Origin: a bacterium
GTDB lineage: Bacteria > Patescibacteriota > Gracilibacteria > Peribacterales > Peribacteraceae
Reading direction: 5' to 3'
Assembly: GCA_029558515.1 (NCBI GenBank)
Contig: JAKQEM010000032.1
Coordinates: forward strand, 1-64,000
DNA length: 64,000 nucleotides
A model generated the notes under the pieces. That model was not told the DNA's origin. It did no database searches and saw only the letters and a program-made list of their open reading frames with translations. Positions within the stretch are counted from its first letter, which is position 1, and each line of letters opens with the position of its first letter. Both the position numbers and the translations under genes were made by a program. Positions 1 to 64,000 of this stretch are shown here, piece after piece.

Positions 1-107
1 GCCAGATTGACGACCATACTTTTTGACATGCAATGCATGACAGGAAGTGCACTTTTTTTGGGCATAAAAAATTGGGAAGAGAATTGCGCTAATCCTAGCC
101 CAAAAGT

Positions 108-317
108 CTAAGAAACAGCATTCATAAATTCCCTATATCCCGCGATCTTCACATCATGGAATGTGTCCTCCGGTCGAAATGTGATCACAATACGATCCAT
201 ACGGTTTGTGAGAAAGGACGGTGACACCGCCGAATCACACCATACCCTCAAAACCGGCACCGGGTACATACCATCCGCCTCGCACAAAGAAGAAGCAACG
301 GCAATCAATCTTCCCAC
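108..317 (-). CDS. Small hypothetical protein (GTG start, 69 aa)
   Basis: Possible 69-residue protein beginning at a GTG. It overlaps the end of the preceding small gene by 13 nt, so the two could be a translationally coupled pair. The second half (RMDRIVITFRPEDTFHDVK) looks like a folded domain rather than random translation, but I recognise no family. Bases 1-107 to its right-hand end hold nothing I can identify. It may be a spurious ORF. Confidence 0.3.
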   Translation of the reverse strand: MGRLIAVASSLCEADGMYPVPVLRVWCDSAVSPSFLTNRMDRIVITFRPEDTFHDVKIAGYREFMNAVS

Positions 318-496
318 GCATCATCGGACCGCCATTGCACTAAAAATGCTCTCTTCGCATCAAGAGAATGCTCTTTCCAATCAAGAGGGAACTGGCATCC
401 CCTTTCACTGAGTTCCGCCGTAATTTCTTCCTCGGTCATGCCGTCGATATCCGGCGGCTCGTCAGGAAACGATCCAACTGATTCATTGAGGGGCAT
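305..496 (-). CDS. Small acidic hypothetical protein (63 aa)
   Basis: 63-residue acidic protein (N-terminal segment rich in Asp, Glu and Pro; Trp-containing C-terminal end), family not recognised. The ATG at 496 is preceded by a pyrimidine-rich leader (tctcccttcct directly before the ATG), the same signature that precedes most credible genes in the window, which is the main reason to call it real. It is followed by a second small ORF in an overlapping arrangement reminiscent of small two-gene modules, but no toxin or antitoxin motif is visible. Bases 497-587 are non-coding. Confidence 0.5.
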   Translation of the reverse strand: MPLNESVGSFPDEPPDIDGMTEEEITAELSERGCQFPLDWKEHSLDAKRAFLVQWRSDDAWED

Positions 497-587
497 AGGA
501 AGGGAGAAAATACCATCATGTTGACGATGACGCTACTCATTGCATCCAACATGCTCCGCAAGATACGTTTCCAACATTCTCACTCCT

Positions 588-1307
588 TCACTGCCGCGCA
601 CTGATCGGGTACAGCACACGGTTGCCGATGCGGTAGAACTGCGTGAAAAACCATTTCCACAATCGCAAGGATCCCGGCAGAGAGCCATTGCTGGCATACT
701 GGCGCGCAATGGACGCAAAACGCTTCCCGGCTTGTTCCATCGCCTTGAGCGTCGCGGGACGTTGATCCACCACCAACCCGAACCGGCCGCGGCCGGGTAT
801 GCAGCGCGGCTCAAAGTGGCGGTACACCACCGAACCGCCGTAATACTTGATGGCCTCCGCGACGTGCAAGGTGGTGAGGTACATCAGCGCCTTCCACGCG
901 ATCATCGGGGCGCCGCCGGCAAAGACAAAAGCGAAGGGCTTGCCGCGAAACTGCCCTTTGGAATGCGTCGCCTGATCGAGCCCGAATGCGCCGATGCGAT
1001 CGATGAAGTTTTTGAAGTGCGCCGGCACGGAGAAATTCCACACGGGCGAGAAGAACGCCACTCCGTCAGCGGCTTCCATCAGCGCGCGCACCCGGAGGAA
1101 ATCCGGTTCCTGCCGCGCATCCCCATACTGCGCGAGGGTAAAGTGCGCGAGGTCCAGATCCCGCATGCGCACTTTTTCCACAATCATCTGCCCGGCTGAC
1201 CGTATCCCTTCGATGAAACGGTCCGCCAGCATGTCGCTGTTGCTCGGATCATTGGTCCCCGCGACGAAGACCGCCAGACGTATCGGTGAGGAAGGGACAG
1301 GAGGCAT
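588..1307 (-). CDS. NADPH-dependent FMN reductase / flavodoxin-fold oxidoreductase
   Basis: 239-residue flavodoxin-fold oxidoreductase. The N-terminus has the strand and phosphate-binding loop of this family (LAVFVAGTNDPSNSDMLADRF), followed by an acidic segment and the signature YGDARQEPDFLRVRALMEAADGVAFFSPVWNFSVPAHFKNFIDR. This corresponds to the FMN reductase pattern where a Y/W-N-x-S-x-P loop contacts the flavin. Expected role: two-electron reduction of FMN, quinones or other small acceptors with NAD(P)H in the cytoplasm; the substrate cannot be read from sequence. It starts 6 nt after the stop of the YceI lipoprotein gene, so the two are probably co-transcribed, pointing to a redox or envelope-stress role. 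The C-terminal ~60 residues are Arg-rich and not part of the common core. Confidence 0.85.
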   Translation of the reverse strand: MPPVPSSPIRLAVFVAGTNDPSNSDMLADRFIEGIRSAGQMIVEKVRMRDLDLAHFTLAQYGDARQEPDFLRVRALMEAADGVAFFSPVWNFSVPAHFKNFIDRIGAFGLDQATHSKGQFRGKPFAFVFAGGAPMIAWKALMYLTTLHVAEAIKYYGGSVVYRHFEPRCIPGRGRFGLVVDQRPATLKAMEQAGKRFASIARQYASNGSLPGSLRLWKWFFTQFYRIGNRVLYPISARQ

Positions 1308-1313
1308 GCCGTA

Positions 1314-1919
1314 CTACTTCCGGAAGACAATCTGCGCCTCCACGGGGACCAGAGGCTCCAGCAGCTTGTCACCGTACGAGTCGGCGCCGATGCCAAAGAC
1401 CCTGCGCGGCATGTCGTAGCGTGCGACCAGCATGTCATCGGTGAGCACCCCGTCGAATGTCGCCTGCAACGAGACGCCCTTCACCGTCAGATCGCCGGAA
1501 ATCTGATAGGTGTTTCCGCCCGTCGCCATGATGGACGTCGAACGGAACGTGGCGATGGGATGGGTTTCTGCATCGAAAAAATCCGCGGATTGCAGATGAC
1601 GAGTGAGCCCCTCAGCATCCGTCTCGACGCTGCGCACGTCGACGACCGCATCCAGTCGCGCGAGCGTAAAATTCTGCGGATTGGCCGCATCCGGCGTGAT
1701 CGTCACGGTGAACGTACCGAACTTCCCCTCATGGTTGATGATATTGCTCTTGCCCTCGAACGAGATGAAACTGCGCGCAAGATCCACCTCCATCGATGCG
1801 CCCGTGAAGGGATCCTGCCCGTCGGGAACGAGACGCTGCTCGTCTTCGATCACCGTGGTGCTGCACGCCGCAAGGAAGACTGAGAGTGTGAGGAGAGGGA
1901 AAGCGACTGTCGGCTTCAT
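1314..1919 (-). CDS. YceI-family lipoprotein
   Basis: 201-residue YceI-domain lipoprotein. The chosen start (ATG at 1919) gives a lipoprotein signal peptide: two basic residues region, hydrophobic run and lipobox LAAC, so Cys would be lipidated. The mature part carries the YceI beta-barrel pattern (SFISFEGKSNIINHEGKFG near the start, SADFFDAETHPIATFRST in the middle, ISGDLTVKGVSLQATFDGV later), a lipocalin-like barrel that binds isoprenoid or other amphiphilic ligands. A longer in-frame start at 2015 would bury the signal peptide and is unlikely. The leader before 1919 is almost entirely C and T. Co-directional with the FMN reductase gene 6 nt downstream. Confidence 0.88.
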   Translation of the reverse strand: MKPTVAFPLLTLSVFLAACSTTVIEDEQRLVPDGQDPFTGASMEVDLARSFISFEGKSNIINHEGKFGTFTVTITPDAANPQNFTLARLDAVVDVRSVETDAEGLTRHLQSADFFDAETHPIATFRSTSIMATGGNTYQISGDLTVKGVSLQATFDGVLTDDMLVARYDMPRRVFGIGADSYGDKLLEPLVPVEAQIVFRK

Positions 1920-2116
1920 AGGAAAAAAGGAGGAAATACAATATGAAGCGCCACTATAGCGAAGGAAAAGGGAAAGTGCGAGTGAACGACCGGCAGTTTT
2001 CTCGCAAAGCAACACACGGGGGACGCACGCGAAGAGTGGAACTGCAAAAGAGCTGGAATTACGGCAATCAATCGATATACTTGCGCGGCGAGAAACTTGA
2101 TCGGTCTTTGTACGAT

Positions 2117-2191
2117 GGCCCCATCGTCTAGCGGTCAGGACACCAGGTTTTCAGCCTGGGAACCGGGGTTCGATTCCCCGTGGGGCTGCCA
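2117..2191 (+). tRNA. tRNA-Glu (anticodon UUC)
   Basis: 75-nt cloverleaf. The acceptor stem pairs 2117-2123 with 2181-2187 (one G-U), then discriminator G and an encoded CCA (2189-2191). The anticodon stem is ccagg/cctgg around a 7-nt loop with TTC at its centre, and the T arm contains ggttcgattcc. This is a complete glutamate tRNA. Its 3' end is repeated exactly at 35425-35445, marking it as the attachment site of the island to its right. Confidence 0.97.
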
Positions 2192-2193
2192 AC
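2173..2193 (+). repeat. attL-like direct repeat (3' end of tRNA-Glu)
   Basis: 21 nt covering the T-arm end, acceptor 3' strand, CCA and two further bases, identical to 35425-35445 in the same orientation. Direct repeats of a tRNA 3' end are the standard scar of site-specific integration, with the intact tRNA kept at one end. Confidence 0.85.
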
Positions 2194-2311
2194 ACTGGCT
2201 ATGGTTTATAGATCCGCTTGCCTCAGCCAAAAAGTCGAAGTCTGAGGGAGCGGATTTTGGTTCCAGACCCGGTTGCTTTTTCCTGAACCAAAAAATAAAT
2301 TCTTCATCAAA

Positions 2312-3142
2312 ATGCCATCATTGATATATCTTCCAGATATGGCTGAATTGCAGGAAGTGCGTAGCGATGTAGAGCGTTCGGGACTTCGAGAGGCATTAGA
2401 TGATGACTACTTCGCACGAGTTAAAAGGCAGATCCGAGAATACGAATCAGGTGAATCGACTGCCCTTAATTCTTTGTATTCTCTGCTGCAATCGCCGGAT
2501 AAAAGGCAAAAGTTCATTGAGTTTATCGAACGAGTGAAGCAAAAAATGAATCGCCGCGAATGGGGAGATTTATGCGAGAGACTATCGTCCGGATTGGGAT
2601 TGAGAGATCTGAATGCAGCGTTTGAAGTGACGATAGCTGGAAATATATTGGCACAAATCCCGCCTACAAGCGTTCAGCTCTACGCTCCTACGAATGGTTC
2701 GAGAAACGTTGATCTATGTGTCCAGCTTACTGATCGCCCTGTCTATATCGAAACGACAGTCCTTGGAGAATCCGAGGAGAACATTCAATGGAGGAAGTCT
2801 CTGGCTTCCGGTCCAAAAATCCGCATGGGTGATTCCTTCTCCGTATTCGGAGGCAGGGCAACAAGGGCAATCACGCAAAAAGGCCGACAATTTCTCCCCA
2901 ATCAACCCAATGTATTGGTGATATCCATTTTTGACGTATGGGACAAGCTGGAACCCGCTCAGCAGCCATTGATCACCTCTCATTTTCAAAATATCGGATT
3001 GCTGTTGCCTTTTGGGCGCGAGCACCTCATGCAGGATTGGATTGCAAGACCAGATCCGACTTGTCGCCTTACGGATGAAGAAGAAAAAGTTATTTTGCAC
3101 CTGCTAAACGGTGAAAATTTCTTCCCCATCGGGTATGTTTGA
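2312..3142 (+). CDS. Hypothetical protein, possible restriction-endonuclease-like fold
   Basis: 276-residue protein starting at ATG 2312 (alternative ATG 2339; a TTG at 2273 is also in frame). The N-terminal half is helical and charged (VKRQIREYESGEST, FIERVKQKMNRREW). The middle has a strand-rich segment with a D-x(11)-E-T-T arrangement (NVDLCVQLTDRPVYIETTV) resembling the core of PD-(D/E)XK nucleases, but with Thr where the catalytic Lys is expected, so activity is doubtful. Not assigned to a named family. It is the first of three tightly spaced co-directional genes ending in an ApeA-like HEPN protein; its stop overlaps or nearly touches the next start. The context suggests part of a multi-gene defence unit. 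Confidence 0.7.
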   Translation: MPSLIYLPDMAELQEVRSDVERSGLREALDDDYFARVKRQIREYESGESTALNSLYSLLQSPDKRQKFIEFIERVKQKMNRREWGDLCERLSSGLGLRDLNAAFEVTIAGNILAQIPPTSVQLYAPTNGSRNVDLCVQLTDRPVYIETTVLGESEENIQWRKSLASGPKIRMGDSFSVFGGRATRAITQKGRQFLPNQPNVLVISIFDVWDKLEPAQQPLITSHFQNIGLLLPFGREHLMQDWIARPDPTCRLTDEEEKVILHLLNGENFFPIGYV

Positions 3143-3150
3143 ACCTTCTT

Positions 3151-4929
3151 ATGCCAACTGTCCATCTCATGCATCCCAAGGTCGAGAATGTCTTTCCGGG
3201 CACGGAAGGTGATTTCGCAACATTCACGTCATTACTGAAGGAACTGAGCCTCACGGATACTCTCATCTTTTGCTTTCGTATGAATCACATTCTGTCCGAA
3301 TGGAAAAAGACCCATGAAGAAAAACAGAAAGAGATCGTTGGACTGTTCTTCACGCCAGAAGAAATTCAGAGGATCTTTTCCGGCAGCCCTCGGATTTCTT
3401 CCTACGATGAGTTATCGATCACGACACGGGGGCCGATGATGGTGCTCACTCAGTGGGCATCCATGTTCTGCGAGGATCAGGAGAATGATGGCAACACATT
3501 CAAAGATCCTGCCGTGCGCCAGAAATTCGCTAAAGCGATGCTGATCGCAGATGATCTCTGGCAAAAAGCCATCAAAATGGAACGGATGCTGGAGGACGTT
3601 TCGACAGAGCAAGCGAGATATAACCTTCTGTCGACATTCCGCCAGAATGCTGCCGGAACTCATCAGCCGACGCAGCACGGCAACATTTTCGTCGCAAAGG
3701 GTTATGCGATGTTCGTCGATCCCGGCTATTTCCCTGAACGCCACAAAGAATTTGCTGATCAATTTCAAGCCGTTTCAGGCATGAGCATTGAGGATTACTA
3801 CATATGCCTCACCTACATTGCCGCTAACGTTCTCGATGGGAAGATCAATGGAAAATCTGCCGGACGCATAGATCAGGCACTCGATTCCGTGCCAGCCGAT
3901 TTCAGAGATACTTTCCAAAAGTTCTTCACCTTAGAAACGCAAGACGCAGCGGCGATCAAGAAGGCTTTGTGGGGTGACACTCAGAAATCATCGGTCACAG
4001 GTTTCGATGACGCTCCTGCAATCAGTGACCGAAGTTTTCGCGCACGTCCGTTTTTCATTACCGCCGATGGGAGGTTCATGCTCATCGATCCAGTTCTTTA
4101 TTTGGATAAGATGATGGACGGCCCGCTGTTCACCCTGCTGCAGGCAGGAAGCGCCAAGGCTGAATATTTCTTTCAAGAATTCGGATACGCATTTGAGGCT
4201 TCCATGAGGGAATATCTGAAGAGTTTTTATCCGACATCTACTCTCAGTGATCGCTTGAGCTGCCCGCTTCTCCGCGAACCAAAGGGCGGCGAACGCGAGC
4301 CTTCGGAGGTGACGGACGGGTGTTTGGATTACGGGGACGAGATGATTCTTTTCGAGATGAAGGCAACCTTCTTGAGGCAAGAGAAGATCATCGGAAACGA
4401 CAATGAGGAATACGTGCAAATGCTGCGGGAACGGTATGTGATGACATCCGAAGGTGAGGCGAAGGGTGTCACACAATTGGCAAACACGATCATGCGGATC
4501 GACTCCGGCGAATACACGCCAGTAGGCCGCGATTTCTCTATCGTTAAGAAAATCTATCCTGTGCTTCTAGTGCATGATGAACTGATCGATGCTCCGATGC
4601 ATCCCTACTTTTTTGCCAATGAATTTGTGAAGGCATTGGAGCCGGATGAAACATTGCAGAATGGCTTCATGAAGAAAGGTCGTTTCCTTGTCGCACCTGT
4701 TACACTTATGACCGTAGAGGATCTGGAAAACTTGGAATTCCTCATCAGAAGAAAAGGATTCTCCTTGAGAGATGCTTTGGCAAAATATGCAGAGTTGTAT
4801 CCTGATAGACGAGAGGGATTCCATAATGCATGTCTTGATGCGGGATACCAGCTCTATGCGACACAAGTCCTCGCCGAGAAGGGTTTGGAAATTATCAGGA
4901 AAACCCGTGCGAAACTTTTCCCAAAATAA
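3151..4929 (+). CDS. Hypothetical protein with C-terminal PD-(D/E)XK-like motif
   Basis: 592-residue protein from ATG 3151 (leader aaccttctt; a TTG at 3139 overlapping the previous stop is an alternative). The first ~350 residues are mostly helical and unrecognised. Around residues 390-410 the segment CLDYGDEMILFEMKAT fits the D...E-x-K catalytic core of PD-(D/E)XK nucleases, preceded by a Cys-Pro-Leu-Leu-Arg turn. The last ~190 residues are again unrecognised (FLVAPVTLMTVEDLENLEFLI resembles segments found C-terminal to nuclease-like domains). Inferred role: DNA- or RNA-cleaving effector. It sits 8 nt after gene one and 3 nt before the ApeA-like gene, so one operon. No homologue named with certainty. 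Confidence 0.75.
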   Translation: MPTVHLMHPKVENVFPGTEGDFATFTSLLKELSLTDTLIFCFRMNHILSEWKKTHEEKQKEIVGLFFTPEEIQRIFSGSPRISSYDELSITTRGPMMVLTQWASMFCEDQENDGNTFKDPAVRQKFAKAMLIADDLWQKAIKMERMLEDVSTEQARYNLLSTFRQNAAGTHQPTQHGNIFVAKGYAMFVDPGYFPERHKEFADQFQAVSGMSIEDYYICLTYIAANVLDGKINGKSAGRIDQALDSVPADFRDTFQKFFTLETQDAAAIKKALWGDTQKSSVTGFDDAPAISDRSFRARPFFITADGRFMLIDPVLYLDKMMDGPLFTLLQAGSAKAEYFFQEFGYAFEASMREYLKSFYPTSTLSDRLSCPLLREPKGGEREPSEVTDGCLDYGDEMILFEMKATFLRQEKIIGNDNEEYVQMLRERYVMTSEGEAKGVTQLANTIMRIDSGEYTPVGRDFSIVKKIYPVLLVHDELIDAPMHPYFFANEFVKALEPDETLQNGFMKKGRFLVAPVTLMTVEDLENLEFLIRRKGFSLRDALAKYAELYPDRREGFHNACLDAGYQLYATQVLAEKGLEIIRKTRAKLFPK

Positions 4930-4932
4930 TCT

Positions 4933-6252
4933 ATGGAAAACCGAGTTATCGAAGGTAAATGGTGGATTGCTGGCACTGAGGATGAGGAATCCGGAAATTT
5001 AGTGTGTGATGAGAAAGGATGGAACTTAAAATTGAATGGAACCTTTCAGCAGCAACCCGATGAAGATTTGAAACACGCTTTATCGCAGCAGCGTCCTCGC
5101 TTTATTTCGCCGAGCACCGAAAATACGGTTCTAGGAATCACAAAAGATGGCAAACCAATCACGCTCGAATATTTTCCAGCCAAAAGCTCCAATCTTTTTC
5201 TTGTTGGACGAGGGTATAATTCCGAGGCTTATCTCATTCATAGATTTTTCGAGAATGCCCATTTTCCTGATCCAAAAGCGATAACATTTAAGAGGGTGCT
5301 GGTGAAATTTCCCTTCCTCTATGAGTGGTTCGGGCAATCAATGGTGGACGTAGAAAGAGATCGAAATGAAGATGGTAGTGCGAAAGAAGTCAGATTTGTC
5401 TGCAAGCCCGGAACAAAAACTCCAATAGGCATCGTCGGTGATATGTCACTTGCACTCCGCGCATATGCAACGATGCCTTTCTTTCCGGCGAAAAACATTT
5501 CCATAACTCAGGAAGCGGAATTGGTCATTGAGAGTACAGGTGCGTCAGAGATTTCTCTGAAAGATATTCGAGCCACAATCGTTACCTTCAGGGATTTCCT
5601 AACAGTCGCTACAGGTCTGCACATCTCAGTCAAATCAATCGTAGGTATTACGGATAGCAACAAGGAGAATTTTCCTGATGGAAAAACATATAATCCGGAA
5701 GTTTTGATACACGATAGGTTCTTTGAGAACGATGGAATACAGGCAGATGTTAAGCCAAACTCTATGAATTTCACCTTCGGTGAACTGGCGGGAAATGCCG
5801 ATACAATTTTAAAAAATTGGTTTCAGGCCTCTCAAAAATTCAAGGACGTCTTCAACGTGTATTTCAGTACTTTAGCTGTTCCGAATTTGAATCTCCGGAA
5901 TAAATTCGCGAGTGTTATCGCTGCAATCGAAGGATTAATGAGGATCGGTGATCCTAGCCTGCGAACCGAGAGAAGTCTTTTCAAAATCATCAATGCCTTA
6001 CAGGATTTAATAAAGCCATATGGAATTCTCTTTACTACAAATGAGATTGAATTGATCGTGAATACTCGAAATAAGTTCGCTCATATTGAACTGACAGATC
6101 CGACCAGACAGCCCTTGGATGATCACCAGCTCTACGATGCCACAGCAAAGCTATGTGCAATGCTGGAGATCGCAGTCTTATGCGATTTAGGCTTCGACGC
6201 TCAAACATTGAGCAACATAGCTCGAAGAAAAATTGCAGAAGCTAAACGCTGA
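4933..6252 (+). CDS. ApeA-like HEPN-domain antiphage protein
   Basis: 439 residues. The N-terminus (GKWWIAGTEDEESGNLVCDEKG, then WNLKLNGTF) matches the opening of the ApeA N-terminal beta-domain seen in abortive-infection HEPN proteins. The C-terminal ~150 residues are helical and carry the HEPN ribonuclease signature R-x4-H in NTRNKFAHIELTD (about residues 378-390). ApeA proteins are HEPN RNases that stop phage by attacking host RNA; here this role is inferred from the two regions together. The gene begins 3 nt after the upstream nuclease-like gene, and the unusual neighbours suggest it acts as one component of a three-protein system. Its stop codon abuts the convergent stop of the next gene within the tetranucleotide-spaced sequence tgatca. 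Confidence 0.75.
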   Translation: MENRVIEGKWWIAGTEDEESGNLVCDEKGWNLKLNGTFQQQPDEDLKHALSQQRPRFISPSTENTVLGITKDGKPITLEYFPAKSSNLFLVGRGYNSEAYLIHRFFENAHFPDPKAITFKRVLVKFPFLYEWFGQSMVDVERDRNEDGSAKEVRFVCKPGTKTPIGIVGDMSLALRAYATMPFFPAKNISITQEAELVIESTGASEISLKDIRATIVTFRDFLTVATGLHISVKSIVGITDSNKENFPDGKTYNPEVLIHDRFFENDGIQADVKPNSMNFTFGELAGNADTILKNWFQASQKFKDVFNVYFSTLAVPNLNLRNKFASVIAAIEGLMRIGDPSLRTERSLFKIINALQDLIKPYGILFTTNEIELIVNTRNKFAHIELTDPTRQPLDDHQLYDATAKLCAMLEIAVLCDLGFDAQTLSNIARRKIAEAKR

Positions 6253-6873
6253 TCACTTATAATCCTGCACGCTCATCGAGTACGTTCCGATGGAGTTCGA
6301 CTCGATGTAGTAGGTGCCAGCATTGTAGAAGACGCTCTCATCAGTGATCGGTCCCGTGCCGTTCATGATGATCTCGAAGCTGAAGCTGTTATCCGGCTTC
6401 TTAAGCCATGCCTGACAGAGGCTTCCTTTGCAATCGTAGACGATCTTAAATTTGTCACCCGTGATGGTGAACGGTTCCGACTTCTTCGCACCGTTTCCTT
6501 TGAAGACAAACACTTCCTGATAGGACTTTGCCGCAGCCGGAGCCTGAGCTGCCGCTCCTGCGTCTGACGGCTGCGCCGCCTGCTCTGGTCCCGAGAGTTG
6601 TGACCGATCCATCGTACCGACTGCCACACCCAAGAGGATAACCACTACGATGAATTTCACGCCGCCCGACAGGTGGAAATTGCCCTTCTTCTGAATAAAT
6701 CCTATCGCCGGTGGTAGCAGGACAATGGATGCGGCGAGTAACGCCAAGCCAGTCACGGGCTGCTTCGCGAGCAACGAGACGGCAGGCAGGAGAAGGAAAA
6801 TCCCTAGCGCCCAGCCAATGATGAGTCCAAGTGTGATTTTCTGGGGTGCCGATGGTGTTGTCTGGGAAGACAT
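6253..6873 (-). CDS. Membrane protein with soluble C-terminal domain, unknown
   Basis: 206 residues. Three predicted membrane helices: residues ~13-35 (ITLGLIIGWALGIFLLLPAV), ~40-62 (GLALLAASIVLLPPAIGFI) and ~72-88 (FIVVVILLGVAVGT). A Gln/Ala/Pro-rich linker and a ~90-residue extracytoplasmic beta-rich domain with two Cys follow (KIVYDCKGSLCQAW). I do not recognise the family. It starts 18 nt after the end of the type III restriction gene on the same strand, so it is transcribed with mod-res, but nothing connects it functionally to restriction. Confidence 0.7.
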   Translation of the reverse strand: MSSQTTPSAPQKITLGLIIGWALGIFLLLPAVSLLAKQPVTGLALLAASIVLLPPAIGFIQKKGNFHLSGGVKFIVVVILLGVAVGTMDRSQLSGPEQAAQPSDAGAAAQAPAAAKSYQEVFVFKGNGAKKSEPFTITGDKFKIVYDCKGSLCQAWLKKPDNSFSFEIIMNGTGPITDESVFYNAGTYYIESNSIGTYSMSVQDYK

Positions 6874-6891
6874 GAAAGTGATTGGAAGGAA

Positions 6892-9180
6892 TTAAGCTGA
6901 GTTGGAGCGGATCTCCGCAATTATCGTTGCCATATTTTCTGCGGTCACCATCCGGAAAGCATTGGCTTTGCCGCAGGCCGAAGCCCATATCTCTCCAATG
7001 TGTTCTTTGTAGGTGGTATCCGTCGAGCCAATGCGGTCTGCTCCTTTGTATTCCAATATCCACCACGCGCCCTTCGTGGTTCGCACGATGAAATCCGGAT
7101 AGAACCGTGCGGAGCGATATCCTTGGATGAAGAAGCCGTCCGAATCTTGCACGACGTTCCGCAGCCACCAATCGACGGCGTCGCACGCGTCTAGCTGCTT
7201 TGCGAAGATCATCTCCTCGGCATTCAGTTCATCGCATCGGTCGAAAAGGTGTTTCTGGAAAGGCTCCTGCTGCGGTTGGAGGAGCGTCATGTCCATCGGC
7301 ACACGCCACGATTCAGATGTGCTGGGCGTGATCCTGCCTTGCTCCAGCAGCCTCTTGAATGTTTCCTCAGCCTGCCCCGAGACGAGCGTATCCACCAGCC
7401 GCCGGAGACTGTCACGCAGCGAGAATTTCTGCATGAAAAGCGTCTCAAGCGAATACTTCTGGAGCAGCTTCTCCAGAACATCGGTCAGGAATGCGTTCAT
7501 GTCGTTGATGGCGATAGCCTGTTCGCGCACGGTGCGCGAAATCCACCGGATCAATGCGTCCTTTGTCTCATCCTCCGAAAGCAGGAGCAGCTTAAGCCGC
7601 TGTTGTGCTTCAACGGTCACTGCATCTTCTTGGATATCTATCAATGTTGCCTGATTTTCCAGCTCCTCGAGGAACGAGAGCGGTACCTCGCTGCCGTGGA
7701 GCGAGAAGTCTTCCGGGATGAGGTCATAGAAGTCGAGTGGCTGGCCGTCGATTGCGAGCAGCGGAAGGCTGAAGTTTTCTTTTGAACATGCTCTGACTGC
7801 CTCATAGTCGGTTCGCTGCTCGGAGCCATCACTGCGAATCACGTCATGCTTCGAGTAACCGTTCTGCGAGAGTCCCTCTACCACCGCTTTCGCCGCGTCA
7901 TCGAATCGTCGCGAGGAGGTAAAGACGTATGAGCGGTTGAGCGCCTCCTGCGATTTTCTCTTTGCATAGGGCAGGCGCAGGACTCTGCCGATGATCTGCT
8001 CCACCGAGAGCCGCGTCCCCATGTTCGATGCCGACACGAGCGCATAGGCGAACGAACAATCCCATCCTTCCTTCAGCGCATTACAAGTGATGATGTAGCG
8101 CACAGGACATTTTCTGCTTAGCAGATTGGTGTGAGCGCTCAATTCATCTTCTTTGCCTGTCTTGATGGCGATTTCTTCGCGGGGTATCTGCAGTTCGTCC
8201 GTCAGGAAATCCACCAGCAAATGTACGTGCACTTTGTCCTCCCGTTCCTGCTCGATCTCCGCTTGGAGCAGAAGGAGAGGACGGATGTACTCCTTCGTTT
8301 CCTTTTCGTTTTTTTTCGTGATCTGCTCAAGCTCATCGCGTTTTTCCTTTGCCCGACGCACCGCCTCCTGCCATTGGGTTATATTCTCAAGGTGAATCGG
8401 AATTTTCACCATCTCCTCCTGTTTGAGCTGGATAGCGGGAATACTCACGAGGATGTTACTTCCCTGCAGCGGCGTCGCCGTGAACTCGATGATGCAGGAT
8501 GGCAGGAAACTTGCGATGACATCGACCGACAACTCCGTCTGAGCGTTGTGGCCCTCGTCCAGTATGACGAGCGGTCGGTGCATGCGAATGACATTCGCCA
8601 GAGACTGGATGACGAGGCCATCCTCTGTCTTGAAGAGGTTCCTATCCTCCACACCTCGGAAATGTTCCATGAGGGAGCCATTCTGTGCGTAGATTTTCAA
8701 TCCCTCCGTGTCTTCCCGCCGGATGGACGCGAGAGTCGTGACGACAACGCAGACGTTTTCGGTCACGTCTGAGGGCTTGAGTGCCCGCGCTTCTACGATG
8801 TCCATGACCCGCACACGCGAAGAGAAGAAGTGATCCAGCGTTTCGCGATACGGATGAGTCCTGTTCCGCAGTTGCGCGAGGGTTTGCGAGCGTATGGCGT
8901 CGGTCGGTACCAGCCAGAGCACGAGTCCCGCTTCCTGCTTTTCCAATAGGTAGTGCTCGAAGGCAAGGGCGACTGCATGAGACGCAATCAACGTCTTACC
9001 TCCGCCCGTCGGCACGCGAACGCAGACGAACGGCACCTTCGGATCTCCATGCAAATCGCGGTACTTTTCATGCGTTCTCCGGTAGAAAGCAATATCCGGA
9101 TCACCCTGCGCACGAGATTCCGCGAGAAACTCGCGCAGTTCCTCGATGCAGTGCCGTTGATAGTTCTTGAGATCGAGCAT
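6892..9180 (-). CDS. res: Type III restriction enzyme, Res subunit (DEAD helicase-nuclease)
   Basis: 762 residues from ATG 9180, 2 nt after the mod stop. Superfamily 2 helicase: Walker A VPTGGGKTLI at ~residues 56-65, motif II DEGH (LVILDEGHNAQ) at ~205, motif III TATP (FTATPLQG), and motif VI-type QIIGRVLRLPYAKR around residue 395-410. The C-terminal end carries a PD-(D/E)XK nuclease core, YPDFIVRTTKGAWWILEYKG (~residue 690-710). Together with Mod it would translocate or scan DNA from unmodified asymmetric sites and cleave. Slightly shorter than many Res proteins but all motor and nuclease motifs are present, so it appears functional. It is in an operon mod-res plus a membrane protein. Confidence 0.93.
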   Translation of the reverse strand: MLDLKNYQRHCIEELREFLAESRAQGDPDIAFYRRTHEKYRDLHGDPKVPFVCVRVPTGGGKTLIASHAVALAFEHYLLEKQEAGLVLWLVPTDAIRSQTLAQLRNRTHPYRETLDHFFSSRVRVMDIVEARALKPSDVTENVCVVVTTLASIRREDTEGLKIYAQNGSLMEHFRGVEDRNLFKTEDGLVIQSLANVIRMHRPLVILDEGHNAQTELSVDVIASFLPSCIIEFTATPLQGSNILVSIPAIQLKQEEMVKIPIHLENITQWQEAVRRAKEKRDELEQITKKNEKETKEYIRPLLLLQAEIEQEREDKVHVHLLVDFLTDELQIPREEIAIKTGKEDELSAHTNLLSRKCPVRYIITCNALKEGWDCSFAYALVSASNMGTRLSVEQIIGRVLRLPYAKRKSQEALNRSYVFTSSRRFDDAAKAVVEGLSQNGYSKHDVIRSDGSEQRTDYEAVRACSKENFSLPLLAIDGQPLDFYDLIPEDFSLHGSEVPLSFLEELENQATLIDIQEDAVTVEAQQRLKLLLLSEDETKDALIRWISRTVREQAIAINDMNAFLTDVLEKLLQKYSLETLFMQKFSLRDSLRRLVDTLVSGQAEETFKRLLEQGRITPSTSESWRVPMDMTLLQPQQEPFQKHLFDRCDELNAEEMIFAKQLDACDAVDWWLRNVVQDSDGFFIQGYRSARFYPDFIVRTTKGAWWILEYKGADRIGSTDTTYKEHIGEIWASACGKANAFRMVTAENMATIIAEIRSNSA

Positions 9181-9182
9181 AG

Positions 9183-10787
9183 TCAATAGACATTCACTTG
9201 GTAGGGAATCTGCTTGAATGTGATCCGCTCTTTTCGCAGCAGCGCATCGGAAAGGAGACAACGGTCGGCGTACACCACCCTCTGCCCCTCCGATTTCGCC
9301 AGTTTCCGCAACTGCTCACGCGTGAATGTGTTTTTGCCCCTTTCGGTGAAGAAGAGGAAGTAATCAATGTCGCCATTCGTCCCGACGAATGGCTTCTTCA
9401 CATTCTTCTCGTTCAGATCTTTTCGGGTTTCCGTGAAGAAAACATACCGCGCGAGATCCATGTACGTGACGGGCTCGGAGAGCTTTCCGTCCTTATCAAA
9501 CAGCGTCGTATCGAGCCGCATGAACTGGAAGCCGCCGCCCAATCCTTCTTCCTCGCCTTCGTCGGATTCATAGCCGCCGATGACTTTCTTCAGCCGCTCA
9601 GCGGTGATGTTTTTGGCAATCTCATCTTCCATTTCCACGAGGATGAACCTGCGTTTTCCTTCATCCTCCCTGTTTACTTCCAAGACCGCATGGCCTGTGG
9701 TTCCGGATCCGGCGAAGGAGTCCAGTACCACGGCTTCCTTGTCGTCCTTCGTCATCCACTTCACGATGCGCTTGATGAGGTCTACGGATTTCGGGGTATC
9801 GAAGACCTTCTTGCCGAACACCTGCTTCAGCTGGCTGGAGCCGTTCGGCTTCACATCTGTCCACAAATTACTGAGCAGTTTCGCGTTCGTCGGAGGAATG
9901 TAGTGTTCCGGCTTCTTAGTATCTGAAAGCCGCAACATGTCGAATTCCTCTCCTGTCTCCTCCACACGGGCGAGGTACCACGCATCGATGTTGTCCGGCG
10001 TCACTTCCTTCCGCTGTTTCTTCAAATCACTGAGAAGCTTCTCATAATTCCGGATGGCTTTCATACTTCGTGCTTCTCCCCACCGCCATTGCCCCTCCGG
10101 TGGCGTGATTCCGAAGAGCTTGTAGCGCATGGTCGGCCTGTCGGTTCCCCGCCAGTGATTATTCCACCCTCCCGGCTTTTCCTCCTCGAGTTCCATGTAA
10201 AGTTTCTGAAAACGAAGGCTTCGGGATTTGGAGTACACTACGACGGATTCATAGCCGTTATTGAGAGAATCGATTGTCTCGAATTGGGCTTGCACGTTCT
10301 TCACGCCGCGCCGGATGACGATGCTGTCCTTGAAGCACCCTTTGAAGATCTCGTTCATCATGCAAATCAAGTGGTGTTGTTCGTTGTAGTCGATGGAGAT
10401 GAAGATCACGCCGTCCTCCGCGAGCAGATCCCACAGCAGTTTCAGGCGTGGATACATCATGCAGAGCCATTTGTCGTGGCGACTCAAGTCGTCGTCCTCT
10501 CCTCCCACGACCTTTCCGAGCCATGAGCGTATCTCGGGCGCGTTGACGGCATCGTTGTAGACCCAGTTCTCTGTTCCCGTGTTGTAGGGAGGATCGATGT
10601 AAATACACTTCACCTTGCCGACGTAGTAGGGCATGAGCGCTTTGAGTGCCTCCAGATTGTCCCCTTTGATAAGCAAATGTTCGGAATCACCAAGGGACAG
10701 CTTGGTGTCCCGTTTCAGAAGCCGGAACGGGACATCTTTGTCGTGGTTGATAACCGCCTGTTTGCCGATCCAGTCAAGCGTAGGCAT
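9183..10787 (-). CDS. mod: Type III restriction-modification DNA methyltransferase, Mod subunit
   Basis: 534-residue N6-adenine methyltransferase of the beta order: catalytic motif IV YIDPPYNTGTENW at ~residues 65-77, and AdoMet-binding motif I DSFAGSGTTGHAVLEVN at ~residue 360. The middle ~200 residues are the target-recognition region, the part that varies between alleles and sets the recognition sequence. It pairs with the helicase-nuclease Res encoded 2 nt downstream. No repeat tract is visible in the coding region, so it does not look phase variable. Upstream (10788-10919) lies an operator-rich region shared with a divergent HTH gene. Confidence 0.93.
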   Translation of the reverse strand: MPTLDWIGKQAVINHDKDVPFRLLKRDTKLSLGDSEHLLIKGDNLEALKALMPYYVGKVKCIYIDPPYNTGTENWVYNDAVNAPEIRSWLGKVVGGEDDDLSRHDKWLCMMYPRLKLLWDLLAEDGVIFISIDYNEQHHLICMMNEIFKGCFKDSIVIRRGVKNVQAQFETIDSLNNGYESVVVYSKSRSLRFQKLYMELEEEKPGGWNNHWRGTDRPTMRYKLFGITPPEGQWRWGEARSMKAIRNYEKLLSDLKKQRKEVTPDNIDAWYLARVEETGEEFDMLRLSDTKKPEHYIPPTNAKLLSNLWTDVKPNGSSQLKQVFGKKVFDTPKSVDLIKRIVKWMTKDDKEAVVLDSFAGSGTTGHAVLEVNREDEGKRRFILVEMEDEIAKNITAERLKKVIGGYESDEGEEEGLGGGFQFMRLDTTLFDKDGKLSEPVTYMDLARYVFFTETRKDLNEKNVKKPFVGTNGDIDYFLFFTERGKNTFTREQLRKLAKSEGQRVVYADRCLLSDALLRKERITFKQIPYQVNVY

Positions 10788-10841
10788 GGGCGGCGGGAAG
10801 TGGATGTTTCGCTGAATGCATCGCGCGAACAGTACCGCCTA

Positions 10842-10895
10842 CCTTGACATGTATCAAGGTGATAAGTGTCAGCTTCCGCCCCTTAAAGGTGACAC
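10842..10895 (+). promoter_or_regulatory. Operator-like inverted repeats between mod and the HTH gene
   Basis: Two dyads lie in the divergent intergenic region. The first is ccttga-6 nt-tcaagg (10842-10859), which includes a TTGACA hexamer at 10844-10849. The second is gtgtca-18 nt-tgacac (10866-10895). They lie 25-80 nt before the HTH gene start and ~55 nt from the mod start. This is the expected arrangement for a control protein binding site regulating both directions; the binding itself is inference. Confidence 0.5.
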
Positions 10896-10919
10896 GTAGC
10901 CTGAAAGATCACAAGACTT

Positions 10920-11135
10920 ATGGAACGTCTACCCAAACTCATGGCTATGAGCGATGTCCGAGAATGTCTCGGCGGCCTCTCCCGGCAGCGCGTTCACGAA
11001 CTCATTCGCAAGAAGAACCTGCAATACGAGGAGACGTCAGCCGGTCGCATTTTTCTGGCAAGCGAAATACTCCAGCTCAAAAAGGAGATGGAGAAACATC
11101 CCCGCTCCAAGGCCCGTCAAACCAAAGGCAGATAA
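10920..11135 (+). CDS. Small HTH DNA-binding protein (MerR/excisionase-like)
   Basis: 71 residues. An N-terminal winged-HTH pattern of the MerR/excisionase type: LMAMSDVRECLGGLSRQRVHELIRKKNL, in which the second helix (SRQRVHELIRK) would contact DNA, then a strand pair (YEETSAGRIFLASEI) and a Lys/Arg tail. It could be an excisionase partner of the serine recombinase encoded convergently, or a controller of the divergent mod-res operon. The dyads directly upstream favour autoregulation. A terminator hairpin follows 6 nt after the stop. Confidence 0.75.
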   Translation: MERLPKLMAMSDVRECLGGLSRQRVHELIRKKNLQYEETSAGRIFLASEILQLKKEMEKHPRSKARQTKGR

Positions 11136-11141
11136 TCCACC

Positions 11142-11161
11142 CGCCCTCACAGGGCGTTTTT
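11142..11161 (+). terminator. Rho-independent terminator after the HTH gene
   Basis: Stem cgccct/agggcg with a cac loop followed by five T. It lies 6 nt downstream of the HTH stop and overlaps the last codons of the convergent serine recombinase gene. Confidence 0.8.
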
Positions 11162-12538
11162 GGCTTTTCCAGCGTCCTTCTGAAGGGTGATCTTCCCATC
11201 CGCCAGCGTGATCTTGTTCCGCAGGCAGTGGAGCAACTCCCGCTTCTCCTCGATCTTCCCGTTCTGAAGGAGATACTTTGCGTAGGCGCGGATCTCCACC
11301 CTCGGCATTTTTTCGCTGGTCTGCCTTCCCAAGACTCCTGTCGTAAATTTCTCGTAGCGTGACACTTCTTCCTGCAATTTTTTCTTCATGCCGATCTTGT
11401 CGAGATCGACCGTATCGATGATCGTCATGAGGCTTTCGAGTAATTCATCCTCCCGGATCGACGGCTGCTTGCAGTCATGGTCTTTCGCGTGGCAACAGCG
11501 GTAGTAGACATACTTCCTAATGCTCCCGTCTTTCATGCGCTTGTGCTTCTCTTCGGCGGTAACCCCGGATTCGCACCCACCGCAGAGCATCATCTTCGTG
11601 AAGGCGAATTCCTTGGTGCCCCATTGCTTCTTCGGTGCCATGTCGAGCACCTTCCCTGCCGCCTCGAAGAGATGCTGCGGGACGAGCGGCTCGTATGTCC
11701 CTTGGTACCAGTTCCCGCTTCCGACCGGATACTCGAATTTCCCCGTGTAGAAGGGGTTTCTGAGCATCCGGTAGATCATGCTGAGGGTCACGGTCCGTCC
11801 CAGTTTCGTCGTGAACCCGACTTCCTGCATCCAGCGGTGCAGATCGCGTCCTGACGCATGCTGGTAGGCCACCTTCTCAAACGCCTGGCGAACGAGCGGT
11901 CCACGCATCGGATCGGGAATGACCCTGTTCTTCTTGTCCTCCGGTCGCTTCTCCAGCGCATACCCGAGCGCCGGAATGCAGGGGCGATGTCCCATTTCCG
12001 CCCTCGTTTTCATGCCTCGTTTGGTGTTGATCCCGCGGTTGTCATTCTCCAGCTTCGCCTGGCTGCAGAGAATCATGAGGAGGAATTTCTCGTTCGGGTT
12101 GTTCGTGAACCGCTGCCCATGCGTGCGGATTTCGATCAGATGGCCTTGGTCCATCAGGTCCACGACCGTCCCCAGATCCCCGGCATTTCTGCTCAGACGA
12201 TCCGCCGCCCACGTCAGCACACCCGTGAACATTCCCTCGCGGATGTCGGTCAGAAGTTGCTTGAAGACGGGTCGTGCCCCCGATGCTTTCGCGGAATGAC
12301 TCTCGCGCCGCACTTCCACGATCTCCAGTCCCTCGCGCTTCGCGAGTTCCAGCATCGACTTGATTTGCGAATCGATACTCAGCGCCTGCCGCTCGTCATC
12401 CTCGGAGGATTTTCGCGCGTACAGGCAGTACTTGATTGGCCCCGTCATCCGTTCTTCCGGCGGCGTGAGGTCAATGTGGGAGAGGGCGACGGGCTGTGCT
12501 TTCGGTGTGCGTTTTTGCGGGAGCGTGGCGGTTGCCAT
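11147..12538 (-). CDS. Large serine recombinase (resolvase/invertase-recombinase-zinc ribbon)
   Basis: 463 residues from ATG 12538, chosen because the leader before it is the pyrimidine run ccttctcccattccc; upstream in-frame codons lack any signal. Domains: N-terminal catalytic resolvase domain (YCLYARKSSEDD, nucleophile Ser near residue 44; ADRLSRNAGDLGTVVDLM), the recombinase DNA-binding domain (LGYALEKRPEDKKNRVIPDP, LRNPFYTGKFEYP), then a zinc ribbon (CGGCESG...YRCCHAKDHDC) and a C-terminal coiled-coil-like tail. It catalyses site-specific integration or excision through a Ser-DNA intermediate. It lies in the middle of the island, directly downstream of the terminase genes where portal genes would be expected, so it may be the integrase of one component of a composite element. 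Confidence 0.93.
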   Translation of the reverse strand: MATATLPQKRTPKAQPVALSHIDLTPPEERMTGPIKYCLYARKSSEDDERQALSIDSQIKSMLELAKREGLEIVEVRRESHSAKASGARPVFKQLLTDIREGMFTGVLTWAADRLSRNAGDLGTVVDLMDQGHLIEIRTHGQRFTNNPNEKFLLMILCSQAKLENDNRGINTKRGMKTRAEMGHRPCIPALGYALEKRPEDKKNRVIPDPMRGPLVRQAFEKVAYQHASGRDLHRWMQEVGFTTKLGRTVTLSMIYRMLRNPFYTGKFEYPVGSGNWYQGTYEPLVPQHLFEAAGKVLDMAPKKQWGTKEFAFTKMMLCGGCESGVTAEEKHKRMKDGSIRKYVYYRCCHAKDHDCKQPSIREDELLESLMTIIDTVDLDKIGMKKKLQEEVSRYEKFTTGVLGRQTSEKMPRVEIRAYAKYLLQNGKIEEKRELLHCLRNKITLADGKITLQKDAGKAKNAL

Positions 12539-12641
12539 GGGAATGGGAGAAGGAAATATACGACACAAGGGATGCCGCAGCTTCCTCCTCATATCTAGGC
12601 GAAAGACCCTTTCGGCTGCCCTCCAAACCCTTTCAAATTGC

Positions 12642-14156
12642 TCATTCGTCGATATCACCCCGTACATTGTCCCATCCGGTGACCCCATCGGGTCCGAGGA
12701 AGTAGATCCCGAAGTGCGGGAATTTCTCCTCGAGCGCCTTGATGATGAGGAGCGAAAATGCGTCCGCCAGATCGTCGTACCGCTCGATGCCGAAGTTCAC
12801 GAGCTGGTTGATGAGATCCTCTGCCCCCTTTCTCGGGAAGAGCACCCGTCCCGACTGCACGGCGTGGGACGTGAGTGCGAGCCTGCCGCGTTTGTCTTGG
12901 CCTTTCACGGGCACGGCCTCGGCATCGTAACCGTCCTCCTTCAGAAGTTCGACGAGAGAGGATTGATAGCCCACGTCTTCGATATAGAGAACGGACTTGC
13001 TCCTGTCCCCCGTGGTGCTCACGAGATTCTTCGCGCACTCCAGCGTCTCGAGCGTCGTCATTCGCTGATTTACAGGGTTCGGGAGGATATAGATCGTGAG
13101 CTTCTGATCGATGAAGTAGAGCCGCGCCGTCACCATCGCCGTATAGTCGGCGGTGTCGTTCTTGGAAATGGCGAGATCAATGCCCGTTGCGATTTTCTCA
13201 AGACGTACTTTCGACACTCCTTGGTCGGTGTAGTGTTCTACGGGGAACTCGTCGTAGTACTGAATCCACTCCGGATGAATGACGCGCTCCGTATCCGAAA
13301 GGATATGCAAAAGAAATTCCCGATGCCATGCCGCCTCGCTCCCGATGCGGGATTTTTCCTCTTGGATCGCATGCTCATCCGGATATTTTCCCGGCCAGAG
13401 GATATTGCCCTGCGCGTCGAGCAGCGGATATTCGCGGTAGACACCGCCCATGGAGCCATCTGTGATATGCCGCTCGAATTTCTTGAGTAGGCAGTCTTCG
13501 TGCAGGAGATTCCCGATGATGAACGTTCGCGTCTTTGGTCCTCCCGCCGGAATCACCTCGCCCATGAGCCACTGGTACGTCTTGTCCCGGCCATCCTTCG
13601 TCTTCACGGATTGCAAATCCTCGATGTCGTCGCAGATGATGAGTTGCGGACGGTGCGGCCCGTGTCGGATGCCGCGCACGCTCGTCTCGGTCGAGGCCGC
13701 CGTGATACGCGCCCCGAGCAGCGGCAGCACGATGGACGAGGAATTCCACTCGTCTTCCCGCTCCTCGAACGGCCCCAGATCCTTCCGCAGCAGCTCATTG
13801 CGCTCGATTTCGTCCTTCAGGTTCTTGAGGTGCTGCCGCGCTTGGGACTGCGTCTGGCCGAGGATCAGGACAAACTTGATGCCGAGCTTTCCGAGGATCG
13901 CCCACAAGGGAAAGGATAGGCTGACAATGGTGGACTTGCCTGATCCTCGGAATGCGGTGATTGCGGTGAGCTTCTGTGATTCATCCTCCGTGAACCCAAA
14001 AATTTCCTTCTGAAACAGTGCCGTCGGACTCGACACGTAGTGTCCGAAGTAGATATGAAAGAAGTAGAAATGGCTCTCGCGCGTGATACTGCGCCGCACC
14101 CGCTGGTCGCGTAGAATCGTCGTGCGAAGTTCCGGAGTGATATCCATGGTCTGCAT
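12642..14156 (-). CDS. terL: Phage terminase large subunit (second copy)
   Basis: 504 residues. ATPase: Walker A ITAFRGSGKSTIV at ~residues 64-76, adenine/coupling segment ILGQTQSQARQHLKNL, and Walker B LIICDDIEDLQS at ~190. The nuclease domain of RNase H-like fold has TGIDLAISKNDTADYTAMV (first Asp), VLYIEDVGYQSSL (second acidic) and YDDLADAFSLLII (third). It would package concatemeric DNA into a procapsid and cut it. It is a full-length paralogue of the gene 18 nt upstream, with all catalytic residues kept. Downstream come 103 non-coding bases and then a serine recombinase instead of a portal gene. Confidence 0.95.
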   Translation of the reverse strand: MQTMDITPELRTTILRDQRVRRSITRESHFYFFHIYFGHYVSSPTALFQKEIFGFTEDESQKLTAITAFRGSGKSTIVSLSFPLWAILGKLGIKFVLILGQTQSQARQHLKNLKDEIERNELLRKDLGPFEEREDEWNSSSIVLPLLGARITAASTETSVRGIRHGPHRPQLIICDDIEDLQSVKTKDGRDKTYQWLMGEVIPAGGPKTRTFIIGNLLHEDCLLKKFERHITDGSMGGVYREYPLLDAQGNILWPGKYPDEHAIQEEKSRIGSEAAWHREFLLHILSDTERVIHPEWIQYYDEFPVEHYTDQGVSKVRLEKIATGIDLAISKNDTADYTAMVTARLYFIDQKLTIYILPNPVNQRMTTLETLECAKNLVSTTGDRSKSVLYIEDVGYQSSLVELLKEDGYDAEAVPVKGQDKRGRLALTSHAVQSGRVLFPRKGAEDLINQLVNFGIERYDDLADAFSLLIIKALEEKFPHFGIYFLGPDGVTGWDNVRGDIDE

Positions 14157-14174
14157 GGGGTGGGAGGGAAGAAA

Positions 14175-15740
14175 TTAGAATTCCATACCGAGAATGTCCT
14201 CGCCGCCGCCATCGCGGTCGCCGCTATGATCGGGGTACATGAATTTCTCCCATGCCGATTTGCCGTAGGATTTGGTCAATCCTTTGTTGAGTTCGCCGAT
14301 GCTGATCGGTCTCCCGCGCCCCTTCATTTCCAGCATGGGCAAAATGAGGATGGCGAAGGCGTCCGCGAGGTCGTCATAGCGCTCATTGCCGAATCCCACG
14401 AGCTGCTCGATCAGCCGCTCGCAGCCGGTCACAGGGAACTTCACGCGCCCGGCTTGGATCAGATGGGAGGCAAGCGCGAGGCGGCTCCGCTTGTCTTGAC
14501 CCTTCGTAGGAACGCCCGTTGCGGGGAATCCGACGGCATCCAGTTGCTCGATGAGCCCGCGCTGGAAACCGACATCCTCAATGAACAGATCCGTTTTTTC
14601 GCCGCCGCCGAGCACGAGCGATACGGATTTCGCGCGCTCAATTGTTTCGAGGAAGCTCAAGTGCTCATTGACGGGGTTCGGGAGAATGTAGATTTCCATG
14701 TCCTCGCCATACCCGTACATCCGTCCCGACACCATCGCGGTATTATCCGCGCCGTCCTCCTTCGAGATCGCAGGATCGATGCCCGTGCCAATCGTGCGGA
14801 AGGGCAGCGTGTCCTCATCGGGAAATTCGCCGTAGTACGTGATCCACGACGGATGGATAAGCCTCTCCAAGTCGGGAATGATCCGCAGCATGTATTCGCG
14901 TTGCCATGCCGCCTCGCTTCCCACCCGTTGCCGCTCGGCTTCGATGGCGGCGAGCGTCGGGTACTTGCCCGGCCAGAGTCGCTTTCCTTGGGCATCCATG
15001 ATCGGGTACTCACGGAACGCGCCCTGCATCGCGCCACTCGCGATCTCGCGCTGCAATCTGCGCAGCAGGCAGTCTTCGTGCAAGAGGTTTCCGACGAAGA
15101 CGATACGCGTGAAACGGTCGCCCGCCGGAATCAGTTCGCCCTTCACCCAGCTGTAGGTCTTGTCCCTTCCTTCGCGGGTTTTCACCGACTGCAAGTCCTC
15201 GATGTCGTCGCAAATGATGAGGTCCGGGCGGTACTCCTTGTGCCGAAGTCCGCGCACCGACTGGTCGATACTGACTGCCATGATCTTTGCGCTGTAGTTG
15301 CTGATCACAAGGCAGGAGTTGCGCCATTCGTCCTCCTCTTCCCGGAACGGTCCGAGGTCACCTCGAAGCAGCGGATTATTCTCCAGTTCCTCCTTGATAT
15401 TTTTCAGGTGTTGCCGCGCTTGGGCTTGCGTCTGTCCGACAAGGAGGATGAACTTCTTGCCCGGCTTTCCGAGGATCGACCAGAGGACGTAGGACATGTT
15501 CATGATCGTCGACTTGGCGGAACCGCGGAACGCGGTGATAACGATCGTCTGCAATGCGCCACTTTCGGTCATCCGGAACATCTCCTTCTGGAACGCCGCC
15601 GTCCTGTACTTCACGTAATGGTGGAAGTAGCAGTGAAAGAAGAGGTCATGACGCTCCTGCGTCACGCGCCTCCGGATTTTTCTGTCACGCAGCATCAGCT
15701 GCAGGAGCTTCTGCTCCGGGGAGGGGTTCTCCTTTTGCAT
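14175..15740 (-). CDS. terL: Phage terminase large subunit (first copy)
   Basis: 521 residues from ATG 15740, which follows the leader ttcttccccctcttccc. Walker A VITAFRGSAKSTIMNM, Walker B LIICDDIEDLQSVKT, and nuclease acidic residues in GIDPAISKEDGADNTAMVS, LFIEDVGFQRGL and YDDLADAFAILIL. It shares long identical stretches with the downstream copy (for example LIICDDIEDLQSVKT and NLLHEDCLL), so the pair arose by tandem duplication followed by divergence. The 5' end overlaps the terS reading frame by 56 nt, so expression is coupled to it. Confidence 0.95.
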   Translation of the reverse strand: MQKENPSPEQKLLQLMLRDRKIRRRVTQERHDLFFHCYFHHYVKYRTAAFQKEMFRMTESGALQTIVITAFRGSAKSTIMNMSYVLWSILGKPGKKFILLVGQTQAQARQHLKNIKEELENNPLLRGDLGPFREEEDEWRNSCLVISNYSAKIMAVSIDQSVRGLRHKEYRPDLIICDDIEDLQSVKTREGRDKTYSWVKGELIPAGDRFTRIVFVGNLLHEDCLLRRLQREIASGAMQGAFREYPIMDAQGKRLWPGKYPTLAAIEAERQRVGSEAAWQREYMLRIIPDLERLIHPSWITYYGEFPDEDTLPFRTIGTGIDPAISKEDGADNTAMVSGRMYGYGEDMEIYILPNPVNEHLSFLETIERAKSVSLVLGGGEKTDLFIEDVGFQRGLIEQLDAVGFPATGVPTKGQDKRSRLALASHLIQAGRVKFPVTGCERLIEQLVGFGNERYDDLADAFAILILPMLEMKGRGRPISIGELNKGLTKSYGKSAWEKFMYPDHSGDRDGGGEDILGMEF

Positions 15741-16188
15741 GGGAAGAGGGGGAAGAAAGTGAAAGATCCTCATCGGTAATGGAGGCAAGTCGCAGGGCTT
15801 CGGTGATGGCGGCTTCCTGCTCGGGCGTGAGCGCGTCGTTCTCCTGTTTGATCCGTGCCGTCACCTCGAGCTTAGAGTTGTAGTTGGGGTTTCTGTGCTT
15901 AAGCCAGTACGTAATAGCGCCGAGGTTGCCGTCGCGGATGAAGGTCAGAAGCTGGCTCTCGGCCATGTCGTTCACGAGCGCGGTGCCATGCTCGAGCGCT
16001 TCGTCTGCGGCCTTGGCGAACTCGGGATCCTCCTGTCGCCAGCGGTAGTATGTGGGGCGGCTGACACTTGTCTTCTCGCACGCGGCGGAAACGATGGGAA
16101 TTTTCTTGAGCTGCTCGAGGAGCAGCGCCTGCTCTTGGACTCTCCGCGCCTCCACCGTGGCCTTGTGCTTGTCGTGGCGGTTGTTCAT
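15685..16188 (-). CDS. terS: Phage terminase small subunit
   Basis: 167 residues. An HTH of the phage terminase small-subunit type covers residues ~28-65 (IPIVSAACEKTSVSRPTYYRWRQEDPEFAKAADEAL), followed by a helical oligomerisation region (NDMAESQLLTFIRDGNLGAITYWLKHRNPNY, a segment typical of this family) and an acidic, low-complexity tail. It would recognise the packaging site and recruit TerL. Its ATG sits in an ATGA overlap with the stop of the upstream methyltransferase, and its tail overlaps terL, so translation is coupled through the cluster. Confidence 0.88.
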   Translation of the reverse strand: MNNRHDKHKATVEARRVQEQALLLEQLKKIPIVSAACEKTSVSRPTYYRWRQEDPEFAKAADEALEHGTALVNDMAESQLLTFIRDGNLGAITYWLKHRNPNYNSKLEVTARIKQENDALTPEQEAAITEALRLASITDEDLSLSSPSSHAKGEPLPGAEAPAADAA

Positions 16189-16958
16189 CGTTTAACGGGG
16201 GGATGGATAATGGCCGGGGCGATGCCCGTCGCTTTCTCGAAGCGTTCGCAGATGACACAGCAGTAATCGGGGGAAAGCTCGATGCCGATGCAACGGCGTT
16301 TCGTTTCCTCGCAGGCGATCATGGTTGATCCTGACCCGAGGAAAGGGTCATAGACGAACTCGCCGATCCGCGTGCCGTTGAGGACGAGGCGTCGCAGGAG
16401 CCCCACGGGCTTGCAGGTTGGATGGAGCGGGCTGCGGGCGGGCTTTGGATGCACGAGGACGCTTCTGTCGGCGGAGCGGATGCGTTCATGTGCGCCGTGC
16501 CAGCCGAAAGCAATCAACTCATGCTGAGGATGGTGGTCGAGCCGTCCGGCGATCGGCTGGGTTTTGACCCACACAAGCAACTGCGAGAGCCGGAACCCGG
16601 CGTCGGTCATCCCGTCGCGCAGCGCGAACACCATCCGGTCGGCGTTGAAGCAGTAGAGGATATTCTTGGGGCTCAGGTGCGTCTTCACCGCCTCCAACCA
16701 CATTGCGGTGAACTGGCGGTACTCGCTGTCGCTCTGCAGATGATCGTTCTTGATATCCGCATGCCGTTTTTTGTGCCCAGCGAATTTCTCCTTCGATGCG
16801 ACGTAATCAATTCCATACGGAGGATCCGTCAGGATTTGGCGCACCTTCGCCTTGCCGATGATCTTCTTCACGAACGCGGCATCGGTGCTGTCGCCGCAAC
16901 CGAGAACGTGATCTCCGAGCCGCAGGATCGTGCCCGTGGTGATATGAAGTTTCTTCAT
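16185..16958 (-). CDS. Phage-type DNA methyltransferase (beta class)
   Basis: 257 residues. Motif IV LTDPPYGIDYVASKEK at ~residues 38-50 and motif I YDPFLGSGSTMIACEETKRRCIGIELSPDYC near residue 215. This order and the DPPY tetrad indicate an amino-methyltransferase making N6-methyladenine or N4-methylcytosine. It lacks a large target-recognition domain, as is common in stand-alone phage enzymes. It starts within an ATGA overlap with the ParB-methyltransferase stop and ends in an ATGA overlap with terS. Likely role: self-protection of element DNA before or during packaging. Confidence 0.92.
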   Translation of the reverse strand: MKKLHITTGTILRLGDHVLGCGDSTDAAFVKKIIGKAKVRQILTDPPYGIDYVASKEKFAGHKKRHADIKNDHLQSDSEYRQFTAMWLEAVKTHLSPKNILYCFNADRMVFALRDGMTDAGFRLSQLLVWVKTQPIAGRLDHHPQHELIAFGWHGAHERIRSADRSVLVHPKPARSPLHPTCKPVGLLRRLVLNGTRIGEFVYDPFLGSGSTMIACEETKRRCIGIELSPDYCCVICERFEKATGIAPAIIHPPVKR

Positions 16959-18241
16959 GGGTGTTTGAGGGAAGGGGCAATGCAGAGCGCCTTCGCGCGC
17001 TCGACGATGAGGTCGCAGAAAATTGGCTCGACTTCACACAGGAACGCCCGACGCTTCATCTGATGGCATGCCGCGAGCGTCGAACCGCTCCCGGCGGTGG
17101 TATCAAGAACGATATCCCCGGGCTTCGTGCAGCGCCGGAGCGGCTTCTCATGCAGGGAAGGGGGTTTCTGCGTTGGGTGCTGGTACTCGCTCGAGTGCAG
17201 CCGCTGGCACGCCCAAATCTGAAAGAGGTCGAAGAGATCGTCTATCTGCCGCTTGCCCGATCCCACCTCTTTATCCAGAATTTCGGAGAGGTTCACGTTC
17301 GTTGGATGGAGGTAGGGCTTGCCCACGGTGCCGTAAACCGCGATCTCCATGCATTTGTTAAACGCGATCTGAGGCGTGAGGGAGAAGTTGCCTTTCACCC
17401 ACGCGCACAGGCGGCGGTGCGTAATTCCTAGCTCCCTATAGAGTTCCTGCACGATCCATACCCAGTTCTCATCGCACCACAAAAAGCAGTGGGCATCGTC
17501 GTGCGCGGCTGCGAGCGCGTTGCTGAGGATCGCCTTCAGGAACGCCCGGTATTCCTCCTCACCCTTGGCATCATTGGTCTTGCCGCCGTAGCGCATGACG
17601 CCGCCGAGTCCTTTGTCGTAGGAAAGTCCGATGTTAAAAGGAGGGTCAATGTAGAACATTGATGCCTTGTGCTTCCCCATGAGCGTGCGGATGGCGGCGG
17701 GGTCGGTGGCGTCGCCACACAAAAGTCTATGGGGTCCGAGTTCCCAGAGATCCCCGGGCTTCGTCTTGGGTTTCTTGATCTTCTCCAGTTCCTTCTCGAC
17801 GTCGAAATCGTCATCCTCCGTTTCGAGGAGACCGTCCCACGCCGCCGCCAGTTCGTCGGAGGTGAAGCCGGCGTCAAGGAGGAGATCCGAACCGAACTCT
17901 TTGAGCGCTTCCCAGTCCCACTCTCCGGTCGAGCGATTGAGCCGGAGGTTCAATTCCTTCTCCCGTTCGATACTCGGAATGTGGACGTACACCACGGGCA
18001 CCGTCTTCATCCCGAGCCGCTTTGCCGCTTCGAGTCGCATGTGCCCGCCGATGACGACGTTCTTGCGGCTGGGAGCGCCATTCACGATCACGGGATCGAC
18101 GAACCCGAACCGTGAGAGACTCTCCATCAGTGTTGCAAGCTGCCCCTCGTTCCACTTGCGGGGATTGTAGGTGGCGGGACGCAGCGATCCGATCTGCTCC
18201 TGTACGATGGTGAGTGCGGAAGAATGTTTGCGCGGAGGCAT
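16955..18241 (-). CDS. ParB-domain / DNA methyltransferase fusion
   Basis: 428 residues. The N-terminal ~100 residues are a ParB/sulfiredoxin-type nuclease domain (YNPRKWNEGQLATLMESLSRFGFVDPVIVN, then VIGGHMRLEAAKRLGMKTVPVV with the G-G-H-x-R motif). A helical linker follows, then a beta-class methyltransferase: YIDPPFNIGLSYDKG (motif IV) and DTTAGSGSTLAACHQMKRRAFLCEVEP (motif I). This fusion is typical of phages and mobile elements. The ParB part probably serves DNA binding or nicking rather than partition. It is the first gene of the packaging operon that continues through terS and both terL genes. Confidence 0.92.
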   Translation of the reverse strand: MPPRKHSSALTIVQEQIGSLRPATYNPRKWNEGQLATLMESLSRFGFVDPVIVNGAPSRKNVVIGGHMRLEAAKRLGMKTVPVVYVHIPSIEREKELNLRLNRSTGEWDWEALKEFGSDLLLDAGFTSDELAAAWDGLLETEDDDFDVEKELEKIKKPKTKPGDLWELGPHRLLCGDATDPAAIRTLMGKHKASMFYIDPPFNIGLSYDKGLGGVMRYGGKTNDAKGEEEYRAFLKAILSNALAAAHDDAHCFLWCDENWVWIVQELYRELGITHRRLCAWVKGNFSLTPQIAFNKCMEIAVYGTVGKPYLHPTNVNLSEILDKEVGSGKRQIDDLFDLFQIWACQRLHSSEYQHPTQKPPSLHEKPLRRCTKPGDIVLDTTAGSGSTLAACHQMKRRAFLCEVEPIFCDLIVERAKALCIAPSLKHP

Positions 18242-18324
18242 GGGGCGTTTGGAAAACTGCCCACGTTATATGGAAAAAATCGTGGCACGGATGACGGCCC
18301 TCACAGGTGCCATTGTGCTCCCAC

Positions 18325-19464
18325 TTATTTTGTTTTCTTCCTCCTTTTTGGCTTCCTGTTCAAATTTCTCAGTTTATCAGAACACTCTTCTCTTCCGCAA
18401 GTCTCTTGGTTCGGTCTGTTCTTTCTGGGGATGAAGGCACGATGGCAGAAACGGCAATGCGGTCCTATCCAGCTTCCGACAATGTCTTGCACGGTCACGA
18501 CTTCGCCCGTGATGAAGTACAGAAACCAGTTCAAAATCCATATCATGTGATTCGTGTCTTCGGCTTTCACAAGGGCGGTGTCATCGAGATTCCGCAAATA
18601 CACCCTGCTGCTCTCACGAGAGATAGTTCCTTCATTCAAATGGCTCTGTTGCGCCAGCCAGAAGCGCCAATGTTGCACTTCCTGCACGGTGAACGAATGT
18701 TTCTCCAACAATTGTCGCGCCTCTTTTTCCAAGCGCGGCTGCTCATGCAGCTTGTAATATGATTTCAACTCGCCCCTCAGCCCTTTTTTGTCTTTCTGGT
18801 AGTCGGGCAATAGTTTTTCATATTGCTCTGTCATCCGTCCGCTGGATATGTCCTTCAATCCCTCCACCTCAACGTACAGACGAAGAAAATCATTCAGCTC
18901 CGCCAATCTCTTTTTCATATGAGAGCGTATGGATCGTTTCTCCTTCGGGAAAGCGAGCGCTTCCTTTTCGTGCTTCAGGATAATTTTCACTGCCAGCATC
19001 TGGCGCTTGTCGTAGAGCAACTCGAAGTTTCCCTCGAGCAATTTCTTATTCGTGGTCCATCCGCCGACGTGCGGACGCGCTTTCCATCGAAAATATTTCT
19101 TCGTCGAAGGAAAATCGTACTCATTCGCGTGCCAGCGGTCGAGCCAGTCACCACCCATCCACAGGGATTCCATGTCATACCATTTCTTGCGATCAATCTT
19201 CATCGGCTGAAATTTCTCGAAATCGTGAGGATAAATCCAAATCCACTGGTCGCGCCCTTGATGATGGGTATAGATGCGGGCGTACTCCACGATGCCAAGG
19301 AAGAGACGCAGCGCCGGATACAGCAGTTTCTGCTTGTGCCACTCTTGCAGGCGTTTTTCACTGATGCGCAGATTATTTTTGTCGCAGTAACTCACGAACG
19401 AACTCTTCGTCAGAAGTGTTGATTGGCGGAAAGCCGGTTGAGTGTCGGATGTTGGGAGTTTCAT
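18325..19464 (-). CDS. Hypothetical protein with C-terminal zinc-finger motif
   Basis: 379 residues. The N-terminus resembles a MerR-like HTH (LTKSSFVSYCDKNNLRISEKRLQEWHKQKLLYP). The centre is Trp- and Lys-rich and predominantly helical (KHEKEALAFPKEKRSIRSHMKKRLAELNDFL). The end carries a four-Cys/His cluster, C-x2-CHRAF-x10-C-x4-C, followed by RNLNRKPKRRKK, similar to the CGNR-type zinc fingers of DNA-binding proteins. Family not recognised; probably a transcription regulator or DNA-binding protein of the element. It is divergent from the conflict-system operon 130 nt away, so it could regulate it. Bases 18242-18324 are non-coding. Confidence 0.72.
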   Translation of the reverse strand: MKLPTSDTQPAFRQSTLLTKSSFVSYCDKNNLRISEKRLQEWHKQKLLYPALRLFLGIVEYARIYTHHQGRDQWIWIYPHDFEKFQPMKIDRKKWYDMESLWMGGDWLDRWHANEYDFPSTKKYFRWKARPHVGGWTTNKKLLEGNFELLYDKRQMLAVKIILKHEKEALAFPKEKRSIRSHMKKRLAELNDFLRLYVEVEGLKDISSGRMTEQYEKLLPDYQKDKKGLRGELKSYYKLHEQPRLEKEARQLLEKHSFTVQEVQHWRFWLAQQSHLNEGTISRESSRVYLRNLDDTALVKAEDTNHMIWILNWFLYFITGEVVTVQDIVGSWIGPHCRFCHRAFIPRKNRPNQETCGREECSDKLRNLNRKPKRRKKTK

Positions 19465-19540
19465 GTGGGAAGCAGTATAGATGTCATATATCCGTACGTG
19501 CCAATTGTGGCGAAATTCTGCATTTCACACGGGTTTTCAG

Positions 19541-19569
19541 TTCAATTCTCTGAAGATTTATGGTAAAAT
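19541..19569 (+). promoter_or_regulatory. Sigma-70-type promoter of the transglutaminase-VWA gene
   Basis: -35 ttcaat (19541-19546), 17-nt spacer, -10 taaaat (19564-19569), about 25 nt before the ATG at 19594. The surrounding sequence is locally AT-rich compared with the genes. Confidence 0.5.
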
Positions 19570-19593
19570 ATATAAAGGAATTGTAAATGCCCT

Positions 19594-22491
19594 ATGCCCA
19601 CTCCACGATCGACTCCCGGCGATGACCCTATCAAGCAAGATCCTAAGGAGAATCCGGAATTTGAAGCGCCTGAAGAAGTCGTGGGAGGTCAGGGTATAGA
19701 AACGACGCGTGAGGATATTTCTTCCAGGGCAAAAGAAGCTGTGGAATTGCCAGCTGATCGCACAGTCCTTGATGTACCCATTGAATTCTGCGCAGAGGGC
19801 AGACGAATCGAAACGCTGAATCGCGGCGGCGCGTATGTTGTGCGCGTGAATGCCGCTCGCTTCCGAAGCCGCGAGGAAGCCGAGCGGGCGGGTATCGTCC
19901 AAGCCGCTTACCTACGCTCATTGCGCGACCATTTACAGACAGAAACCGGCAAGGCATTCGAGGCGCTGCAATCTTTCGGCTCGGCTGCACACAGCGCGTT
20001 GCGCCTGAAAGGAGTAAAAACACTCTCGGAATGGGAAAAAGAGGAGGTATCGGCTCTCAGGCAGCCATCTCAGACGCCCCTCACGCTCGCGCAAGTATTT
20101 GACCGAAGCGTTGAGCGCTACATCCTGACGGGAGAGATGCCGCAGGATATTCCAAATGAAGTGCGCCGAGCGCTCGAAAAAATCCCCGGACGACAAGGCA
20201 AGAGCGCTCTTGATTTCATCGCGCAGGAAAGCCGCTCACTCCGGAGCAGCGCAAAACTCTACGAAGAACATATCGTTCCTCTCCGCGACAATCTGAAGGC
20301 GGAGGATGGCGAGAAACGTATGACCGAGCGCGATGACTACGTCCCGCCGAACTTCAAGGGTGAGCAGGAACCGCTCGATCCGGAGAGCGTGCGGTGGAGG
20401 GTCGAGCCGTTCGTCGGCGGTTATTATCGCCAGCAACTCTACCGGTACGATCCGGCTGCGCAGAGAATCGTTGCGGAGCCGACCGAGAAAACGGAGTTTA
20501 CGCTCAACGATCCTCCCGAGGACATTGATGAATTGCCGCTCTATACGTTTCACGGTGTCTACGTCCCCGGCGAGGAGAATCGTATTCCGTTTCCAGAAAA
20601 GGGATTGCCTCTTCCGGATTCCCTGAATCCGAAGGAAGCATTCATACTTATGCGGAGTTCTGCGGGTGTTTTCTCTCTTGAAGAAAGGCAGCAGGGAACG
20701 GCGGCGGAACCGGTACAATATTCATTCAATTTTGTCCTCGCTCGGAGCAGCGATAACAGGATTGATGATGAACCGACTGACGCGGATCTCCTCACTATCG
20801 ATGGTCCGCTTGATGAAACCGCTGAAGAATTGATTGCAGGCCTGAAACAGAATGCCTTTCTGAATAAAGCGGATCGAGGGCGATCCCTCGTCTTTGCCAC
20901 TCGCAAGCAATTTGTGTATCCGAAGGATGAGGAAATGTCATCGATGGATGAACGGTATCGGGCTGCCGGAATGAATTTGCATCATGAAATGGCGGATTTG
21001 AAGCTCGCCGACTGCCACTGGAGCAATATCCGCGCGTCCGATCTCGGGCGTAGGCTGGAGGTCCCCATGCGTACACCGAGCGGCTTTTTCGTGACCCGCC
21101 ATCCCGATGTAGATTTTGCTCCTATTGGCGGTATTGGTCATGCATGGAGCGAGCGGTGGGACGAAACGTCACGGCAATGGATTCGCATGGACGCTACCCC
21201 GCCGAAACAGGACGAGGATGAAGAGGAAGACGAGAATGACGAAGATCAGCCCGCTTCAGCTCCAGCGGCTGCGGGTGAAAGAGAGACAAAGGTCGGCGTG
21301 AACGATGAAGAAAATGAGATAGAAGAAAGTGGTGTGCTCGAAATGAACGAACAGGAAATGGAGCGGCTCCTAGAACTCGTAACGCGCTCCGGCCCTTCGG
21401 CGGAGGAAGTAGCGGATGCGCTTTTCCGCGAGCGCACAAATGTTTCGGCGTCCGATTGGAAGAAGGTGGAAGGATTTGTCGAAACCGTGAACGCCGGCAA
21501 AGTACCGGAGGAGTCGCAGATTCCCGAAACACCGGACATGTTGCGGCATTTCCGCGACCGCATTACGGCTCCCAAGGGAACGCTCGAGCGAGAATGGCAA
21601 AAACTCTTCTGTCTTATCTGCACGCACCGCTTGGTCCACCGTCGCAAATTCCCCGGCAACGTCCGTCAGAGCGAAAGCACGACGGGATTGGAAAACCCCG
21701 TCGATGCCTACATCGACATCATGGCCGACGAACCAGATCCGATGGGATTCGGGATCGATACGAGGAGGCCGGAGACCATCCTCGACGTGAAGGCATTCGA
21801 GGAGGATTCCCTCGTCGATCTCACGTCGTCCATGAACGATACGGACGGCTACGGCAATGTGATGCGCGTCGAGCAGAAAAAAGTGGTGCTTTCGCTTCTC
21901 TATCATCTCATGGAACTGAACGCGGAATTGAACGATTCACGCGTCCGATCCCAACTGCGCACGCCACTCAAGATCCGATCCGAGGTCTACTCCATCCATG
22001 GCCAAGGCAAGAAGAACCAAGGCCAATTCGCGCGTCTCAAAGGGGCTGAAGAAGACATCACTGAAGCGGCGCTCGTGCATCTTGCGCGGGAACTCGATCA
22101 GACGACGCCCGGCGCGGGCGACTTCCTCAGCGCGTTACGCGCATACCGCGAAGGGTTGTCTCCGGAAACTCTGGAGCGTATTCGTTCGGGGGAACTGGTG
22201 AAAATGCTTACAATCTATTCCGATGGCAATCACTGGTGCAGCAACTGCGGCTCCGAATCCTGCAATGTGCAGATCCACGCGGAGCGTGTACGTGCCGCGC
22301 AGGAGGAAATTCGTGCCATCCGCGACCTCGGTATTATCGTGCAGGGAATCGGTTTCACGAAGAAAGCGGAGGCGATCAAGCTCATGTGCCAAGACCCGAA
22401 GGAACCCGGCGGTGCAGTTGTCGTCAATGACGTTTCCAGAGCCATTGCTGCCAGACACGCGATGCTGACAAAGCATTTGCAAAAACTATAA
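19594..22491 (+). CDS. Transglutaminase-like / von Willebrand factor A protein (partner of MoxR ATPase)
   Basis: 965 residues. Residues ~470-535 form a transglutaminase-like core: Cys in LADCHWSN, His in GGIGHAWSERW, Asp in RMDATP, the order Cys-His-Asp of this peptidase/crosslinking superfamily. A highly acidic linker follows (~540-600). The C-terminal ~230 residues look like a vWA domain: MIDAS-type DLTSSM at ~740 and a later acidic YSDGNHW (~875) followed by a Cys cluster (CSNCGSESC) and GIIVQGIGF. vWA proteins typically work with MoxR AAA+ ATPases, and the next gene is exactly that. Inferred role: effector or adaptor of a conflict system. The N-terminal 450 residues are unrecognised. Confidence 0.78.
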   Translation: MPTPRSTPGDDPIKQDPKENPEFEAPEEVVGGQGIETTREDISSRAKEAVELPADRTVLDVPIEFCAEGRRIETLNRGGAYVVRVNAARFRSREEAERAGIVQAAYLRSLRDHLQTETGKAFEALQSFGSAAHSALRLKGVKTLSEWEKEEVSALRQPSQTPLTLAQVFDRSVERYILTGEMPQDIPNEVRRALEKIPGRQGKSALDFIAQESRSLRSSAKLYEEHIVPLRDNLKAEDGEKRMTERDDYVPPNFKGEQEPLDPESVRWRVEPFVGGYYRQQLYRYDPAAQRIVAEPTEKTEFTLNDPPEDIDELPLYTFHGVYVPGEENRIPFPEKGLPLPDSLNPKEAFILMRSSAGVFSLEERQQGTAAEPVQYSFNFVLARSSDNRIDDEPTDADLLTIDGPLDETAEELIAGLKQNAFLNKADRGRSLVFATRKQFVYPKDEEMSSMDERYRAAGMNLHHEMADLKLADCHWSNIRASDLGRRLEVPMRTPSGFFVTRHPDVDFAPIGGIGHAWSERWDETSRQWIRMDATPPKQDEDEEEDENDEDQPASAPAAAGERETKVGVNDEENEIEESGVLEMNEQEMERLLELVTRSGPSAEEVADALFRERTNVSASDWKKVEGFVETVNAGKVPEESQIPETPDMLRHFRDRITAPKGTLEREWQKLFCLICTHRLVHRRKFPGNVRQSESTTGLENPVDAYIDIMADEPDPMGFGIDTRRPETILDVKAFEEDSLVDLTSSMNDTDGYGNVMRVEQKKVVLSLLYHLMELNAELNDSRVRSQLRTPLKIRSEVYSIHGQGKKNQGQFARLKGAEEDITEAALVHLARELDQTTPGAGDFLSALRAYREGLSPETLERIRSGELVKMLTIYSDGNHWCSNCGSESCNVQIHAERVRAAQEEIRAIRDLGIIVQGIGFTKKAEAIKLMCQDPKEPGGAVVVNDVSRAIAARHAMLTKHLQKL

Positions 22492-22504
22492 AATAGTGTA
22501 TAAT
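22477..22504 (+). promoter_or_regulatory. Sigma-70-type promoter of the MoxR ATPase gene
   Basis: -35 ttgcaa (22477-22482), 16-nt spacer, perfect -10 tataat (22499-22504). It overlaps the end of the upstream gene and lies 17 nt before the ATG at 22521, so the ATPase can be expressed separately from the vWA gene. Confidence 0.55.
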
Positions 22505-22520
22505 TATTAGAAACTATCCT

Positions 22521-25325
22521 ATGCCTACCACGAAGCCAACCGGCCTCCCGCAAGATCCTCCCGAGAAGGGCGGTCGTGCGGAATCGAAGCAGGATGAACC
22601 CTCGCGCAACATCGGTCTTGTGCGCGAAGCAATGCGGCTTGGATTCGATTTGTCCTCCCTTCGCTTGGAGCAATTCGCTCCCGAGGAACCGGTTTCATCG
22701 AACGGGTCGCCGCTTGGCACGGAGGAGATCAGGCAGAGAGCGCTTGAAACGCTCCACCTTCTCGATGAATACAATCGCGTGAAATTGGAGCCGAGCAAGG
22801 CGTCCCAAGGGCAGGTCGATGACATGCTCGGTGATGTCGAAAGTCTGGATGATTTCATCGCCGCTCTCGACACCAGTAAAGAGAAATCCAAGGCAAAAAC
22901 AGAGGAACCCAAAGCAAGATTCCGAAGGGAAGAACTGGCCGGAAAAATCAGGGAACTTCTTTCCGAGCCGCAGGTGTATCAATTCCTGCAGCAATCACTT
23001 GCGAAGGAAGCCGAGCGCTTCAAAGCGGTACAGCCACTTCTTTCGCGGCTGCACAAGCTGCGCCAAGTACAGGACATCGCTTTCGAGCGCATCCATACGC
23101 TCTCCCTTGAGAGCAAACGCAGACATGGCAAGATCGTAGGATCCGTGCAGACAACTATCGAAAAACTCTCGCGCCTCAGCAAAGAGGCGGAGGAAGAGGA
23201 GCAACGCTTGGAGGAAGAAGCGACCCCCTTGGAAAAAGGATGGATCGCTTCGCAGCGCCTCCTCGAATATAAACAACAGATGAAGACGGATCGCTTCGTC
23301 ATGGCACCGAGCCGCCGCGCGATTCTCGATGAGATGATCGCCAAGCTCGGCAGCAAAGGACGGGTGCTTCTGCTCGGTTCCAACGGAACGGGAAAGACGG
23401 AGCTTGCGGCGAAGGCGTTGAAGCTCGTTTCCAACGGGTATCACCTCGTGCCATGGCAGGAGGCCACGACCGGACAGGACATCTTCGGGCGGCAAGAAAT
23501 CCGCCGCCAGAACGGCCATGTAGAGAGCGGGCTGCGCCCTGGCCCCATGACCCGCGCCATCGAAGCAAAAGAAGGAGAACCGGCAGGCGTGCTCCATGAT
23601 GAGTTAAACCTCGGGAGCCTCCGCACGATTTACCTCCTGAAGAAGCTCTGGAACAGCCGTCCCGGGCAGGAGGTGGATGTGCCCGTACTCGATGAAAAGC
23701 GCAAATTGCCCCTGAACTATGCGGAGGTCTATACGGCAAACCCGAAGGATGAGCGCACGAGCAACCGCGAAGAGTTCGATGCGGGCATCACGCGCGTTCT
23801 CGGCGGCATGAACGTGCCGTTTCTGAAACAGGATGAGCAGGAGCAGATCATTCTCGCCAAGCTCATCGACGAGAACGGTGTCCTGCATCTTTCGAGGAGC
23901 GAAGCGCAGACGATCCGCGAGCTTGTAGCCAGCGCTGTCATGACGCAGCAATGCTTCGACCGTGCGTTCGCGGATTTGGGCGATGAAGCCCTCGGAGAAA
24001 TCAAGAACATGACGGGCATTTCCGATTTGCGCCTCACAAAGAAATTTCTCGACCCGGGACGGCTCATGGAAATGTTCGATACCTACGAGCAAAAGAGAGC
24101 TGAAGGCATGAGCGTCGCGGAATATCTTTCAGCAGAATTGAAGAAATTCCTCGCAGAGTTTGAGGTGGACGAAGAGAGAAACATCGCGCTCGCCATTCTG
24201 AAATTAAAGGGTGTTCTTACACCGGACAGCACGGCGACGGATCCCCATGTGCAAGTGATGACGAAGCCCGGCGAGAAGCCGTTCCTCCTCCCGTCCGAAC
24301 TCGCATTCATCGTGTCTTGCGATGATGGGTTGGACGACTCCGACGTGGAATTCGATCAAAAGGAAGTGAGCGTTGAGGAAGTGATTGCCTCAGACGGGGC
24401 GGAGGTGCTGGATCTTCTCAATGCGCGAAATCCCACCGTCATTCAGGCTACCAAAATCAAGCGCATGCTGGAGATGCAGGGAACGTCGCAACAGGCCATT
24501 GACCGCGCCCGCCGGACGATGCTCGAAAAGTGCGGCGAGGGGCACTTCTTCGGCCCAGAAGAGCTGATGAAGGCATTCCCCGGACTCAAGCTCGCCCCGA
24601 AAGATCTGCCGCCCCTCCCTCCAGACGACGAGATCGAGCGCCATGCTGCCTTGGGACACACGCTCCGTCTACGCGTGAGCACCGCGCCAGACGGATCGAA
24701 GCTCACGATCCCGAAGATGCGCGAACTGCTGCAGGAAAGCTTCGCTCGTAACAACGACGGAGAGGTGCTCTATAGCCCCAATTCCGACTGGAAGCTCGCC
24801 TCGACGTTCTACACGGACGAAGTGCCGGAGATGGCATGGGCGTTCACGTCCGATGAAGTCCTACCAGACTCCACAAGTAAGAACCATCTGCAGCAGACTC
24901 AAGTACTTGCCGACTATGCTCGTTCCACGCTCTTCAAGAAAGGTCAGCTGCCGCGCGAGTACCAGGAGGCCATACGGGAGTTTGAATCTCAGAAAGATGA
25001 GATCCAGCAATTGATGGGCAGCGACTGGAAGGCGGCAGCAGGACGTCTCGCGGGACTCAAGATCAACAAGCTTATGCGAGGCAACCCCGCAGAGACTGTG
25101 CAGGATCTCCTTGTTACTTTCCAAAACAATGATCCCAAGAGCCGAAAGCGCCTGCTTGAAAAAATGTGGACATGGACGGCAACCCAAAGCTCGGACGGCT
25201 GCCTCGTCTACGTCGGTAACTTCGGTCCGGGCGGCGTGAGCGTCGGCTTCTGGCGCCCGGACGACTCGGATGACGGTCTCGGGGTCGTCCTCGCTCGGAA
25301 GTTCCCTCGAACCTTGCGTACTTGA
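22521..25325 (+). CDS. MoxR-type AAA+ ATPase with DGR-diversified C-terminus
   Basis: 934 residues. N-terminal charged coiled-coil regions (~100-250). AAA+ module of MoxR/CbbQ type: Walker A LLLGSNGTGKTEL (~280-292), Walker B GVLHDELNLGSL (~355-366), sensor-1 region YTANPKDERTSN (~405) and Arg-containing GITRVLGG. A long helical linker leads to a ~240-residue C-terminal domain, shared with the next gene, that ends in the variable repeat (residues ~889-927). The last residues (LGVVLARKF) match the closing strand of the C-type-lectin/formylglycine-enzyme fold used by DGR targets. The ATPase would remodel or gate a partner, presumably the vWA protein, after the variable end binds a ligand; that is inference. 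Confidence 0.88.
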   Translation: MPTTKPTGLPQDPPEKGGRAESKQDEPSRNIGLVREAMRLGFDLSSLRLEQFAPEEPVSSNGSPLGTEEIRQRALETLHLLDEYNRVKLEPSKASQGQVDDMLGDVESLDDFIAALDTSKEKSKAKTEEPKARFRREELAGKIRELLSEPQVYQFLQQSLAKEAERFKAVQPLLSRLHKLRQVQDIAFERIHTLSLESKRRHGKIVGSVQTTIEKLSRLSKEAEEEEQRLEEEATPLEKGWIASQRLLEYKQQMKTDRFVMAPSRRAILDEMIAKLGSKGRVLLLGSNGTGKTELAAKALKLVSNGYHLVPWQEATTGQDIFGRQEIRRQNGHVESGLRPGPMTRAIEAKEGEPAGVLHDELNLGSLRTIYLLKKLWNSRPGQEVDVPVLDEKRKLPLNYAEVYTANPKDERTSNREEFDAGITRVLGGMNVPFLKQDEQEQIILAKLIDENGVLHLSRSEAQTIRELVASAVMTQQCFDRAFADLGDEALGEIKNMTGISDLRLTKKFLDPGRLMEMFDTYEQKRAEGMSVAEYLSAELKKFLAEFEVDEERNIALAILKLKGVLTPDSTATDPHVQVMTKPGEKPFLLPSELAFIVSCDDGLDDSDVEFDQKEVSVEEVIASDGAEVLDLLNARNPTVIQATKIKRMLEMQGTSQQAIDRARRTMLEKCGEGHFFGPEELMKAFPGLKLAPKDLPPLPPDDEIERHAALGHTLRLRVSTAPDGSKLTIPKMRELLQESFARNNDGEVLYSPNSDWKLASTFYTDEVPEMAWAFTSDEVLPDSTSKNHLQQTQVLADYARSTLFKKGQLPREYQEAIREFESQKDEIQQLMGSDWKAAAGRLAGLKINKLMRGNPAETVQDLLVTFQNNDPKSRKRLLEKMWTWTATQSSDGCLVYVGNFGPGGVSVGFWRPDDSDDGLGVVLARKFPRTLRT
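25188..25300 (+). repeat. DGR variable repeat VR1
   Basis: 113 nt that align without gaps to the template repeat 26829-26941. Most differences fall at template A positions. The last 23 nt (25278-25300, ctcggggtcgtcctcg...) are identical to TR and VR2 and serve as the initiation-of-homing region. It encodes the C-terminal end of the MoxR ATPase. Confidence 0.93.
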
Positions 25326-25406
25326 ATGCTTGATCTTCCTCGAATCCTTTTTCCTTGACGCATCCGCTACTGACGAATTTTCACCTCCTATAGTCCTTCA
25401 CTCCCG

Positions 25407-26429
25407 ATGCCCCGCGAAGCTCTCCACTCGTTCATCCGGCAACTCCAAGAAAGTACCGCCTACAGGGATCACGTCGGCGTGCGCACCGTCGTGGATGAGA
25501 CCGTCCGCAGGATTGCCGCTTTGCCGGAAGAAGGTGCCGGAGCATTGCTCAGAGAAGAAATTCATACGCTTCGAGATCAGCTCATTCCGCTCTTGCAGGG
25601 AACGAAGGCTCCGAAGAGGAAGGAGAAAAAAGGAGAAGCAGTCAGTCCCAAGGACGCGGAAGCGATCATGGGCAAAGACCGTTTCTTTGGCATCGAGGCT
25701 GTCCGCAAAGCCTTTCCTGGTATCACGCTCAAACCCGAGCACATTCCCTCTATTCCATTTTCCAAAGAAGATCTTGAGCGAGCGAAGGAACTCGGAGACA
25801 GCCTACGTCTGCGCATAGATAAGGCGCCCGGCAAAGGGAAACTCAACATGCAGAAAATGCAGGAATTGCTGCAGCCGGTCTTCGATCAGAGCGGCGAAGG
25901 GAAGGTGCTCTACGATACCGATTGGTACGAGAACGAGGACTTCTTCACCGAAGCGCCGGAACTCTGCTGGGTCCTTACGTCTGACGGCGTCATTCCCGAT
26001 TCCGAGGACAAAGATTACCTCGAACAGACGGAGCATATCGCGGAGTACCTCCGTGACACCGTGTACCAAGGCAAGAAGCTGCCGCAGCAGTACGCCGAGG
26101 CGATCAAGGAACTGGACGCACAAAAGGATGATATTCGCCAACTTATTGATGACGATAATTGGGAGAAGGCGGCAAAGAGACTTGCTGATCTCACACTCAA
26201 TAAACTTACGCGCCGCATCCCCGTCGAAGTGCTGTACGACATGCTTGTGTCATTCCAGAACGGCGGCAAGCGCCATCTGGACGACATGTACGATTGGACG
26301 TGCGTCCGTAGCTCGGACGGCGGCCTCGTCGACGTCGGTGCCTTCGTTCCGGGCGGCGTGCACGTCGACCACTGGCGCCCGCGCAGCTCGAATGACGCTC
26401 TCGGGGTCGTCCTCGCTCGGAAGTTCTGA
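25407..26429 (+). CDS. Second DGR target protein (paralogue of the ATPase C-terminal domain)
   Basis: 340 residues, ATG after a pyrimidine-rich leader (tccttcactcccg). From residue ~80 onward it aligns with the last ~400 residues of the upstream ATPase (FFGIEAVRKAFPGITL against FFGPEELMKAFPGLKL; LPQQYAEAIKELDAQKDDIRQL against LPREYQEAIREFESQKDEIQQL). It ends in variable repeat VR2, whose stop codon lies just past the homing region. It has no AAA+ module. It is therefore a free-standing diversified receptor domain, created by duplication of the 3' part of the ATPase gene; the ~60 nt after each stop are also similar. Probably co-transcribed with the ATPase (81 nt gap). Confidence 0.88.
   Translation: MPREALHSFIRQLQESTAYRDHVGVRTVVDETVRRIAALPEEGAGALLREEIHTLRDQLIPLLQGTKAPKRKEKKGEAVSPKDAEAIMGKDRFFGIEAVRKAFPGITLKPEHIPSIPFSKEDLERAKELGDSLRLRIDKAPGKGKLNMQKMQELLQPVFDQSGEGKVLYDTDWYENEDFFTEAPELCWVLTSDGVIPDSEDKDYLEQTEHIAEYLRDTVYQGKKLPQQYAEAIKELDAQKDDIRQLIDDDNWEKAAKRLADLTLNKLTRRIPVEVLYDMLVSFQNGGKRHLDDMYDWTCVRSSDGGLVDVGAFVPGGVHVDHWRPRSSNDALGVVLARKF
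26310..26422 (+). repeat. DGR variable repeat VR2
   Basis: 113 nt, gap-free alignment with TR (26829-26941) and VR1 (25188-25300). In my hand alignment VR1 and VR2 differ at 16 positions, 15 of which are A in TR. The homing region is 26400-26422. It forms the last ~38 codons of the second target. Confidence 0.93.
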
Positions 26430-26449
26430 GCCTTGCGACCTTGAAGGCT
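26429..26449 (+). other. Hairpin just downstream of VR2
   Basis: Inverted repeat agcctt-9 nt-aaggct, starting 6 nt after the homing region. Characterised DGRs need a small hairpin at this location for efficient homing; here the match in position supports but does not prove that role. The equivalent place after VR1 lacks a clean stem. Confidence 0.45.
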
Positions 26450-26828
26450 TGAGCCTGATCGAGTCCTTTTTCCTTGAAGCATCCGTTACAGGCGATTTTT
26501 GCACTGGATGCCACTGCAATTTGCATCATAGGATGCGATTGCGGCCCGTTCTTGCAGTCGGGGTTACGGCTCCGGCTCACGGTCCGCCTCATCTTTGCAG
26601 CCACTGAAGCGGTCAGCGTAGGTGGGAACCCGCCGGAATACCGTGTCTCCACGGAGCACAGTAGTGAGCGGGCTTAGATGCAGAAGGAACTTCTTGCTCA
26701 TTCTCAGACTCGGTATCGTCCCGTTCTGCGGGACGGTTGCGGGCGAATCAAATTCAGGGGAAAGAGGCTATAGGCCGCAAGGCAGTAAACCTCGATCCCC
26801 GGTGTTCCGGACGGGAATGGGCAGCAAT
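26450..26828 (+). ncRNA. Non-coding leader region upstream of the template repeat
   Basis: About 380 nt without a credible gene between the second target and TR. It contains a strong hairpin, cgtcccg-5 nt-cgggacg at 26717-26735, and several shorter dyads. In DGRs the template is transcribed as part of a longer RNA whose flanks are needed for priming and RT binding, so this stretch probably belongs to the TR RNA. Ends are not defined by sequence. Confidence 0.4.
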
Positions 26829-26941
26829 AGCTCGGATGGCAACCTCGTCAACGTCGGCAACTTCGATCGTGACGGCGTGAACGTCAACAACGATCAACCT
26901 GACAACTCGAATGGCAACCTCGGGGTCGTCCTCGCTCGGAA
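26829..26941 (+). repeat. DGR template repeat (TR)
   Basis: 113 nt, rich in aac triplets at the positions that vary in VR1 and VR2 (aac codons are the hallmark because A mutagenesis of both A positions gives many amino acids without stops). The 23-nt 3' end is identical to both VRs; the next bases differ by a single C/G, as expected for the distinction between the template and homing versions. It is non-coding here and lies upstream of the reverse transcriptase gene in the same orientation. Confidence 0.93.
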
Positions 26942-26989
26942 CTTCCTTCATGGTAACCCAAGGGGCTCCCGTCTCAAGAGTCCCTTAGG

Positions 26990-27340
26990 TTACGCATCGC
27001 GCGTCGACTTGATCCACCCGCCGAGCATGCGTCCGACTTCGTCAACCATCTCCTCGATTTGCGCATACTTCTTGAGATCGATTGCCTTCACATCCTTGGC
27101 GAGGCGCAGAAAAACGCGAAGGACGTTGAGCTTGAGGCTGACGCGTTCGAGCGGCTCCAACTTCTGCGGCTTGCGCATCTGGCTCGCGAGCAGAATCCCC
27201 TCGAGCACTTCGAGCATGAGAGCTTCGCAGCGGGGCCAGAGCGCGATGCGATCCTGCTTGGATACGGCAGCCCGCAGCTCATAGAGCTTCTTTGTCAGAT
27301 CGTATGCCCGCTTGAAGATTGGAATATCGAGTTCTTCCAT
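26990..27340 (-). CDS. avd: DGR accessory variability determinant (Avd-like four-helix bundle)
   Basis: 116 residues from ATG 27340. Four-helix bundle with the Avd/IVS-family pattern: PIFKRAYDLTKKLYELRAAV, a central LEVLEGILLASQM, LNVLRVFLRLAKDVKAI and the end GRMLGGWIKS that is characteristic of DGR Avd proteins. Avd forms a pentameric barrel that binds the reverse transcriptase and template RNA and is needed for homing. Unlike usual DGRs it is on the opposite strand, head-to-head with the RT gene with only 13 nt between start codons, and its 3' end points to TR. Consequently the TR-RT transcript is antisense to it. Confidence 0.9.
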   Translation of the reverse strand: MEELDIPIFKRAYDLTKKLYELRAAVSKQDRIALWPRCEALMLEVLEGILLASQMRKPQKLEPLERVSLKLNVLRVFLRLAKDVKAIDLKKYAQIEEMVDEVGRMLGGWIKSTRDA

Positions 27341-27353
27341 GACGACATGAAAT

Positions 27354-28403
27354 ATGAAAGTGCACAAGCATATCTTCGACCGGCTCATCACGCCAGAGCA
27401 CCTGTTCCGTTCTTGGGAGGAATTCCGGAAGGGTAAGGGGTCGCGGAAAGACGTGCAGGAGTTCGAGTGGAAACTCGAGCAGAATATTCTGTCTCTCAGC
27501 CGTGATTTACGAGACAGGACATACAGGCATGGTCCGTACTCGGCGTTCACCATATGCGATCCCAAGCAGCGTCGCATCCATAAGGCAACCGTTCATGACC
27601 GCGTTCTGCACCACGCCATATTCTCTCTGCTTAATCCCATCTTCGAGCCGACGTTTATAGCGCATTCTTTTTCTTGTCGTGCGGGAAAGGGAACGCATAA
27701 AGCCGTGACAGCACTCGAGAAGTGGTTGCGGCAAGTCAGTCGCAACTGTCGGTATCCCTGCTTCGCTTTGAAGTGTGACATTCACCAGTTTTTTGCTTCC
27801 GTCGATCACAAGATCCTTCTCTCTATCCTGAACCGGAAGGTGAAGGACGCGGATATCATGCGCTTGCTCACGGAAGTCGTGGGGAGTTTTAGCAGTACAG
27901 AATTGGAAAACGAGAGGCCAAGAGGAATCCCCATCGGCAATCTTACGTCGCAGCTCTTTGCGAATGTATATCTGAATGAGTTTGATCAGTTCATGAAGCA
28001 TTCGCTGCGCATCCGCCATTATATCCGTTACACCGATGACTTCGTGATCGTGGATACTGACAGAGACCGGCTCGAGGCGTTGATCCCGATCATAGGCAAA
28101 TATCTCAGCGAAGAACTACGGCTGAACCTCCATCCTCGCAAAATCATCCTTCGTAAATTCGGTCAGGGCATCGATTTCCTCGGTTATGTCATTCTCCCAC
28201 ACCATCGGGCATTGCGTACACGGACGAAACGGCGCATGTTCCGTAAGCTGAAGTCGCGGGTGGACAGTTTCAAGACGGGTGCGGGCAGTGAATCTTCGGT
28301 GGAATGTTCCCTTCAGTCCTATCTCGGAGTTCTCTCACATGCGAATGCTCTCTGCTTGAGCGATCAACTGCAGAATCAATGCTGGTTCTGGCTGCGGGAC
28401 TGA
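27354..28403 (+). CDS. DGR reverse transcriptase
   Basis: 349 residues. RT fold with motif 1-2 region (FTICDPKQRRIHKATVHDRVLHHAI), palm motif 3 (ALKCDIHQFFASVDH), the DGR-type motif 4 GIPIGNLTSQLFANVYLNEFD (~residues 190-210), catalytic YTDD (~226) in IRYTDDFVIV, and the late motif FLGYVILPHHRALR. It copies TR RNA into cDNA with errors at adenines, and the cDNA replaces VR. No maturase or CRISPR-type domain is fused. Transcription must come from upstream, through TR, because no promoter room exists between it and avd. Confidence 0.96.
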   Translation: MKVHKHIFDRLITPEHLFRSWEEFRKGKGSRKDVQEFEWKLEQNILSLSRDLRDRTYRHGPYSAFTICDPKQRRIHKATVHDRVLHHAIFSLLNPIFEPTFIAHSFSCRAGKGTHKAVTALEKWLRQVSRNCRYPCFALKCDIHQFFASVDHKILLSILNRKVKDADIMRLLTEVVGSFSSTELENERPRGIPIGNLTSQLFANVYLNEFDQFMKHSLRIRHYIRYTDDFVIVDTDRDRLEALIPIIGKYLSEELRLNLHPRKIILRKFGQGIDFLGYVILPHHRALRTRTKRRMFRKLKSRVDSFKTGAGSESSVECSLQSYLGVLSHANALCLSDQLQNQCWFWLRD

Positions 28404-28417
28404 ATAAAATTGGGTGC

Positions 28418-29119
28418 ATGAATCTGGAACAGGCAATACAAACGCTGCAATCCGTCCTCCGGAAGGAGCAGCCTTCCCGCTTCAGCAGCTCATGGGTCTA
28501 CGCCCATGCGCCCCGCGTCTACTTCTACATCTGGCGCAACGTTCGCACGGAGCTGGGTGATGTTGACTGGGATCTGGTAACGAGCAAATTGGAGAAGCCA
28601 TTCCAGAGGCTCTGGCATCCCCGGCGCAGGTGCAGAAAATCACCCTATCGGGACACCCATGAAATGCGAACCGCTCTCGGTGAGCATTGGGAAAAGCGTT
28701 ATGTCTTCCTCCATGCCCCGACGGAAGTCGAATGGAGAGAGCGCGATTGGATTGCCGCTATCCTCGCCCGGTTATCGCAGAAGGGAAACCTATGTGCGCA
28801 GGAGGAACTCCTCGAACTCCTGCATTTCATGGTCGATCACTGGATGGAACGCCGTCCGGAGTTGAGGAAGTGGAGGGTTCATCCGAGCGATCTTGATCAC
28901 ACCTTGAAGCAGTGCGTTCGTTGCTACCGGTACACCGGCTCGTTCGCCATCTATCTCCTCATCACGCTCATGAAAGCCGGAAGAGGCTTGCCGTACATTC
29001 GATGGTCATCACTGGATGCCACGATCCTCGATAGCGATCTGCGTCGGATCGATAGTGTCGTGCAGGATCCGGAGACGGGAGAGTTGTGCATGGCGGAACT
29101 GCACGCCTATCACGTCTGA
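28418..29119 (+). CDS. Hypothetical protein following the DGR reverse transcriptase
   Basis: 233 residues from ATG 28418, 14 nt after the RT stop on the same strand, so probably an operon partner. Mostly helical, Trp- and Arg-rich (WVYAHAPRVYFYIWRNVRTELGDVDWDLV; HEMRTALGEHWEKRYVF) with a small strand-rich end (DSVVQDPETGELCMAELHAYHV). No family recognised. It has no HRDC-like helix pattern that I can identify and no nuclease motif. It may be a DGR accessory specific to this lineage. Confidence 0.7.
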   Translation: MNLEQAIQTLQSVLRKEQPSRFSSSWVYAHAPRVYFYIWRNVRTELGDVDWDLVTSKLEKPFQRLWHPRRRCRKSPYRDTHEMRTALGEHWEKRYVFLHAPTEVEWRERDWIAAILARLSQKGNLCAQEELLELLHFMVDHWMERRPELRKWRVHPSDLDHTLKQCVRCYRYTGSFAIYLLITLMKAGRGLPYIRWSSLDATILDSDLRRIDSVVQDPETGELCMAELHAYHV

Positions 29120-29176
29120 AACAAATCAGGTGCCATTTTCTTTTATCAGGCAAGCGATGGTCGTATCATCCGTCGC

Positions 29177-29407
29177 ATGGCATATCGGCGATATCGCAGG
29201 CGCAGGCAGTACACGTTCAAGCAAGAGCTGGGCAGCCGGTTGTACTATCTGATTCTTCTGCTCCTTGTGATAGGGTCCTACAAAATCTGGGGGCTGCAAG
29301 TGTTCGATGAAATCTGGATTCTGATTCTTGGTGCAGTGAGTTACAAACTCGTCGGATTCATCCTTCGATCCACGGGTATCTGGCGTCCCGTTCGTCCTCG
29401 GTGGTGA
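29177..29407 (+). CDS. Small basic two-helix membrane protein
   Basis: 76 residues: N-terminal Arg-rich segment (MAYRRYRRRRQYTFKQ), membrane helices at ~22-40 (YYLILLLLVIGSYKIWGL) and ~45-63 (IWILILGAVSYKLVGFIL), basic tail. Topology with cytoplasmic ends. Holin-like in size and layout, but no family match; could simply be a small membrane protein of the element. Confidence 0.5.
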   Translation: MAYRRYRRRRQYTFKQELGSRLYYLILLLLVIGSYKIWGLQVFDEIWILILGAVSYKLVGFILRSTGIWRPVRPRW

Positions 29408-29533
29408 ATGCATTGAAAATGGCTTATATAAGCCAAAATATTCATTTTGTCTAGTTCCGAGACACACCCCCAAAGTACTGTCTCAAATGTCTCAAATGAC
29501 CCACCGACCCGCTTGCCTAGACCCCTCTAAAAC

Positions 29534-29549
29534 GACCCCCTCGAAAACC
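29534..29549 (+). repeat. Left 16-bp direct repeat of the nested element
   Basis: gaccccctcgaaaacc, identical to 34453-34468 in the same orientation. It lies 13 nt from the end of the decayed serine recombinase, where a serine-integrase attachment site is expected. Confidence 0.6.
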
Positions 29550-29562
29550 CCTTCAAAACTCC

Positions 29563-31050
29563 TCACGGATCAGGAATAAGAGTTGTCAGACCCCGTCGTT
29601 CTGCCACATCATTTTGCACAGGTTCAAGGTTCTTAATCGCTTCATACACAAGCGAAAGTTTAGGGGTTCGCTTATTTTCTAAAACATCAAAGGGAATTCC
29701 ATCGGGTAATGCTAGTCGTTGTAAGCGGTTTTGGTCTTCCACATCAGCTTTTTCCCAGAGTTCGCTTGCATGTTTCATGTAGTGCCTACAATAAGCCAGA
29801 ACCTTCTCCGCTTTGTATTCCGTCCATTCATGATCATTGCGAGTTGTAGTGGCCTCGTTAATTTGTTCGGTTTTACGATTAAACACTTCCTCCCAACTTG
29901 AATATAAGGCGGGGTTATTCCTACTCAATTTCATCATTTCCATTGCTTCAAGGCGTTCCTCTTTTAAGGTCGTAAGTTCATTAGCCGCTTCAATACTAAT
30001 TCTACTTAGTTCAGAAAATTCATTTTCCCATGCATCAATCGCAATTGCTTCAAATAAAGCCAATAAGCCCTCTTCGGGGCATATTTCTTTGAGGAAGCCT
30101 TTAAACAACGTGTGCATGTCGTCGGCCTTCATTCGGAATTTGCAGCCAATGATTCCGCAGTCGTAATAGTGGTGTTTCTATTTTTTCATTTTGCCCGTAG
30201 AGCCATAGCCTCTTAATGGCACATTATGGGTTGGGCAGATTACAAATCTGCGAAGCGGTACGGCAGGATTTAGCTTTCTTCGGCGGCGAACCAAGCGATC
30301 TTCCTTGCCTTTGTTTAATGTTCTTTGAAGCGTATGCCATTCATCGGCAGTAAGAGGGCTTTCCCATTTAGCAGCGATCAGCCTACCCCCTGTCCATTTT
30401 TCACGATTGAGGCCGCCGTATACGGGGCTACGGAGTAGTTTAAGCCATGATTGCGGCGATACGGTATTCCGTATGCGTATTTTTTTCTTTCTATCATGCG
30501 GGTCATGTTTTACGCTTTCCCTCATTAAAAATCCTTTTTCTGCCAATTCTTTTGCTACATCGGTTGGCGTGTAGATACCCGATAACTGCTTACGTAGGCC
30601 ATAGCAAAGTAATGACCATTGTTTTTCATCAGGGTCGGGCGCAAGTGTGGGTTTGTATATAGGCTTGCCGTCAGGCGCATAACCTACCTGCTTTTTGATG
30701 TTAATAAATCCTGTTGGCGCAGGTCTGCACCAATACCCTTCGGCAGTCAGGCTTATTTCTGCACCAATGGTATTAATGGTGCGAATGCGATTATCGTAAC
30801 GCGCACGGGAGGCCAATATGCCCTCCATAAACTCTCCGCTTGGGCTGTCATCAATCATTTCTCTTGCCGATTCCAAACGTATGCCACTCCGCTTCAACAT
30901 TTCTTTGAACTCGTAATACTCCCTCATGCCGCCACGCGAAAATCTATCAATTCTATTAATGATCACTACCTGAACGTTCTATTTATTTTTAACGCAGAAT
31001 TCTAAGGCTTCTTTAAATTCCACTCTTGCTTTGATGGGCGGGGGATATGG
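29563..31050 (-). pseudogene. Serine recombinase, truncated and interrupted by two in-frame TAG codons
   Basis: The single frame reads as a large serine recombinase: end of the catalytic domain (KARVEFKEALEFCVKNK, stop, NVQVVIINRIDRFSRGG), recombinase domain (GYWCRPAPTGFINIKK, LLRSPVYGGLNREKW), zinc ribbon (CPTHNVPLRGYG, stop, KHHYYDCGIIGCKFR) and the C-terminal coiled coil to 29563. TAG codons at 30979-30981 and 30178-30180 are in the same frame with no indel between them. The first ~60 residues, including the catalytic Ser, are missing; the frame upstream meets TAA at 31051-31053. The lost N-terminus makes decay the best explanation, with amber readthrough a less likely alternative. Confidence 0.8.
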
Positions 31051-31116
31051 TTATCCCTCGGCAAGTTGGGTCGCTCAAAGAGTACCACTTTTGCTAATTT
31101 CCAGCCAATCACACAA

Positions 31117-32358
31117 TTACTCCATAGCTTCTATTACTTCCCCTGTTCCCGTTTTAATGATGCTACTGCCACTGGCAGATTTGATCACAGCACTACCGCT
31201 ACCGATTTTCGTTGTCATAAATTCCACCTCATTTTTATTAATTTGTAGTGCTTTTGATTGGTCTGCGTTTACTGCTGCAATGTAAAAAAACTGCGAAGAT
31301 TCCCCAAGCAAATACAATTTACTGCCAGTACCTATTTCCATAAGGGCAGGATGACTCGTTAATAGTTGAACTTCTCTCGGTTGCCCGCCTCCAATCATAT
31401 AAGGGATGCGAGGGAAGATAGTTTGACCAAATAAAATTACAGAAACGAATATTGGAACCATTACTGTCTGAATAACGTAGGCTGCAAAATCGGGCTTAAT
31501 GGTTTTTATTGGTTTGTGCAGCTCATCTTGGATAATAGAAACTAAAATATGTGTTCCTGCAACAGAGCTGAAAAACCAAGCAAAGAATGTTCCTTGGCTT
31601 AGTTTTGTTTCATGGAACGAATCAAAATCAAAAATATCTATTCTGATTTTATTATAAGCATAGGTAAACAAAGCCGCGATAAATGCATATAGGATTGCCT
31701 CGGTACATCTACGGATAAATAAGTGAATCGGCTTTTGGACGGATGTTTTTTCTTCTTTTGGTTTCTCCTCACTTGCAGCAACTTTTGGCTTCTCACTTTT
31801 TGGCGTTGACCGTTTTGAAAGGAATTTAAGGATTGTTGCCAATAGATAGAAAAAGCAAACGATCAATATTATCCATATTGATAGGCTTGCTGTCATTTTT
31901 AGCACAAAGCCCATTCCTCCTAACTCATCCAAAAATTTAAGATAAGGGGAAGATAGGTCGTATTTCCCTAAGCCGTCATATCGTAGTTTATCGGTAGAAT
32001 ATTTATTGGTTAATGCGGCAGCATTAAAAAGCTGGACGAATACGCTACTAATGAAATGTGACCAAAAAATAACTGTAATGCCAATTTTCACTCTTTCCCA
32101 ACCACCATTGCTACTAAATGGAATATAGGTTTCCTTATTCCCAACATGCCAAGCCATCCATAAAATTATGGATAAAGGTATAAGACATAAAATTCCTGCA
32201 ATTAAATATCTGGCATTTATGATGTCAAAACTGACAATCCCAAATCTTGCTAAAAAGGCATTAACAGTAAGAAATCCTAAAACATACAATAGCGCTGCAA
32301 AGATGATTCCTAGCTGCGAAATATCCTTTAACCTTTCTAGGGTTAATTTCTTATCCAT
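31117..32358 (-). CDS. Multi-pass membrane protein, unknown
   Basis: 413 residues with several hydrophobic helices: ~15-35 (GIIFAALLYVLGFLTVNAF), ~48-68 (ARYLIAGILCLIPLSIILWMAW), ~95-110, ~160-180 (LSIWIILIVCFFYLLATIL), ~225-245 (AILYAFIAALFTYAY), ~263-283 and ~300-320. A soluble Lys/Glu-rich loop lies around residue 190-210 and a ~90-residue C-terminal tail ends in repeated Ser/Gly/Ile motifs (SAVIKSASGSSIIKTG). No transporter signature is visible. Strongly AT-rich codon use compared with genes left of 29 kb. Possibly a membrane effector of the nested element; function unknown. Confidence 0.65.
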   Translation of the reverse strand: MDKKLTLERLKDISQLGIIFAALLYVLGFLTVNAFLARFGIVSFDIINARYLIAGILCLIPLSIILWMAWHVGNKETYIPFSSNGGWERVKIGITVIFWSHFISSVFVQLFNAAALTNKYSTDKLRYDGLGKYDLSSPYLKFLDELGGMGFVLKMTASLSIWIILIVCFFYLLATILKFLSKRSTPKSEKPKVAASEEKPKEEKTSVQKPIHLFIRRCTEAILYAFIAALFTYAYNKIRIDIFDFDSFHETKLSQGTFFAWFFSSVAGTHILVSIIQDELHKPIKTIKPDFAAYVIQTVMVPIFVSVILFGQTIFPRIPYMIGGGQPREVQLLTSHPALMEIGTGSKLYLLGESSQFFYIAAVNADQSKALQINKNEVEFMTTKIGSGSAVIKSASGSSIIKTGTGEVIEAME

Positions 32359-32572
32359 ATTGCCATTGTAGCCCTTATTGATAGAGCTTGCTTATAGCAA
32401 ACTACTACGATGGTTCTACTAAACATTAGTAAGTAAATTCCTCTCTAAATCCATGTTCCTTTCAACAATAGGAAGATGTTTGAGTACCTTATACCAATCA
32501 ATCATTGCCTCTATGGTAGAGTTCGTAATAACGGCTCTACGGGCTGCCAACATTAGCATGTGCAAAGCGTTG

Positions 32573-32616
32573 CCTTAGGGTGACCTAAGGGGGCACCTTG
32601 TCTCCGAAGGTTGCTA
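32573..32616 (+). other. Pair of hairpins in an intergenic gap
   Basis: ccttagg-gtga-cctaagg (32573-32590) directly followed by accttg-rich dyad acctt-7 nt-aaggt (about 32595-32611). Neither is followed by a T run, so they are not classic terminators. The rest of 32359-32683 shows nothing else I can name. Confidence 0.4.
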
Positions 32617-32683
32617 TAGATATAGATCCAAATCTTTCATAGCCTCACTACTTATCTAAGCTGACGAATGTATAGTTATTTGC

Positions 32684-33538
32684 ATGGATAGAAAAAATTT
32701 CAATGCGCACATTATAAGTCGATGCATAACTCAATTAAGATCTTCAAACGAAGTGGAGGTATGCGAGGGAATAATCCTAGCTGCATATCTCGTTGAGCAA
32801 TCTTTCAAAACGGCACTCAGAGAAATCAATCCATTATTGATTTTTGAAACTGCAGGAGTCACATCTGAAAAGATTGCTAAGCTAATAAATGGCAATTTAT
32901 CTGCAATTGAGCTTCTCAAGCTCAAGACAATTCCGGCGCGCAAGCTGATTACTTTAATATGCGAATTCAAGACTGAATTAAAAATCGGCGAGAAAAATTT
33001 TCTCGAATTATTCGACGTAAGAAATGCGATTATTCATTCAACTGATGACGTTCCAGCATCAGATAACTCAGTGGAGACGGCGGTTTCAGCACTGAAGACA
33101 GCGCGGAATTTAATTGGAATTTGCACAAATATTCCTAGTAATCAAATTAACCCTCTAACATCAAGAGATTTTGAAAAACTCCAAGCAGAAAGAAGGGCTG
33201 CAAGAGAGACTTTGATTAAAGGCAAGATCAGAGAACATCAGGTAATTTATAATCAATTAAGCAGAGATGAAATTCAGCGCAAGATCAAAGAAAATAAGCC
33301 AAGAGAAGATAGCATGACTTGGATTGAGACCACAGTTAGATGCCCCGCCTGCGGAGAAGATTCATTCGATGCAATCACATCTGTAGATGTCGATGTTAGC
33401 GATGGTCAAACAACAATGGATGCAGGGTCTTCTTGGTTCTGTCGTGTTTGTGGCTTGGATTTGACCGACTATGAAACCGATCTCGCATATACAGCTTTGA
33501 ACTTCCCTGCTGATCAGCAACATGAGCATTCCCAGTGA
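32684..33538 (+). CDS. HEPN-motif protein with C-terminal zinc ribbon
   Basis: 284 residues. N-terminal ~140 residues are helical with the HEPN-type R-x4-H motif in FDVRNAIIHSTDDV (~residue 110-122), preceded by LVEQSFKTALREINP. A long charged helix follows (LQAERRAARETLIKGKIREHQVIYNQL). The C-terminal ~70 residues have C-P-x-C and C-R-V-C-G knuckles separated by ~38 residues, i.e. a zinc ribbon. HEPN proteins are often RNases in defence or toxin systems. No partner is obvious beside it. Inferred RNase effector or RNA-binding protein. Confidence 0.68.
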   Translation: MDRKNFNAHIISRCITQLRSSNEVEVCEGIILAAYLVEQSFKTALREINPLLIFETAGVTSEKIAKLINGNLSAIELLKLKTIPARKLITLICEFKTELKIGEKNFLELFDVRNAIIHSTDDVPASDNSVETAVSALKTARNLIGICTNIPSNQINPLTSRDFEKLQAERRAARETLIKGKIREHQVIYNQLSRDEIQRKIKENKPREDSMTWIETTVRCPACGEDSFDAITSVDVDVSDGQTTMDAGSSWFCRVCGLDLTDYETDLAYTALNFPADQQHEHSQ

Positions 33539-33639
33539 ATTCTAAGTTCAGAATGAATATACCCGCTTCGCAGAACATGAAGAAAATCCAAAACATACCA
33601 ACAAATCGCGCATGAAAAGGGCAAGCGGAAAGTCACTAC

Positions 33640-34353
33640 CTAAAGCCTTTGGAGGATGTCGAAAGCACTATTGCCGTTTCGGCGATGGGTATCTGCTCTC
33701 AATCGCTCTCCGAATGCTTGTTTTGCTTTCGCCGTATACAATCGCGCATCGCTTACGGATTGGGCGAACTTTGGTCCGCGGAATACATCGTATTCATCGC
33801 CATCCTGCCATTCAGTATTGTGGAGATACCCGTACGCATGGAAAAGTATTTCTTCATTTGAAGATATTCTGCTTTTGACAAGCTCGCGTATTGCTTCTCG
33901 GTATTCAAGGACCTGGACGCTTGGGTGCTTCTTTGAGTGCCATTCGCCACCCCAGAAAGCTTCGAGCATTCCATCCTCACCTGAGGGGCGATACTTGATG
34001 TCTCCCCACTGTTTCAATTCTACGAGACTTAGGCTCGGATACTCTCCGGGTAATCGCTTTGAATAAGGTTTCATTTTTCCGCAGAGCACCGCATCAATGC
34101 GTCCTTTTGTTCTTAGGCAATACTCCAGGACGACAATCCTTCCCCTCGTCGCATATCCCAATGCAAGTACTTCCGCGAGAGCGGGAAGTGAGTTCTTCCA
34201 TGAACGATACAGAGAATCCTCAGCGTCCCTCCGGTAAATATCTTTGTGCGTTCCTGAAAGCTGATCTGCCAGCAGTTCGCCATCTTCCCGTCGGGCGATC
34301 GGAATGAATTCCGTCACGGGAGCCGCATAGTAATACAGGTCATGTTGATTCAT
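33640..34353 (-). CDS. Nuclease-domain protein, possible DUF2075 N-terminal fragment
   Basis: 237 residues. SWKNSLPALAEVLALG, VVLEYCLRTKGRIDAVLCG and LSLVELKQWGDIKY follow the pattern of the PD-(D/E)XK-like domain at the start of DUF2075 helicases (Asp in GRID, E-x-K in VELKQW), then HPSVQVLEYREAI and YLHN, also usual there. A full DUF2075 protein continues into a helicase of ~400 further residues, which is absent: the frame ends at 33640. It is therefore either a stand-alone nuclease version or a truncated remnant at the edge of the nested element. Leader before ATG is cgaacccc. Confidence 0.65.
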   Translation of the reverse strand: MNQHDLYYYAAPVTEFIPIARREDGELLADQLSGTHKDIYRRDAEDSLYRSWKNSLPALAEVLALGYATRGRIVVLEYCLRTKGRIDAVLCGKMKPYSKRLPGEYPSLSLVELKQWGDIKYRPSGEDGMLEAFWGGEWHSKKHPSVQVLEYREAIRELVKSRISSNEEILFHAYGYLHNTEWQDGDEYDVFRGPKFAQSVSDARLYTAKAKQAFGERLRADTHRRNGNSAFDILQRL

Positions 34354-34452
34354 GGGGTTCGAGAGTTTATCACAGCATGGATTTGATCAAATGCCAGAAG
34401 GCTAAGTACTGTTCGGGATTGTTCGGATTACTAACCACGACACCGAAAGGTA

Positions 34453-34468
34453 GACCCCCTCGAAAACC
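34453..34468 (+). repeat. Right 16-bp direct repeat of the nested element
   Basis: Identical to 29534-29549. Beyond it (34469-34705) are ~240 nt without a gene, containing two copies of catggcaagcc spaced ~34 nt apart; I see nothing else in that stretch. Confidence 0.6.
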
Positions 34469-34705
34469 GACCTTGGGAATGCTCTCTGGGACTCATAGGT
34501 GGGGTGTGTAACGGTGCTGCTCTGCCATAAACCACGCGCTCGCTGCGCTGCTTGGGTACATGGCAAGCCAACATCAATGTGTGGGGTGCATGGCAAGCCG
34601 CCTTGTTCTACCGGGGCATGGTACTGCTCCGGCCTCGCTCGTGGTCTTTGTCCTCGCTGTGCTCGAACTCCGACCATCTGCTTGAGTAGCCGAGGCGAGA
34701 AGAGA

Positions 34706-35203
34706 TCACTCTTCCGTCCCCCCGTCGTTGGCTACGTCGATCCGCACTGCGGAAAAATCTTTCTCCAGTGAGAGGACGATCAAAATACCTTCGTCGGATT
34801 TTTCAAAGAAGAGCGATTTTTCCTGCGCATCCTCCTCCCATTGGCTCATGTCCATCACCTGGGCAATGATCTCCTCTTCCGTCGACTCCCATCCCGCACT
34901 CTGCAATCCCCGGATGTACGCCAAGACTTGCTCCTTATTCGTCTGCCCGAATGACACCGACCACATCGTGTTCCCCGCGATGGTGACGGCCCCGCCGTCC
35001 GTAATCTCCGCACCGGTGAATTGCGGTACGGCGGCGGGAAGGGTGGCGGGCCATTCCCCGCTGCCCGATCCTTCTTCTTCCGCGACGGGGGGAGCGATAT
35101 CGGTGTCGTCGGCGGATGAGGGGACATCCGTCTGCGGCGCGCAGCCTCCCATGAGAAGCAAAAAAGCGGCAAAGAACACCGTACCGATCAATGAATGCTT
35201 CAT
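34706..35203 (-). CDS. Lipoprotein, unknown
   Basis: 165 residues. N-terminal lipoprotein signal (MKHS, hydrophobic run, lipobox LMGGC at ~residues 17-21), then an acidic/Pro/Ser low-complexity spacer and a ~110-residue domain (GNTMWSVSFGQTNKEQVLAYIRGLQSAGWESTEEE...) of alpha/beta type that resembles small stress-type lipoprotein domains but is not assigned. Leader before the ATG is tttccctctttttcc. It is the last gene inside the island, next to the right att repeat, and its composition resembles the chromosome. Confidence 0.7.
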   Translation of the reverse strand: MKHSLIGTVFFAAFLLLMGGCAPQTDVPSSADDTDIAPPVAEEEGSGSGEWPATLPAAVPQFTGAEITDGGAVTIAGNTMWSVSFGQTNKEQVLAYIRGLQSAGWESTEEEIIAQVMDMSQWEEDAQEKSLFFEKSDEGILIVLSLEKDFSAVRIDVANDGGTEE

Positions 35204-35424
35204 GGAAAAAGAGGGAAAATGGGAGTAGAAATGCGCGTCCGGCGGATGAAGGACGATGCAGACAGTGCTGATGGACGATCATCCTACCATTGCGCGGAAA
35301 ATGCAAATTTCACTGCGTCCTTGGACGACATGCATTGCGAGTCCGGCGCTGCATCCAATTAGATGGTTGCATCGTCCATAGCGCGTTGTACCGATGGATC
35401 ACTGTGCCGGAGAGGCTTGTGTGA

Positions 35425-35445
35425 ATTCCCCGTGGGGCTGCCAAC
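35425..35445 (+). repeat. attR-like repeat (tRNA-Glu 3' end)
   Basis: Exact copy of 2173-2193. Only the 3' 19 nt of the tRNA plus two bases are present, so this is not a second tRNA gene. It defines the right end of the island; the next chromosomal gene ends 3 nt later. Confidence 0.85.
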
Positions 35446-35448
35446 GCA

Positions 35449-35643
35449 TCATTCCTCAAATGAGAAAAGTTCATCGATGCTCACACCCAAAGTTGCGGCG
35501 ACAGTATGTGCAAGGAGAAGGGAAGGATTGTATTTCCCCTGCTCCAAAAACACGATCGTCTCGCGACGCACCCCGACGACTTTCGCCAACTGTTCCTGCG
35601 TCATGCCTTTCCCTGTCCTGAGCTCACGGATGCGGTTATGCAT
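35449..35643 (-). CDS. XRE-family HTH regulator (YozG-like)
   Basis: 64 residues from ATG 35643. Compact [42 protein letters not shown] then [17 protein letters not shown], the pattern of single-domain XRE regulators of the YozG/YgzD group. A longer upstream frame is out of pattern. It overlaps the 3' end of the preceding membrane protein gene by 8 nt, and such pairs of DUF2178-type membrane protein with this HTH are common, suggesting the membrane protein modulates or depends on the regulator. Confidence 0.88.
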
Positions 35644-36022
35644 GGAGAGAACGGCGACGAAGGATCGAAACAAGAGCGGAATAGAGCAACATGATGCCGC
35701 ACGTCGAGTAGGCGAGCACGGAAGCAATGACGGCAAAATGGATGTTGCGTTCCTGATAGGCATACAGCACAAACATGCACAGCACGGCACCGAGACTGAA
35801 AATTTGGACTGTCCAGCGCGCGGCAGTGCCGCTTAGCGCATCATCACGCTCATCGGCAATCACCTCTCTGACGCGGCGGCGCAGGAAGAAAAGCACAAGA
35901 ATCGCAACGATGATGGCAACAACGGGCCAGAAGTACTCCTGGCGCACAACGGACGATGAAACGAACGCAGCGAGCAGCATGACGATGATGATGCGGGCAA
36001 CGGTGTACTGCTTGAGAGACAT
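35636..36022 (-). CDS. DUF2178-like membrane protein
   Basis: 128 residues from ATG 36022, preceded by cttccccatctccc. Four hydrophobic helices: ~7-25 ([19 protein letters not shown]), ~31-48 ([17 protein letters not shown]), ~74-95 ([16 protein letters not shown]) and ~101-122 ([20 protein letters not shown]), with the conserved R-x4-ADERD-type loop ([13 protein letters not shown]) between helices two and three that is typical of DUF2178. Operon with the HTH regulator. Role: probably a membrane partner of that regulator. Confidence 0.8.
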
Positions 36023-36201
36023 GGGAGATGGGGAAGATGCCCGTATGTTATATATTTCTAACACTACGGTCAAGAGCATTCGGGAGGGGCTCACAAATCA
36101 ACGCCCATTTGGCAATGTACAATCTCTCGCGCCAGAAATTTGGCACCTTTTGGAGGGAGTCTGCGGGGCATAGGCACGGCAGAGTGCGTGCCATGCACAA
36201 G

Positions 36202-36222
36202 AAAAAAGCGACCGAAGCCGCT
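36202..36222 (-). terminator. Rho-independent terminator with UUCG tetraloop
   Basis: On the minus strand agcggc-ttcg-gtcgct followed by six T. It closes a very short transcription unit starting near 36313. Confidence 0.85.
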
Positions 36223-36252
36223 CTTTCCTTTGAGTTGGGAATGGAGAACTGC

Positions 36253-36291
36253 TTAGCAGCAGCCACCACAGCAACCGTCGCCACCGATCAT
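36253..36291 (-). CDS. 12-residue Cys/Gly peptide
   Basis: ATG to TAA ORF encoding MIGGDGCCGGCC. It is too short for gene finders but sits in a complete unit: sigma-70 promoter (36321-36349), a leader whose last part is ctttctccctttcct immediately before the ATG (the window's usual start signature), and a terminator 30 nt after the stop. The two CC pairs separated by GG could bind a metal, or the peptide could be a leader whose translation matters. Alternatively the transcript is an untranslated small RNA and the ORF is chance. No family known to me. Confidence 0.45.
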   Translation of the reverse strand: MIGGDGCCGGCC

Positions 36292-36320
36292 AGGAAAGGG
36301 AGAAAGGAAGTAGGATCGCA

Positions 36321-36349
36321 ATGATAGCAGATGCCCCTTCCCATGTCTA
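36321..36349 (-). promoter_or_regulatory. Sigma-70 promoter of the tiny transcription unit
   Basis: Minus strand -35 tagaca (36349-36344), 17-nt spacer, -10 tatcat (36326-36321): 5/6 matches to each consensus hexamer at optimal spacing. Predicted start near 36313, about 20 nt before the ATG at 36291. Confidence 0.6.
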
Positions 36350-36434
36350 GCACTCTCAGAGGAAGAGTGAAAATTCTGTCTCATTCACCCACCCGGCGGG
36401 AATGTGGCGCGTGGGGAGAGAGGGGTGAGGGAAA

Positions 36435-37262
36435 TCAGAAAGACTGCTTCCTCCCCAGTGCGTCGCGATGATACTGTCCGAATTCCGTCGTGCTGCGAAC
36501 GGTTGCATTGTCCAGCACCGGCCCTTCCACGCATAACCGGATACCCGAAGGATCCACCGTGCAATTGCCGCACAGCCCGTAGCCGCACTTCATGTACCGC
36601 TCGAAGGAAAGCTGCGCGGGGACGGCGTGCGCGTGCGCGAGATCGGAAACAGCCAGAAGCATGCGCTCGGGGCCGCAGGCGAGAATAATGGTGGATGGTG
36701 AGTGGTGAGTGGTGAGGAACTGCGCAAGTACTTCAACGTTATATCCTGCGTGTCCCTCTGATCCGTCATCCGTGGCGATGTGGAGCGTCGTGCGTGGCAG
36801 TGCGGAGAGCTCCTCGATGTACAGCAAATGATCTTTGCTCCGCGCCCCCACGATGATATCGAGCGTGCAGCCGTCTTTCAGTGCTTCGTGCGCCGCAAAA
36901 TACATGGGTGCCGCGCCGTACCCTCCCGCAACCAACATAAGATGCTGCTTCTTTTTCCATGTGTAGTGCGTTCCGAACGGCCCGCGCAAACCGATCAGAT
37001 CGCCTTTTTTGCACTTCGCCAATTCCTTCGTCATATCCCCCACCGCAAAGAACGTCACACGCAGATGCTTCCCATCATCGAAGGCAACGCTCATCGGAAT
37101 CTCATCGACGCCCGGCAGCCACAGCATCACGAATTGTCCGGGCAACGCCCCCAGCGACCCGTCGAACGTGAACGTCTGCACCATATCGGTCTCGCGTTTG
37201 GTTTCTAGGATCCGATACGTTTTGGGCAGCCGGGATTGGAGGGGAATGTTCTGCACAGGCAT
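36435..37262 (-). CDS. pyrK: Dihydroorotate dehydrogenase B electron-transfer subunit
   Basis: 275 residues from ATG 37262. FAD-binding domain (GALPGQFVMLWLPGVDEIPMSV), NAD-binding domain (LMLVAGGYGAAPMYFAAHEAL, LACGPERMLLAVSDLA) and a C-terminal 2Fe-2S site (CGYGLCGNCTVDPSGIRLC). PyrK passes electrons from dihydroorotate oxidation by PyrD to NAD+. pyrD is encoded upstream on the same strand but separated by a plus-strand four-helix-bundle gene between repeats, suggesting that a pyrDK operon was interrupted. Bases 36292-36434 hold the promoter just described and nothing else. Confidence 0.9.
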   Translation of the reverse strand: MPVQNIPLQSRLPKTYRILETKRETDMVQTFTFDGSLGALPGQFVMLWLPGVDEIPMSVAFDDGKHLRVTFFAVGDMTKELAKCKKGDLIGLRGPFGTHYTWKKKQHLMLVAGGYGAAPMYFAAHEALKDGCTLDIIVGARSKDHLLYIEELSALPRTTLHIATDDGSEGHAGYNVEVLAQFLTTHHSPSTIILACGPERMLLAVSDLAHAHAVPAQLSFERYMKCGYGLCGNCTVDPSGIRLCVEGPVLDNATVRSTTEFGQYHRDALGRKQSF

Positions 37263-37294
37263 AGAACGACAGAAGTATAGTGTGGAAACCAAGA

Positions 37295-37327
37295 AAATGA
37301 TAAATGCAAAATGCTAAATGCTAAATG
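37295..37327 (+). repeat. AT-rich microrepeat, left flank of a four-helix-bundle gene
   Basis: Imperfect tandem units of the type aaatgc(a/t) (aaatgataaatgcaaaatg...). Shares aaatgcaaaatg with the reverse complement of 37742-37770, so the two flank the gene in inverted orientation. Confidence 0.6.
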
Positions 37328-37364
37328 GTATGTTACAGAGCAGATCAGCCACCATACTGTGTGC

Positions 37365-37712
37365 ATGAATCCAATACGCGATCAATCGTACACGTTCGCC
37401 ATCCATATCGTACAATTCTGCACCAAACTGCAAGAGCAAAAGGAATATGTCCTCAGCAAACAATTATTACGCTCCGGCACGAGCATAGGTGCAAATATCG
37501 AAGAGGCTCAAAAAGCCCAAACCAAGAAGGACTTTACATACAAGTGTTCTATCTCATTAAAAGAAGCTTACGAAAGCAGATATTGGCTGCGACTGCTTTG
37601 TGATAGCGGTATTGTTACCTCACACACTACAGCATCACTCCTTGAAGAAATCGACCAAATCATTCGAATCCTTTCTGCGATCGTCAAAACAGCAAGCACT
37701 CAGACGGAATGA
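37365..37712 (+). CDS. Four-helix bundle protein (23S rRNA-IVS/S23 family)
   Basis: 115 residues from ATG 37365. YTFAIHIVQFCTKLQEQKEYVLSKQLLRSGTSIGANIEEAQKAQTKKDFTYKCSISLKEAYESRYWLRLL is the standard IVS/S23 four-helix bundle sequence; the SIGANIEEA and KEA..ES.YWL motifs are diagnostic. This family is a relative of DGR Avd, but its function when outside rRNA introns is unknown. The gene lies between pyrD and pyrK in opposite orientation and is bracketed by inverted microrepeats; its 3' end overlaps the pyrD 3' end by 29 nt. Confidence 0.9.
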   Translation: MNPIRDQSYTFAIHIVQFCTKLQEQKEYVLSKQLLRSGTSIGANIEEAQKAQTKKDFTYKCSISLKEAYESRYWLRLLCDSGIVTSHTTASLLEEIDQIIRILSAIVKTASTQTE

Positions 37713-38694
37713 TCCTGTACCCAACATTGTATCTCTCAAATGACATTTTGCATTTCCCATTCTGCATTCGTCTATGCATGGAACCCGTCAATTCCGCAAT
37801 GTCCTTCACTCCCTCAGCCTCACACCACTCCCTCATTTCATCGCAGACTTTCCGGAAGACATCCTGCCCCCGCGCCCACACCGCCGTGCCGATGCCGATG
37901 AGAGACGCACCCGCGAGCAGCAGTTCGATGGCATCCTCGCCCGTATGCACCCCGCCCGTCCCGATGATCGGCAGCTTCCCCTCCGTGATGGCATAGACGT
38001 CCGCGATGCACCGCACCGCGAGCGGCTTGATGGCAGGCCCCGAGATACCGCCGACTCTGTTCGCCAGAATCGGCATGCGGCTCTTCAGATCGATTGCCAT
38101 GCCGGGGCCGGCGGTATTGATGACCGTGAAGCCGTCGGCACCCGCCTCGGCACAGGAACGAGCCACTTCCGCGATGGAGAGGGCATTGGGAGAGAGTTTG
38201 ATGAAAACGGGGGTCTTGCCGGACACCTGCTTCACGGCACGCGTGACCGATGCCGCATCCGCCGGACTGCAGGCGAAGGGCTTGCCGAATTCATCTTCCA
38301 CGTTGGGGCAGCTGATGTTCACCTCCAGGAAATCGGGCTTCAGGGGCAGCAACGCTTCTGCGGTGAGCGCATAGTGTTCGACGGATTCCGCAATGATATT
38401 GAGGATGAGGGGAACGGGTTGATCCGCCATGTACGACTCGATCTCCTGCCGCGCCTTCTCCGGCCCCGCATCCGGCACTCCGACGGCATTGAGCGTCCAG
38501 TGATCCGTCGAAATGATGGTGGGATTGCGGTGCCCCCGGTGCTCGTGCAGCCAGATCGACTTCGTCGTGATGGCACCCGCTCCGCCCACGGTCGCCACAC
38601 GCCGCCACGAAGATGCGGTGATACCCAGAATGCCCGAAGCAAGGACGGTGGGGTTGGGGAAGGAGACGCCGAGGAGGGATTGAGTCAAATTCAC
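37684..38694 (-). CDS. pyrD: Dihydroorotate dehydrogenase B catalytic subunit
   Basis: 336 residues from GTG 38694. FMN-binding TIM barrel of class 1B: N-terminal LLGVSFPNPTVLASGILG, GGAGAITTKSI, catalytic-loop region NISCPNVED with the class 1B Cys, FIKLSPNALSIAEVA, GGISGPAIKPLAVR and IIGTGGVHTGEDAIE. Oxidises dihydroorotate and passes electrons through PyrK to NAD+ in pyrimidine synthesis. The C-terminus past ELTGSMHRR is odd: it reads through the microrepeat at 37742-37770 and ends ~30 residues later inside the neighbouring four-helix gene, so the native stop was probably displaced by the insertion. Confidence 0.92.
   Translation of the reverse strand: MNLTQSLLGVSFPNPTVLASGILGITASSWRRVATVGGAGAITTKSIWLHEHRGHRNPTIISTDHWTLNAVGVPDAGPEKARQEIESYMADQPVPLILNIIAESVEHYALTAEALLPLKPDFLEVNISCPNVEDEFGKPFACSPADAASVTRAVKQVSGKTPVFIKLSPNALSIAEVARSCAEAGADGFTVINTAGPGMAIDLKSRMPILANRVGGISGPAIKPLAVRCIADVYAITEGKLPIIGTGGVHTGEDAIELLLAGASLIGIGTAVWARGQDVFRKVCDEMREWCEAEGVKDIAELTGSMHRRMQNGKCKMSFERYNVGYRIIPSECLLF
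37742..37770 (+). repeat. Microrepeat, right flank of a four-helix-bundle gene
   Basis: acattttgcatttcccattc-type units, reverse complement of the left-flank family at 37295-37327. Lies inside the pyrD reading frame extension. Confidence 0.6.
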
Positions 38695-38731
38695 GAATAA
38701 CAGAATATCAGAGTAACAGAGTAACAGGGAG
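38695..38731 (+). repeat. agagtaac microrepeat, left flank of second four-helix gene
   Basis: Units agagtaac and agaataac abutting the pyrD start codon. They match the reverse complement of 39231-39300, so again form an inverted pair around a four-helix-bundle gene. Confidence 0.6.
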
Positions 38732-38841
38732 TATTTGTTCCATGAGGAAAAAGAACGTCGATATATCGCTCGTACAAGCGCAATTTGAAACAATCACATC
38801 ATAAAGAAATTCCCAAATCTCTTTTCCCTATAGCACATCAG

Positions 38842-39222
38842 ATGGACAATTCACCAATGCAACATTTTACAGATCTCAAAGTATGGACCATCGGCATGGA
38901 TCTTGCCTGTGAAATTTACAAACTCACACGAAAACTGCCCAAGGAAGAACTCTATGGCATCACATCGCAACTACGAAGAAGTTCAACCAGCATTCTCGCA
39001 AATATTGCAGAGGGATTTGGTCGCTACACTTTTCGAGACAAAGCTGCAAAATACACCATCTCAAGAGGTGAATGTTCGGAAGTCGAAGCATTTCTTTTGA
39101 TTATCGTCGCAATCGGATACGTATCCGAAAAGGACATTCAACAAGCGCGAGCTCGCATCCGACATGAACGCCAAATGCTTTCCGGTTTGATTGCCGCATG
39201 CAAACGCCACGGAGACGGCTGA
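38842..39222 (+). CDS. Four-helix bundle protein (S23/IVS family), second copy
   Basis: 126 residues from ATG 38842 (Met at 38857 also possible). FTDLKVWTIGMDLACEIYKLTRKLPKEELYGITSQLRRSSTSILANIAEGFGRYTFRDKAAKYTISRGECSEVEAFLLI is the canonical sequence of this family (KVW, the LR.S..SI..NIAEG core and ARGS.EV/E pattern). It differs from the 37365 gene in sequence but shares length, fold and the setting between inverted microrepeats. Function unknown. Confidence 0.92.
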   Translation: MDNSPMQHFTDLKVWTIGMDLACEIYKLTRKLPKEELYGITSQLRRSSTSILANIAEGFGRYTFRDKAAKYTISRGECSEVEAFLLIIVAIGYVSEKDIQQARARIRHERQMLSGLIAACKRHGDG

Positions 39223-39230
39223 TCCTGTTC

Positions 39231-39300
39231 CTCCGTTATTCCGTTACTCCCTTATTCCGTTACTCCGTTACTCCGTTACTCCTCGTTACGCCTTTATTCC
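39231..39300 (+). repeat. ccgttactc microrepeat, right flank of second four-helix gene
   Basis: About seven degenerate tandem units (ccgttactc, ccgttattc, ccctttattc) ending at the pyrG stop. Reverse complement is the agagtaac family at 38695-38731. Confidence 0.65.
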
Positions 39301-40979
39301 CCAACAATCGCCTGCATGAACGCAGCGAACAGCGGATGCGGCTTGTGCGGTCTGCTCTTGAACTCCGGGTGGAACTGGCAGCCGAGCATGAAGGGATGAT
39401 CCTTCACCTCCACGATCTCCATGAGATGCGTCTGCGGGTTTTCCCCGGAGAAGATGAGTCCCTTCTTTTCCAATCGATCTTTGAACGCATTGTTGAATTC
39501 GTAGCGATGGCGATGACGCTCGGAAATCGTATCGCTTCGATAGGCATCGTGTGCCTTCGTCCGCCGACGTAACGCACAATCGTACGCCCCCAACCGCAGC
39601 GTCCCGCCCTTCTCCCGTCCCTTATGCTGCCCGGGGAGAAAATGTACGACGTACTTGGATGGAGCGAGCTTCTCCTCTTCATCGAATTCTTCACTCGTCA
39701 ACGCATCATCCTTCAGCACGGCGCGCGCAAACTCGATCGCCAGAATCTGCGCCCCCAGACACAAACCCAAATACGGCACTTTTTCCGTCCGCGCATAGTG
39801 CGCCGCAGCGATTTTTCCCTCGATCCCCCGGTTGCCGAATCCTCCGGGCACCACCAAGCCGTCCGCGCTCTTGAGCACCGCCCACGTTTCCTCATCATTC
39901 TTCTCCAACTTCTCGCTGTCGACCCAGAGCAACTCCGCCCTGGCTCCGTGAAAAACAGCGGCGGATTTGACCGATTCGATGACGCTCAAATAGGCATCCT
40001 CCAAGTGAGTGTACTTGCCGACGAGCGCGACCTTGACCGGACGTTCCGCCTTTGCGTTGCGCTCGCGACCCTGCTCCCATTCGCTCATATCCGGCTGCAG
40101 ATTTCCCAACCCCAGCTTCCGTCCGATGATGGCGGCAATGTCGTACTGTTGCAGGGAGAGGGGCACGTCGTAGATGGAGTGCAGTGTCAGCGAGGGAATG
40201 ACCGCCTCACGCGAGACGTCGCAAAACCTGCTGATTTTATCCAGCAGTACATCGGGAATCTTGTGATCCGCGCGCGCCAGAATCATATCCGGCTGCACGC
40301 CGATGCGCCGGAGTTCCCGCACGGAGAGCTGCGTGGGTTTGGTCTTCAGTTCTTTGCTCCCCTTCAAGTACGGCAGCAGCGTGAGATGCACGTGGAACAG
40401 CCGTTCGGGTCCCAGGTCCGCTCGCATCTGTCGCAGAGCTTCCAAGAAAGGTTCCCCCTCGATGTCCCCGACCGTGCCGCCGATCTCCACCAACATGATA
40501 TCCGCGTTTGATTTGAACGCCGCGGACTGAATGGACTCCTTGATGGCGTCGGTAATGTGCGGCACCACCTGAATGGTCCCGCCGAGAAACTCGCCTTTGC
40601 GTTCGCGCGCCAGCACATGCGTGTAGATCTTCCCGGTCGTCATCGTGCTCAACTTGCTCATGGGCTCGTCGATGAACCGTTCATAGTGTCCCAAATCCAA
40701 ATCCGTCTCAGCGCCGTCATCCGTCACAAAGACTTCGCCGTGCTGAAAGGGACTCATCGTCCCGGGATCCACATTCAAGTACGGGTCGAGCTTCTGCACG
40801 AACACCTTGAGCCCGCACGCCTTCAAAATCGCCCCGATGGACGCCGCGGCGATGCCTTTCCCCAAACTGGAGCAGACGCCTCCCGTCACCACGATGAACT
40901 TCGCATGGCTCGAAAGGCCGCCGTTGCTCCCTCCGGTGGAAGGATGTGGCTGCGACGGCGTGTTCCTGGATGCAATCAT
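39294..40979 (-). CDS. pyrG: CTP synthase
   Basis: 561 residues from ATG 40979 (leader ggttttcttcgt); an ATG at 41024 gives 15 more residues. Amidoligase domain: FIVVTGGVCSSLGKGIAAASIG, LDPYLNVDPGTMSPFQHGEVFVTDDGAETDLDLGHYERF, EIGGTVGDIE. Glutaminase domain: GGFGNRGIEGK, nucleophile Cys in LGLCLGAQ, and catalytic His-Glu in CQFHPEFKSRPHKPHPLFAAF. It makes CTP from UTP and glutamine. All catalytic residues are present. The N-terminus carries ~25 extra residues (Ser/Gly/Pro rich) before the first strand. Confidence 0.96.
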   Translation of the reverse strand: MIASRNTPSQPHPSTGGSNGGLSSHAKFIVVTGGVCSSLGKGIAAASIGAILKACGLKVFVQKLDPYLNVDPGTMSPFQHGEVFVTDDGAETDLDLGHYERFIDEPMSKLSTMTTGKIYTHVLARERKGEFLGGTIQVVPHITDAIKESIQSAAFKSNADIMLVEIGGTVGDIEGEPFLEALRQMRADLGPERLFHVHLTLLPYLKGSKELKTKPTQLSVRELRRIGVQPDMILARADHKIPDVLLDKISRFCDVSREAVIPSLTLHSIYDVPLSLQQYDIAAIIGRKLGLGNLQPDMSEWEQGRERNAKAERPVKVALVGKYTHLEDAYLSVIESVKSAAVFHGARAELLWVDSEKLEKNDEETWAVLKSADGLVVPGGFGNRGIEGKIAAAHYARTEKVPYLGLCLGAQILAIEFARAVLKDDALTSEEFDEEEKLAPSKYVVHFLPGQHKGREKGGTLRLGAYDCALRRRTKAHDAYRSDTISERHRHRYEFNNAFKDRLEKKGLIFSGENPQTHLMEIVEVKDHPFMLGCQFHPEFKSRPHKPHPLFAAFMQAIVGE

Positions 40980-41124
40980 ACGAAGAAAACCGGGCAAGTT
41001 CCGGGGGAAGCCCGTGAGCATCATACTCGTTGAAATGGCAAAGACAAGAAAGAATATAAGAGAATATATCTACTATTGAGCAACTCGCTCATTACTCTAT
41101 ACTGCATGACTTCCCATTCTTCCC

Positions 41125-42519
41125 ATGTCTGGACTCATTGAAAAAATCGAAGTGATCATTACGGACCCTCGTCTTACGCAAATTGCCAATATTGATCTGG
41201 AAGCACTGACAAAAAGAAACAGTGATCCACTTTCACCATTGCAAAAACAATTCCGCACCTGTTGTCTTGGCATCGTGGGAGCAAAAGACGATCCACAAAA
41301 TACGGAAGAGCTTCCAGGGCACTTCCCCGATTTCCAAGTCGTGCTGGAAAGGCATCGCCAATCCATTAAGCTGATCCTTCTGCACACTCCATCCGACGCA
41401 TTCCCTAAAGGGAAAATTACGGAAGGAAAACGCAGACAGTTGGGCGCAGCCATTCGCGATATGCTCTTTGCTCAAACACATCTCAAGTATGAAGATCGCA
41501 CAACAATAATACATCAAATGCTGCGTGATGCAGATGCCCTGTCTCCAACGTATGCCATCATCGATAACACCCGAATACAACTCGATCGAATCACCTGTTT
41601 CGGCGGACATCGTGTGGGACAAGACGAATACTTTTTCTCAAAGAATCTTGGCAAAGAACTCGGGCTTGCATACATGGAAGTAATCACCGGAGGGGGCCCC
41701 GGCATCATGCGTGGCATCATGCGGGGAAATGTCAAAGGTCTGCGTATGCAAGACACGGACGGCAAGCAAATTGGAATGACATGTCCTGAAATCATTACGG
41801 CTGAACCTCCCAATAGTTGGCTAAACAGATTAATTATTCTTCCGGATATCGAAAGCAGGTTGGAAGCATTCCTGCGAACGCAAAACGGAATCATTTTTCT
41901 CCCAGGTGGCATCGGCACATTGGAAGAATTTATGACCGTTCTCGCCGTAAAAACTGATGCGAGTAACAGCGAACAAGAACTGCCGTTGCTTCTGGCAGGC
42001 CCAAGAGAATCCATGAATTGGATTGTCGCAGTAGAGGAATTTATGCAAACGGTGTTTGGGAAAGATGTGAAAGATCTCTATAACACCATTACGGGAGACC
42101 CGGAAGCAATCACAAATTGGATGAGAGAAAAAATGCCTGCCGTGCACCAAGCAAGAAATTTAAAAAATGACGATCGTCTGTGGAATAACAGTTTGCATAT
42201 ACCGAAGGCACTGCACATTCCATTCGAGCCGACCCACAAAAATGTCAGTGAGTTACATTTGGAAAGCGGACAATCTCTCTCCACGCTCGCATTGGAGATA
42301 CGAAACATGCTAAAGGCCATTGTCTTTGCGCAAGTAGTAGAAGGCGGTTCGACATACATACAAGAGCATGGAAAATACATCGTAACCGGTGAACGAAAAA
42401 TTCTTCAAGCCATTGATACACTATTCAAAAAGTTCGCATCCGACGGAAGAATGTTTATGGGACAAACGGAGCCTTGCTACACACTGCAGTCATCAGAAAT
42501 CAATCACCCCGCCCGATAA
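41125..42519 (+). CDS. ppnN: Pyrimidine/purine nucleotide 5'-monophosphate nucleosidase (PpnN, LOG family)
   Basis: 464 residues, ATG after cccattcttccc. Whole-length resemblance to E. coli PpnN: N-terminal domain with FRTCCLGIVG and HRQSIKLILL..P..AF, central LOG Rossmann domain with FGGHRVGQDEY, ITGGGPGIMRGIMRG and the active-site LPGGIGTLEEF, then LIIAEPPN-type MTCPEIITAEPPNSWLN, and a C-terminal domain with PFEPTHKNVSELHL. PpnN cleaves NMPs to base plus ribose 5-phosphate and is controlled by (p)ppGpp. Fits the nearby purine-salvage genes. Its 3' end overlaps guaB by 16 nt, convergent. Confidence 0.93.
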   Translation: MSGLIEKIEVIITDPRLTQIANIDLEALTKRNSDPLSPLQKQFRTCCLGIVGAKDDPQNTEELPGHFPDFQVVLERHRQSIKLILLHTPSDAFPKGKITEGKRRQLGAAIRDMLFAQTHLKYEDRTTIIHQMLRDADALSPTYAIIDNTRIQLDRITCFGGHRVGQDEYFFSKNLGKELGLAYMEVITGGGPGIMRGIMRGNVKGLRMQDTDGKQIGMTCPEIITAEPPNSWLNRLIILPDIESRLEAFLRTQNGIIFLPGGIGTLEEFMTVLAVKTDASNSEQELPLLLAGPRESMNWIVAVEEFMQTVFGKDVKDLYNTITGDPEAITNWMREKMPAVHQARNLKNDDRLWNNSLHIPKALHIPFEPTHKNVSELHLESGQSLSTLALEIRNMLKAIVFAQVVEGGSTYIQEHGKYIVTGERKILQAIDTLFKKFASDGRMFMGQTEPCYTLQSSEINHPAR

Positions 42520-43643
42520 TTCCCCCCGCTGTCCACGATGTTGATGGTATGCGGGTGGCTCTCCTGCATGGAAGCGGGCGTGATGCGGATGAAACGGGAT
42601 GTCTGATGGAACTCGGTGAGCGTCTGTGATCCGAGGTAGTAGAACGAGGACCGCAGGCTCCCCGCGCACTGGAAGAGGAAATCGCCGACTGCACCCTTGG
42701 AGGCGACCAAGCCTTCCACGCCCTCCGCAATCAACTTGCTCGCTTCCGTCCTCATGCTCTGCCCGTAGCGTTCCGCCCCGCCCTTCTGCATGGCTCCGAT
42801 CGAACCCATGCCACGATACTGCTTGAATTCTCTGCCATCGACGGACACCGCTTCACCGGGAGATTCCGTATGCCCCGCCAGCATCGATCCGAGCATCACG
42901 GCGGATGCGCCCGTCGCGAGCGCCTTGGCCATATCGCCCATCTGGCGGATGCCGCCGTCCGCGACGAAGGTCACCTTTGATTTCTCGCAAGCCCGCGCCA
43001 CCTCTAAAAGAGCCGTCAATTGCGGTACGCCCATCCCCGTGATGATGCGCGTCGTACAGATGCTTCCCGGTCCCACCCCCACCCGCAGCACATCGGCTCC
43101 CGCATCCATAAGGTACTTCGCGCCGTCCGCCGTGGCGACGTTCCCCGCCATGAGAACGACGTTCTCCCCGTATTCCTTCTTGATGAAGCGCACCGCGTCG
43201 GCGATGTAGGAGGAATGACCGTGACCGGAATCCACCACGATCATATCGACTGCCGCATCGACCAGTGCGCGCACGCGCTCCTTCATATCCGCCCCCGCGC
43301 CGATGGCCGCCGCAACGAGCAGACGGCCGTCTGCATCCTTGCTCGCCAAGACCGCATCGATCACCGCGGCCTTTTTCACCGCTCTGATCATCTCCGCTTG
43401 TTTCTCAATCTGCAGATTGCGGTGAATGACGCCCAGACCGCCCGCCTGCGCCATGGCATTGGCCATCTCGACTTCCGTCACCGTATCCATCGGCGAAGAG
43501 AGGATCGGAAGCTTCAGGACAATCCGCGGATGCAAATGCGTCGTGAGATCGACCTGCTCGCGCGGGAACGTCGACTCGTTTGGGAGCAGCAAGACGTCAT
43601 CGAACGTTAATCCTTCAGCAATGATGTTTTGGGAGTGAATCAT
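42504..43643 (-). CDS. guaB: IMP dehydrogenase lacking the CBS pair
   Basis: 379 residues, ~110 fewer than typical IMPDH because the CBS (Bateman) pair is absent: the barrel goes from LGVIHRNLQIEKQAEMIRAVKKA directly to AVLASKDADGRLLVAAAIG. Catalytic loop GPGSICTTRIITGMGVPQ with Cys, mobile flap MGSIGAMQKGGAERYGQ with the Arg-Tyr pair, and EGVEGLV are present, which distinguishes it from GMP reductase. Converts IMP to XMP, the first GTP-specific step. Loss of CBS removes nucleotide feedback. Starts 4 nt after the ada stop. Confidence 0.94.
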   Translation of the reverse strand: MIHSQNIIAEGLTFDDVLLLPNESTFPREQVDLTTHLHPRIVLKLPILSSPMDTVTEVEMANAMAQAGGLGVIHRNLQIEKQAEMIRAVKKAAVIDAVLASKDADGRLLVAAAIGAGADMKERVRALVDAAVDMIVVDSGHGHSSYIADAVRFIKKEYGENVVLMAGNVATADGAKYLMDAGADVLRVGVGPGSICTTRIITGMGVPQLTALLEVARACEKSKVTFVADGGIRQMGDMAKALATGASAVMLGSMLAGHTESPGEAVSVDGREFKQYRGMGSIGAMQKGGAERYGQSMRTEASKLIAEGVEGLVASKGAVGDFLFQCAGSLRSSFYYLGSQTLTEFHQTSRFIRITPASMQESHPHTINIVDSGGNYRAG

Positions 43644-43647
43644 GGAA

Positions 43648-44661
43648 TCAGAGGTACAAATTCTTCCCGATTTCCGTAGGCACGAAACTGGCTTCGAACG
43701 CCCAGCGAATGGTCTGATCGATTTCTTCTTCCGTCAGAATGGCATGTGTGCGCAGCAGGTCGATCTCCTTGGTGAGATTGGTCTTGAGCATGGAGGGGTT
43801 GTCGGTATTCACGCAGAACTTCACCCCGGCGTCGTAGAGCGCGCGGATCACTTCTTTGAGATGCCCCCCGTCCTTGATGAATCCGACGGAGAGATTCGAC
43901 GTGGGACACAGGCACATCGTCAGGTTTTTCTTCCGCACCTTCTCCATGACCTTGGGATTGCTGTAGGCGCGGAAACCGTGATTGAGACGATCGAGCGGCA
44001 GGACATCGAGTACATGATCCATCTCCTCCGCCGTGCCGTCCTCTCCCGTGTGCACCGTCGTCTTGATGCCGGCGTCCCGCGCTTCGGCGTAGAGATCCGC
44101 GTAGTCATCGTAGCGAAATCCATCGGCGACCGGACCGGCGATATCGATGCCGACCACGCCGCGACTCCGGTACTTGATGGCCTTGCGCACCACCACGGCG
44201 TTCTGCTCCTTGCTGAGACGGCGATCCAGCAGCACGATGAGTCCCGCTCGCACCTTCGGAAATTCCGCCAGCGCGCGCTCCATGCCGCGCAATGCCGCGA
44301 GGATGATCTGATCCAGATCACGCTCCCCGCCACGATTGCGAAACATCGGGTTGAAGGAAGGTTCCAGCACGGTGATATTGCTGACGCGATACGCGCCGGA
44401 AATCACCTCGTAGAGCGTACGCTCCATGGAGACCGGCGAGGATTGAATGAGCTCCGTGAGGTGGAAGAGCTTGTGATAGTCCTCCCAAGTCACTTTCTCC
44501 TTATTCAGCGTGACCAGATCAAAGAACTCCCAGTAATCTTTGGACGGAAGCTTGATCCCTTGTTCGTGAGCGATGCTCCATAGAATATGCGGCTCCACGC
44601 TCTGTCCGAGGTGGAAATGCAGCTCCGCGAGTTCTTTGGTGGGTCTGGTGGAGGTAACCAT
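43648..44661 (-). CDS. add: Adenosine deaminase family protein
   Basis: 337 residues. Metal-dependent hydrolase barrel: N-terminal ELHFHLGQSVEP (zinc His pair; usual form ELHLHLDG), YLVEPSFNP-type FEPSFNPMF, VVGIDIAGPVADGF, TTVHTGEDGTAEEM (His and Glu), LDRLNHGFRAY, and NTDNPSMLKTNLTKE near the end where the zinc Asp sits. Hydrolytic deamination of adenosine, or adenine, to inosine or hypoxanthine. It is the middle gene of purF-ada-guaB, with gaps of 9 and 4 nt. Some active-site positions differ from classic ADA, so adenine deaminase activity is possible. Confidence 0.88.
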   Translation of the reverse strand: MVTSTRPTKELAELHFHLGQSVEPHILWSIAHEQGIKLPSKDYWEFFDLVTLNKEKVTWEDYHKLFHLTELIQSSPVSMERTLYEVISGAYRVSNITVLEPSFNPMFRNRGGERDLDQIILAALRGMERALAEFPKVRAGLIVLLDRRLSKEQNAVVVRKAIKYRSRGVVGIDIAGPVADGFRYDDYADLYAEARDAGIKTTVHTGEDGTAEEMDHVLDVLPLDRLNHGFRAYSNPKVMEKVRKKNLTMCLCPTSNLSVGFIKDGGHLKEVIRALYDAGVKFCVNTDNPSMLKTNLTKEIDLLRTHAILTEEEIDQTIRWAFEASFVPTEIGKNLYL

Positions 44662-44670
44662 GTGGTATTC

Positions 44671-46206
44671 TTACCCCACTGGGAGAGTGGTGGCAAGTGA
44701 TTCATTAGGATGTGTATGGGTCACATGCATCGCTGCATCCCGTTCGGCAGCACTATATGCAGCTTGTCCGGCAAGAGTAGGATATAGTTTTGTTATACAT
44801 GCCATACATAATTCCTCTGGCTTCCGATCCAACATTTTTGGTACTGCGCTATGCGGAAGAAACTTCACAGAATCCACACCCAAATCTTTTGCAAGTGCAT
44901 CCAATATTTCATCTGGTAACACACCATCATCCAATCCATCACCGGAATGATATTTCCTCACAAGAAGCTCGCGTACAGTGGGAAAATCTATACCATAAAA
45001 ACATGGTGCAATAATTGGAGGGCATGCAAGTCGTAAATGAATCTCCGTTGCACCCGCTTCCTTAAGTTGCTCTGCAAGAACTTCCATGGTTAATCCACGA
45101 ACAAGGCTATCTTCAAAAAGAATCATTGCTCTTCCTTTTACGGCAGCCAACACATTCCTATCAATGGCATATTTCAATTTTGCCTTGATTCTTCGATCCT
45201 GTAGAGGAGCAGTAAATGTGCGTCCAACGGTACGGTCCCTGCTGATGATATCCAAACGAGGGATGTGACGTTGGGCTGCATAGCCATTTCCGCCGATCCT
45301 GGAAGATTCCGGCACAACCACCAAATAATCCGAATCAGGACGATCCTTATCCAATGCACCAAGAATACGACCGCCTTCATAGCGCCCATCTGCAATGCTC
45401 GCCCCTTCAAAATCTGAACGATGACTATCAAAGTAAATACCACGGAACATGCAGTGTTTCCTTTCCGGCTGCCATATTTTATGATTTGTAACATTGCCAT
45501 TGGGAGAAATCACAACAGCTTCTCCAGGAGGTATATGCGTGAAACGACGAGGTAAACCAATATCCTTAAATGCAGAATTCTCCGATGCAATATAATGAAT
45601 ACCTTCGTGTTCAGTCCTGACAAGAGATTGATGAGCATACTTATTGCGTGCGCAAACAACCGTACCATCTTGCATCATCATAATGACATTGCAGGACCCA
45701 TCCAATACACCAAGTGATCCAATAACTTCGGCGAAATCCACACGATTATGAACAAGCTGTACATTCAATGCACGCATCAATGTAAGTCCAACAATTTCCG
45801 TATCTCCATTTCTGGAAGGATGGTACCCTTCGTCCAATAAGAAACGACGCTGCTCAGCGTAATCCGGAATGTTACCATTGAAAACAAGTGCAAATTGTTG
45901 AAGGGCACCTTGCTGAAGACCATAAACGTACGGATGCAAATACTCCTCATCAAGTTGTTTGTTGGTAGCATACCGAGTATGCGCAACGGCAGAAGAAGCC
46001 ATGAAACCATCCAAACGACAACGCACTGCCATGGACATGTCATCAATTTTCCCAAATCCCCTTACAGATTCGATTTCCCCCCCGGATCGTGTTCCTGCAA
46101 ACCCATACCCCAAACCACCACGATGTTCCACACCTTTGGTAAGTTTAACGAGTGTGGGAATGACATTCCCCCCGGTAGAATGGACCATTGCAGTTATACC
46201 GCACAT
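44671..46206 (-). CDS. purF: Amidophosphoribosyltransferase-like protein
   Basis: 511 residues from ATG 46206; the next codon is Cys, the glutaminase nucleophile after Met removal (MCGITAM). Class II glutaminase domain: HRGGLGYGFAG, AHTRYATNKQLDEEYLHPY, NGNIPDYAEQRRFL, DTEIVGLTLMRAL. C-terminal PRTase domain: GRTFTAPLQDRRIKAKLKY and PRPP loop ILFEDSLVRGLT, which is close to the family VDDSIVRGTT. Cys residues near the end (RLACPPIIAPCFYGIDF and ELCMACITKL) fit the Fe-S-containing class. Catalyses the first step of purine synthesis. First gene of the purine operon. Confidence 0.92.
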   Translation of the reverse strand: MCGITAMVHSTGGNVIPTLVKLTKGVEHRGGLGYGFAGTRSGGEIESVRGFGKIDDMSMAVRCRLDGFMASSAVAHTRYATNKQLDEEYLHPYVYGLQQGALQQFALVFNGNIPDYAEQRRFLLDEGYHPSRNGDTEIVGLTLMRALNVQLVHNRVDFAEVIGSLGVLDGSCNVIMMMQDGTVVCARNKYAHQSLVRTEHEGIHYIASENSAFKDIGLPRRFTHIPPGEAVVISPNGNVTNHKIWQPERKHCMFRGIYFDSHRSDFEGASIADGRYEGGRILGALDKDRPDSDYLVVVPESSRIGGNGYAAQRHIPRLDIISRDRTVGRTFTAPLQDRRIKAKLKYAIDRNVLAAVKGRAMILFEDSLVRGLTMEVLAEQLKEAGATEIHLRLACPPIIAPCFYGIDFPTVRELLVRKYHSGDGLDDGVLPDEILDALAKDLGVDSVKFLPHSAVPKMLDRKPEELCMACITKLYPTLAGQAAYSAAERDAAMHVTHTHPNESLATTLPVG

Positions 46207-46286
46207 AGGACGACAGACAATACTGTGTTCCGATGATATTGTCACCCGAAAAAAGCCACCGGTCTCCCCGAGCGTTCAAAACACAA

Positions 46287-46459
46287 TCAAACGCGTTTTC
46301 CAGCCATTTTCTGCTGCAACAATTGCTTCAGATGCAACGGCAAGTTCGCAACGTCGCCGGCATAGCCAATACGCTCCGCGATGTACGCACCGACGGAGCG
46401 GCCGAGTGCGCGCTGCACATCATAGAGGGGCTTACCATACTGTTTTTACTATTGTCCAT
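46287..46459 (-). pseudogene. Small gene with single-base frameshift in an A run
   Basis: The minus strand encodes a coherent ~47-residue C-terminal segment (KPLYDVQRALGRSVGAYIAERIGY then AGDVANLPLHLKQLLQ) ending at TGA, but no start codon is in frame. ATG 46459 opens MDNSK in another frame. The two join if the run AAAAA became AAAAAA, giving a ~57-residue protein. It is either a real frameshift, polymerase slippage, or a base-call error. Family not recognised. It lies between hppA and purF on the same strand. Confidence 0.55.
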
Positions 46460-46497
46460 GTTCAAAGGGCGATTATAGACGAATCTTTCATTCCAAT

Positions 46498-46555
46498 AGC
46501 GAATGAATTCGCTGCTTTGCCGTCTGTTAACCGGCGATTTAAATCGCCGGTTAAC
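46498..46555. repeat. Two palindromes downstream of hppA
   Basis: A perfect 30-nt palindrome (46526-46555; arms of 15 nt starting gttaaccggcgattt) and a neighbouring hairpin agcgaa-tgaa-ttcgct (46498-46513). They are ~35-90 nt past the hppA stop. No T run follows on either strand, so a simple terminator is not supported; RNA 3' end protection or a protein site are options. Confidence 0.6.
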
Positions 46556-46587
46556 GTGGCGAATATGAACAAATTTCAAAGAAAGAA

Positions 46588-48675
46588 TCACCCGATCCAC
46601 CCCGTCGCGCTGTAGAGCGCCACCGTGAGCACGGCCACGATCGACATCAGTTTGACGAGGATATTGATGGACGGACCCGAGGTATCCTTGAAGGGATCGC
46701 CCACGGTATCGCCCACCACCGCCGCCTTGTGCGTCTCGCTCCCTTTGCCGCCAAACGCCCCGGCTTCGATGAACTTCTTGGCGTTGTCCCATGCGCCGCC
46801 GCTGTTTGCCATGGAGATGGCCAGCAGCACGCCGGACAGAAGTGATCCCGCCAGGAGGCCGCCCAGTGCTTCCGTTCCCAGGAGCAATCCGACAAGAACC
46901 GGCGATAGAACGGCCAGGATGCCGGGAAGAATCATCTCACGAATGGCAGCGGCCGTGGCGATGCTGACGCACGTCGCGGGGTCACCCTCCGCCGTTCCCG
47001 CCATCAGACCTTTGATCTCACGGAATTGTCTGCGAACTTCCTCAATCATGGCAAATGCCGCGCGCCCCACCGCGTTCATGGTAAGAGCGGAGAAGACGAA
47101 AGGCAGCACGCCGCCCAGCAGCAGTCCGATGAGCGTGAGAGGGTTCATGAGGTTGATGGCGCTGAGGCCCGTGGCGGTGGAATAGGCCGAGAAGAGCGCG
47201 AGCGCGGTGAGAGCCGCCGACCCGATGGCAAAGCCCTTGCCGATGGCGGCGGTCGTATTGCCCGCGGCATCCAGTTCGTCGGTACGGGCGCGGACTTCCT
47301 TGGGCAGGTGCGCCATTTCCGCGATACCGCCGGCGTTATCCGCCACGGGGCCGTACGCATCGATGGCCAAGCTGATCCCGAGTGTGGAGAGCATCCCCAC
47401 CGCACTGATCGCGATGCCGTAGAGACCGGCCTGCATGAATGCGATGCCGATGGCGATGCACAGCACGATGACGGGCAGGGCCGTCGACAGATAGCCGAGT
47501 GCAAGCCCGCCGATGATGGCGGTGGCGGCACCCGTCTGCGCTGAAGCCGCGAGCTTCTTCACGGGACCGTAGTGCCCGGACGTGTAGTACTCGGTGAGGA
47601 GCCCCACGACGACGCCTGCGACCAATCCAGAGATCAGCGCGAGGAACACGCCCCACGCGAGCTCCGCCGGGAGCATGGCGCGCGTCAGATAATACGCCGC
47701 AACAATGACGAGGACGGAGGCGAGGAAGAGACCGTTCTTGAGCACCCCGTGCACGTTTGCTTCATTCTTGCCCGTGCGCACCACGAACGTGCCGATGACA
47801 CTGGCGACGATGCCCACGGCAGAGATGAGCAGAGGGAAGAGCACGGCGGATTGCACGGCAATCGCGCCGCCCGCGACGGTGAGACCGATGAGCATGGAGG
47901 CGACAATGGACCCGACGTAACTTTCGAAGAGGTCGGCACCCATGCCGGCCACGTCACCGACGTTGTCACCGACGTTATCGGCAATGACGGCGGGATTGCG
48001 CGGGTCATCCTCCGGAATACCGGCCTCCACCTTGCCGACCAGATCCGCACCCACGTCCGCGGCCTTGGTGTAAATGCCGCCGCCCACGCGGGCAAAGAGC
48101 GCCACGGACGATGCGCCGAAGCTGAATCCTGCCAACGCTTGAATTGCTGCGACCAGCGGAATATCCAGCGCCGCGACGAGCAGCAGCAGCAACGCCGTCA
48201 AACCAAACAGTCCCAAACCCACGACGGAGAGCCCCATGGTCGCGCCGCTGAGGAACGCGATGCGCAAAGCTTTGCCCAGCCCCGTACGCGCGGCCTCCGT
48301 CGTACGAACGTTGGCGGCGGTCGCGGTACGCATACCGATGAATCCTGCGGCAATGGAGCACAGTGCACCGAGGAAGAAGCTGCCCGCCGTGAGCGGCAAT
48401 CGCGACGCCCCGCTGCCGGGACCCCCCAGTCCGAGATCGATGAAGAGGTAGAGAATGACGATCACCGCGACTGAGAAGATACCGATGACACCGTACTCCT
48501 TGCGCAAAAAGGCCATGGCGCCGGTGCGAATCTTGGCGGCGAGTGCGATCATCTCCGGCATTCCCGGCGGCTGCTTATTGATGATCATGGAAAAAATGCC
48601 AGCGGCGATCAGCGCAAGCACACCGGAAGCGGCGACCCAACCGAGGGCAGCCAAAGAGAGAGTGAGAGCATCCAT
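46588..48675 (-). CDS. hppA: Membrane-bound ion-translocating pyrophosphatase
   Basis: 695 residues from ATG 48675, following tcttccttttcttgttctc; an in-frame codon at 48699 is less likely. About 16 membrane helices. Pyrophosphate-binding DVGADLVGKVEAGIPEDDPRNP and ADNVGDNVGDVAGMGADLFESY, the second acidic cluster DAYGPVADNAGGIAEMA, and near the end DNAKKFIEAGAFGGKGSETHKAAVVGDTVGDPFKDTSGPSINIL. It couples PPi hydrolysis to H+ or Na+ export. In GNTTAAIGKGFAIGSA the Ala where K+-independent enzymes have Lys suggests a K+-dependent type. Its role here may be energy conservation in a small-genome organism. Confidence 0.96.
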   Translation of the reverse strand: MDALTLSLAALGWVAASGVLALIAAGIFSMIINKQPPGMPEMIALAAKIRTGAMAFLRKEYGVIGIFSVAVIVILYLFIDLGLGGPGSGASRLPLTAGSFFLGALCSIAAGFIGMRTATAANVRTTEAARTGLGKALRIAFLSGATMGLSVVGLGLFGLTALLLLLVAALDIPLVAAIQALAGFSFGASSVALFARVGGGIYTKAADVGADLVGKVEAGIPEDDPRNPAVIADNVGDNVGDVAGMGADLFESYVGSIVASMLIGLTVAGGAIAVQSAVLFPLLISAVGIVASVIGTFVVRTGKNEANVHGVLKNGLFLASVLVIVAAYYLTRAMLPAELAWGVFLALISGLVAGVVVGLLTEYYTSGHYGPVKKLAASAQTGAATAIIGGLALGYLSTALPVIVLCIAIGIAFMQAGLYGIAISAVGMLSTLGISLAIDAYGPVADNAGGIAEMAHLPKEVRARTDELDAAGNTTAAIGKGFAIGSAALTALALFSAYSTATGLSAINLMNPLTLIGLLLGGVLPFVFSALTMNAVGRAAFAMIEEVRRQFREIKGLMAGTAEGDPATCVSIATAAAIREMILPGILAVLSPVLVGLLLGTEALGGLLAGSLLSGVLLAISMANSGGAWDNAKKFIEAGAFGGKGSETHKAAVVGDTVGDPFKDTSGPSINILVKLMSIVAVLTVALYSATGWIG

Positions 48676-48705
48676 GAGAACAAGAAAAGGAAGAAACAAA
48701 TAAAA

Positions 48706-49056
48706 TCAAGCTTTCGGCTTTGATGCGGATGGAAGTACGGACTTCTTCACTGTTTTTTTCGCCTTCTTCACGCCTTTCTTCATCATATCTTTCAAATCTT
48801 TCTGCAGCTTCTTCGCATTCGTATTCACGTACGTCTTGGCCTTCTGCATGTTGTCCTGCACCGCATCGCTCTTCACGAATTCCTGAATTTCCTTCCCGAC
48901 CTGCCGACCGTCTTTCTGTAAATGCTTGGCAAGAATCTTGCCGGCGGCTTCGGCGTCCTTCGCTTTGGTGAGTTCTTCACGGAGTTTTGTGTTGCTGAAA
49001 ACATAACCGGCCATCGCGCCGCCCAGTGTTCCGAGAAGGAGAGAGAGTTTTCGCAT
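48706..49056 (-). CDS. YtxH-like stress protein
   Basis: 116 residues from ATG 49056. N-terminal glycine-rich hydrophobic helix (LSLLLGTLGGAMAGYVFS), then amphipathic charged helices (KLREELTKAKDAEAAGKILAKHLQ; AKTYVNTNAKKLQKDLKDMM) and a Lys-rich tail. The layout is that of YtxH/gas-vesicle-like general stress proteins: one membrane anchor and a long coiled coil. The assignment is by layout, not by a conserved motif. It is upstream of hppA on the same strand. Confidence 0.75.
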   Translation of the reverse strand: MRKLSLLLGTLGGAMAGYVFSNTKLREELTKAKDAEAAGKILAKHLQKDGRQVGKEIQEFVKSDAVQDNMQKAKTYVNTNAKKLQKDLKDMMKKGVKKAKKTVKKSVLPSASKPKA

Positions 49057-49163
49057 AGCATCATGGGGGGAAAGATAGTCGCCATTGTACGCATGCGAAG
49101 GGTGAAATGCGAGGAGAATGATTCGCTCTACATCGTGCATCGCATCACTCCTCCACCCCCCGT

Positions 49164-49232
49164 CCCCTCCTTTACAGAGGAGGGGTGACAGATATCAATA
49201 TAGTTCCCCCCTTCCTCCACTGGAGGAAGGGG
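49164..49232. repeat. Two adjacent C/G-rich inverted repeats
   Basis: Hairpins cccctcct-6 nt-aggagggg (49164-49185) and ccccttcctcc-act-ggaggaagggg (49208-49232). They lie between the uvrC stop and the YtxH-like gene. Very strong stems; could terminate or protect the uvrC transcript. The look-alike composition suggests they belong to one repeat family. Confidence 0.65.
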
Positions 49233-49252
49233 AAGGGGGATGGAGGAAAAAA

Positions 49253-51631
49253 TCAAAGCATCTCCCGCACTCCCCGCATCTGCTCCTCCGAGAGGATCTT
49301 CCGCAATACCGCATCCGGTGCTCTCTTCACCGCATCGACGGACCCGAATTCCTGCAACAGTTTCTGCCGTGTCAGAGGCCCGATGGACGGAATGCGATCG
49401 AGCGCGGAGGCTGTGAGCGTCTTCGACGCGCGTTTGGTCCGGTGGCGATTGGCGAAACGATGCGCTTCATCCCGCAATCGCATCAGAAGAAATTTCGCCT
49501 GACTGTCTTTGGAAAAGAGAATCGGTACAGGTCGTCTTGGCACGAACACTTCCTCCTCCCGCTTGGCCAGTCCGATCACAGGAATTGTAAGATCAAACTT
49601 CTTCAAGACATCGACCACCGTGGAGAGCTGCCCCTTGCCGCCGTCGATGACGAGGAGATCGGGAGCAGTCGAAAGAGAGACATCGGGTTTATGCTGTGCC
49701 GTATCGTACACCAATACCGGTCGCTCGACGCCGTCGGGATGATCCTTGCGGTAGCGTTCCCAACGCTCCTGGAACACGGCGGGGGGTTTGAGCACATGTC
49801 GGAAACCCATCGTTTCGTAATAACGCTCGATTCCCTCGGGGATCGCGTGGACGTACACTTTTCCCTTCTTCACGGATTGCAGCAACTTGCGAATGAGCAC
49901 ACTCGCCAAATGATTGCCCCGATACGGTTCATCGACCCAGACAGAAGCGAGTTCCAACAACTTTCCCGCATGCTCCCGGAGCCGGACAAATCCGGCGATC
50001 TCTTCCTCATGCCGCGCCACGAGAAATGTCTTGTAGTCCAGATCGGACCCGCTGAGATCGTCCTCCCGCTCAATGATCGTCCGGATCGTCTCCGCCTCGG
50101 ATTTCCTCGCTTTTCCAAACACAATGCCTCCCTCCTGCCACTGCTTCTCCTCAAACGCCAGACCGCCGACCAGGTGCCGCAGACGCCGCGTCAGCACTTC
50201 TTGGAGCGCACGATAGTCATCGATAGCCCCGCGCTGCATGGAGCGAATGGTGAAGGAACGATACTGATCGCTCTGCGCTTTGCCATGGAGAAAAACTGAC
50301 ATGCTGCCGACCGTCTCCGTCCCGCCCAAGTGCGAGATGTCGTAGCCTTCGATGCGCCGAGGCGGCGCGGGAAGATCCAATGTGCGGGCAAGTTCACTGA
50401 GCGCCTCCGTGAGATTCCGTTCCTCCGCCTCCCAACCGGCTTCGTACTGCTTGGCCTTCTCCTGCGCGTTCTTCTCCGCCAGCTGCAGCAGCTGCGACTT
50501 ATTCCCGCGTTCGGGAATGCGCACCGAGACGTTGCGCCCGTGACGCTGACTGAGGAATTGCTCCACCGTCGTGCGACCGGGAAAATCCTCCGCCACCAGA
50601 ATGATCTCCGGCAGGTCCGCGACATCACGGTACAATTGCGGCAGAAATTGCTCCAACACCTCGGCAGGAGATTCCGCACGACCGGAGAGTGCAAAACTCT
50701 CCTCATCGATCAACTTCCCCTCGCGCTTGCGCATCAACACGACTTGAACTTTTCCGCTCAGAAGAGCCATTCCTATCACATCCACATTCTCCCCCGACGT
50801 ATCCGACACAATTTGTTTCCCCTTGAGTTCCTCCACCGACCGCAGCATGTCCCGCAGATCCTTCGCACGCTCGAAGCGCTTCGCGGCGGCCGCCTCCATC
50901 ATCTGCGCCTTCGCCCGGGCGATAACCGGATCGTAGTTCCCGCGGAAAAACCCCATCACCGCATCGATGCGGGTGCGATACTCCTCCCGTGAGACGGCAC
51001 CCGCGCACAGCCCGCAACACCGTCCGATTTGGTAGTCCAAACACGGCTGCAATTTCTCCGTTTGATGCGCGGCCGCGCCGTCACCTTCCCGACGATTCAG
51101 CGCATCCAGAGATTGCTTGCATGCGAGAAACGGGAAGATGAGGTGCAGCATGTCGATGGACTGCCGCGTGTGATACGCGCTCACATACGGGCCGAAGTAC
51201 TTCGCGTTCGCATTCCTCATCTGGCGCACCACCGCGACGCGCGGAAAGGGATCCTCCGTCGTCACCTCCACGTACACGTAATTCTTGTCATCCTTCATCA
51301 GCACGTTGTACTTGGGACGCATTTCTTTGATGAGATTGGTTTCCAGCACCAGCGCCTCCAACTCGGAATTGACCACCGTCACATCGAAATCCGCGATCTG
51401 CCGCAGCATCGATTGCTTCCACGGACCCTGTCCTTTCGCCGCGTCCTTCGCAACGTAACTGCGCAAGCGATTCCGCAGATTCTTCGCCTTGCCTATGTAG
51501 AGCACCGTTCCCGCCTGATCTTTCCACCGGTACACACCCGGACCCGCGGAAGCACGCGCCACCCGCTTCCGCAGGGAAGGAAGGTGGGGATTGTCCGAAC
51601 CGATCTTGGCGGAGGCTGCGTTGCTAGTCAC
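49253..51631 (-). CDS. uvrC: UvrC excinuclease with inserted GNAT acetyltransferase domain
   Basis: 792 residues from GTG 51631 (leader attctgtcctt); a GTG at 51715 overlapping the upstream stop adds 28. GIY-YIG domain (GPGVYRWKDQAGTVLYIGKAKNLRNRLRSY), zinc-type Cys cluster (CLDYQIGRCCGLC), UVR motif (AKRFERAKDLRDML), RNase H-like nuclease with Asp in EGYDISHLGG, Asp in LLVIDGGKGQLS and His in LRDEAHRFANRH, and C-terminal helix-hairpin-helix. Between the first and second nuclease Asp, residues ~500-610 form a GNAT domain (FLVARHEEEIAGFVRLREH, ELASVWVDEPYRGNHLASVLIRKLL, ERYYETMGFRHV). Normal UvrC has ~600 residues. It makes the dual incision in nucleotide excision repair; the GNAT part is unexplained. 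Confidence 0.93.
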   Translation of the reverse strand: MTSNAASAKIGSDNPHLPSLRKRVARASAGPGVYRWKDQAGTVLYIGKAKNLRNRLRSYVAKDAAKGQGPWKQSMLRQIADFDVTVVNSELEALVLETNLIKEMRPKYNVLMKDDKNYVYVEVTTEDPFPRVAVVRQMRNANAKYFGPYVSAYHTRQSIDMLHLIFPFLACKQSLDALNRREGDGAAAHQTEKLQPCLDYQIGRCCGLCAGAVSREEYRTRIDAVMGFFRGNYDPVIARAKAQMMEAAAAKRFERAKDLRDMLRSVEELKGKQIVSDTSGENVDVIGMALLSGKVQVVLMRKREGKLIDEESFALSGRAESPAEVLEQFLPQLYRDVADLPEIILVAEDFPGRTTVEQFLSQRHGRNVSVRIPERGNKSQLLQLAEKNAQEKAKQYEAGWEAEERNLTEALSELARTLDLPAPPRRIEGYDISHLGGTETVGSMSVFLHGKAQSDQYRSFTIRSMQRGAIDDYRALQEVLTRRLRHLVGGLAFEEKQWQEGGIVFGKARKSEAETIRTIIEREDDLSGSDLDYKTFLVARHEEEIAGFVRLREHAGKLLELASVWVDEPYRGNHLASVLIRKLLQSVKKGKVYVHAIPEGIERYYETMGFRHVLKPPAVFQERWERYRKDHPDGVERPVLVYDTAQHKPDVSLSTAPDLLVIDGGKGQLSTVVDVLKKFDLTIPVIGLAKREEEVFVPRRPVPILFSKDSQAKFLLMRLRDEAHRFANRHRTKRASKTLTASALDRIPSIGPLTRQKLLQEFGSVDAVKRAPDAVLRKILSEEQMRGVREML

Positions 51632-51711
51632 AAGGACAGAATACCGCGTTTCCCTCCCCGACTCACCCCGGTCCGCTCTCTTCTCCATCGAAACACTCTG
51701 AGATGCAACCG

Positions 51712-52596
51712 TCACTGCACGTCGCCCGTTCCGTCTCTTCCATCAATTGTACCGCGCGTTGCACCGGCACCGGCCTGCTTCACGGGAGAAATCCCCAGTG
51801 CCATGGCAATGAGACGCTGTTCCACCACCGCAGGCAGATCTCCGTAAAGATCACGATACTCTGCACTATCCAAATCATGCAACGCATGCAACTTGGCAGG
51901 CATATCGATGGAACGTATGCCCGGAGGAAGATCAAAGCGAACCAAGCTGACTTTGTTTACAACACACTGGATAGGCACTCGCCTTTCCCTCTCCAATGCC
52001 GGAACATCATAGCATAGCAATTTACCAGTAGTATCAAGCGACAGAAACCGTGCCTGCATCCATCCAAGGTCCTCGAATAAATATTGCTGAACGTTTGAGT
52101 CGGTGAAATCGCATAATGGTCGTTCCTGTTGATCCACTGGTTGTGCGGAAAATTGCTGCAATACCTCCTCCCGCGTCGGCAGGGGACCACATTCGAGCAT
52201 TGCAAGCGTTGTATCCAACTCTTCTCTTCCACCCGGCGTCAATAAATCACGTGTATTTGCGGAATTCTTCTGAATCAAATTACGAATTTGGAGAGAAGCA
52301 AGTCCTTGAACGGTATCAATAATAGGCGCGCCGTCAGTCGGCCTCTCTCGCGATAGATCCCCGGCCGCAGAACGGATCAGAAACTGAGCGTACTTCTGAT
52401 TCTTCGCCAGCAAAAAAGGATATAAATAAATAACGTTCACATCATCATGCTGAAAATACGACACAATCGCATGTACCCAATACTTCCGCCCCGCCACCAC
52501 ATAGGGTGCATAGACTATATCTCCCTTCCGACAAATGGGAGAGACCTGCCGTTCCGCATCCGGTTCGGTACCCAAAGGCTTTGGTGCATTTGACAT
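51712..52596 (-). CDS. Hypothetical protein, tandem paralogue B
   Basis: 294 residues. N-terminus MSNAPKPLG with GDIVYAPYVVAGRKYWVHAIVS, then a conserved block (SAAGDLSRERPTDGAPIIDT) shared with the adjacent gene, a middle QLFEDLGWMQARF region and the end VRFDLPPGIRSIDMPAKLHALHDLDSAEYRDLYGDLPAVVEQRL. No known family. It is clearly a duplicate of the 52624 gene: starts, leaders and most motifs match. Its stop overlaps a potential GTG start of uvrC (GTGA). Confidence 0.75.
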   Translation of the reverse strand: MSNAPKPLGTEPDAERQVSPICRKGDIVYAPYVVAGRKYWVHAIVSYFQHDDVNVIYLYPFLLAKNQKYAQFLIRSAAGDLSRERPTDGAPIIDTVQGLASLQIRNLIQKNSANTRDLLTPGGREELDTTLAMLECGPLPTREEVLQQFSAQPVDQQERPLCDFTDSNVQQYLFEDLGWMQARFLSLDTTGKLLCYDVPALERERRVPIQCVVNKVSLVRFDLPPGIRSIDMPAKLHALHDLDSAEYRDLYGDLPAVVEQRLIAMALGISPVKQAGAGATRGTIDGRDGTGDVQ

Positions 52597-52623
52597 AGGA
52601 CGGCCACCCTACCCCTATTTCTT

Positions 52624-53511
52624 TTAGTATGTCAACTCCCCCCTGCCACCCGCTCCGCCTCTTCCATCGATTGTGCCGCACGTTGCACCGGCATCTGCCT
52701 GCCCAACGGGAAGAATCCCCAGTAGAGTGGCGATGAGACTCCGTTCCACCACTTGAGGCAGATCTCCGGAAAGATCAGCATATCGCTTCAAGGTCAAATC
52801 ACGAAATGCACCCCATTGAGCGGACGTATCGATGGAACGTGTACCCGGAGGAAGATCAAAGCGAATGCCTGTTATGCTTCCTGACGCGTATCTTGTGGGT
52901 ACGCTCCTTGTCCGCTCCATTGCCGGAACATAATATTGCAGACTTGCACTATTTCGTTCGTAGGGCTGAGCCCAGGCACGCAACCATGCGCCTTCATAGT
53001 AGAGATAATAGATTTTCTCCGGGTCGATAAAATCGTCTAATGGTCGGTTTTCATGATACACTCGTGGTGCAGAAAATTGCCGCAATACCTCCGCCCGCGT
53101 CGGCAGCGGACCACATTCGAGCATTTTATGCAATTCAGCCAACTTTTGTCTTCCATCCGACGTCAATAAATCACGTGTATTGGCGGCATTCTTCTCAATC
53201 AAAAGACGAATTTGAAGAGAGGCAAATCCATCAAAGGTATCAATGACAGGCTTGCCGTCAGTCGGCCTCTCCCGCGAAAGATCCCCGGCCGCAGCAGAAA
53301 TCAGCAGCGGAGTGTGTTGCTGCGAGTGCGACAGAAAAGAAGGGTAGAGAGTAACTTTACCATCTCTGCAAACATGCGACGCAGTCGCATGAACCCAATA
53401 CTTCTGCTCCGCCACCTCGTAGGGTGCATAGACCATATCTCCTTCTTGAATGGGAGGGACCTGCCGTTCCGCATTTGGTTCGATACACAAAGGATTTGGT
53501 GCATTTGACAT
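52624..53511 (-). CDS. Hypothetical protein, tandem paralogue A
   Basis: 295 residues, homologous end to end with the gene 27 nt downstream (MSNAPNPLC, GDMVYAPYEVAEQKYWVHATAS, SAAGDLSRERPTDGKPVIDT, RFDLPPGTRSID, RYADLSGDLPQVVERSLIA). The conserved blocks alternate with variable ones, as in surface or structural proteins. No signal peptide or membrane helix is visible, so cytoplasmic. Function unknown. The 20 nt before both ATGs are also alike, so the duplication included the translation signals. Confidence 0.75.
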   Translation of the reverse strand: MSNAPNPLCIEPNAERQVPPIQEGDMVYAPYEVAEQKYWVHATASHVCRDGKVTLYPSFLSHSQQHTPLLISAAAGDLSRERPTDGKPVIDTFDGFASLQIRLLIEKNAANTRDLLTSDGRQKLAELHKMLECGPLPTRAEVLRQFSAPRVYHENRPLDDFIDPEKIYYLYYEGAWLRAWAQPYERNSASLQYYVPAMERTRSVPTRYASGSITGIRFDLPPGTRSIDTSAQWGAFRDLTLKRYADLSGDLPQVVERSLIATLLGILPVGQADAGATCGTIDGRGGAGGRGELTY

Positions 53512-53651
53512 AGGACAGTCACCCTACCCCCGTTTCTCACGATGTCAACTCCCCCTGTCACCCTGTCACCCACTCCCCATAGGAAGAGTGTGTCTTGCCG
53601 AAAGATCCACCCCCGTTTTGCGTCTCAGCAATCATCTTCCCCCCACTGCTG

Positions 53652-53837
53652 ATGTCATACGGCGCACTCCTCTTCACCATCGTCCTCTCCCTGAGCACTC
53701 CCGTTGTTCCATCCGCCGAGGCAAGGAAACCCGTCATCTGCCGGATACAGCAAACCGGCTGCCACTGGGATCATCCGCCGTATCTGAGCAAGCGTGTGAG
53801 CATCCTGCGCTGCAGGAAGGTCCGGGTCTGCCGATAG
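53652..53837 (+). CDS. Small secreted Cys-rich protein
   Basis: 61 residues from ATG 53652 (leader cccactgctg; upstream frame from 53595 is less likely). Signal peptide ALLFTIVLSLSTPVVPSAEA, then a short mature part with four Cys (VICRIQQTGCHWDHPPYLSKRVSILRC...VC), consistent with two disulfides. Family unknown. It is directly before the glycosyltransferase repeat tract. Confidence 0.5.
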   Translation: MSYGALLFTIVLSLSTPVVPSAEARKPVICRIQQTGCHWDHPPYLSKRVSILRCRKVRVCR

Positions 53838-53893
53838 GAAAACATGCCACCAAAGCGTGTCATCTGCTACCATGGTACCGATTTCCAGTGACG

Positions 53894-53928
53894 AATCCCT
53901 AATCCCCAATCCCCAATCCCCAATCCCC
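53894..53928 (+). repeat. Heptanucleotide (aatcccc) tandem repeat at the glycosyltransferase 5' end
   Basis: Five consecutive 7-nt units (first one aatccct, then four aatcccc), immediately before the conserved start of the glycosyltransferase reading frame. A 7-nt unit shifts the frame by one with each copy change. Confidence 0.85.
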
Positions 53929-54707
53929 TCGTCTCCGCCATCGTCCTCAATACCCGTGAAGCCGCGCGCACGGTGCGCTGCGTGCAGGCGCTTCTGATGC
54001 AAACCATCGCGCAGGAGCTGGAAATCATCATCGTCGACAATCACTCGCAGGATGATTCCATCGGCATTCTCCGCAATCGTTTCGGACAGTATCCGCACAT
54101 CCGCATCGTCGAAAATGAACGCAATCGAGGATTCGGCCAGGGCAATGCGGCGGGCATTCGTCATGCGACGGGCACGTACCTGCTGATCATCAACCCTGAT
54201 GTCACGCTGCCACACAACGGCCTGGAACAGATGACGCACGCGATGGAGGCAGACCCGTCCATCGGCTTGCTCGGTCCGCAACTGCGGTTTGAAGACGGCA
54301 CGATCCGCCGCTCCTTCCGATCCTTCCCCCGGCTGTCTGACGTGTTCATCAAGCGGACCATTCTGCGTTTTTTCCTCCGGAAACGGCTGGATCACTATCT
54401 AAGCACATCCATCGACCCCTCGCAGGTGCAGGATGTGGACTGGCTTGCGGGCGGCTGCATCCTGATGCAACGAACATTTTTCAACGAACTGGGCGGTTTC
54501 GACCGAAGATTCTTCCTGTTTTTTGAGGATACGGACCTCTGCAGGCGCATCTGGAACGCAGGAAAGCGCGTCGTTTACTATCCCACGGTACGGGCCGCGG
54601 ACGGCAAACAGCGCCTCAGCGAGGGCGGATGTTTCTCGATCTTCACCAAAAAAACCGTGCGCATCCATCTCTGCAGCGCAGTGCGGTATTTTTGGAAGTG
54701 GAGATAG
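53928..54707 (+). CDS. Family 2 glycosyltransferase, possibly phase variable
   Basis: ~260 residues. GT-A fold: first strand VSAIVLNTREAARTVRCVQALL, IIVDNHSQDDSIG, DXD-type region HATGTYLLIINPDVTLPHN, then a catalytic-site pattern DWLAGGCILMQRTFFNELGGFDRRFFLFFEDTDLCRR, usual in rhamnosyl- and related transferases. It moves a sugar to an envelope glycan. The frame lacks a start codon at its conserved beginning: it is open back to a TGA at 53889-53891, and the first canonical start (GTG 53973) would delete the first strand. ATG 53872, just upstream of the repeats, is one nucleotide out of frame and would be in frame with one more or two fewer repeat units. Confidence 0.85.
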   Translation, partial: LVSAIVLNTREAARTVRCVQALLMQTIAQELEIIIVDNHSQDDSIGILRNRFGQYPHIRIVENERNRGFGQGNAAGIRHATGTYLLIINPDVTLPHNGLEQMTHAMEADPSIGLLGPQLRFEDGTIRRSFRSFPRLSDVFIKRTILRFFLRKRLDHYLSTSIDPSQVQDVDWLAGGCILMQRTFFNELGGFDRRFFLFFEDTDLCRRIWNAGKRVVYYPTVRAADGKQRLSEGGCFSIFTKKTVRIHLCSAVRYFWKWR

Positions 54708-54741
54708 AGTCGCCATGATTCGTTACTCGTTTGTACGCCTG

Positions 54742-54761
54742 CCCTGAGCTTGTCGAATGGG
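54742..54761 (+). repeat. Intergenic repeat cctgagcttgtcgaatgg
   Basis: Resembles the cctgagcttgtcgaa(g)gg palindromic-type motif that recurs between genes in many bacterial genomes. Both sides carry tcgtttgt (54726-54733 and 54765-54772). Stretch 54708-54904 contains no gene. Confidence 0.45.
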
Positions 54762-54904
54762 TTATTCGTTTGTTTGCATACAAAATCAGCACAGAAACAA
54801 AAAACGAAGAACCGACAACAAAGAACGCACCCCTCCCTCTCTTTCTCGTTGACCTCTGCCGGAACCTCCTCTACCCTGCGATCCCGATTTCCGCCTGTTT
54901 TCCC

Positions 54905-55588
54905 ATGGAAGCACTTTCTCTCACCGTCTCCGCCCGCTCCGCCGATGCCTCCGCAGCGCTCCTGCGACGCGAGGGACAGATCCCGGGCATCATCTACGGC
55001 AATACGGACAATACGCTCATCGCCGTGAACGAGGTGGACTTGAAGCGCGCCTACGTGAAGGCGGGCGAGAGCACGCTGGTCGAGATCGCACTGGAAGGAA
55101 AGACATTGCCCGTCCTGTTCCACGCACTGCAATTCGATCCGGTATCGGACCGCATGACGCACGTCGACTTCTTCGCCGTGAACATGAAGGAAGAGGTGGA
55201 AGCGGACGTGCTGATCCGCCTGGAAGGCGAAGCGCCTGCCGTCAAAGATCTGGGTGCCATTCTCGTCACGCCGCTCGATACGGTCACCGTTCGCGCGCTG
55301 CCCGCCCATCTCCCGCATGACCTGGTGGTGCATCTGTCGGGACTCACGGAATTCGACGGCACACTCACCGTCGCAGACATCGTCGTCCCGGAAGGCGTCA
55401 CCATCTTGAATGACCCCACGGACGTGCTCGTGATCGCACAGGAACCGCGCGAGGAGGAAGTGGTGGAAGCACCGGTCGCCGCGGAAGGAACGGAAGGAGC
55501 CCCGGCGGCGGAAGGAGCCCCTGCAGCGGAAGGCGGAACCCCCGCCGCGGAAGGAGCAACGGCGGCAAAAGGAGAAAAGAAGGAATGA
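54905..55588 (+). CDS. rplY: 50S ribosomal protein L25 (CTC family)
   Basis: 227 residues from ATG 54905 (leader gcctgttttccc). N-terminal L25 domain binding 5S rRNA: LLRREGQIPGIIYGN, ..GESTLVEIALEG..., FDPVSDRMTHVDFFAVN; then the C-terminal TL5/CTC beta domain (EAPAVKDLGAILVTPLDTVTVRALPAHLPHDLVVHLSGL, DIVVPEGVTIL). The tail is an Ala/Glu/Gly-Pro repeat (APAAEGAPAAEG) of unknown use, frequent in this family. A longer in-frame start at 54731 lacks conservation. Confidence 0.93.
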   Translation: MEALSLTVSARSADASAALLRREGQIPGIIYGNTDNTLIAVNEVDLKRAYVKAGESTLVEIALEGKTLPVLFHALQFDPVSDRMTHVDFFAVNMKEEVEADVLIRLEGEAPAVKDLGAILVTPLDTVTVRALPAHLPHDLVVHLSGLTEFDGTLTVADIVVPEGVTILNDPTDVLVIAQEPREEEVVEAPVAAEGTEGAPAAEGAPAAEGGTPAAEGATAAKGEKKE

Positions 55589-55601
55589 CGTATTGTTTGT
55601 G

Positions 55602-55697
55602 TTGTTCGTTGTTCGTTATTGATCGTTCGATTCTGCTTTCAGAAACCTCTTTCATCAACCGTAAACGAGCAACGAACAAACGATAAACGAACACGAA
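55602..55697. repeat. Inverted gttcgtt/aacgaac microrepeat between convergent genes
   Basis: Left arm gttgttcgttgttcgttat (around 55605-55625) and right arm acgagcaacgaacaaacg (around 55664-55685) are largely complementary with ~40 nt between. They separate rplY and the convergent rlmI. Could act as a bidirectional terminator-like hairpin or be an empty copy of the inverted microrepeats seen around the four-helix genes. Confidence 0.5.
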
Positions 55698-55705
55698 ATC
55701 CGTTC

Positions 55706-56890
55706 CTACTCCACCCAAAGGAGCATGCTCTTCAGGTAATCCGTCTCCGGATGAAACACGTTCACGGGATGATCCAAAGCGGCACGATGCCGGTGGAGGA
55801 TGCGCGCGGTGCGTCCCGCTTGGCGCGCGGCATGAAAGATAACCATCTGGAAGAGCGCGGCGTCCATCTGGTAGGAGCACGAACACGTGAGGAGCAATCC
55901 CCCTTCCGGCAAAAGCATCTGCATCCCCAGACGATTGAGATCCGTATAGGCGCGCTTGGCCTGATCCAAATCGGTGCTGCGCTTGGCGAAGGCGGGAGGA
56001 TCCAGAATGATGAAGTCGTAGTCGCGGCGCGGAGGATTCCGGAGGAAATCGAAGACGTCCCGTGCATGAATGCCGAGCTTCCCCGACTCAATGCCATTCA
56101 TCGCCGCATGCTCCCTCGCCTGCGCCAGCGCATCCTCATCATAGTCGACCGCATCGGCGTACAGCGCCCCGCCTTTGAGGGCGTTCATCGCAAAGCCACC
56201 GACATAGCTGAAGCAATCCAGGACGGTACGACCGCTCCCGAGCTCCCGCACGAATGAGCGCATCTCACGTTGATCCAGAAAGAGTCCGGTTTTCTGTCCC
56301 CCCTGCAGCGCAATACGATAGGAAAGCCCCCGTTCCACAACGGTCAAATTCGTATCGCCTTCGCCACGCAGCCATCCTTCCCTGTTTGCCAACCCTTCCT
56401 TTTTGCGCGCGGGCCCCGCCGATTTTTCGAAGATGCCCGCAGGATGGAGTGCTTCCATGAGCAGATCCGCGATCCACTCGCGCAGACGATCCATGCCGAG
56501 CGTGGTGAGTTGCACGACGAGCGTATCGCCATAGCGGTCCACGATGAGACCGGGAATGGCATCCCCTTCCGCATTGATCAGACGGAAGGCCGTGGTGTCA
56601 TCGGCACCGAAGAACCGGGAGCGCAGTGCGATGGCTCGTTCGATGGCGTGCCGCAGGAGTCGCAGCGGGTCGCCCTGCTGAAACGCAATCGCCCGGGCGC
56701 AGATGTACGCACCCGTATTGAGCGTGGCGTAGCAGAGAAAACTGCCGTCGTGCGCGCGCACGTCGACGATCGATCCGTTCTCCACGTCGGGAAAAGCGGC
56801 GACGGCATTCTTGAAAATCGCATGATGACGATTTTTGAGGTGAATCTCACGCTCGGGTTTCAGCCGGAGGATGGGATAGGAAGACGCCAT
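55706..56890 (-). CDS. rlmI: 23S rRNA (cytosine-C5)-methyltransferase RlmI-like
   Basis: 394 residues from ATG 56890. N-terminal PUA domain (LRLKPEREIHLKNRHHAIFKNAV...GSIVDVRAHDGSFL), then a Rossmann methyltransferase: FRLINAEGDAIPGLIVDRYGD, QKTGLFLDQREMR, motif I LDCFSYVGGFAMNA, acidic VDYDEDALAQAREHAAMNG and catalytic IILDPPAFAKRS with Cys in LLTCSCSYQM. Matches the RlmI/YccW family that methylates C1962 of 23S rRNA. A long upstream frame to 57145 has no conserved residues and is rejected as start. Confidence 0.94.
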   Translation of the reverse strand: MASSYPILRLKPEREIHLKNRHHAIFKNAVAAFPDVENGSIVDVRAHDGSFLCYATLNTGAYICARAIAFQQGDPLRLLRHAIERAIALRSRFFGADDTTAFRLINAEGDAIPGLIVDRYGDTLVVQLTTLGMDRLREWIADLLMEALHPAGIFEKSAGPARKKEGLANREGWLRGEGDTNLTVVERGLSYRIALQGGQKTGLFLDQREMRSFVRELGSGRTVLDCFSYVGGFAMNALKGGALYADAVDYDEDALAQAREHAAMNGIESGKLGIHARDVFDFLRNPPRRDYDFIILDPPAFAKRSTDLDQAKRAYTDLNRLGMQMLLPEGGLLLTCSCSYQMDAALFQMVIFHAARQAGRTARILHRHRAALDHPVNVFHPETDYLKSMLLWVE

Positions 56891-56939
56891 GGACGCGTGA
56901 CTATAGCGCAGAGCCTGCGGGTTTGCTACGCTTCGCATC

Positions 56940-58340
56940 ATGCCTCCACACACACCCCCGTCCCCCGTCAACGATCTGCCCGCCGCTCCCGCTTTTCTCA
57001 AGCTCATCGGGCCGAGCTTCATTATTTTGGGGCTGGGGCTCGGCAGCGGCGAAGTCATCATGTGGCCGTACCTTTCCAGCAATTTCGGTCTCGGGATCGT
57101 CTGGGGCATGCTCGTCGGCATCACGATGCAGTTTTTCATCAACATGGAAGTGGAGCGTTACGCATTGATTCATGGCGAAAGCGTGTTCGTCGGATTCAAG
57201 AAACTATGGAAGTGGTTGCCGATTTGGTTTCTGCTGACGACGTTCTTCGCGTGGGTATGGCCGGGGATCGGGCTGGCCGGTGCCACGTTGCTCGCACAAG
57301 CACTCGGCATCGAACGGGTGTGGTTACTGGGAGTGGCGTTGTTTGTGGGCATCGGCGCCATCCTGACGCTGGGCTCCGTCGTGTACAAAACCGTCGAACG
57401 CCTGCAGATGATTCTGATCGGCGTCGGCGTTCCGTTCATCATCGGACTCACGGCCTACCTCACCACGCTGCCGGATCTCGGAGCGATGCTCGCGGGCTTG
57501 ATCGGGCGGGGGACGGATTATTCCTTCCTTCCCGAGGGAATCATCATGGGAACGTTTCTGGGGGCCCTCGCCTACGCGGGTGCCGGGGGCAACTTAAACC
57601 TCGCGCAGTCCCTCTACGTACGAGACAAAGGCTACGGCATGGGCGCGTATGCCGATCGCATTACGAGTGTGATGACGGGAGGCGGTGCGGCGCAGAAGAT
57701 CAAACTGACCGGCACGACGTTCCCCGTGACCGCGGAAAACGTCTCGCGCTTCCGCACTTGGTGGAAAGCGGTCAATCTCGAACATGCGCTGGTGTTCTGG
57801 GCATTGGGTCTTTTCACCATGCTCACGCTCACGATGCTCGCGTACGTCACCACGTTCGGATCAGCCGATAATGCCGAGGGAATGCAATTCCTCTTCAATG
57901 AAGCCGCCGCCATCGCCCTGCGAACCCTGCCGATCTTCGGCGTCCTCTTCCTGATCGTCACCGGCATCATGCTCACGGCAACGCAGCTGACCGTGCTGGA
58001 TTCCACCAGCCGCATCATGACGGAGAACGTGCTCCTGCTGTATACGGGCGATCGTTCCTTCAACGTCTCACGCCTTTACTACGTTATCTTGTGGGTGCAA
58101 ATTCTCTTCGGCATTCTCGTCTTCAGCCTGGGCTTCACGCAGCCGCGGCAACTCATCACGCTCGGCGCCATCATCAACGCCTTCACGATGTTCAGCTACA
58201 CGGGCATCTTGCTGTACCTGAATAATCACCTCCTCGCCAAAGAACTCCGCCCGAGCATCTGGCGCAACATCGCTCTCCTCTTCACCTTCCTCTTCTTCGG
58301 GACGTTCTCGGTGCTGACGATTATGGAATACATGATGTAA
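56940..58340 (+). CDS. Nramp-like divalent metal transporter
   Basis: 466 residues with about 11 membrane helices. Helix 1 has GPSFIILGLGLGSGEVIMWPY in place of the Nramp DPGN motif, and helix 6 has YAGAGGNLNLAQSLYVRDKG in place of MPHN. This is the pattern of the Nramp-related branch, in which the metal-binding residues differ. Likely a Mg2+, Mn2+ or similar cation importer, but specificity cannot be inferred. Transcribed alone; starts 49 nt from the divergent rlmI. Confidence 0.85.
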   Translation: MPPHTPPSPVNDLPAAPAFLKLIGPSFIILGLGLGSGEVIMWPYLSSNFGLGIVWGMLVGITMQFFINMEVERYALIHGESVFVGFKKLWKWLPIWFLLTTFFAWVWPGIGLAGATLLAQALGIERVWLLGVALFVGIGAILTLGSVVYKTVERLQMILIGVGVPFIIGLTAYLTTLPDLGAMLAGLIGRGTDYSFLPEGIIMGTFLGALAYAGAGGNLNLAQSLYVRDKGYGMGAYADRITSVMTGGGAAQKIKLTGTTFPVTAENVSRFRTWWKAVNLEHALVFWALGLFTMLTLTMLAYVTTFGSADNAEGMQFLFNEAAAIALRTLPIFGVLFLIVTGIMLTATQLTVLDSTSRIMTENVLLLYTGDRSFNVSRLYYVILWVQILFGILVFSLGFTQPRQLITLGAIINAFTMFSYTGILLYLNNHLLAKELRPSIWRNIALLFTFLFFGTFSVLTIMEYMM

Positions 58341-58359
58341 TCGGGTACCATGTTCCCCC

Positions 58360-58878
58360 ATGGATGACGAAACCCCCCTGTTTCGGGAAAAATTCCGCAT
58401 CACATCGGCGCGTCGGCCGGGATGGGATTATGCCGATGTCGGATACTATTTCGTGACGATCAACACCAAAAATCGACACCCGTGGTTCGGAGAAATACAA
58501 CATCAACGGATGTGTCTCTCTGAAACGGGATCACTGGTATGGCAATGCTGGAATGCCATCCCGCAACACCATCCACACATTGTCTTGGACCGGTTCATCG
58601 TCATGCCGGATCACCTTCATGGCATCATTCGGCTCAATCGTACCGCCACTCTGCAACGGCAACCCAACGACATCATCCCCTGGCAACGTGGGGTCCTGGG
58701 TGCGGTGGTCAACCACTTCAAAGGGGCATGCTCGCGCTTCATCCGCCCGATACATCCCGACTTCGCTTGGCAATCTCGCTTCCACGACATCATCATCCGC
58801 GATAACCATGCCCTCGGAAATATGCGCCGGTACATCGATGAAAACCCCCTGCGCTGGGGAGGTAAAGACGCCCTATAG
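58360..58878 (+). CDS. REP-associated tyrosine transposase (RAYT, IS200-like)
   Basis: 172 residues, ATG after gttccccc. HUH nuclease: residues ~75-90 VMPDHLHGIIRL carry the H-x-H, DVGYYFVTINTKNRHPWFG the N-terminal core and NMRRYIDENPLRW the catalytic Tyr segment. RAYTs cut and move REP-type palindromes. The stop codon lies inside a perfect palindrome and is followed by tandem GC-rich repeats, the expected substrate. It seems intact. Confidence 0.93.
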   Translation: MDDETPLFREKFRITSARRPGWDYADVGYYFVTINTKNRHPWFGEIQHQRMCLSETGSLVWQCWNAIPQHHPHIVLDRFIVMPDHLHGIIRLNRTATLQRQPNDIIPWQRGVLGAVVNHFKGACSRFIRPIHPDFAWQSRFHDIIIRDNHALGNMRRYIDENPLRWGGKDAL

Positions 58879-58931
58879 GGCGTCTCTACTACGGGCGTCT
58901 CTACGGGCGTCTCTACTACGGGCGTCTCTAC
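58867..58931 (+). repeat. REP-like palindrome and tandem repeats next to RAYT
   Basis: gacgccctatagggcgtc (58867-58884, perfect palindrome) followed by four units gggcgtctctac with spacing 15, 12, 15 and 12 nt. The arrangement corresponds to REPtrons in which RAYT flanks its own REP sequences. Ends abutting the next gene's stop. Confidence 0.8.
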
Positions 58932-58934
58932 GAT

Positions 58935-60008
58935 TCACCGCAACGTCTCCACGTCCACCACCCGATCGTATCGTCTTCCATTCCAGAGCAGGGTGGGAAT
59001 CTTGATGGTGCGGATGTCTTCTTCCGCGATGCGGCGCTGCTCCGCGATGCTCTCGGCGATCTCCGGTGAAGCGGCAAGATCGGCAATCCGAGCGATCTGC
59101 TCCGCTGTGTATCCGATCTCACGGAGCATCGCTTGCAATCGGTCCTCCGCCTGCGCACGGTTGAAGATGAGGGAGAATTGTGTTTGAAGATCGATGGCAT
59201 CATCCGTGGGAACCGTGAAGATTTGCTCCAGCAGTTGCCAATCGCCCGGAGGAACGGCGGCGCCATCCGCAAGCGTGACACGCTTGGCTGCCTCGATGTA
59301 CGACGCCATCAACAGGGAGTGCGGAAACTTGTAGCCGCCATTCGGCAGCGGAATCGGATACAGAAGATACGTGACGTTCGCACGGTCCATGAGCGTGGCT
59401 TCAAGCATGTTGTGCGTCAATTTCTTACAGAACTGACAACTTGGATCGACGATTTCCAGCGCGTACGGTTTGGACGGATCCTCCGGGCGGAAGAAAGATG
59501 CCGATGGCGGCAAAAAATCTTGCGCGTTCCAGACGCGCAGACGATCGGGAATGAGCGACACCGCCGTGCCGAAGCGGACGAACGGACCGATCACCCACTC
59601 GCCGACGCGCCCTTCGGCAACGGCCTGTCTGATGCCGAGCGTCTCCTGATCCACTCCGCACGCCTCACCGCCCAGCGTGCACGATTCCACGTTGCGCGGA
59701 TCACACGTGCCGTAGACCCAGTAATTCAGACCGCCGTTTGCGACGTAGACGAGACTCCAGATGCTTAAGCCGACGAAAGCGAATGAAATCCAATCCAACC
59801 AGCGATCCAGAAATTTCGCCAGTCGCGGCATGCGGAAAATCAACTTGGAGAGCAGACGCCCGCGCATCTCATCGCCGAAACTGATGTCGCATGGTTGAAA
59901 AGAAATGCGCTTCCAGGTGCAGTGCCACGCGGCTTTGGCAAGCGGCCGATACGCCGCGGAGAAGATGCTGAGGACGGCGAAGACGATGAAAGCGGCGATG
60001 CAGAACAT
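58935..60008 (-). CDS. DsbA/thioredoxin-fold membrane protein
   Basis: 357 residues. N-terminal membrane segments (~1-20 and ~70-95) and a long domain with CxxC in YALEIVDPSCQFCKKLTHNM (~residues 190-210), and the cis-Pro segment TIKIPTLLWNGRRYD near the end, the two elements of a thioredoxin-type active site. Additional Cys pairs in the ~120-residue loop (GTCDPRNVESCTLGGEACG) may form disulfides. Probably an extracytoplasmic thiol oxidoreductase or disulfide carrier. Not assigned to a named Dsb class. Confidence 0.8.
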   Translation of the reverse strand: MFCIAAFIVFAVLSIFSAAYRPLAKAAWHCTWKRISFQPCDISFGDEMRGRLLSKLIFRMPRLAKFLDRWLDWISFAFVGLSIWSLVYVANGGLNYWVYGTCDPRNVESCTLGGEACGVDQETLGIRQAVAEGRVGEWVIGPFVRFGTAVSLIPDRLRVWNAQDFLPPSASFFRPEDPSKPYALEIVDPSCQFCKKLTHNMLEATLMDRANVTYLLYPIPLPNGGYKFPHSLLMASYIEAAKRVTLADGAAVPPGDWQLLEQIFTVPTDDAIDLQTQFSLIFNRAQAEDRLQAMLREIGYTAEQIARIADLAASPEIAESIAEQRRIAEEDIRTIKIPTLLWNGRRYDRVVDVETLR

Positions 60009-60011
60009 ATG

Positions 60012-60050
60012 AGGGAGTAGGTTGTAGGGTGTAGGGAGTAGGGAGTAGGA
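60012..60050 (+). repeat. gtagggag microrepeat
   Basis: Degenerate units gtagg(g)agtagg. The same family appears in the opposite orientation at 63957-63989, so the pair brackets 60.0-64.0 kb. Sits between the Dsb-like gene and the aminotransferase gene. Confidence 0.6.
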
Positions 60051-60064
60051 CGATGAAGATGCGG

Positions 60065-61273
60065 TCAGATGGCTCGTACTATCGTTTCGAGAGTTGTCAC
60101 AAATCTATCCACATCCGCCATCGTGTTATGCAGACCGATGGAAGCGCGCAGGAGCGGCGGCAGGTGACGGTTGTGCTGCAGCTCGTAGTGGCAGCAGAAG
60201 TGACCGCTGCGACACATGACGTTCTTTTCATCCAAGTAAAGCGCCAAACGGTGCGCGTCGATGCCGTCGACGTACAGGCTGAGAATACTCCCCGGTTTCC
60301 CATTGACGACCGTGACCGCGGGGATCGCCGAGACACGATCGAACAAAGCCTGCGCCAGCGCGTGCTCACTGCCCGCGATGTGCTGCTTTCGCAACCAGGC
60401 GGCAGCTTCCCGCAAGCCGATGATCCCGCTCCAGTTCTGCAGACCCGGCTCCAATCTGGCGTGTTCGTCCGCGCCGGTGAAGAGTCCGAATGAATCGTGC
60501 TCCACCGACTCAACGGTGCCACCTCCCAGAAAGAACGGCTGCAGACTACGGAGAAGTGACCTCCGGATGACGATGAAGCCGACGCTGGGTCCGTACATTT
60601 TATGGCCCGATCCGAACGCCGCATCGAAATCGACACCGCGTAACGCCGCCGGATCGTGTCCGCAACTCTGCGCGGCATCGAGGAGCAGAATCCCTCCGTG
60701 TGCATGGACATCGTCCGCAAGCGTATCTGCATTCGGCAACGTGCGTCCATCGATATTGGATGCGTTATTCACGAGGACAATCGTCTTCTGCAGTTGCGAC
60801 TGCTTGTACTCCAGACTGCCGTCCTCACTGCGCGGCAGCACCAAGCGCTCCTTCCCGTTGCGCTGCGCCCACGTCATGCTGGGAAGAAACACGGAATTAT
60901 GTTCGATGGTAGAGGTGACGATGCGATCGTAGGGGTCGACGGGCAATTGGTGGAGCACCAGATTGATGCCGTAGGTGGTATTGAGCGTGAAGGCGACGGC
61001 GTACTCCTTCTCCGATTTACCGCAGAGCTGAAGAATTTCCGTACGCGCTCCCTGCACGCGTTCATCCACCCACTTGCCCCACTTGTACCGCACGCGACCG
61101 CCGCAGGCATTGTGATGCAACACGTATTCCTGCTCCGCATCAACGACCAAACGGATGCGCGGCGTTTGGCACGCACTGTCCATGTAGCAGACATCCGCAG
61201 GAAGATGGGAGAATACCGGGAGACGATTGCTGCTATCTGCAACCGATGCGGGGCGCTTGCTGAAGAACGTCAT
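60065..61273 (-). CDS. Class V aminotransferase (cysteine desulfurase-like)
   Basis: 402 residues from ATG 61273. PLP enzyme: N-terminal YMDSACQTPRIRLVVDAEQEYV, FTLNTTYGINLVLH, the PLP-pocket STIEHNSVFLPSM, LVNNASNIDGRTLPN, LDAAQSCGHDP with the Asp, and Lys in GSGHKMYGPSVGF. C-terminal CRSGHFCCHYE places a Cys near the active-site loop as in SufS/CsdA. Probably a cysteine desulfurase or selenocysteine lyase; no Fe-S assembly genes are adjacent, so the partner is unknown. Confidence 0.9.
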   Translation of the reverse strand: MTFFSKRPASVADSSNRLPVFSHLPADVCYMDSACQTPRIRLVVDAEQEYVLHHNACGGRVRYKWGKWVDERVQGARTEILQLCGKSEKEYAVAFTLNTTYGINLVLHQLPVDPYDRIVTSTIEHNSVFLPSMTWAQRNGKERLVLPRSEDGSLEYKQSQLQKTIVLVNNASNIDGRTLPNADTLADDVHAHGGILLLDAAQSCGHDPAALRGVDFDAAFGSGHKMYGPSVGFIVIRRSLLRSLQPFFLGGGTVESVEHDSFGLFTGADEHARLEPGLQNWSGIIGLREAAAWLRKQHIAGSEHALAQALFDRVSAIPAVTVVNGKPGSILSLYVDGIDAHRLALYLDEKNVMCRSGHFCCHYELQHNRHLPPLLRASIGLHNTMADVDRFVTTLETIVRAI

Positions 61274-61445
61274 AGGTGCGGGAAGTGTACAGGAGCTGAC
61301 CACATTTCGAACGTATTTTTCTTGCGTTTCACGGATGACTGACGGCCACCCTTGTCCGCCGCGGCAAAGGCGTCATTCCCCCTCGGCACTCTCGGCGCAA
61401 GTAATGAGACTGCGCGCAGATCTCCCCTCTTTCTCACGATCATGC

Positions 61446-61474
61446 TTGCATTCCCCTGATTATCACTCTATACT
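61446..61474 (+). promoter_or_regulatory. Sigma-70-type promoter of hsp20
   Basis: -35 ttgcat (61446-61451), 17-nt spacer, -10 tatact (61469-61474), about 35 nt before the ATG at 61510. The intervening leader includes ttctttccccccattcct. No CIRCE element is visible. Confidence 0.55.
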
Positions 61475-61509
61475 ACCGATTGATAATTTACTTCTTTCCC
61501 CCCATTCCT

Positions 61510-61947
61510 ATGAACCAAATGGTTCCCTGGCGAAGGAAGTCCGTCGTCCCGCGGCCCTTCGACGAACTGTTCTGGGACCCCTTCATGGCCTTCGCAGATA
61601 TGGACAGACGCTCGAGTGCGTTTGTGCCTGCCACCGACATCGCCGAGACCGAGAAGGACATCATCGTCACGGCGGATGCCCCCGGCTACGATCCCAAGCA
61701 GATCGAAGTGAGCTTGGAGAACGGACTGCTCACCATCAGCGGAAAAATGCAGGAAGAAGCGGAGGAGAAGGGCAAGCGTTGGCGCCGCCGCGAGACGGCA
61801 TCGGGGAACTTCCTGGTGCAGTTCTCCATGCCGCAGGGCGTGGATGAGGAGAAAGTGACGTGTCGCACGAAGAACGGCCGCCTCACGGTGACGATCCCCA
61901 AATCCGCCAAATCCCAGAAACGCACGCTGCAGGTGGAGGAGGAGTGA
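61510..61947 (+). CDS. Small heat shock protein Hsp20 (alpha-crystallin family)
   Basis: 145 residues from ATG 61510. N-terminal Trp/Pro/Phe-rich arm (VVPRPFDELFWDPFMAF), then an alpha-crystallin domain: PATDIAETEKDIIVTADAPGYDPKQIEVSLENGLLTISGKMQEE, GNFLVQFSMPQGVDEEKVTCRTKNGRLTVTIPKS with the C-terminal I-P-K. It is an ATP-independent chaperone that holds unfolded proteins. Sole gene in its unit with its own promoter. Confidence 0.95.
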   Translation: MNQMVPWRRKSVVPRPFDELFWDPFMAFADMDRRSSAFVPATDIAETEKDIIVTADAPGYDPKQIEVSLENGLLTISGKMQEEAEEKGKRWRRRETASGNFLVQFSMPQGVDEEKVTCRTKNGRLTVTIPKSAKSQKRTLQVEEE

Positions 61948-61980
61948 GGAGTGGTATTGGGTATGGGGTATGGGGTGTCG
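61948..61980 (+). repeat. gtatgggg microrepeat after hsp20
   Basis: Three to four tandem units gtattggg, gtatgggg, gtatgggg. It separates hsp20 from the convergent proS. Confidence 0.55.
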
Positions 61981-61999
61981 GTTGACGGCACCCCCTCTT

Positions 62000-63427
62000 T
62001 TAGTACGCCTTCGCATAGAGCGCATACTCGGTGGCGGGAGCGCCGGATTGCGGATCGGTCTTCCCCTTCGCATTGGCTCGATCCCCCAGGAGACGAATCG
62101 TCGCCTTGGTCGCGTCCTTGATCTGCGTGGCTGTTTCCAGCGTGCCGTCCCACGGCATCCACACAAACCCGCCCTCCCCTTCCAGCAACTTTGAACACTG
62201 CGTCATGTCATCGGCGATGTGCGTGTGCGCTTCCAAATGTGCGATCGCCTGCTGCAACAACGTTTCCTGAATGGACGTCAGAAGGGACTGCACGAATGCT
62301 CCCGTGCATGAAGCCAAAGGAACGGCAATTTTCTCGGCCGTATCTCGACGCACGAACGTCGCCTGCCGTTTCTCCAAATCCTTCGGACCCAATTCGATGC
62401 GCAGCGGCACGCCCTTCACCTCCCACTCGTTGAACTTGAATCCCGGTGATTTCTCCGCACGATCATCGATCTTCAGGCGGATGCCCCCGAGAGATGCGCA
62501 GAGCGTGCGTGCCGCCGTCAGTACCGCTTCCCGCTCCGCATCGGTCTTGTAAATGGGCACGATGACCGCTTGTATCGGGGCAATGCGCGGGGGGATGCGC
62601 AGACCCTTCTCATCGCCATGCACCACGATGAGCGTGCCGATGATACGCGTAGAGAGGCCCCAACTCGTCATCCAAGGGCGCTGCTGCTTTCCTTCCGCAT
62701 CAAGGAACGACACGCCGTACGCCTCGGAAAACCCCTGCCCCAGATTGTGCGACGTCCCCGCCTGAATCGCCTTACCGTCGCGCGCGAGCGCTTCCGTGGA
62801 GAGTGTGTACAGAGCGCCTGCGAATTTCTCGTGCTCCGGCTTGCGTCCGGTGAGGACGGGAATCGCGAGCATCTCCCGATCGAAATCCGCATACATCTGC
62901 AATGCAGCGTTCACCATCGTATCGGCATCCTCTTTCGAAATATGACAGGTGTGCCCCTCCTGCCAGAGAAATTCCAACGTTCGCAGGAAAGGCCGCGTGC
63001 GCATTTCCCATCGAACGACATTGGCCCATTGGTTGATCTTGAGCGGCAGATCGCGGTGACTCTGTACCCACTTCGCAAAGGTGGTGTAGATGATCGTCTC
63101 ACTGGTGGGACGGACGTACAGCTTTTCACTGAGTTCCTTGCCGCCGCCGTGAGTCACCACCGCGCACTCCGGAGCAAACCCTTCGATGTGATCCTTCTCC
63201 CTCTGCAGGATCGACTCCGGGATGAAGAGAGGAAAGTAGACATTGTCGACTCCCAGCTCCTTGATGCGTCGATCCAAATCACGCTGAATCGCTTCCCACA
63301 GAGCGTACCCGTAAGGTTTGAAAATGATGCACCCGCGCACCTCCGCGTGCTCGGCAAGACCCGCCTGCTCGATGACGTCTAAGTACCACTGTGGAAAATC
63401 GGTCTTTTGATCTGCGATGCGAGCCAC
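62000..63427 (-). CDS. proS: Proline-tRNA ligase (short, archaeal/eukaryotic-type)
   Basis: 475 residues from GTG 63427 (leader ccccctctttgcc). Class II aminoacyl-tRNA synthetase core: motif 2 region TSETIIYTTFAKWVQSHRDLPLKINQWANVVRWE, FLRTLEFLWQEGHTCHIS, motif 3 AGTSHNLGQGFSEAYGV and the anticodon-binding domain with VPIYKTDAE. It lacks the editing (INS) domain of bacterial-type ProS, and ends in a Tyr, as in the archaeal/eukaryotic group. Charges tRNA-Pro. Confidence 0.94.
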   Translation of the reverse strand: MARIADQKTDFPQWYLDVIEQAGLAEHAEVRGCIIFKPYGYALWEAIQRDLDRRIKELGVDNVYFPLFIPESILQREKDHIEGFAPECAVVTHGGGKELSEKLYVRPTSETIIYTTFAKWVQSHRDLPLKINQWANVVRWEMRTRPFLRTLEFLWQEGHTCHISKEDADTMVNAALQMYADFDREMLAIPVLTGRKPEHEKFAGALYTLSTEALARDGKAIQAGTSHNLGQGFSEAYGVSFLDAEGKQQRPWMTSWGLSTRIIGTLIVVHGDEKGLRIPPRIAPIQAVIVPIYKTDAEREAVLTAARTLCASLGGIRLKIDDRAEKSPGFKFNEWEVKGVPLRIELGPKDLEKRQATFVRRDTAEKIAVPLASCTGAFVQSLLTSIQETLLQQAIAHLEAHTHIADDMTQCSKLLEGEGGFVWMPWDGTLETATQIKDATKATIRLLGDRANAKGKTDPQSGAPATEYALYAKAY

Positions 63428-63456
63428 GGCAAAGAGGGGGGAAATTCCCCCATACT

Positions 63457-63879
63457 CTACACTGTCATTCTGCTCAGTGCGATGCCTGCATACGTGATGA
63501 CGGTTCCGAAGACGATCCCCGCAAGAACTTCCTTCAGCGAATGACCGATACGCGTGCGCAGGTGCGTGAAATGCTGCAGCTTGTTAAGCATCTCCGCCTG
63601 CAGGCCGACTTCCCTCCGCAAGCTGATGGCGTCGTACCAGACAACCGCCGCCAGCGTGAAGGCGAGGGCGAAATCCACGGAGTCAAAGCCGCGGGACCGC
63701 TCGACCACGATGAGCAATGACGTCACAAACGCGGAATGAGAGCTGGGCATGCCGCCCGTGCGGAAGATGCCATTGTGCCACGTGCCCGTCCGTCTATGCT
63801 CCGTCAGCATTTTCGCGATCTCCGAGAGGAGCATCACGAGCACGGGAATCAGGAAGGGGTAGGTGCGGAGGAGGGACAT
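63457..63879 (-). CDS. Divergent PAP2-family membrane protein
   Basis: 140 residues, four hydrophobic helices. FRTGGMPSSHSAFVTSLLIVV (~residues 41-60) and YDAISLRREVGLQAEMLNKL and GHSLKEVLAGIVFG are the motifs of the divergent PAP2 (DUF212) family. These are related to lipid phosphatases; substrate unknown. The ATG follows a leader made of aatcccc-type repeats. Confidence 0.9.
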   Translation of the reverse strand: MSLLRTYPFLIPVLVMLLSEIAKMLTEHRRTGTWHNGIFRTGGMPSSHSAFVTSLLIVVERSRGFDSVDFALAFTLAAVVWYDAISLRREVGLQAEMLNKLQHFTHLRTRIGHSLKEVLAGIVFGTVITYAGIALSRMTV

Positions 63880-63880
63880 G

Positions 63881-63989
63881 GGATTGGGGATTGGAGATTG
63901 GGAATTTGGGATTTGTTGTTTGTACCTCGTTGTTCGTTATTTCGTTCCTTCATTCGTCCTACTCCCTACCACCTACTCCCTACCACCTC
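63881..63989 (+). repeat. Intergenic microrepeats at the right edge
   Basis: 63881-63917 is a ggattgggg-type tract, the reverse complement of the aatcccc family found before the glycosyltransferase; 63957-63989 is cctactccctaccacc-type, the inverted partner of 60012-60050. No gene lies in 63880-64000. Confidence 0.6.
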
Positions 63990-64000
63990 ATCAATACAAC

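Follow-up and report, generated by a model that had tools for sequence, protein, structure and literature searches.

Tandem terminase large subunit genes in a tRNA-bounded element without recognised structural genes from Patescibacteria

The window analysed here, a stretch of 64,000 nucleotides, carries an integrated element of 33.25 kb with two complete terminase large subunit (TerL) genes and its own serine recombinase, in which no capsid, portal or tail gene is recognised (Table 1). Judged by its anatomy and its relatives, the element almost certainly belongs to an old, diversifying lineage of capsid-less elements in Patescibacteria. With less confidence, we favour the reading that it represents a new satellite-like family of integrative elements, which would spread in shells borrowed from other viruses. 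The window comes from contig C35 (83.6 kb) in a 1.31-Mb genome of 49 contigs (G000), whose nearest named relatives in our genome scan are Peribacteria/Peregrinibacteria MAGs.

The first-pass annotation of this DNA had described two full-length TerL genes in tandem with intact ATPase and nuclease motifs, followed by a recombinase and lacking the usual portal-capsid cluster nearby, and closer analysis bore out this description. TerL2 and TerL1 (521 and 504 aa) lie head to tail on the minus strand with an 18-base gap between them and are 57% identical over 480 aa. Both match the PHROGs family phrog_38 'terminase large subunit' (E 3e-70 and 5e-80 for the two); neither scores above the cut-off in Pfam, and the PF03354 profile has no match in their own genome. 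Each copy has the Walker A (FRGS[GA]KST), Walker B (ICDDIED) and GNLLHED motifs together with the acidic nuclease residues, and so combines ATPase motifs with those of a RuvC-type nuclease, as a terminase large subunit does. We also inspected the pair for loss-of-function substitutions in one copy, and both keep the catalytic motifs. The closest solved structures to an AlphaFold model of TerL2 (pLDDT 83.5, pTM 0.67) are the large terminases 8dgc, T4 gp17 and HK97 TerL, at modest TM-scores of 0.3-0.44. The operon reads ParB-methylase, methylase, TerS, TerL2 and TerL1, with the large serine recombinase downstream, and TerS overlaps the start of TerL2 by 56 bases. All 238 phage records matched by TerL2 are below 60% identity, the best row reaching 27% over 87% of the query.

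The 3' end of tRNA-Glu recurs as a 21-bp direct repeat at the two ends of the element, longer than any repeat in 500 control draws of random 34-mers of the contig (maximum 15). The element is thus a site-specifically integrated element with its own recombinase, as phage satellites are. The window recombinase has only distant matches among plasmids, and a tyrosine integrase (PF00589) is found neither on C35 nor on C43 and in this MAG only on C24 and C38. When 24 ORFs of the element, all but some small ones, were compared with PHROGs, TerS and the two TerLs were the only 'head and packaging' matches; capsid genes elsewhere in the element were looked for and none was recognised among these ORFs. 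Profiles for portal (PF04860) and HK97 capsid (PF05065) had 0 matches in the whole MAG. By these sequence methods the virion gene set is incomplete, as in a phage satellite, and the portal, capsid and tail genes of a Caudoviricetes prophage are not found in the element, where ORFs of unknown function could hide diverged structural proteins. A search for the empty site found the left neighbour gene in 63 of 74 family genomes and both neighbours kept in 0 of 16 fetched stretches, which yielded no empty site. The second, shortened serine recombinase in the element may be a remnant of an earlier insertion.

Table 1. Coordinates of the element and its features in the window
Feature	Position	Strand	Basis or remark
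tRNA-Glu(ttc), integration site	2117..2191	+	ARAGORN
Element	2173-35445		33.25 kb; 21-bp direct repeat of tRNA-Glu 3' end at both ends
attL, 21-bp repeat over tRNA 3' end	2173..2193	+	repeat search and control
ApeA-like HEPN defence protein (cargo)	4933..6252	+	PF18862, PF18739; PADLOC
Type III restriction subunit (cargo)	6892..9261	-	PF04851; PADLOC REase_III
Type III methyltransferase (cargo)	9183..10787	-	PF01555; PADLOC MTase_III
Large serine recombinase, probable integrase	11147..12538	-	ATG at 12538; PF00239, PF07508, PF13408; PHROGs
TerL1	12642..14156	-	504 aa; phrog_38 match
TerL2	14175..15740	-	521 aa; ATG at 15740; phrog_38 match
TerS	15685..16188	-	phrog_4044, phrog_309 (PHROGs)
DNA methylase	16185..16958	-	PF01555
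ParB-domain DNA methylase	16955..18241	-	PF02195 and PF01555
Conserved protein, C-terminal Cys cluster	18325..19464	-	occurs in part of the element family
965-aa protein, no family match, cargo with DGR	19594..22491	+	shared with C43 (80%) and G156 (81%)
AAA_5 ATPase, C-terminus = DGR variable region 1	22521..25325	+	PF07728
340-aa protein ending in DGR variable region 2	25407..26429	+	repeat comparison
DGR template repeat	26829..26949	+	repeat comparison
DGR reverse transcriptase	27354..28403	+	PF00078; phrog_1423
Second, shortened serine recombinase	30178..30966	-	PF00239; phrog_95
attR, exact 21-bp copy, element end	35425..35445	+	repeat search and control

A second element of 29.65 kb with its own TerL pair lies beside tRNA-Gln on contig C43 of the same genome. 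Its 13-bp repeat is weak by itself, because 6 of 500 control draws reach at least 13. The two elements have a common block of ~22 kb, aligned in three pieces at 72-75% DNA identity, and C43 has the RM and DGR genes in common with the window as well as the core; the orthologous TerL1 and TerL2 proteins are 78% and 84% identical. On contig C29 of the same MAG (L012, G000:C29, 9387 bp) a third, different TerL is followed by ORFs that are portal- and scaffold-like by eye only, and this contig is perhaps a phage of this host.

The family extends well beyond this genome. A TerL2 match (E<=1e-20) occurs in 25 of the 353 genomes of the class. Our in-class set comprises 25 loci from 22 genomes and leaves aside G206 (a true prophage), G189:C146 and G111 (27-28% identity) and G310 (TerL and TerS, with no recombinase or ParB-methylase within 20 kb). 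TerS is present at 23 of these loci, the recombinase at 22 and the ParB-methylase at 20, most gaps falling at contig ends. The out-of-class set consists of 17 loci from 13 of the 31 matching genomes; 16 combine TerL, TerS and recombinase, 15 of them with the ParB-methylase, and the remaining one, the prophage G493_C8b, has both a portal and a capsid match and serves as a control. Taken together, 38 of the 42 genome loci inspected carry TerL and a serine recombinase without recognised structural genes; the others are G156, G228 and G230, where the stretch read holds no recombinase, and the control prophage. The PF04860 and PF05065 HMMs match 3 and 2 of 25 genomes searched, never on a contig with the element. 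In the 13 out-of-class genomes and on the viral contigs, the search for structural genes relied on tblastn with a small number of portal and capsid proteins, a method that can overlook diverged ones. Across the phylum, a TerL profile matches 39 of 379 evenly drawn genomes, and nearly all of those inspected hold elements of this family. A viral scan of the best 80 of 547 relatives found many such contigs in IMG/VR without a portal match, a caution that capsid-less contigs of this kind get called viral. Broken copies occur as well (an inner stop in G136 and L129, a partial TerL in G230). At least two core cassettes stand in series at L235-L237 (G676:C6) and on viral contig 3300032737_000190 (L115, L118). 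A full-text search of the literature found no description of such elements or of TerL pairs, which is weak evidence, as bioRxiv and many subscription papers lie outside its scope.

We then consider the TerL tree, which has 76 rows and a bootstrap that is not fully settled; it omits L139, L142, L151-L153, L156-L158, L160-L187, the near-duplicates L049-L051 and the partial TerLs of G173, G186_C48 and G230. In it, 61 rows from loci without a portal match form one clade (100/99), which argues that the capsid-less state is old and diversified rather than the product of repeated decay. Its neighbours are L137, L141, L159 and L132, a clade of their own (100/99), and the branch joining the two has low support (83/69). 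Portal and capsid matches occur in both L137 and L141, L159 has a weak portal match (23%), and L132, at first labelled truncated, groups among the phages. The TerLs of the tailed phages L137 and L141 and of the prophages G206 and G493_C8b are related to those of the elements (37-49% identity), and L137 also carries a ParB-methylase piece; in these phages, in contrast, TerL adjoins portal and capsid genes. On the search for a helper phage that the first-pass annotation had proposed, phages with a related TerL exist (L137, L141, L159); for the window's own sample the search covered its MAG, where the portal and capsid HMMs had no match. The sample number 3300035698, shared by L113 (an element cut by the contig end) and the phage L141, is the only hint of helper and element together.

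With a shared stretch counted a single time there are 41 loci; at 31 a tRNA gene lies on the recombinase side of TerL, and in 30 of these 31 cases its 3' end points into the element (11 Gln, 8 Glu, 4 Ser, 2 Leu, 2 Asn, 1 Asp, 1 Gly and 1 Arg). Exceptions to the rule are G157, whose tRNA points away, G375, with tRNAs between recombinase and TerL, and G171, with another recombinase at the tRNA. The motif GACC occurs at +11..+32 beyond the tRNA at 19 of the 30 loci (2000 shuffles: mean 1.8, maximum 6) and in the next two stretches at 3 and 4 of 30; the window has GATCC in its place, which we counted against our preferred reading. Repeats of the tRNA end of at least 15 bp bound six elements: those of the window (33.3 kb), G077 (28.1 kb), G325 (22.4 kb), G493_C2 (20.9 kb), G571 (15.8 kb) and G676 (32.7 kb). 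The G676 repeat is 23 bp with one mismatch and encloses two elements, and G676 stands outside the comparison of element content. In that comparison G325, G493_C2 and G571 have only core genes in common with the window; G077 gave no match because it recodes TGA, and its core was seen in the locus survey. Likeness of one tRNA to another (G363a, G136) was not scored as an end repeat. Within Peribacteria, recombinase clades follow the tRNA target: a 7-row clade (100/100) has tRNA-Glu in 6 of 6 labelled rows and a 4-row clade (100/98) tRNA-Gln in 4 of 4, with G223 (Gln) outside both. Over the whole recombinase tree the target changes 18 times, compared with a shuffled mean of 22.2 (as low in 3 of 200), and outside Peribacteria it thus follows the tree weakly. 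Between the congeners G219 and G220, chromosome homology ends at G219:C3:258299 and restarts at 287298, a gap that lies around tRNA-Glu; a TerL match is absent from G220. We rejected G220 as a clean empty site since it carries another island there, with tRNA-Glu in the opposite sense, which marks the site as variable. The attR of the G219 element was looked for and not found.

Its defined ends, the second copy, the phylum-wide family and the TerL clade all back the earlier proposal of a satellite-like element without structural genes, which remains the best reading. We infer the helper, the packaging step and the purpose of two TerLs. A helper phage would set the element off, the serine recombinase would excise it at the tRNA and TerS would mark its DNA; TerL2, probably with TerL1, would dock on the helper portal and pump element DNA into helper shells. 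Once delivered, the element would insert at a tRNA gene, and its cargo would then defend the new host. A less probable alternative is that the terminase has retired from virions and serves the element's own DNA processing, by concatemer cutting, linearising or feeding another cell-to-cell route. This would agree with the lack of a capsid gene in any inspected member and with the genomes of the 25 class loci, 20 of 22 of which have no PF04860 match and, G189 apart, no PF05065 match anywhere in the MAG. But nuclease, packaging ATPase and TerS are retained jointly, as packaging requires, the capsid-less clade adjoins phage TerLs, and helpers infect from outside and may be absent from a MAG. It is still harder to believe that the terminase proteins are mainly anti-phage, binding or poisoning the machinery with which an invading phage packages its DNA, within a mobile defence island: type III RM, ApeA-like and CBASS-like cargo would suit such a role, and satellites often redirect helper packaging according to PMC11389934, but nearly all copies retain catalytic motifs that a decoy does not need, and the steady linkage to a recombinase points to mobility. 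A prophage stripped of its structural genes by a large deletion, as the first-pass annotation had also offered, and with a duplicated TerL, has a phage-like ParB-methylase, TerS and TerL order and the gene content of L137 (TerL, portal, capsid and ParB-methylase piece) in its favour, yet is very improbable given an arrangement common to 38 of 42 loci, a single TerL clade, purifying selection and defined ends.

The satellite-like reading invites comparison with known systems. Tycheposons also integrate at tRNA genes, and some are satellite-like, but they use tyrosine recombinases and live in other hosts; the window element shares the tRNA site and has no tyrosine recombinase. PICIs and SaPIs are site-specifically integrated, lack a full virion gene set and encode TerS, and satellites of this kind have anti-phage effects. 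The present family is like them in integration, gene set and TerS. PICIs have tyrosine integrases and use the TerL of the helper, whereas the present elements have a serine recombinase and their own TerL, two in some members. The cfPICIs likewise have their own TerS and TerL. According to PMC11389934, cfPICIs make their own capsids; in the present element no capsid gene is recognised by PHROGs or HMMs. PICMI, as described in PMC10803314, has no capsid-remodelling genes and depends fully on helper shells, a likeness to our proposal; it differs in having ~6 kb and three core proteins, its authors finding no terS homologue, compared with 16-33 kb, TerS and TerL here. PMC10803314 also puts known satellites at about one third of the helper genome; by this measure 16-33 kb is large, which counts against the satellite reading, as do the broken copies, the three loci whose stretch read holds no recombinase and the weak branch to the phage TerLs.

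Why some members have two TerLs can be approached through their distribution. TerL1 forms one clade (100/100; 10 rows in one tree, 9 in the 76-row tree), occurs at 7 genome loci of 6 genomes and on viral contigs L048-L051 and L112, and sits behind TerL2 wherever the contig permits; it is a single old paralogue. The second TerL of L052 is distinct from TerL1 and marks a repeated origin in a different element. The dN/dS of the copies, a check suggested earlier, comes to 0.024 for each TerL when G203 is compared with G219 (dS 0.54 and 0.16), the sole unsaturated pair; in other orthologue pairs it is 0.04-0.10, with dS saturated, and three pairs were not computable. These values show that the element TerLs are kept by purifying selection. 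Two packaging specificities had been proposed for the pair. Since each element has a single TerS, a mixed motor is at least as likely, and the single TerS would favour one mixed motor or two portal types over two DNA specificities. Most likely, the two TerLs either combine as unequal subunits in a single motor or drive separate motors, each for its own portal type; the pair would lend itself well to testing a packaging motor with large subunits of two kinds. A C-terminal TerL tail was considered as a docking signature and rejected: it occurs in 8 of 9 TerL2, 5 of 9 TerL1, 5 of 53 single rows (two of them, L129 and G493_C2, read in part) and 0 of 9 phage TerLs, and the window TerL1 is without it. 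The single TerL of L072 (G157:C5:5071-6543) has a TerL1-like tail, yet groups on the TerL2 side, and is possibly a chimera. In G154 (L063/L064, G154:C13:19380-21542) a 720-aa TerL carries, by fusion, a further terminase nuclease domain (phrog_24361, E 1e-16), another route to a doubled nuclease.

The cargo of the window element includes a diversity-generating retroelement (DGR) with a reverse transcriptase and with template and variable repeats that differ mainly at adenines: each of the two variable regions has 28 mismatches, of which 17 fall on a template A. The C43 element carries a CBASS-like cyclase and a 4TM effector (L010:6354-8629) between tRNA-Gln and the RM genes. Such defence and hypervariable cargo fits the satellite reading and is no proof of it. 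To our knowledge, little is known of gene exchange among the reduced genomes of Patescibacteria (CPR); if our reading is true, this family moves defence systems and diversity-generating retroelements between tRNA genes. Tentatively, one might go further and see an ancient phylum-wide lineage with terminase and no capsid, one branch of which evolved a hetero-oligomeric two-TerL motor, with the second TerL of L052 and the G154 fusion as repeats of the theme, as a main vehicle for exchanging defence and hypervariable genes, though we rather doubt this full version. The window DGR (22521-28403) has two variable-region proteins, one a large AAA_5 ATPase, and is also found in C43 and partly in G156; in all three the 965-aa protein always precedes the AAA_5 variable protein. 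Reverse transcriptase matches lie on several further element contigs (L115, L121, L123, L127 and L128).

Follow-up and report, generated by a model that had tools for sequence, protein, structure and literature searches.

Positions 36373-36199 (minus strand) of the window, the 64,000-nucleotide stretch of DNA analysed here, raise the question whether a transcription unit of this size is a micro-gene for a 12-residue peptide with a metal-binding or signalling role or a small RNA with a leader peptide, an either/or which the first-pass annotation had left undecided. In the source genome (1.31 Mb, 99% complete), an operator, a promoter, a pyrimidine leader, an ORF encoding MIGGDGCCGGCC and a UUCG terminator follow one another in this order. 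From sequence evidence, the unit is very probably a translated micropeptide gene, with translation being inferred in the absence of transcript, ribosome-profiling or peptide data.

Architecture of the micro-gene and its putative operator

The decisive clue, absent from the first-pass annotation, is a CIRCE-like inverted repeat at 36373-36347 on the minus strand (TTTTCACTC-TTCCTCTGA-GAGTGCTAG), which was found directly in the sequence and by pattern match in the own genome and the family and is considered a putative HrcA operator. CIRCE, the operator recognised by the heat-shock repressor HrcA, has the consensus TTAGCACTC-N9-GAGTGCTAA (PMC8762339, PMC545781), to which the window copy TTTTCACTC-N9-GAGTGCTAG conforms in 15 of 18 arm bases; its arms show three mismatches, and those of many homologues are closer to the consensus. 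The end of the right arm is overlapped by the -35 box (TAGACA, 36349-36344) of a sigma-70-type promoter at 36349-36321 (minus strand), in which a spacer of 17 nt leads to the -10 box (TATCAT, 36326-36321) with an extended -10 TG, giving 10 of 12 consensus matches. The position of the -35 box relative to CIRCE recurs in homologues. In the 34 CIRCE-linked copies used for analysing promoter geometry (G012 and G096 were left out), it lies, counted from the first base of CACTC, exactly at +20 (TAGACA) or +10 (TTGAGA/TTGCGA), and intermediate positions were not found in this set. These two registers are 10 bp, i.e., one helical turn, apart, as would be expected if HrcA must occupy the same promoter face. 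The ATG follows at 68-83 nt from CIRCE in homologues.

Downstream of the promoter, the minus strand bears the transcription start region and the pyrimidine-rich leader CCTACTTCCTTTCTCCCTTTCCT (36320-36292, start inferred at about 36314), followed by the micro-ORF of 12 codons plus stop at 36291-36253 (ATG ATC GGT GGC GAC GGT TGC TGT GGT GGC TGC TGC TAA) and an intrinsic terminator at 36230-36199, for which RNA folding predicts a 14-bp stem, a UUCG loop and a T run. The fold of the 119-nt RNA amounts to -38.5 kcal/mol (z = -3.0), with the terminator contributing most. A simple terminator scan did not list this hairpin, probably due to its stem reaching into the T run. Terminators are present in 35 of 44 homologues at 9-52 nt past the stop codon. 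The near-consensus promoter with 17-nt spacing, the ORF with its stop and the UUCG-capped terminator with T run, all noticed in the first-pass annotation, are thereby borne out. Its pyrimidine-rich leader is present as well, whereas calling it typical of starts in this DNA is an understatement: the pyrimidine share in the 25 nt upstream of the start reaches 83% in micro-genes compared to 60% in the 38 long ORFs of the window and 51% in random sequence. Leaders of the homologues are devoid of Shine-Dalgarno-like motifs. Independently of the micro-gene, such a motif was found within 20 nt before the first ATG in only 1 of the 38 long ORFs of the window (start codons not curated), which, together with the pyrimidine enrichment of their leaders, is suggestive of a non-Shine-Dalgarno initiation mode for these ORFs.

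The upstream neighbour at 37262-36435 on the same strand is pyrK, encoding the dihydroorotate dehydrogenase electron-transfer subunit (NCBIfam NF000796, E=1e-79), a conserved syntenic landmark adjoining the micro-gene in most homologues. Directly 3' of the micro-gene, a two-gene unit on the minus strand (35449-36022) encodes a DUF2178 membrane protein and then a short XRE-type helix-turn-helix regulator; the DUF2178 gene is the next same-strand gene, starting about 180 nt past the terminator and possessing its own promoter-like site. Searching the window against Rfam gave a tRNA as the single match and no RNA family at the micro-gene.

Beyond the micro-gene, pattern matching in the own genome located CIRCE at dnaK (divergent to an obgE-like gene), clpB and clpC and at one site inside an ORF. 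HrcA is encoded in this genome (PF01628, E=1.3e-20) and, including the latter, in 68 of the 74 family genomes, at least 70 of which have CIRCE, with sites upstream of dnaK, clpC, clpB, groES, hsp20 and hrcA. In 36 of the 44 genomes carrying the micro-ORF, the element is found upstream of it. The sequence of the operator, its overlap with a sigma-70 promoter, the encoded HrcA and the placement of dnaK, clpB and clpC under this element in the source genome all agree with the classic HrcA/CIRCE regulon. In contrast, the known members of the latter are chaperones, proteases and their regulators, and a Gly/Cys peptide of 8-29 residues as a member was not found in the open literature searched. While gene structure, conservation, CIRCE with its regular spacing and the HrcA gene can be read from the sequence, HrcA binding and heat induction are inferred without expression or binding data; control of the micro-gene by HrcA in this genome can nevertheless be assumed with good confidence. 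Separately, an obgE-like GTPase gene was observed to diverge from dnaK with CIRCE lying in between (L321, at about 1500) and, as this arrangement is repeated in several genera, obgE may share HrcA control.

Occurrence in the family and probable selection on the peptide

When 59 relatives were first searched at the DNA level, similarity to the leader and ORF was seen in three other genera, each with the same layout and with MIGG-starting, Cys-rich products, namely MIGGESGCGGCC, MIGGGKGGCGGCCGYTGGGGCCGC and the tandem pair MIGGNDGQSCGC and MIGGDEGGCCDGCK, all ending in a stop codon. The tandem pair represents a duplicate of the micro-gene (L005, 583-800), with a terminator for each copy and CIRCE kept by the first copy only. 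MIGG is not conserved, however, and a pattern search anchored on it was discarded as family finder, since it missed most members and returned several unrelated ORFs. For the census, CIRCE sites in the family were read without assuming a peptide (not every site was covered), and the DNA downstream of pyrK was inspected in genomes without a CIRCE-linked copy. Orthology was judged by position and architecture, as the peptides are too short and diverge too fast to be aligned.

In this way, equivalents of the micro-ORF were found in at least 44 of 74 Peribacteraceae genomes and at least 23 of 40 genera, mostly directly 3' of pyrK and on the pyrK strand. The 44 peptides, among them MIFDDEKQGGCCGGCCS, MFTDGDGCGCGH, MSTGPGSCCGFGPGGCCSFGPGCGGGGCC, MSGGSGSCC and MTGPGCGC, comprise 8-29 residues with 2-7 Cys and, with the start Met disregarded, contain 43% Gly and 24% Cys. 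About 30 family genomes lack a detected copy, some of them being incomplete or without detectable pyrK, and the micro-gene is consequently not essential family-wide. In one genus, related micro-ORFs bearing Cys, Asn and His but no CIRCE were observed (MSDGHCNCLGGGRCNCKKCNCS and MSGEHCNCGFSGGGHC; L275 at 2475 and L271 at 3179, genomes G089 and G034). Outside the family, scanning GTDB contigs for GCACTC-N9-GAGTGCTAGACA gave 99 loci, with micro-ORFs being seen only on contigs labelled Peribacteria or Peregrinibacteria, many of which stem from genomes already included in the census, a scan blind to other promoters and positions; other loci concern dnaJ, groES, hrcA or other genes. Likewise, no micro-ORF was detected at the pyrK loci of 14 genomes from other families of the class, where copies elsewhere would be invisible.

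In two genera (five genomes: G004, G085, G086, G079 and G019), CIRCE is replaced by a promoter with a palindrome near TTAGTTTAGTACTAAACTA / TTGACAATTAGTTTAGTACTAAACTA in the spacer between the -35 and -10 boxes (L265 at 2590-2771, L266, L268, L282 and L283). In four of these five genomes, the exact palindrome pattern occurs only once, at the micro-gene, which points to a so far unidentified repressor that is dedicated or of narrow range. As the same product is placed under a different palindromic element in these two genera, the regulator is exchangeable, with the peptide as the constant.

None of 6,800 dinucleotide shuffles produced a Gly/Cys ORF with the expected spacing, and 31,273 random windows contained none apart from the real copies, which excludes chance. 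Moreover, the 24-aa peptides of the close relatives G081 and G083 are identical despite three synonymous differences in their codons, and G065 and G066 differ in one residue at 5.5 synonymous changes. Pooling independent close pairs (18.5 synonymous and 15.5 non-synonymous differences) resulted in pS 0.30, pN 0.08 and pN/pS of about 0.26. Owing to small numbers and low-complexity sequences, these values support rather than prove purifying selection on the peptide.

Alternative explanations for the transcription unit

The predicted transcript of about 115 nt, its strong terminator and the conserved pyrimidine leader motif could be expected of an HrcA-regulated small RNA or a dual-function RNA, with the ORF being incidental or secondary. 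It is the coding part, however, that has been kept: in-frame Gly/Cys sequences extend across 23 genera, synonymous changes occur and length varies by whole codons, with no RNA covariation data beyond the terminator. This explanation is therefore considered very improbable, with a dual-function RNA not being excluded. The first-pass annotation had proposed distinguishing peptide from RNA by conservation in relatives, and the outcome favors its micro-gene option: although the nucleotide sequences have diverged, 23 genera share the composition and frame of the peptide, its start context, the promoter geometry and the terminator, and close pairs differ mainly synonymously. Its option of a small RNA with a leader peptide, on the other hand, is not sustained, as conservation lies in the peptide and many genomes have no same-strand gene downstream. 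The latter also bears on a Cys-codon leader peptide by which ribosome stalling would control the terminator and a downstream operon. Such transcription or translation attenuation would suit a short Cys-codon-rich ORF with a terminator close behind, and mycobacterial polycysteine leaderless short ORFs (Canestrari et al., 2020, as described in PMC9031893) are likewise very short and carry runs of Cys codons. Those ORFs, however, regulate a downstream operon, whereas the micro-gene unit is closed by its terminator and often followed by a convergent gene. An attenuator requires a co-directional gene past the terminator, but 13 sampled loci share a gene convergent to the micro-gene and thus offer no target on the strand of the latter, at other loci unrelated genes come next, and the DUF2178 gene of the window is set apart by its distance and promoter-like site. 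Attenuation was accordingly rejected as hardly tenable.

A precursor of a modified natural product, be it a microcin-B17-like thiazole peptide, another RiPP or a secreted signal, was contemplated in view of the Gly/Ser/Cys-rich composition, which resembles the core of microcin B17. Precursors of microcin B17 and other TOMMs share such stretches with the micropeptide, but the latter lacks a signal peptide as well as a leader as long as those of RiPPs and has no YcaO cyclodehydratase at its disposal; YcaO, the sole RiPP enzyme searched, is encoded in just 1 of the 74 family genomes and is absent from the other 73, including the source genome, and the constant neighbour is pyrK. A microcin/TOMM precursor was consequently dismissed, and a modified product in general has very little in its favor. 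The main alternative to thiol action is a real HrcA-controlled peptide which binds a chaperone, a protease or a Zn-binding partner, for example, as adaptor or tag of ClpC or DnaK. The operator shared with dnaK, clpB and clpC in this genome would be in line with this role, whereas a specific protein interface is hard to reconcile with Gly/Cys as the only conserved motif and with fast turnover of length and sequence. Partner binding is considered unlikely, albeit deserving far more weight than the explanations discussed above.

Possible thiol function

Returning to a translated peptide acting via its thiols, the following sequence of events is proposed. At rest, CIRCE-bound HrcA would cover the -35 box. 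Since HrcA is released from CIRCE under proteotoxic stress (PMC8762339), misfolded protein or other proteotoxic stress inactivating HrcA would result in the mRNA of about 115 nt being made alongside the dnaK, clpB and clpC mRNAs. Translation via the pyrimidine-rich non-Shine-Dalgarno leader would then let the Gly/Cys peptide accumulate. Flexible, near-neutral and equipped with 2-7 closely spaced thiols, it might serve as throw-away thiol buffer or as chelator of soft metals (Cu/Zn/Cd/As), shielding cysteine-rich proteins in stress. As a whole, the statement of an HrcA-repressed, stress-released and translated Gly/Cys micropeptide acting most likely via thiols has about an even chance of being correct. 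Its thiol/metal part is a hypothesis from composition alone, untested and somewhat more doubtful. The metal binding envisaged in the first-pass annotation is accordingly a plausible but untested guess, and for the signalling role offered beside it there is no evidence. The CCGGCC of MIGGDGCCGGCC conforms to CCXXCC, the motif of biarsenical (FlAsH) tags; some family peptides, however, possess two Cys only, which is few for a metallothionein-like chelator.

With metallothioneins and phytochelatins, the micropeptides have in common a very high Cys content, small size, the lack of a hydrophobic core and a predicted induction by stress. They differ in being far shorter and Gly-dominated, often with 2-4 Cys, and in that metal binding has not been demonstrated; furthermore, phytochelatins are made enzymatically and not ribosomally, whereas the micropeptide is encoded by an ORF. 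Eight longer peptides gave no match at E<=1 in Pfam/NCBIfam, including the metallothionein families (the 12-mer is too short to be scanned), and no PDB sequence match was obtained for the longer peptides. A description of a Gly/Cys micropeptide family was not found in the literature searched, which was restricted to open-licence papers. The product has no known family and its function is unproven, while the regulon itself is classic. Rather speculatively, the peptide could be a ribosomally encoded, heat-shock-induced low-molecular-weight thiol, taking the role of glutathione or phytochelatin elsewhere in thiol buffering and soft-metal capture, with length and sequence hardly constrained as long as Gly and Cys stay.

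The findings indicate a conserved protein-coding family of just 8-29 codons, i.e., too short to pass the length threshold of routine gene calling, inside a well-known regulon, and searches anchored on CIRCE can expose micro-genes overlooked by protein annotation. Since expression can be predicted from the operator and the peptide can be synthesised at low cost, function is directly testable even though the hosts are uncultured. Peribacteria have an unusually Cys-rich proteome (PMC4736985), which provides a context for thiol protection. If the thiol role proves true, the peptide would represent a small thiol encoded by a gene of its own.

Follow-up and report, generated by a model that had tools for sequence, protein, structure and literature searches.

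Why does a glycosyltransferase (GT2) gene of a Peribacteraceae bacterium carry a heptanucleotide array at its 5′ end, where a start codon would be expected, and does that array switch the gene on and off? A preliminary description had read the locus as a contingency locus for surface glycans. We analysed the locus within the window, by which we mean the whole stretch of 64,000 nucleotides to which all positions refer, and compared it with the rest of the genome and with relatives. Our preferred reading, to which we give a probability of roughly 60%, is that a generic array born by slippage lies in the leader and N-terminus of a core GT2 gene that has no standard start and is likely still translated.

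The heptad array and the GT2 reading frame

The array occupies 53894–53928 on the forward strand and consists of one AATCCCT unit followed by four AATCCCC units (GGGGATT on the opposite strand). TRF called it with period 7, 5.0 copies, 96% matches and the consensus AATCCCC, confirming that five 7-nt units lie between ATG 53872 and the conserved GT2 frame; Rfam and tRNA scans found no match at the array site. The open GT2 frame (53892–54707, forward strand) is bounded upstream by a TGA in the same frame at 53889–53891, is free of stops from 53892 to 54704 and ends with a TAG at 54705. Its 271 codons show coding-like usage and encode a GT-A GT2 domain (PF00535, E = 2.4e-22; PF13641, E = 1.4e-14), with the Pfam Glycos_transf_2 match beginning at residue 15 of P0001, which corresponds to profile position 1. 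The N-terminal peptide stretch is PNPLVSAIVLNTR, in which the array is read without interruption as IPNPQSPIPNP before the conserved LVSAIVLN. The repeats had been described as stop-free in every frame, which they are not: in the third frame, the divergent first unit contributes a TAA at 53900.

From 53892 to GTG 53973 we found no ATG, GTG or TTG in the GT2 frame, and a protein begun at GTG 53973 would lack the first 13 residues of the Glycos_transf_2 match. GT2 is thus without a usable start at its conserved N-terminus, as had been proposed. What the gene lacks is a start codon; the array itself runs on in frame with it. ATG 53872 was correctly placed out of frame by 2, as it precedes GTG 53973 by 101 nt (2 mod 3).

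Two in-frame ATC codons on the forward strand are candidate non-canonical starts. One (53895–53897) belongs to the first unit and follows the beginning of the CATGGTAC element described below by 24 nt, a spacing that we set beside those found in orthologs; the other (53916–53918) aligns with the ATG of MENPLVS-type orthologs. Judged from these positions, AUC 53916 or 53895 would be the likeliest initiation codon for GT2. Against this, E. coli starts translation very poorly at AUC.

GT2 orthologs and a recurrent upstream element

GT2 orthologs with a readable N-terminus were present in 53 other genomes, from Candidatus Peribacteraceae and Peregrinibacteria records; none of the other genomes searched belonged to the same genus. 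Most orthologs have their start, ATG or GTG, between one and six codons ahead of PLVS. Three GT2 genes have no in-frame upstream ATG, GTG or TTG: the one studied here, that of G013, whose start region lies within 9-nt repeats, and that of G030, which sits on a single 1.24-Mb contig. In G004, a comparable heptad-like tail (MSLFQTPIPNPTPLVSAIVLN / MSLFQTPIPNPTPLVS) follows an ATG in frame. Because an ortholog is present in nearly all members of the family, GT2 is a conserved core gene and not an accessory glycan gene.

ATG 53872 is contained in the element CATGGTAC (53871–53878, forward strand). Matches to TATGGTAC at 7 or more of 8 positions occur upstream of 8 of 54 orthologs, where shuffles lead one to expect 1.1. 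The element, [C/T]ATGGTAC, mostly lies 21–35 nt before the conserved PLVS codon in the orthologs and 54 nt before it in this genome, and its frame relative to GT2 differs from one ortholog to the next. As its frame is not constant among the orthologs that carry it upstream, we infer that ATG 53872 is not a start codon but part of a probable promoter −10 region; growth of the array has probably displaced this box from the gene. A generic scan for the sigma-70 consensus called no forward-strand promoter at the site and did not call the element, so we treat the −10 assignment as putative.

Several features of the neighbouring DNA are recorded here in their own right. The uvrC gene (49253–51715, reverse strand) encodes a GNAT domain (Acetyltransf_1, E = 7.7e-10) inserted within the RNase H region of UvrC. 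In three relatives, heptads of different sequence occupy what is apparently the same loop of UvrC, before a CLE(F/Y)QIGKC-type motif (L065 14464–14504, L096 3888–3918 and L140 15674–15695). The uvrC and GT2 genes are divergent neighbours in several relatives; here, two adjacent genes (51712–53511, reverse strand) sit between them and encode related proteins of about 294 amino acids, both beginning with MSNAP and neither with a match in Pfam.

Heptad arrays across the genome

The genome comprises 1.31 Mb in 49 contigs; density and frame statistics were drawn from about 300 kb of it and about 1.15 Mb of relatives. Period-7 arrays occurred at 16 per 100 kb over all sampled stretches and at 10 per 100 kb where the stretches had not been selected for repeats, which by extrapolation gives about 130 arrays in the whole genome. 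Sequences shuffled from that sample under a Markov model yielded none. Among the relatives, densities in the sampled stretches reached 20 per 100 kb at most, and at the other extreme there were no arrays. AATCCCC was the commonest heptad class in the sample, and a two-unit 16-mer was found at eight genome sites on both strands, the GT2 site and seven elsewhere, which places it with the genome-wide GGGGATT-type class (PMC4692102). The arrays are spread over intergenic DNA and core enzymes, with no concentration at contingency-type genes. In the passages searched, the Peribacter riflensis genome paper makes no mention of heptads. A second repeat class also occurs, made up of 8-nt arrays of the GTTACTCC / GGAGTAAC family (window 39225–39282 and L042 3060–3149), one of which overlaps the N-terminal extension of transketolase.

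Arrays inside genes mostly keep the reading frame. Counting an array as in-gene when both of its flanks are coding on one strand, we found that this genome keeps the frame across 19 of 21 such arrays and the relatives across all 12 of theirs. By chance, a third of the arrays would do so (P = 8e-8 when this genome is taken by itself). One additional array in a relative contains stops, looks intergenic and stands outside the 12. Two of the 19 (L043 869–962 and L049 7420–7475) have stops in the read-through and may be intergenic, and dropping them, which leaves 17 of 19, does not change the conclusion. Pfam-confirmed genes with in-frame arrays include those for TpiA (triosephosphate isomerase), Fmt (methionyl-tRNA formyltransferase), Tkt (transketolase) and TrmD, together with the cell-wall enzymes MurB, MurG and Mur ligases (MurF). 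The in-frame arrays in core enzymes, at loci L039, L041, L042, L049, L051 and L054, have units of 7 or 14 nt and encode recurring peptides such as PNPQSPI, TTHHSQL and NAKCKMQN; comparison with solved structures places the heptad stretches in short variable or inserted segments. Since slippage at contingency rates would be costly inside essential genes, short heptad arrays are probably fairly stable.

Comparison with known repeat systems

Heptads of the GGGNATC / GGGGA(C/T)T type occur genome-wide in Xanthomonas and Nostoc, mostly as short arrays in which four units are commonest, with some in genes, and the G-rich strand of GGGGATT-type heptads forms quadruplexes in vitro (PMC4692102). The repeats described here resemble them in the unit itself (GGGGATT is AATCCCC), in their spread over the genome and in their presence in some genes. 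They differ in that many other heptads coexist with them, in that the host belongs to the Peribacteria (CPR) and in that the in-gene arrays lie in frame in core enzymes. In Beggiatoaceae, TAACTGA heptads lie directly upstream of start codons and overlap the ribosome binding region, at housekeeping genes among others (PMC4679880). Tandem 7-nt arrays at gene starts, including those of housekeeping-type genes, are common to both systems, but there a single fixed heptad is used, whereas here there are many and at GT2 the start codon itself is absent.

In H. influenzae, the promoters of the surface adhesin genes hmw1A and hmw2A contain 13–38 heptad units, and a TonB-dependent receptor gene has strain-dependent heptads of 1–7 units 13 bp upstream (PMC2651432). 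The GT2 array is likewise a 7-nt simple sequence repeat (SSR) at a gene 5′ end that could alter expression or frame; unlike those at the hmw promoters, it has five units and belongs to a core gene. Tandem repeats within open reading frames of Borg elements keep the frame and add amino acids, with units divisible by three (PMC9879509). The in-gene heptads do the same with a 7-nt unit, so that the frame is kept by total length only.

Alternative explanations for the array

The chief alternative is a dedicated contingency locus, in which gain or loss of a unit shifts ATG 53872 into or out of the GT2 frame and a surface glycan is now OFF. GT2 has the form of such a locus, as its unit of 7 nt is not a multiple of 3 and lies at the 5′ end of the frame, with ATG 53872 out of frame, and the heptads of the H. 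influenzae TonB-dependent receptor gene show that short upstream arrays can vary by strain (PMC2651432). The best support comes from two other genes that break at AATCCCC arrays. SufC is split, with family model positions 1–195 and 196–242 matching on opposite sides of the array and in different frames (L040 2492–2544; contig 42, about 66991–67043, with the array at 66988–67037), and no other locus in the genome exceeds the SufC family cut-off. A second GT2 (L043 1370–1414, contig 12) shifts frame at its AATCCCC array, and an earlier array of AATACCC type in the same gene is in frame. Both genes and the frame of ATG 53872 are out by the same phase. Frame breaks at heptads exist in the consensus, be they real slippage, a population mixture or assembly error. 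The second shifted array of the 21 counted above, in a TsaB-like gene (L043 487–511), may just sit at the gene end. We considered +1 slippage of the ribosome at CCCC and rejected it, since a shift of −1 (or +2) would be required in SufC and in the second GT2.

A further argument for a switch is that heptads recur upstream of GT2 in other lineages. Scored at 9 or more within 90 nt upstream of the gene, they were found in 11 of the 48 other genomes compared, where the remaining gene starts of those genomes predict 4.2 (P = 0.0014, about 2.6-fold), in a comparison that excluded this genome, took its control starts from ORF calls and not from homology, and was prompted by the finding itself. The enrichment is modest and stands over a high generic rate, with heptads at about 10% of intergenic gene starts.

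Weighed against a dedicated switch are the probable −10 box that contains ATG 53872, the array's mere five units, the core status of GT2 and the similar in-frame arrays of essential genes, in which frequent slippage would carry a cost. Because an estimated 130 or so arrays are spread over the genome, many of them in frame within essential genes, generic repeat growth is likelier than a dedicated switch. Of the proposal of a contingency locus now OFF, what stands is a 5′ repeat with a 7-nt unit and no start; the −10-like ATG, the abundance of arrays and the core gene speak against it, and we regard it as unlikely, though the foremost of the alternatives.

Rather less probable is a family-wide variant, in which the GT2 5′ end is a repeat site conserved in position but not in sequence across the Peribacteraceae and acts as a translational switch or tuner. 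Arrays lie at or just before the GT2 start in seven genomes with 7-nt units (G000, G007, G010, G021, G025, G032 and G049) and in three with 9-nt units (G013, G018 and G054). Lineages would have acquired their arrays independently, several of them without a standard start, and any repeat would serve; this part of the proposal is similarly doubtful.

We give comparably little weight to an error of consensus or assembly, by which the true number of units differs and the start is not really missing. The draft genome is fragmented into 49 contigs, an array divides its sole full-scoring SufC match between two frames, and the ATG 53872 frame, SufC and the second GT2 share one phase offset. Yet ordinary short reads are far longer than an array of 35 nt, and the frame is kept across at least 19 other arrays within genes. 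A corrected count would give no start either if ATG 53872 belongs to a promoter. A recent pseudogene, in which the repeat destroyed the GT2 start, would account for the lack of a standard start but is improbable in view of the 271 intact codons, their coding-like usage, the core status of the gene and the two other lineages that retain the GT2 frame without a standard start.

Origin and meaning of the GT2 array

If generic repeat growth accounts for the GT2 array, heptad repeats would arise by slippage and expand in intergenic DNA and in tolerant protein loops and tails across the family. At GT2, the array would have expanded between the promoter and the conserved gene start, where it would come to be read into the enzyme as a short tail, with loss of the standard start codon. 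Translation of the gene probably continues, most likely at a low level, from one of the two near-cognate AUC codons.

Should the locus instead prove to be a switch, these uncultivated, ultra-small bacteria would have a contingency locus that acts on translation. If the preferred reading of generic repeat growth is true, a non-triplet SSR near a glycosyltransferase start would be insufficient evidence for phase variation, and caution in calling it is advisable because these same repeats occur within essential genes without breaking their frame. Heptad repeats would then supply proteins of this CPR lineage with new loops and tails.
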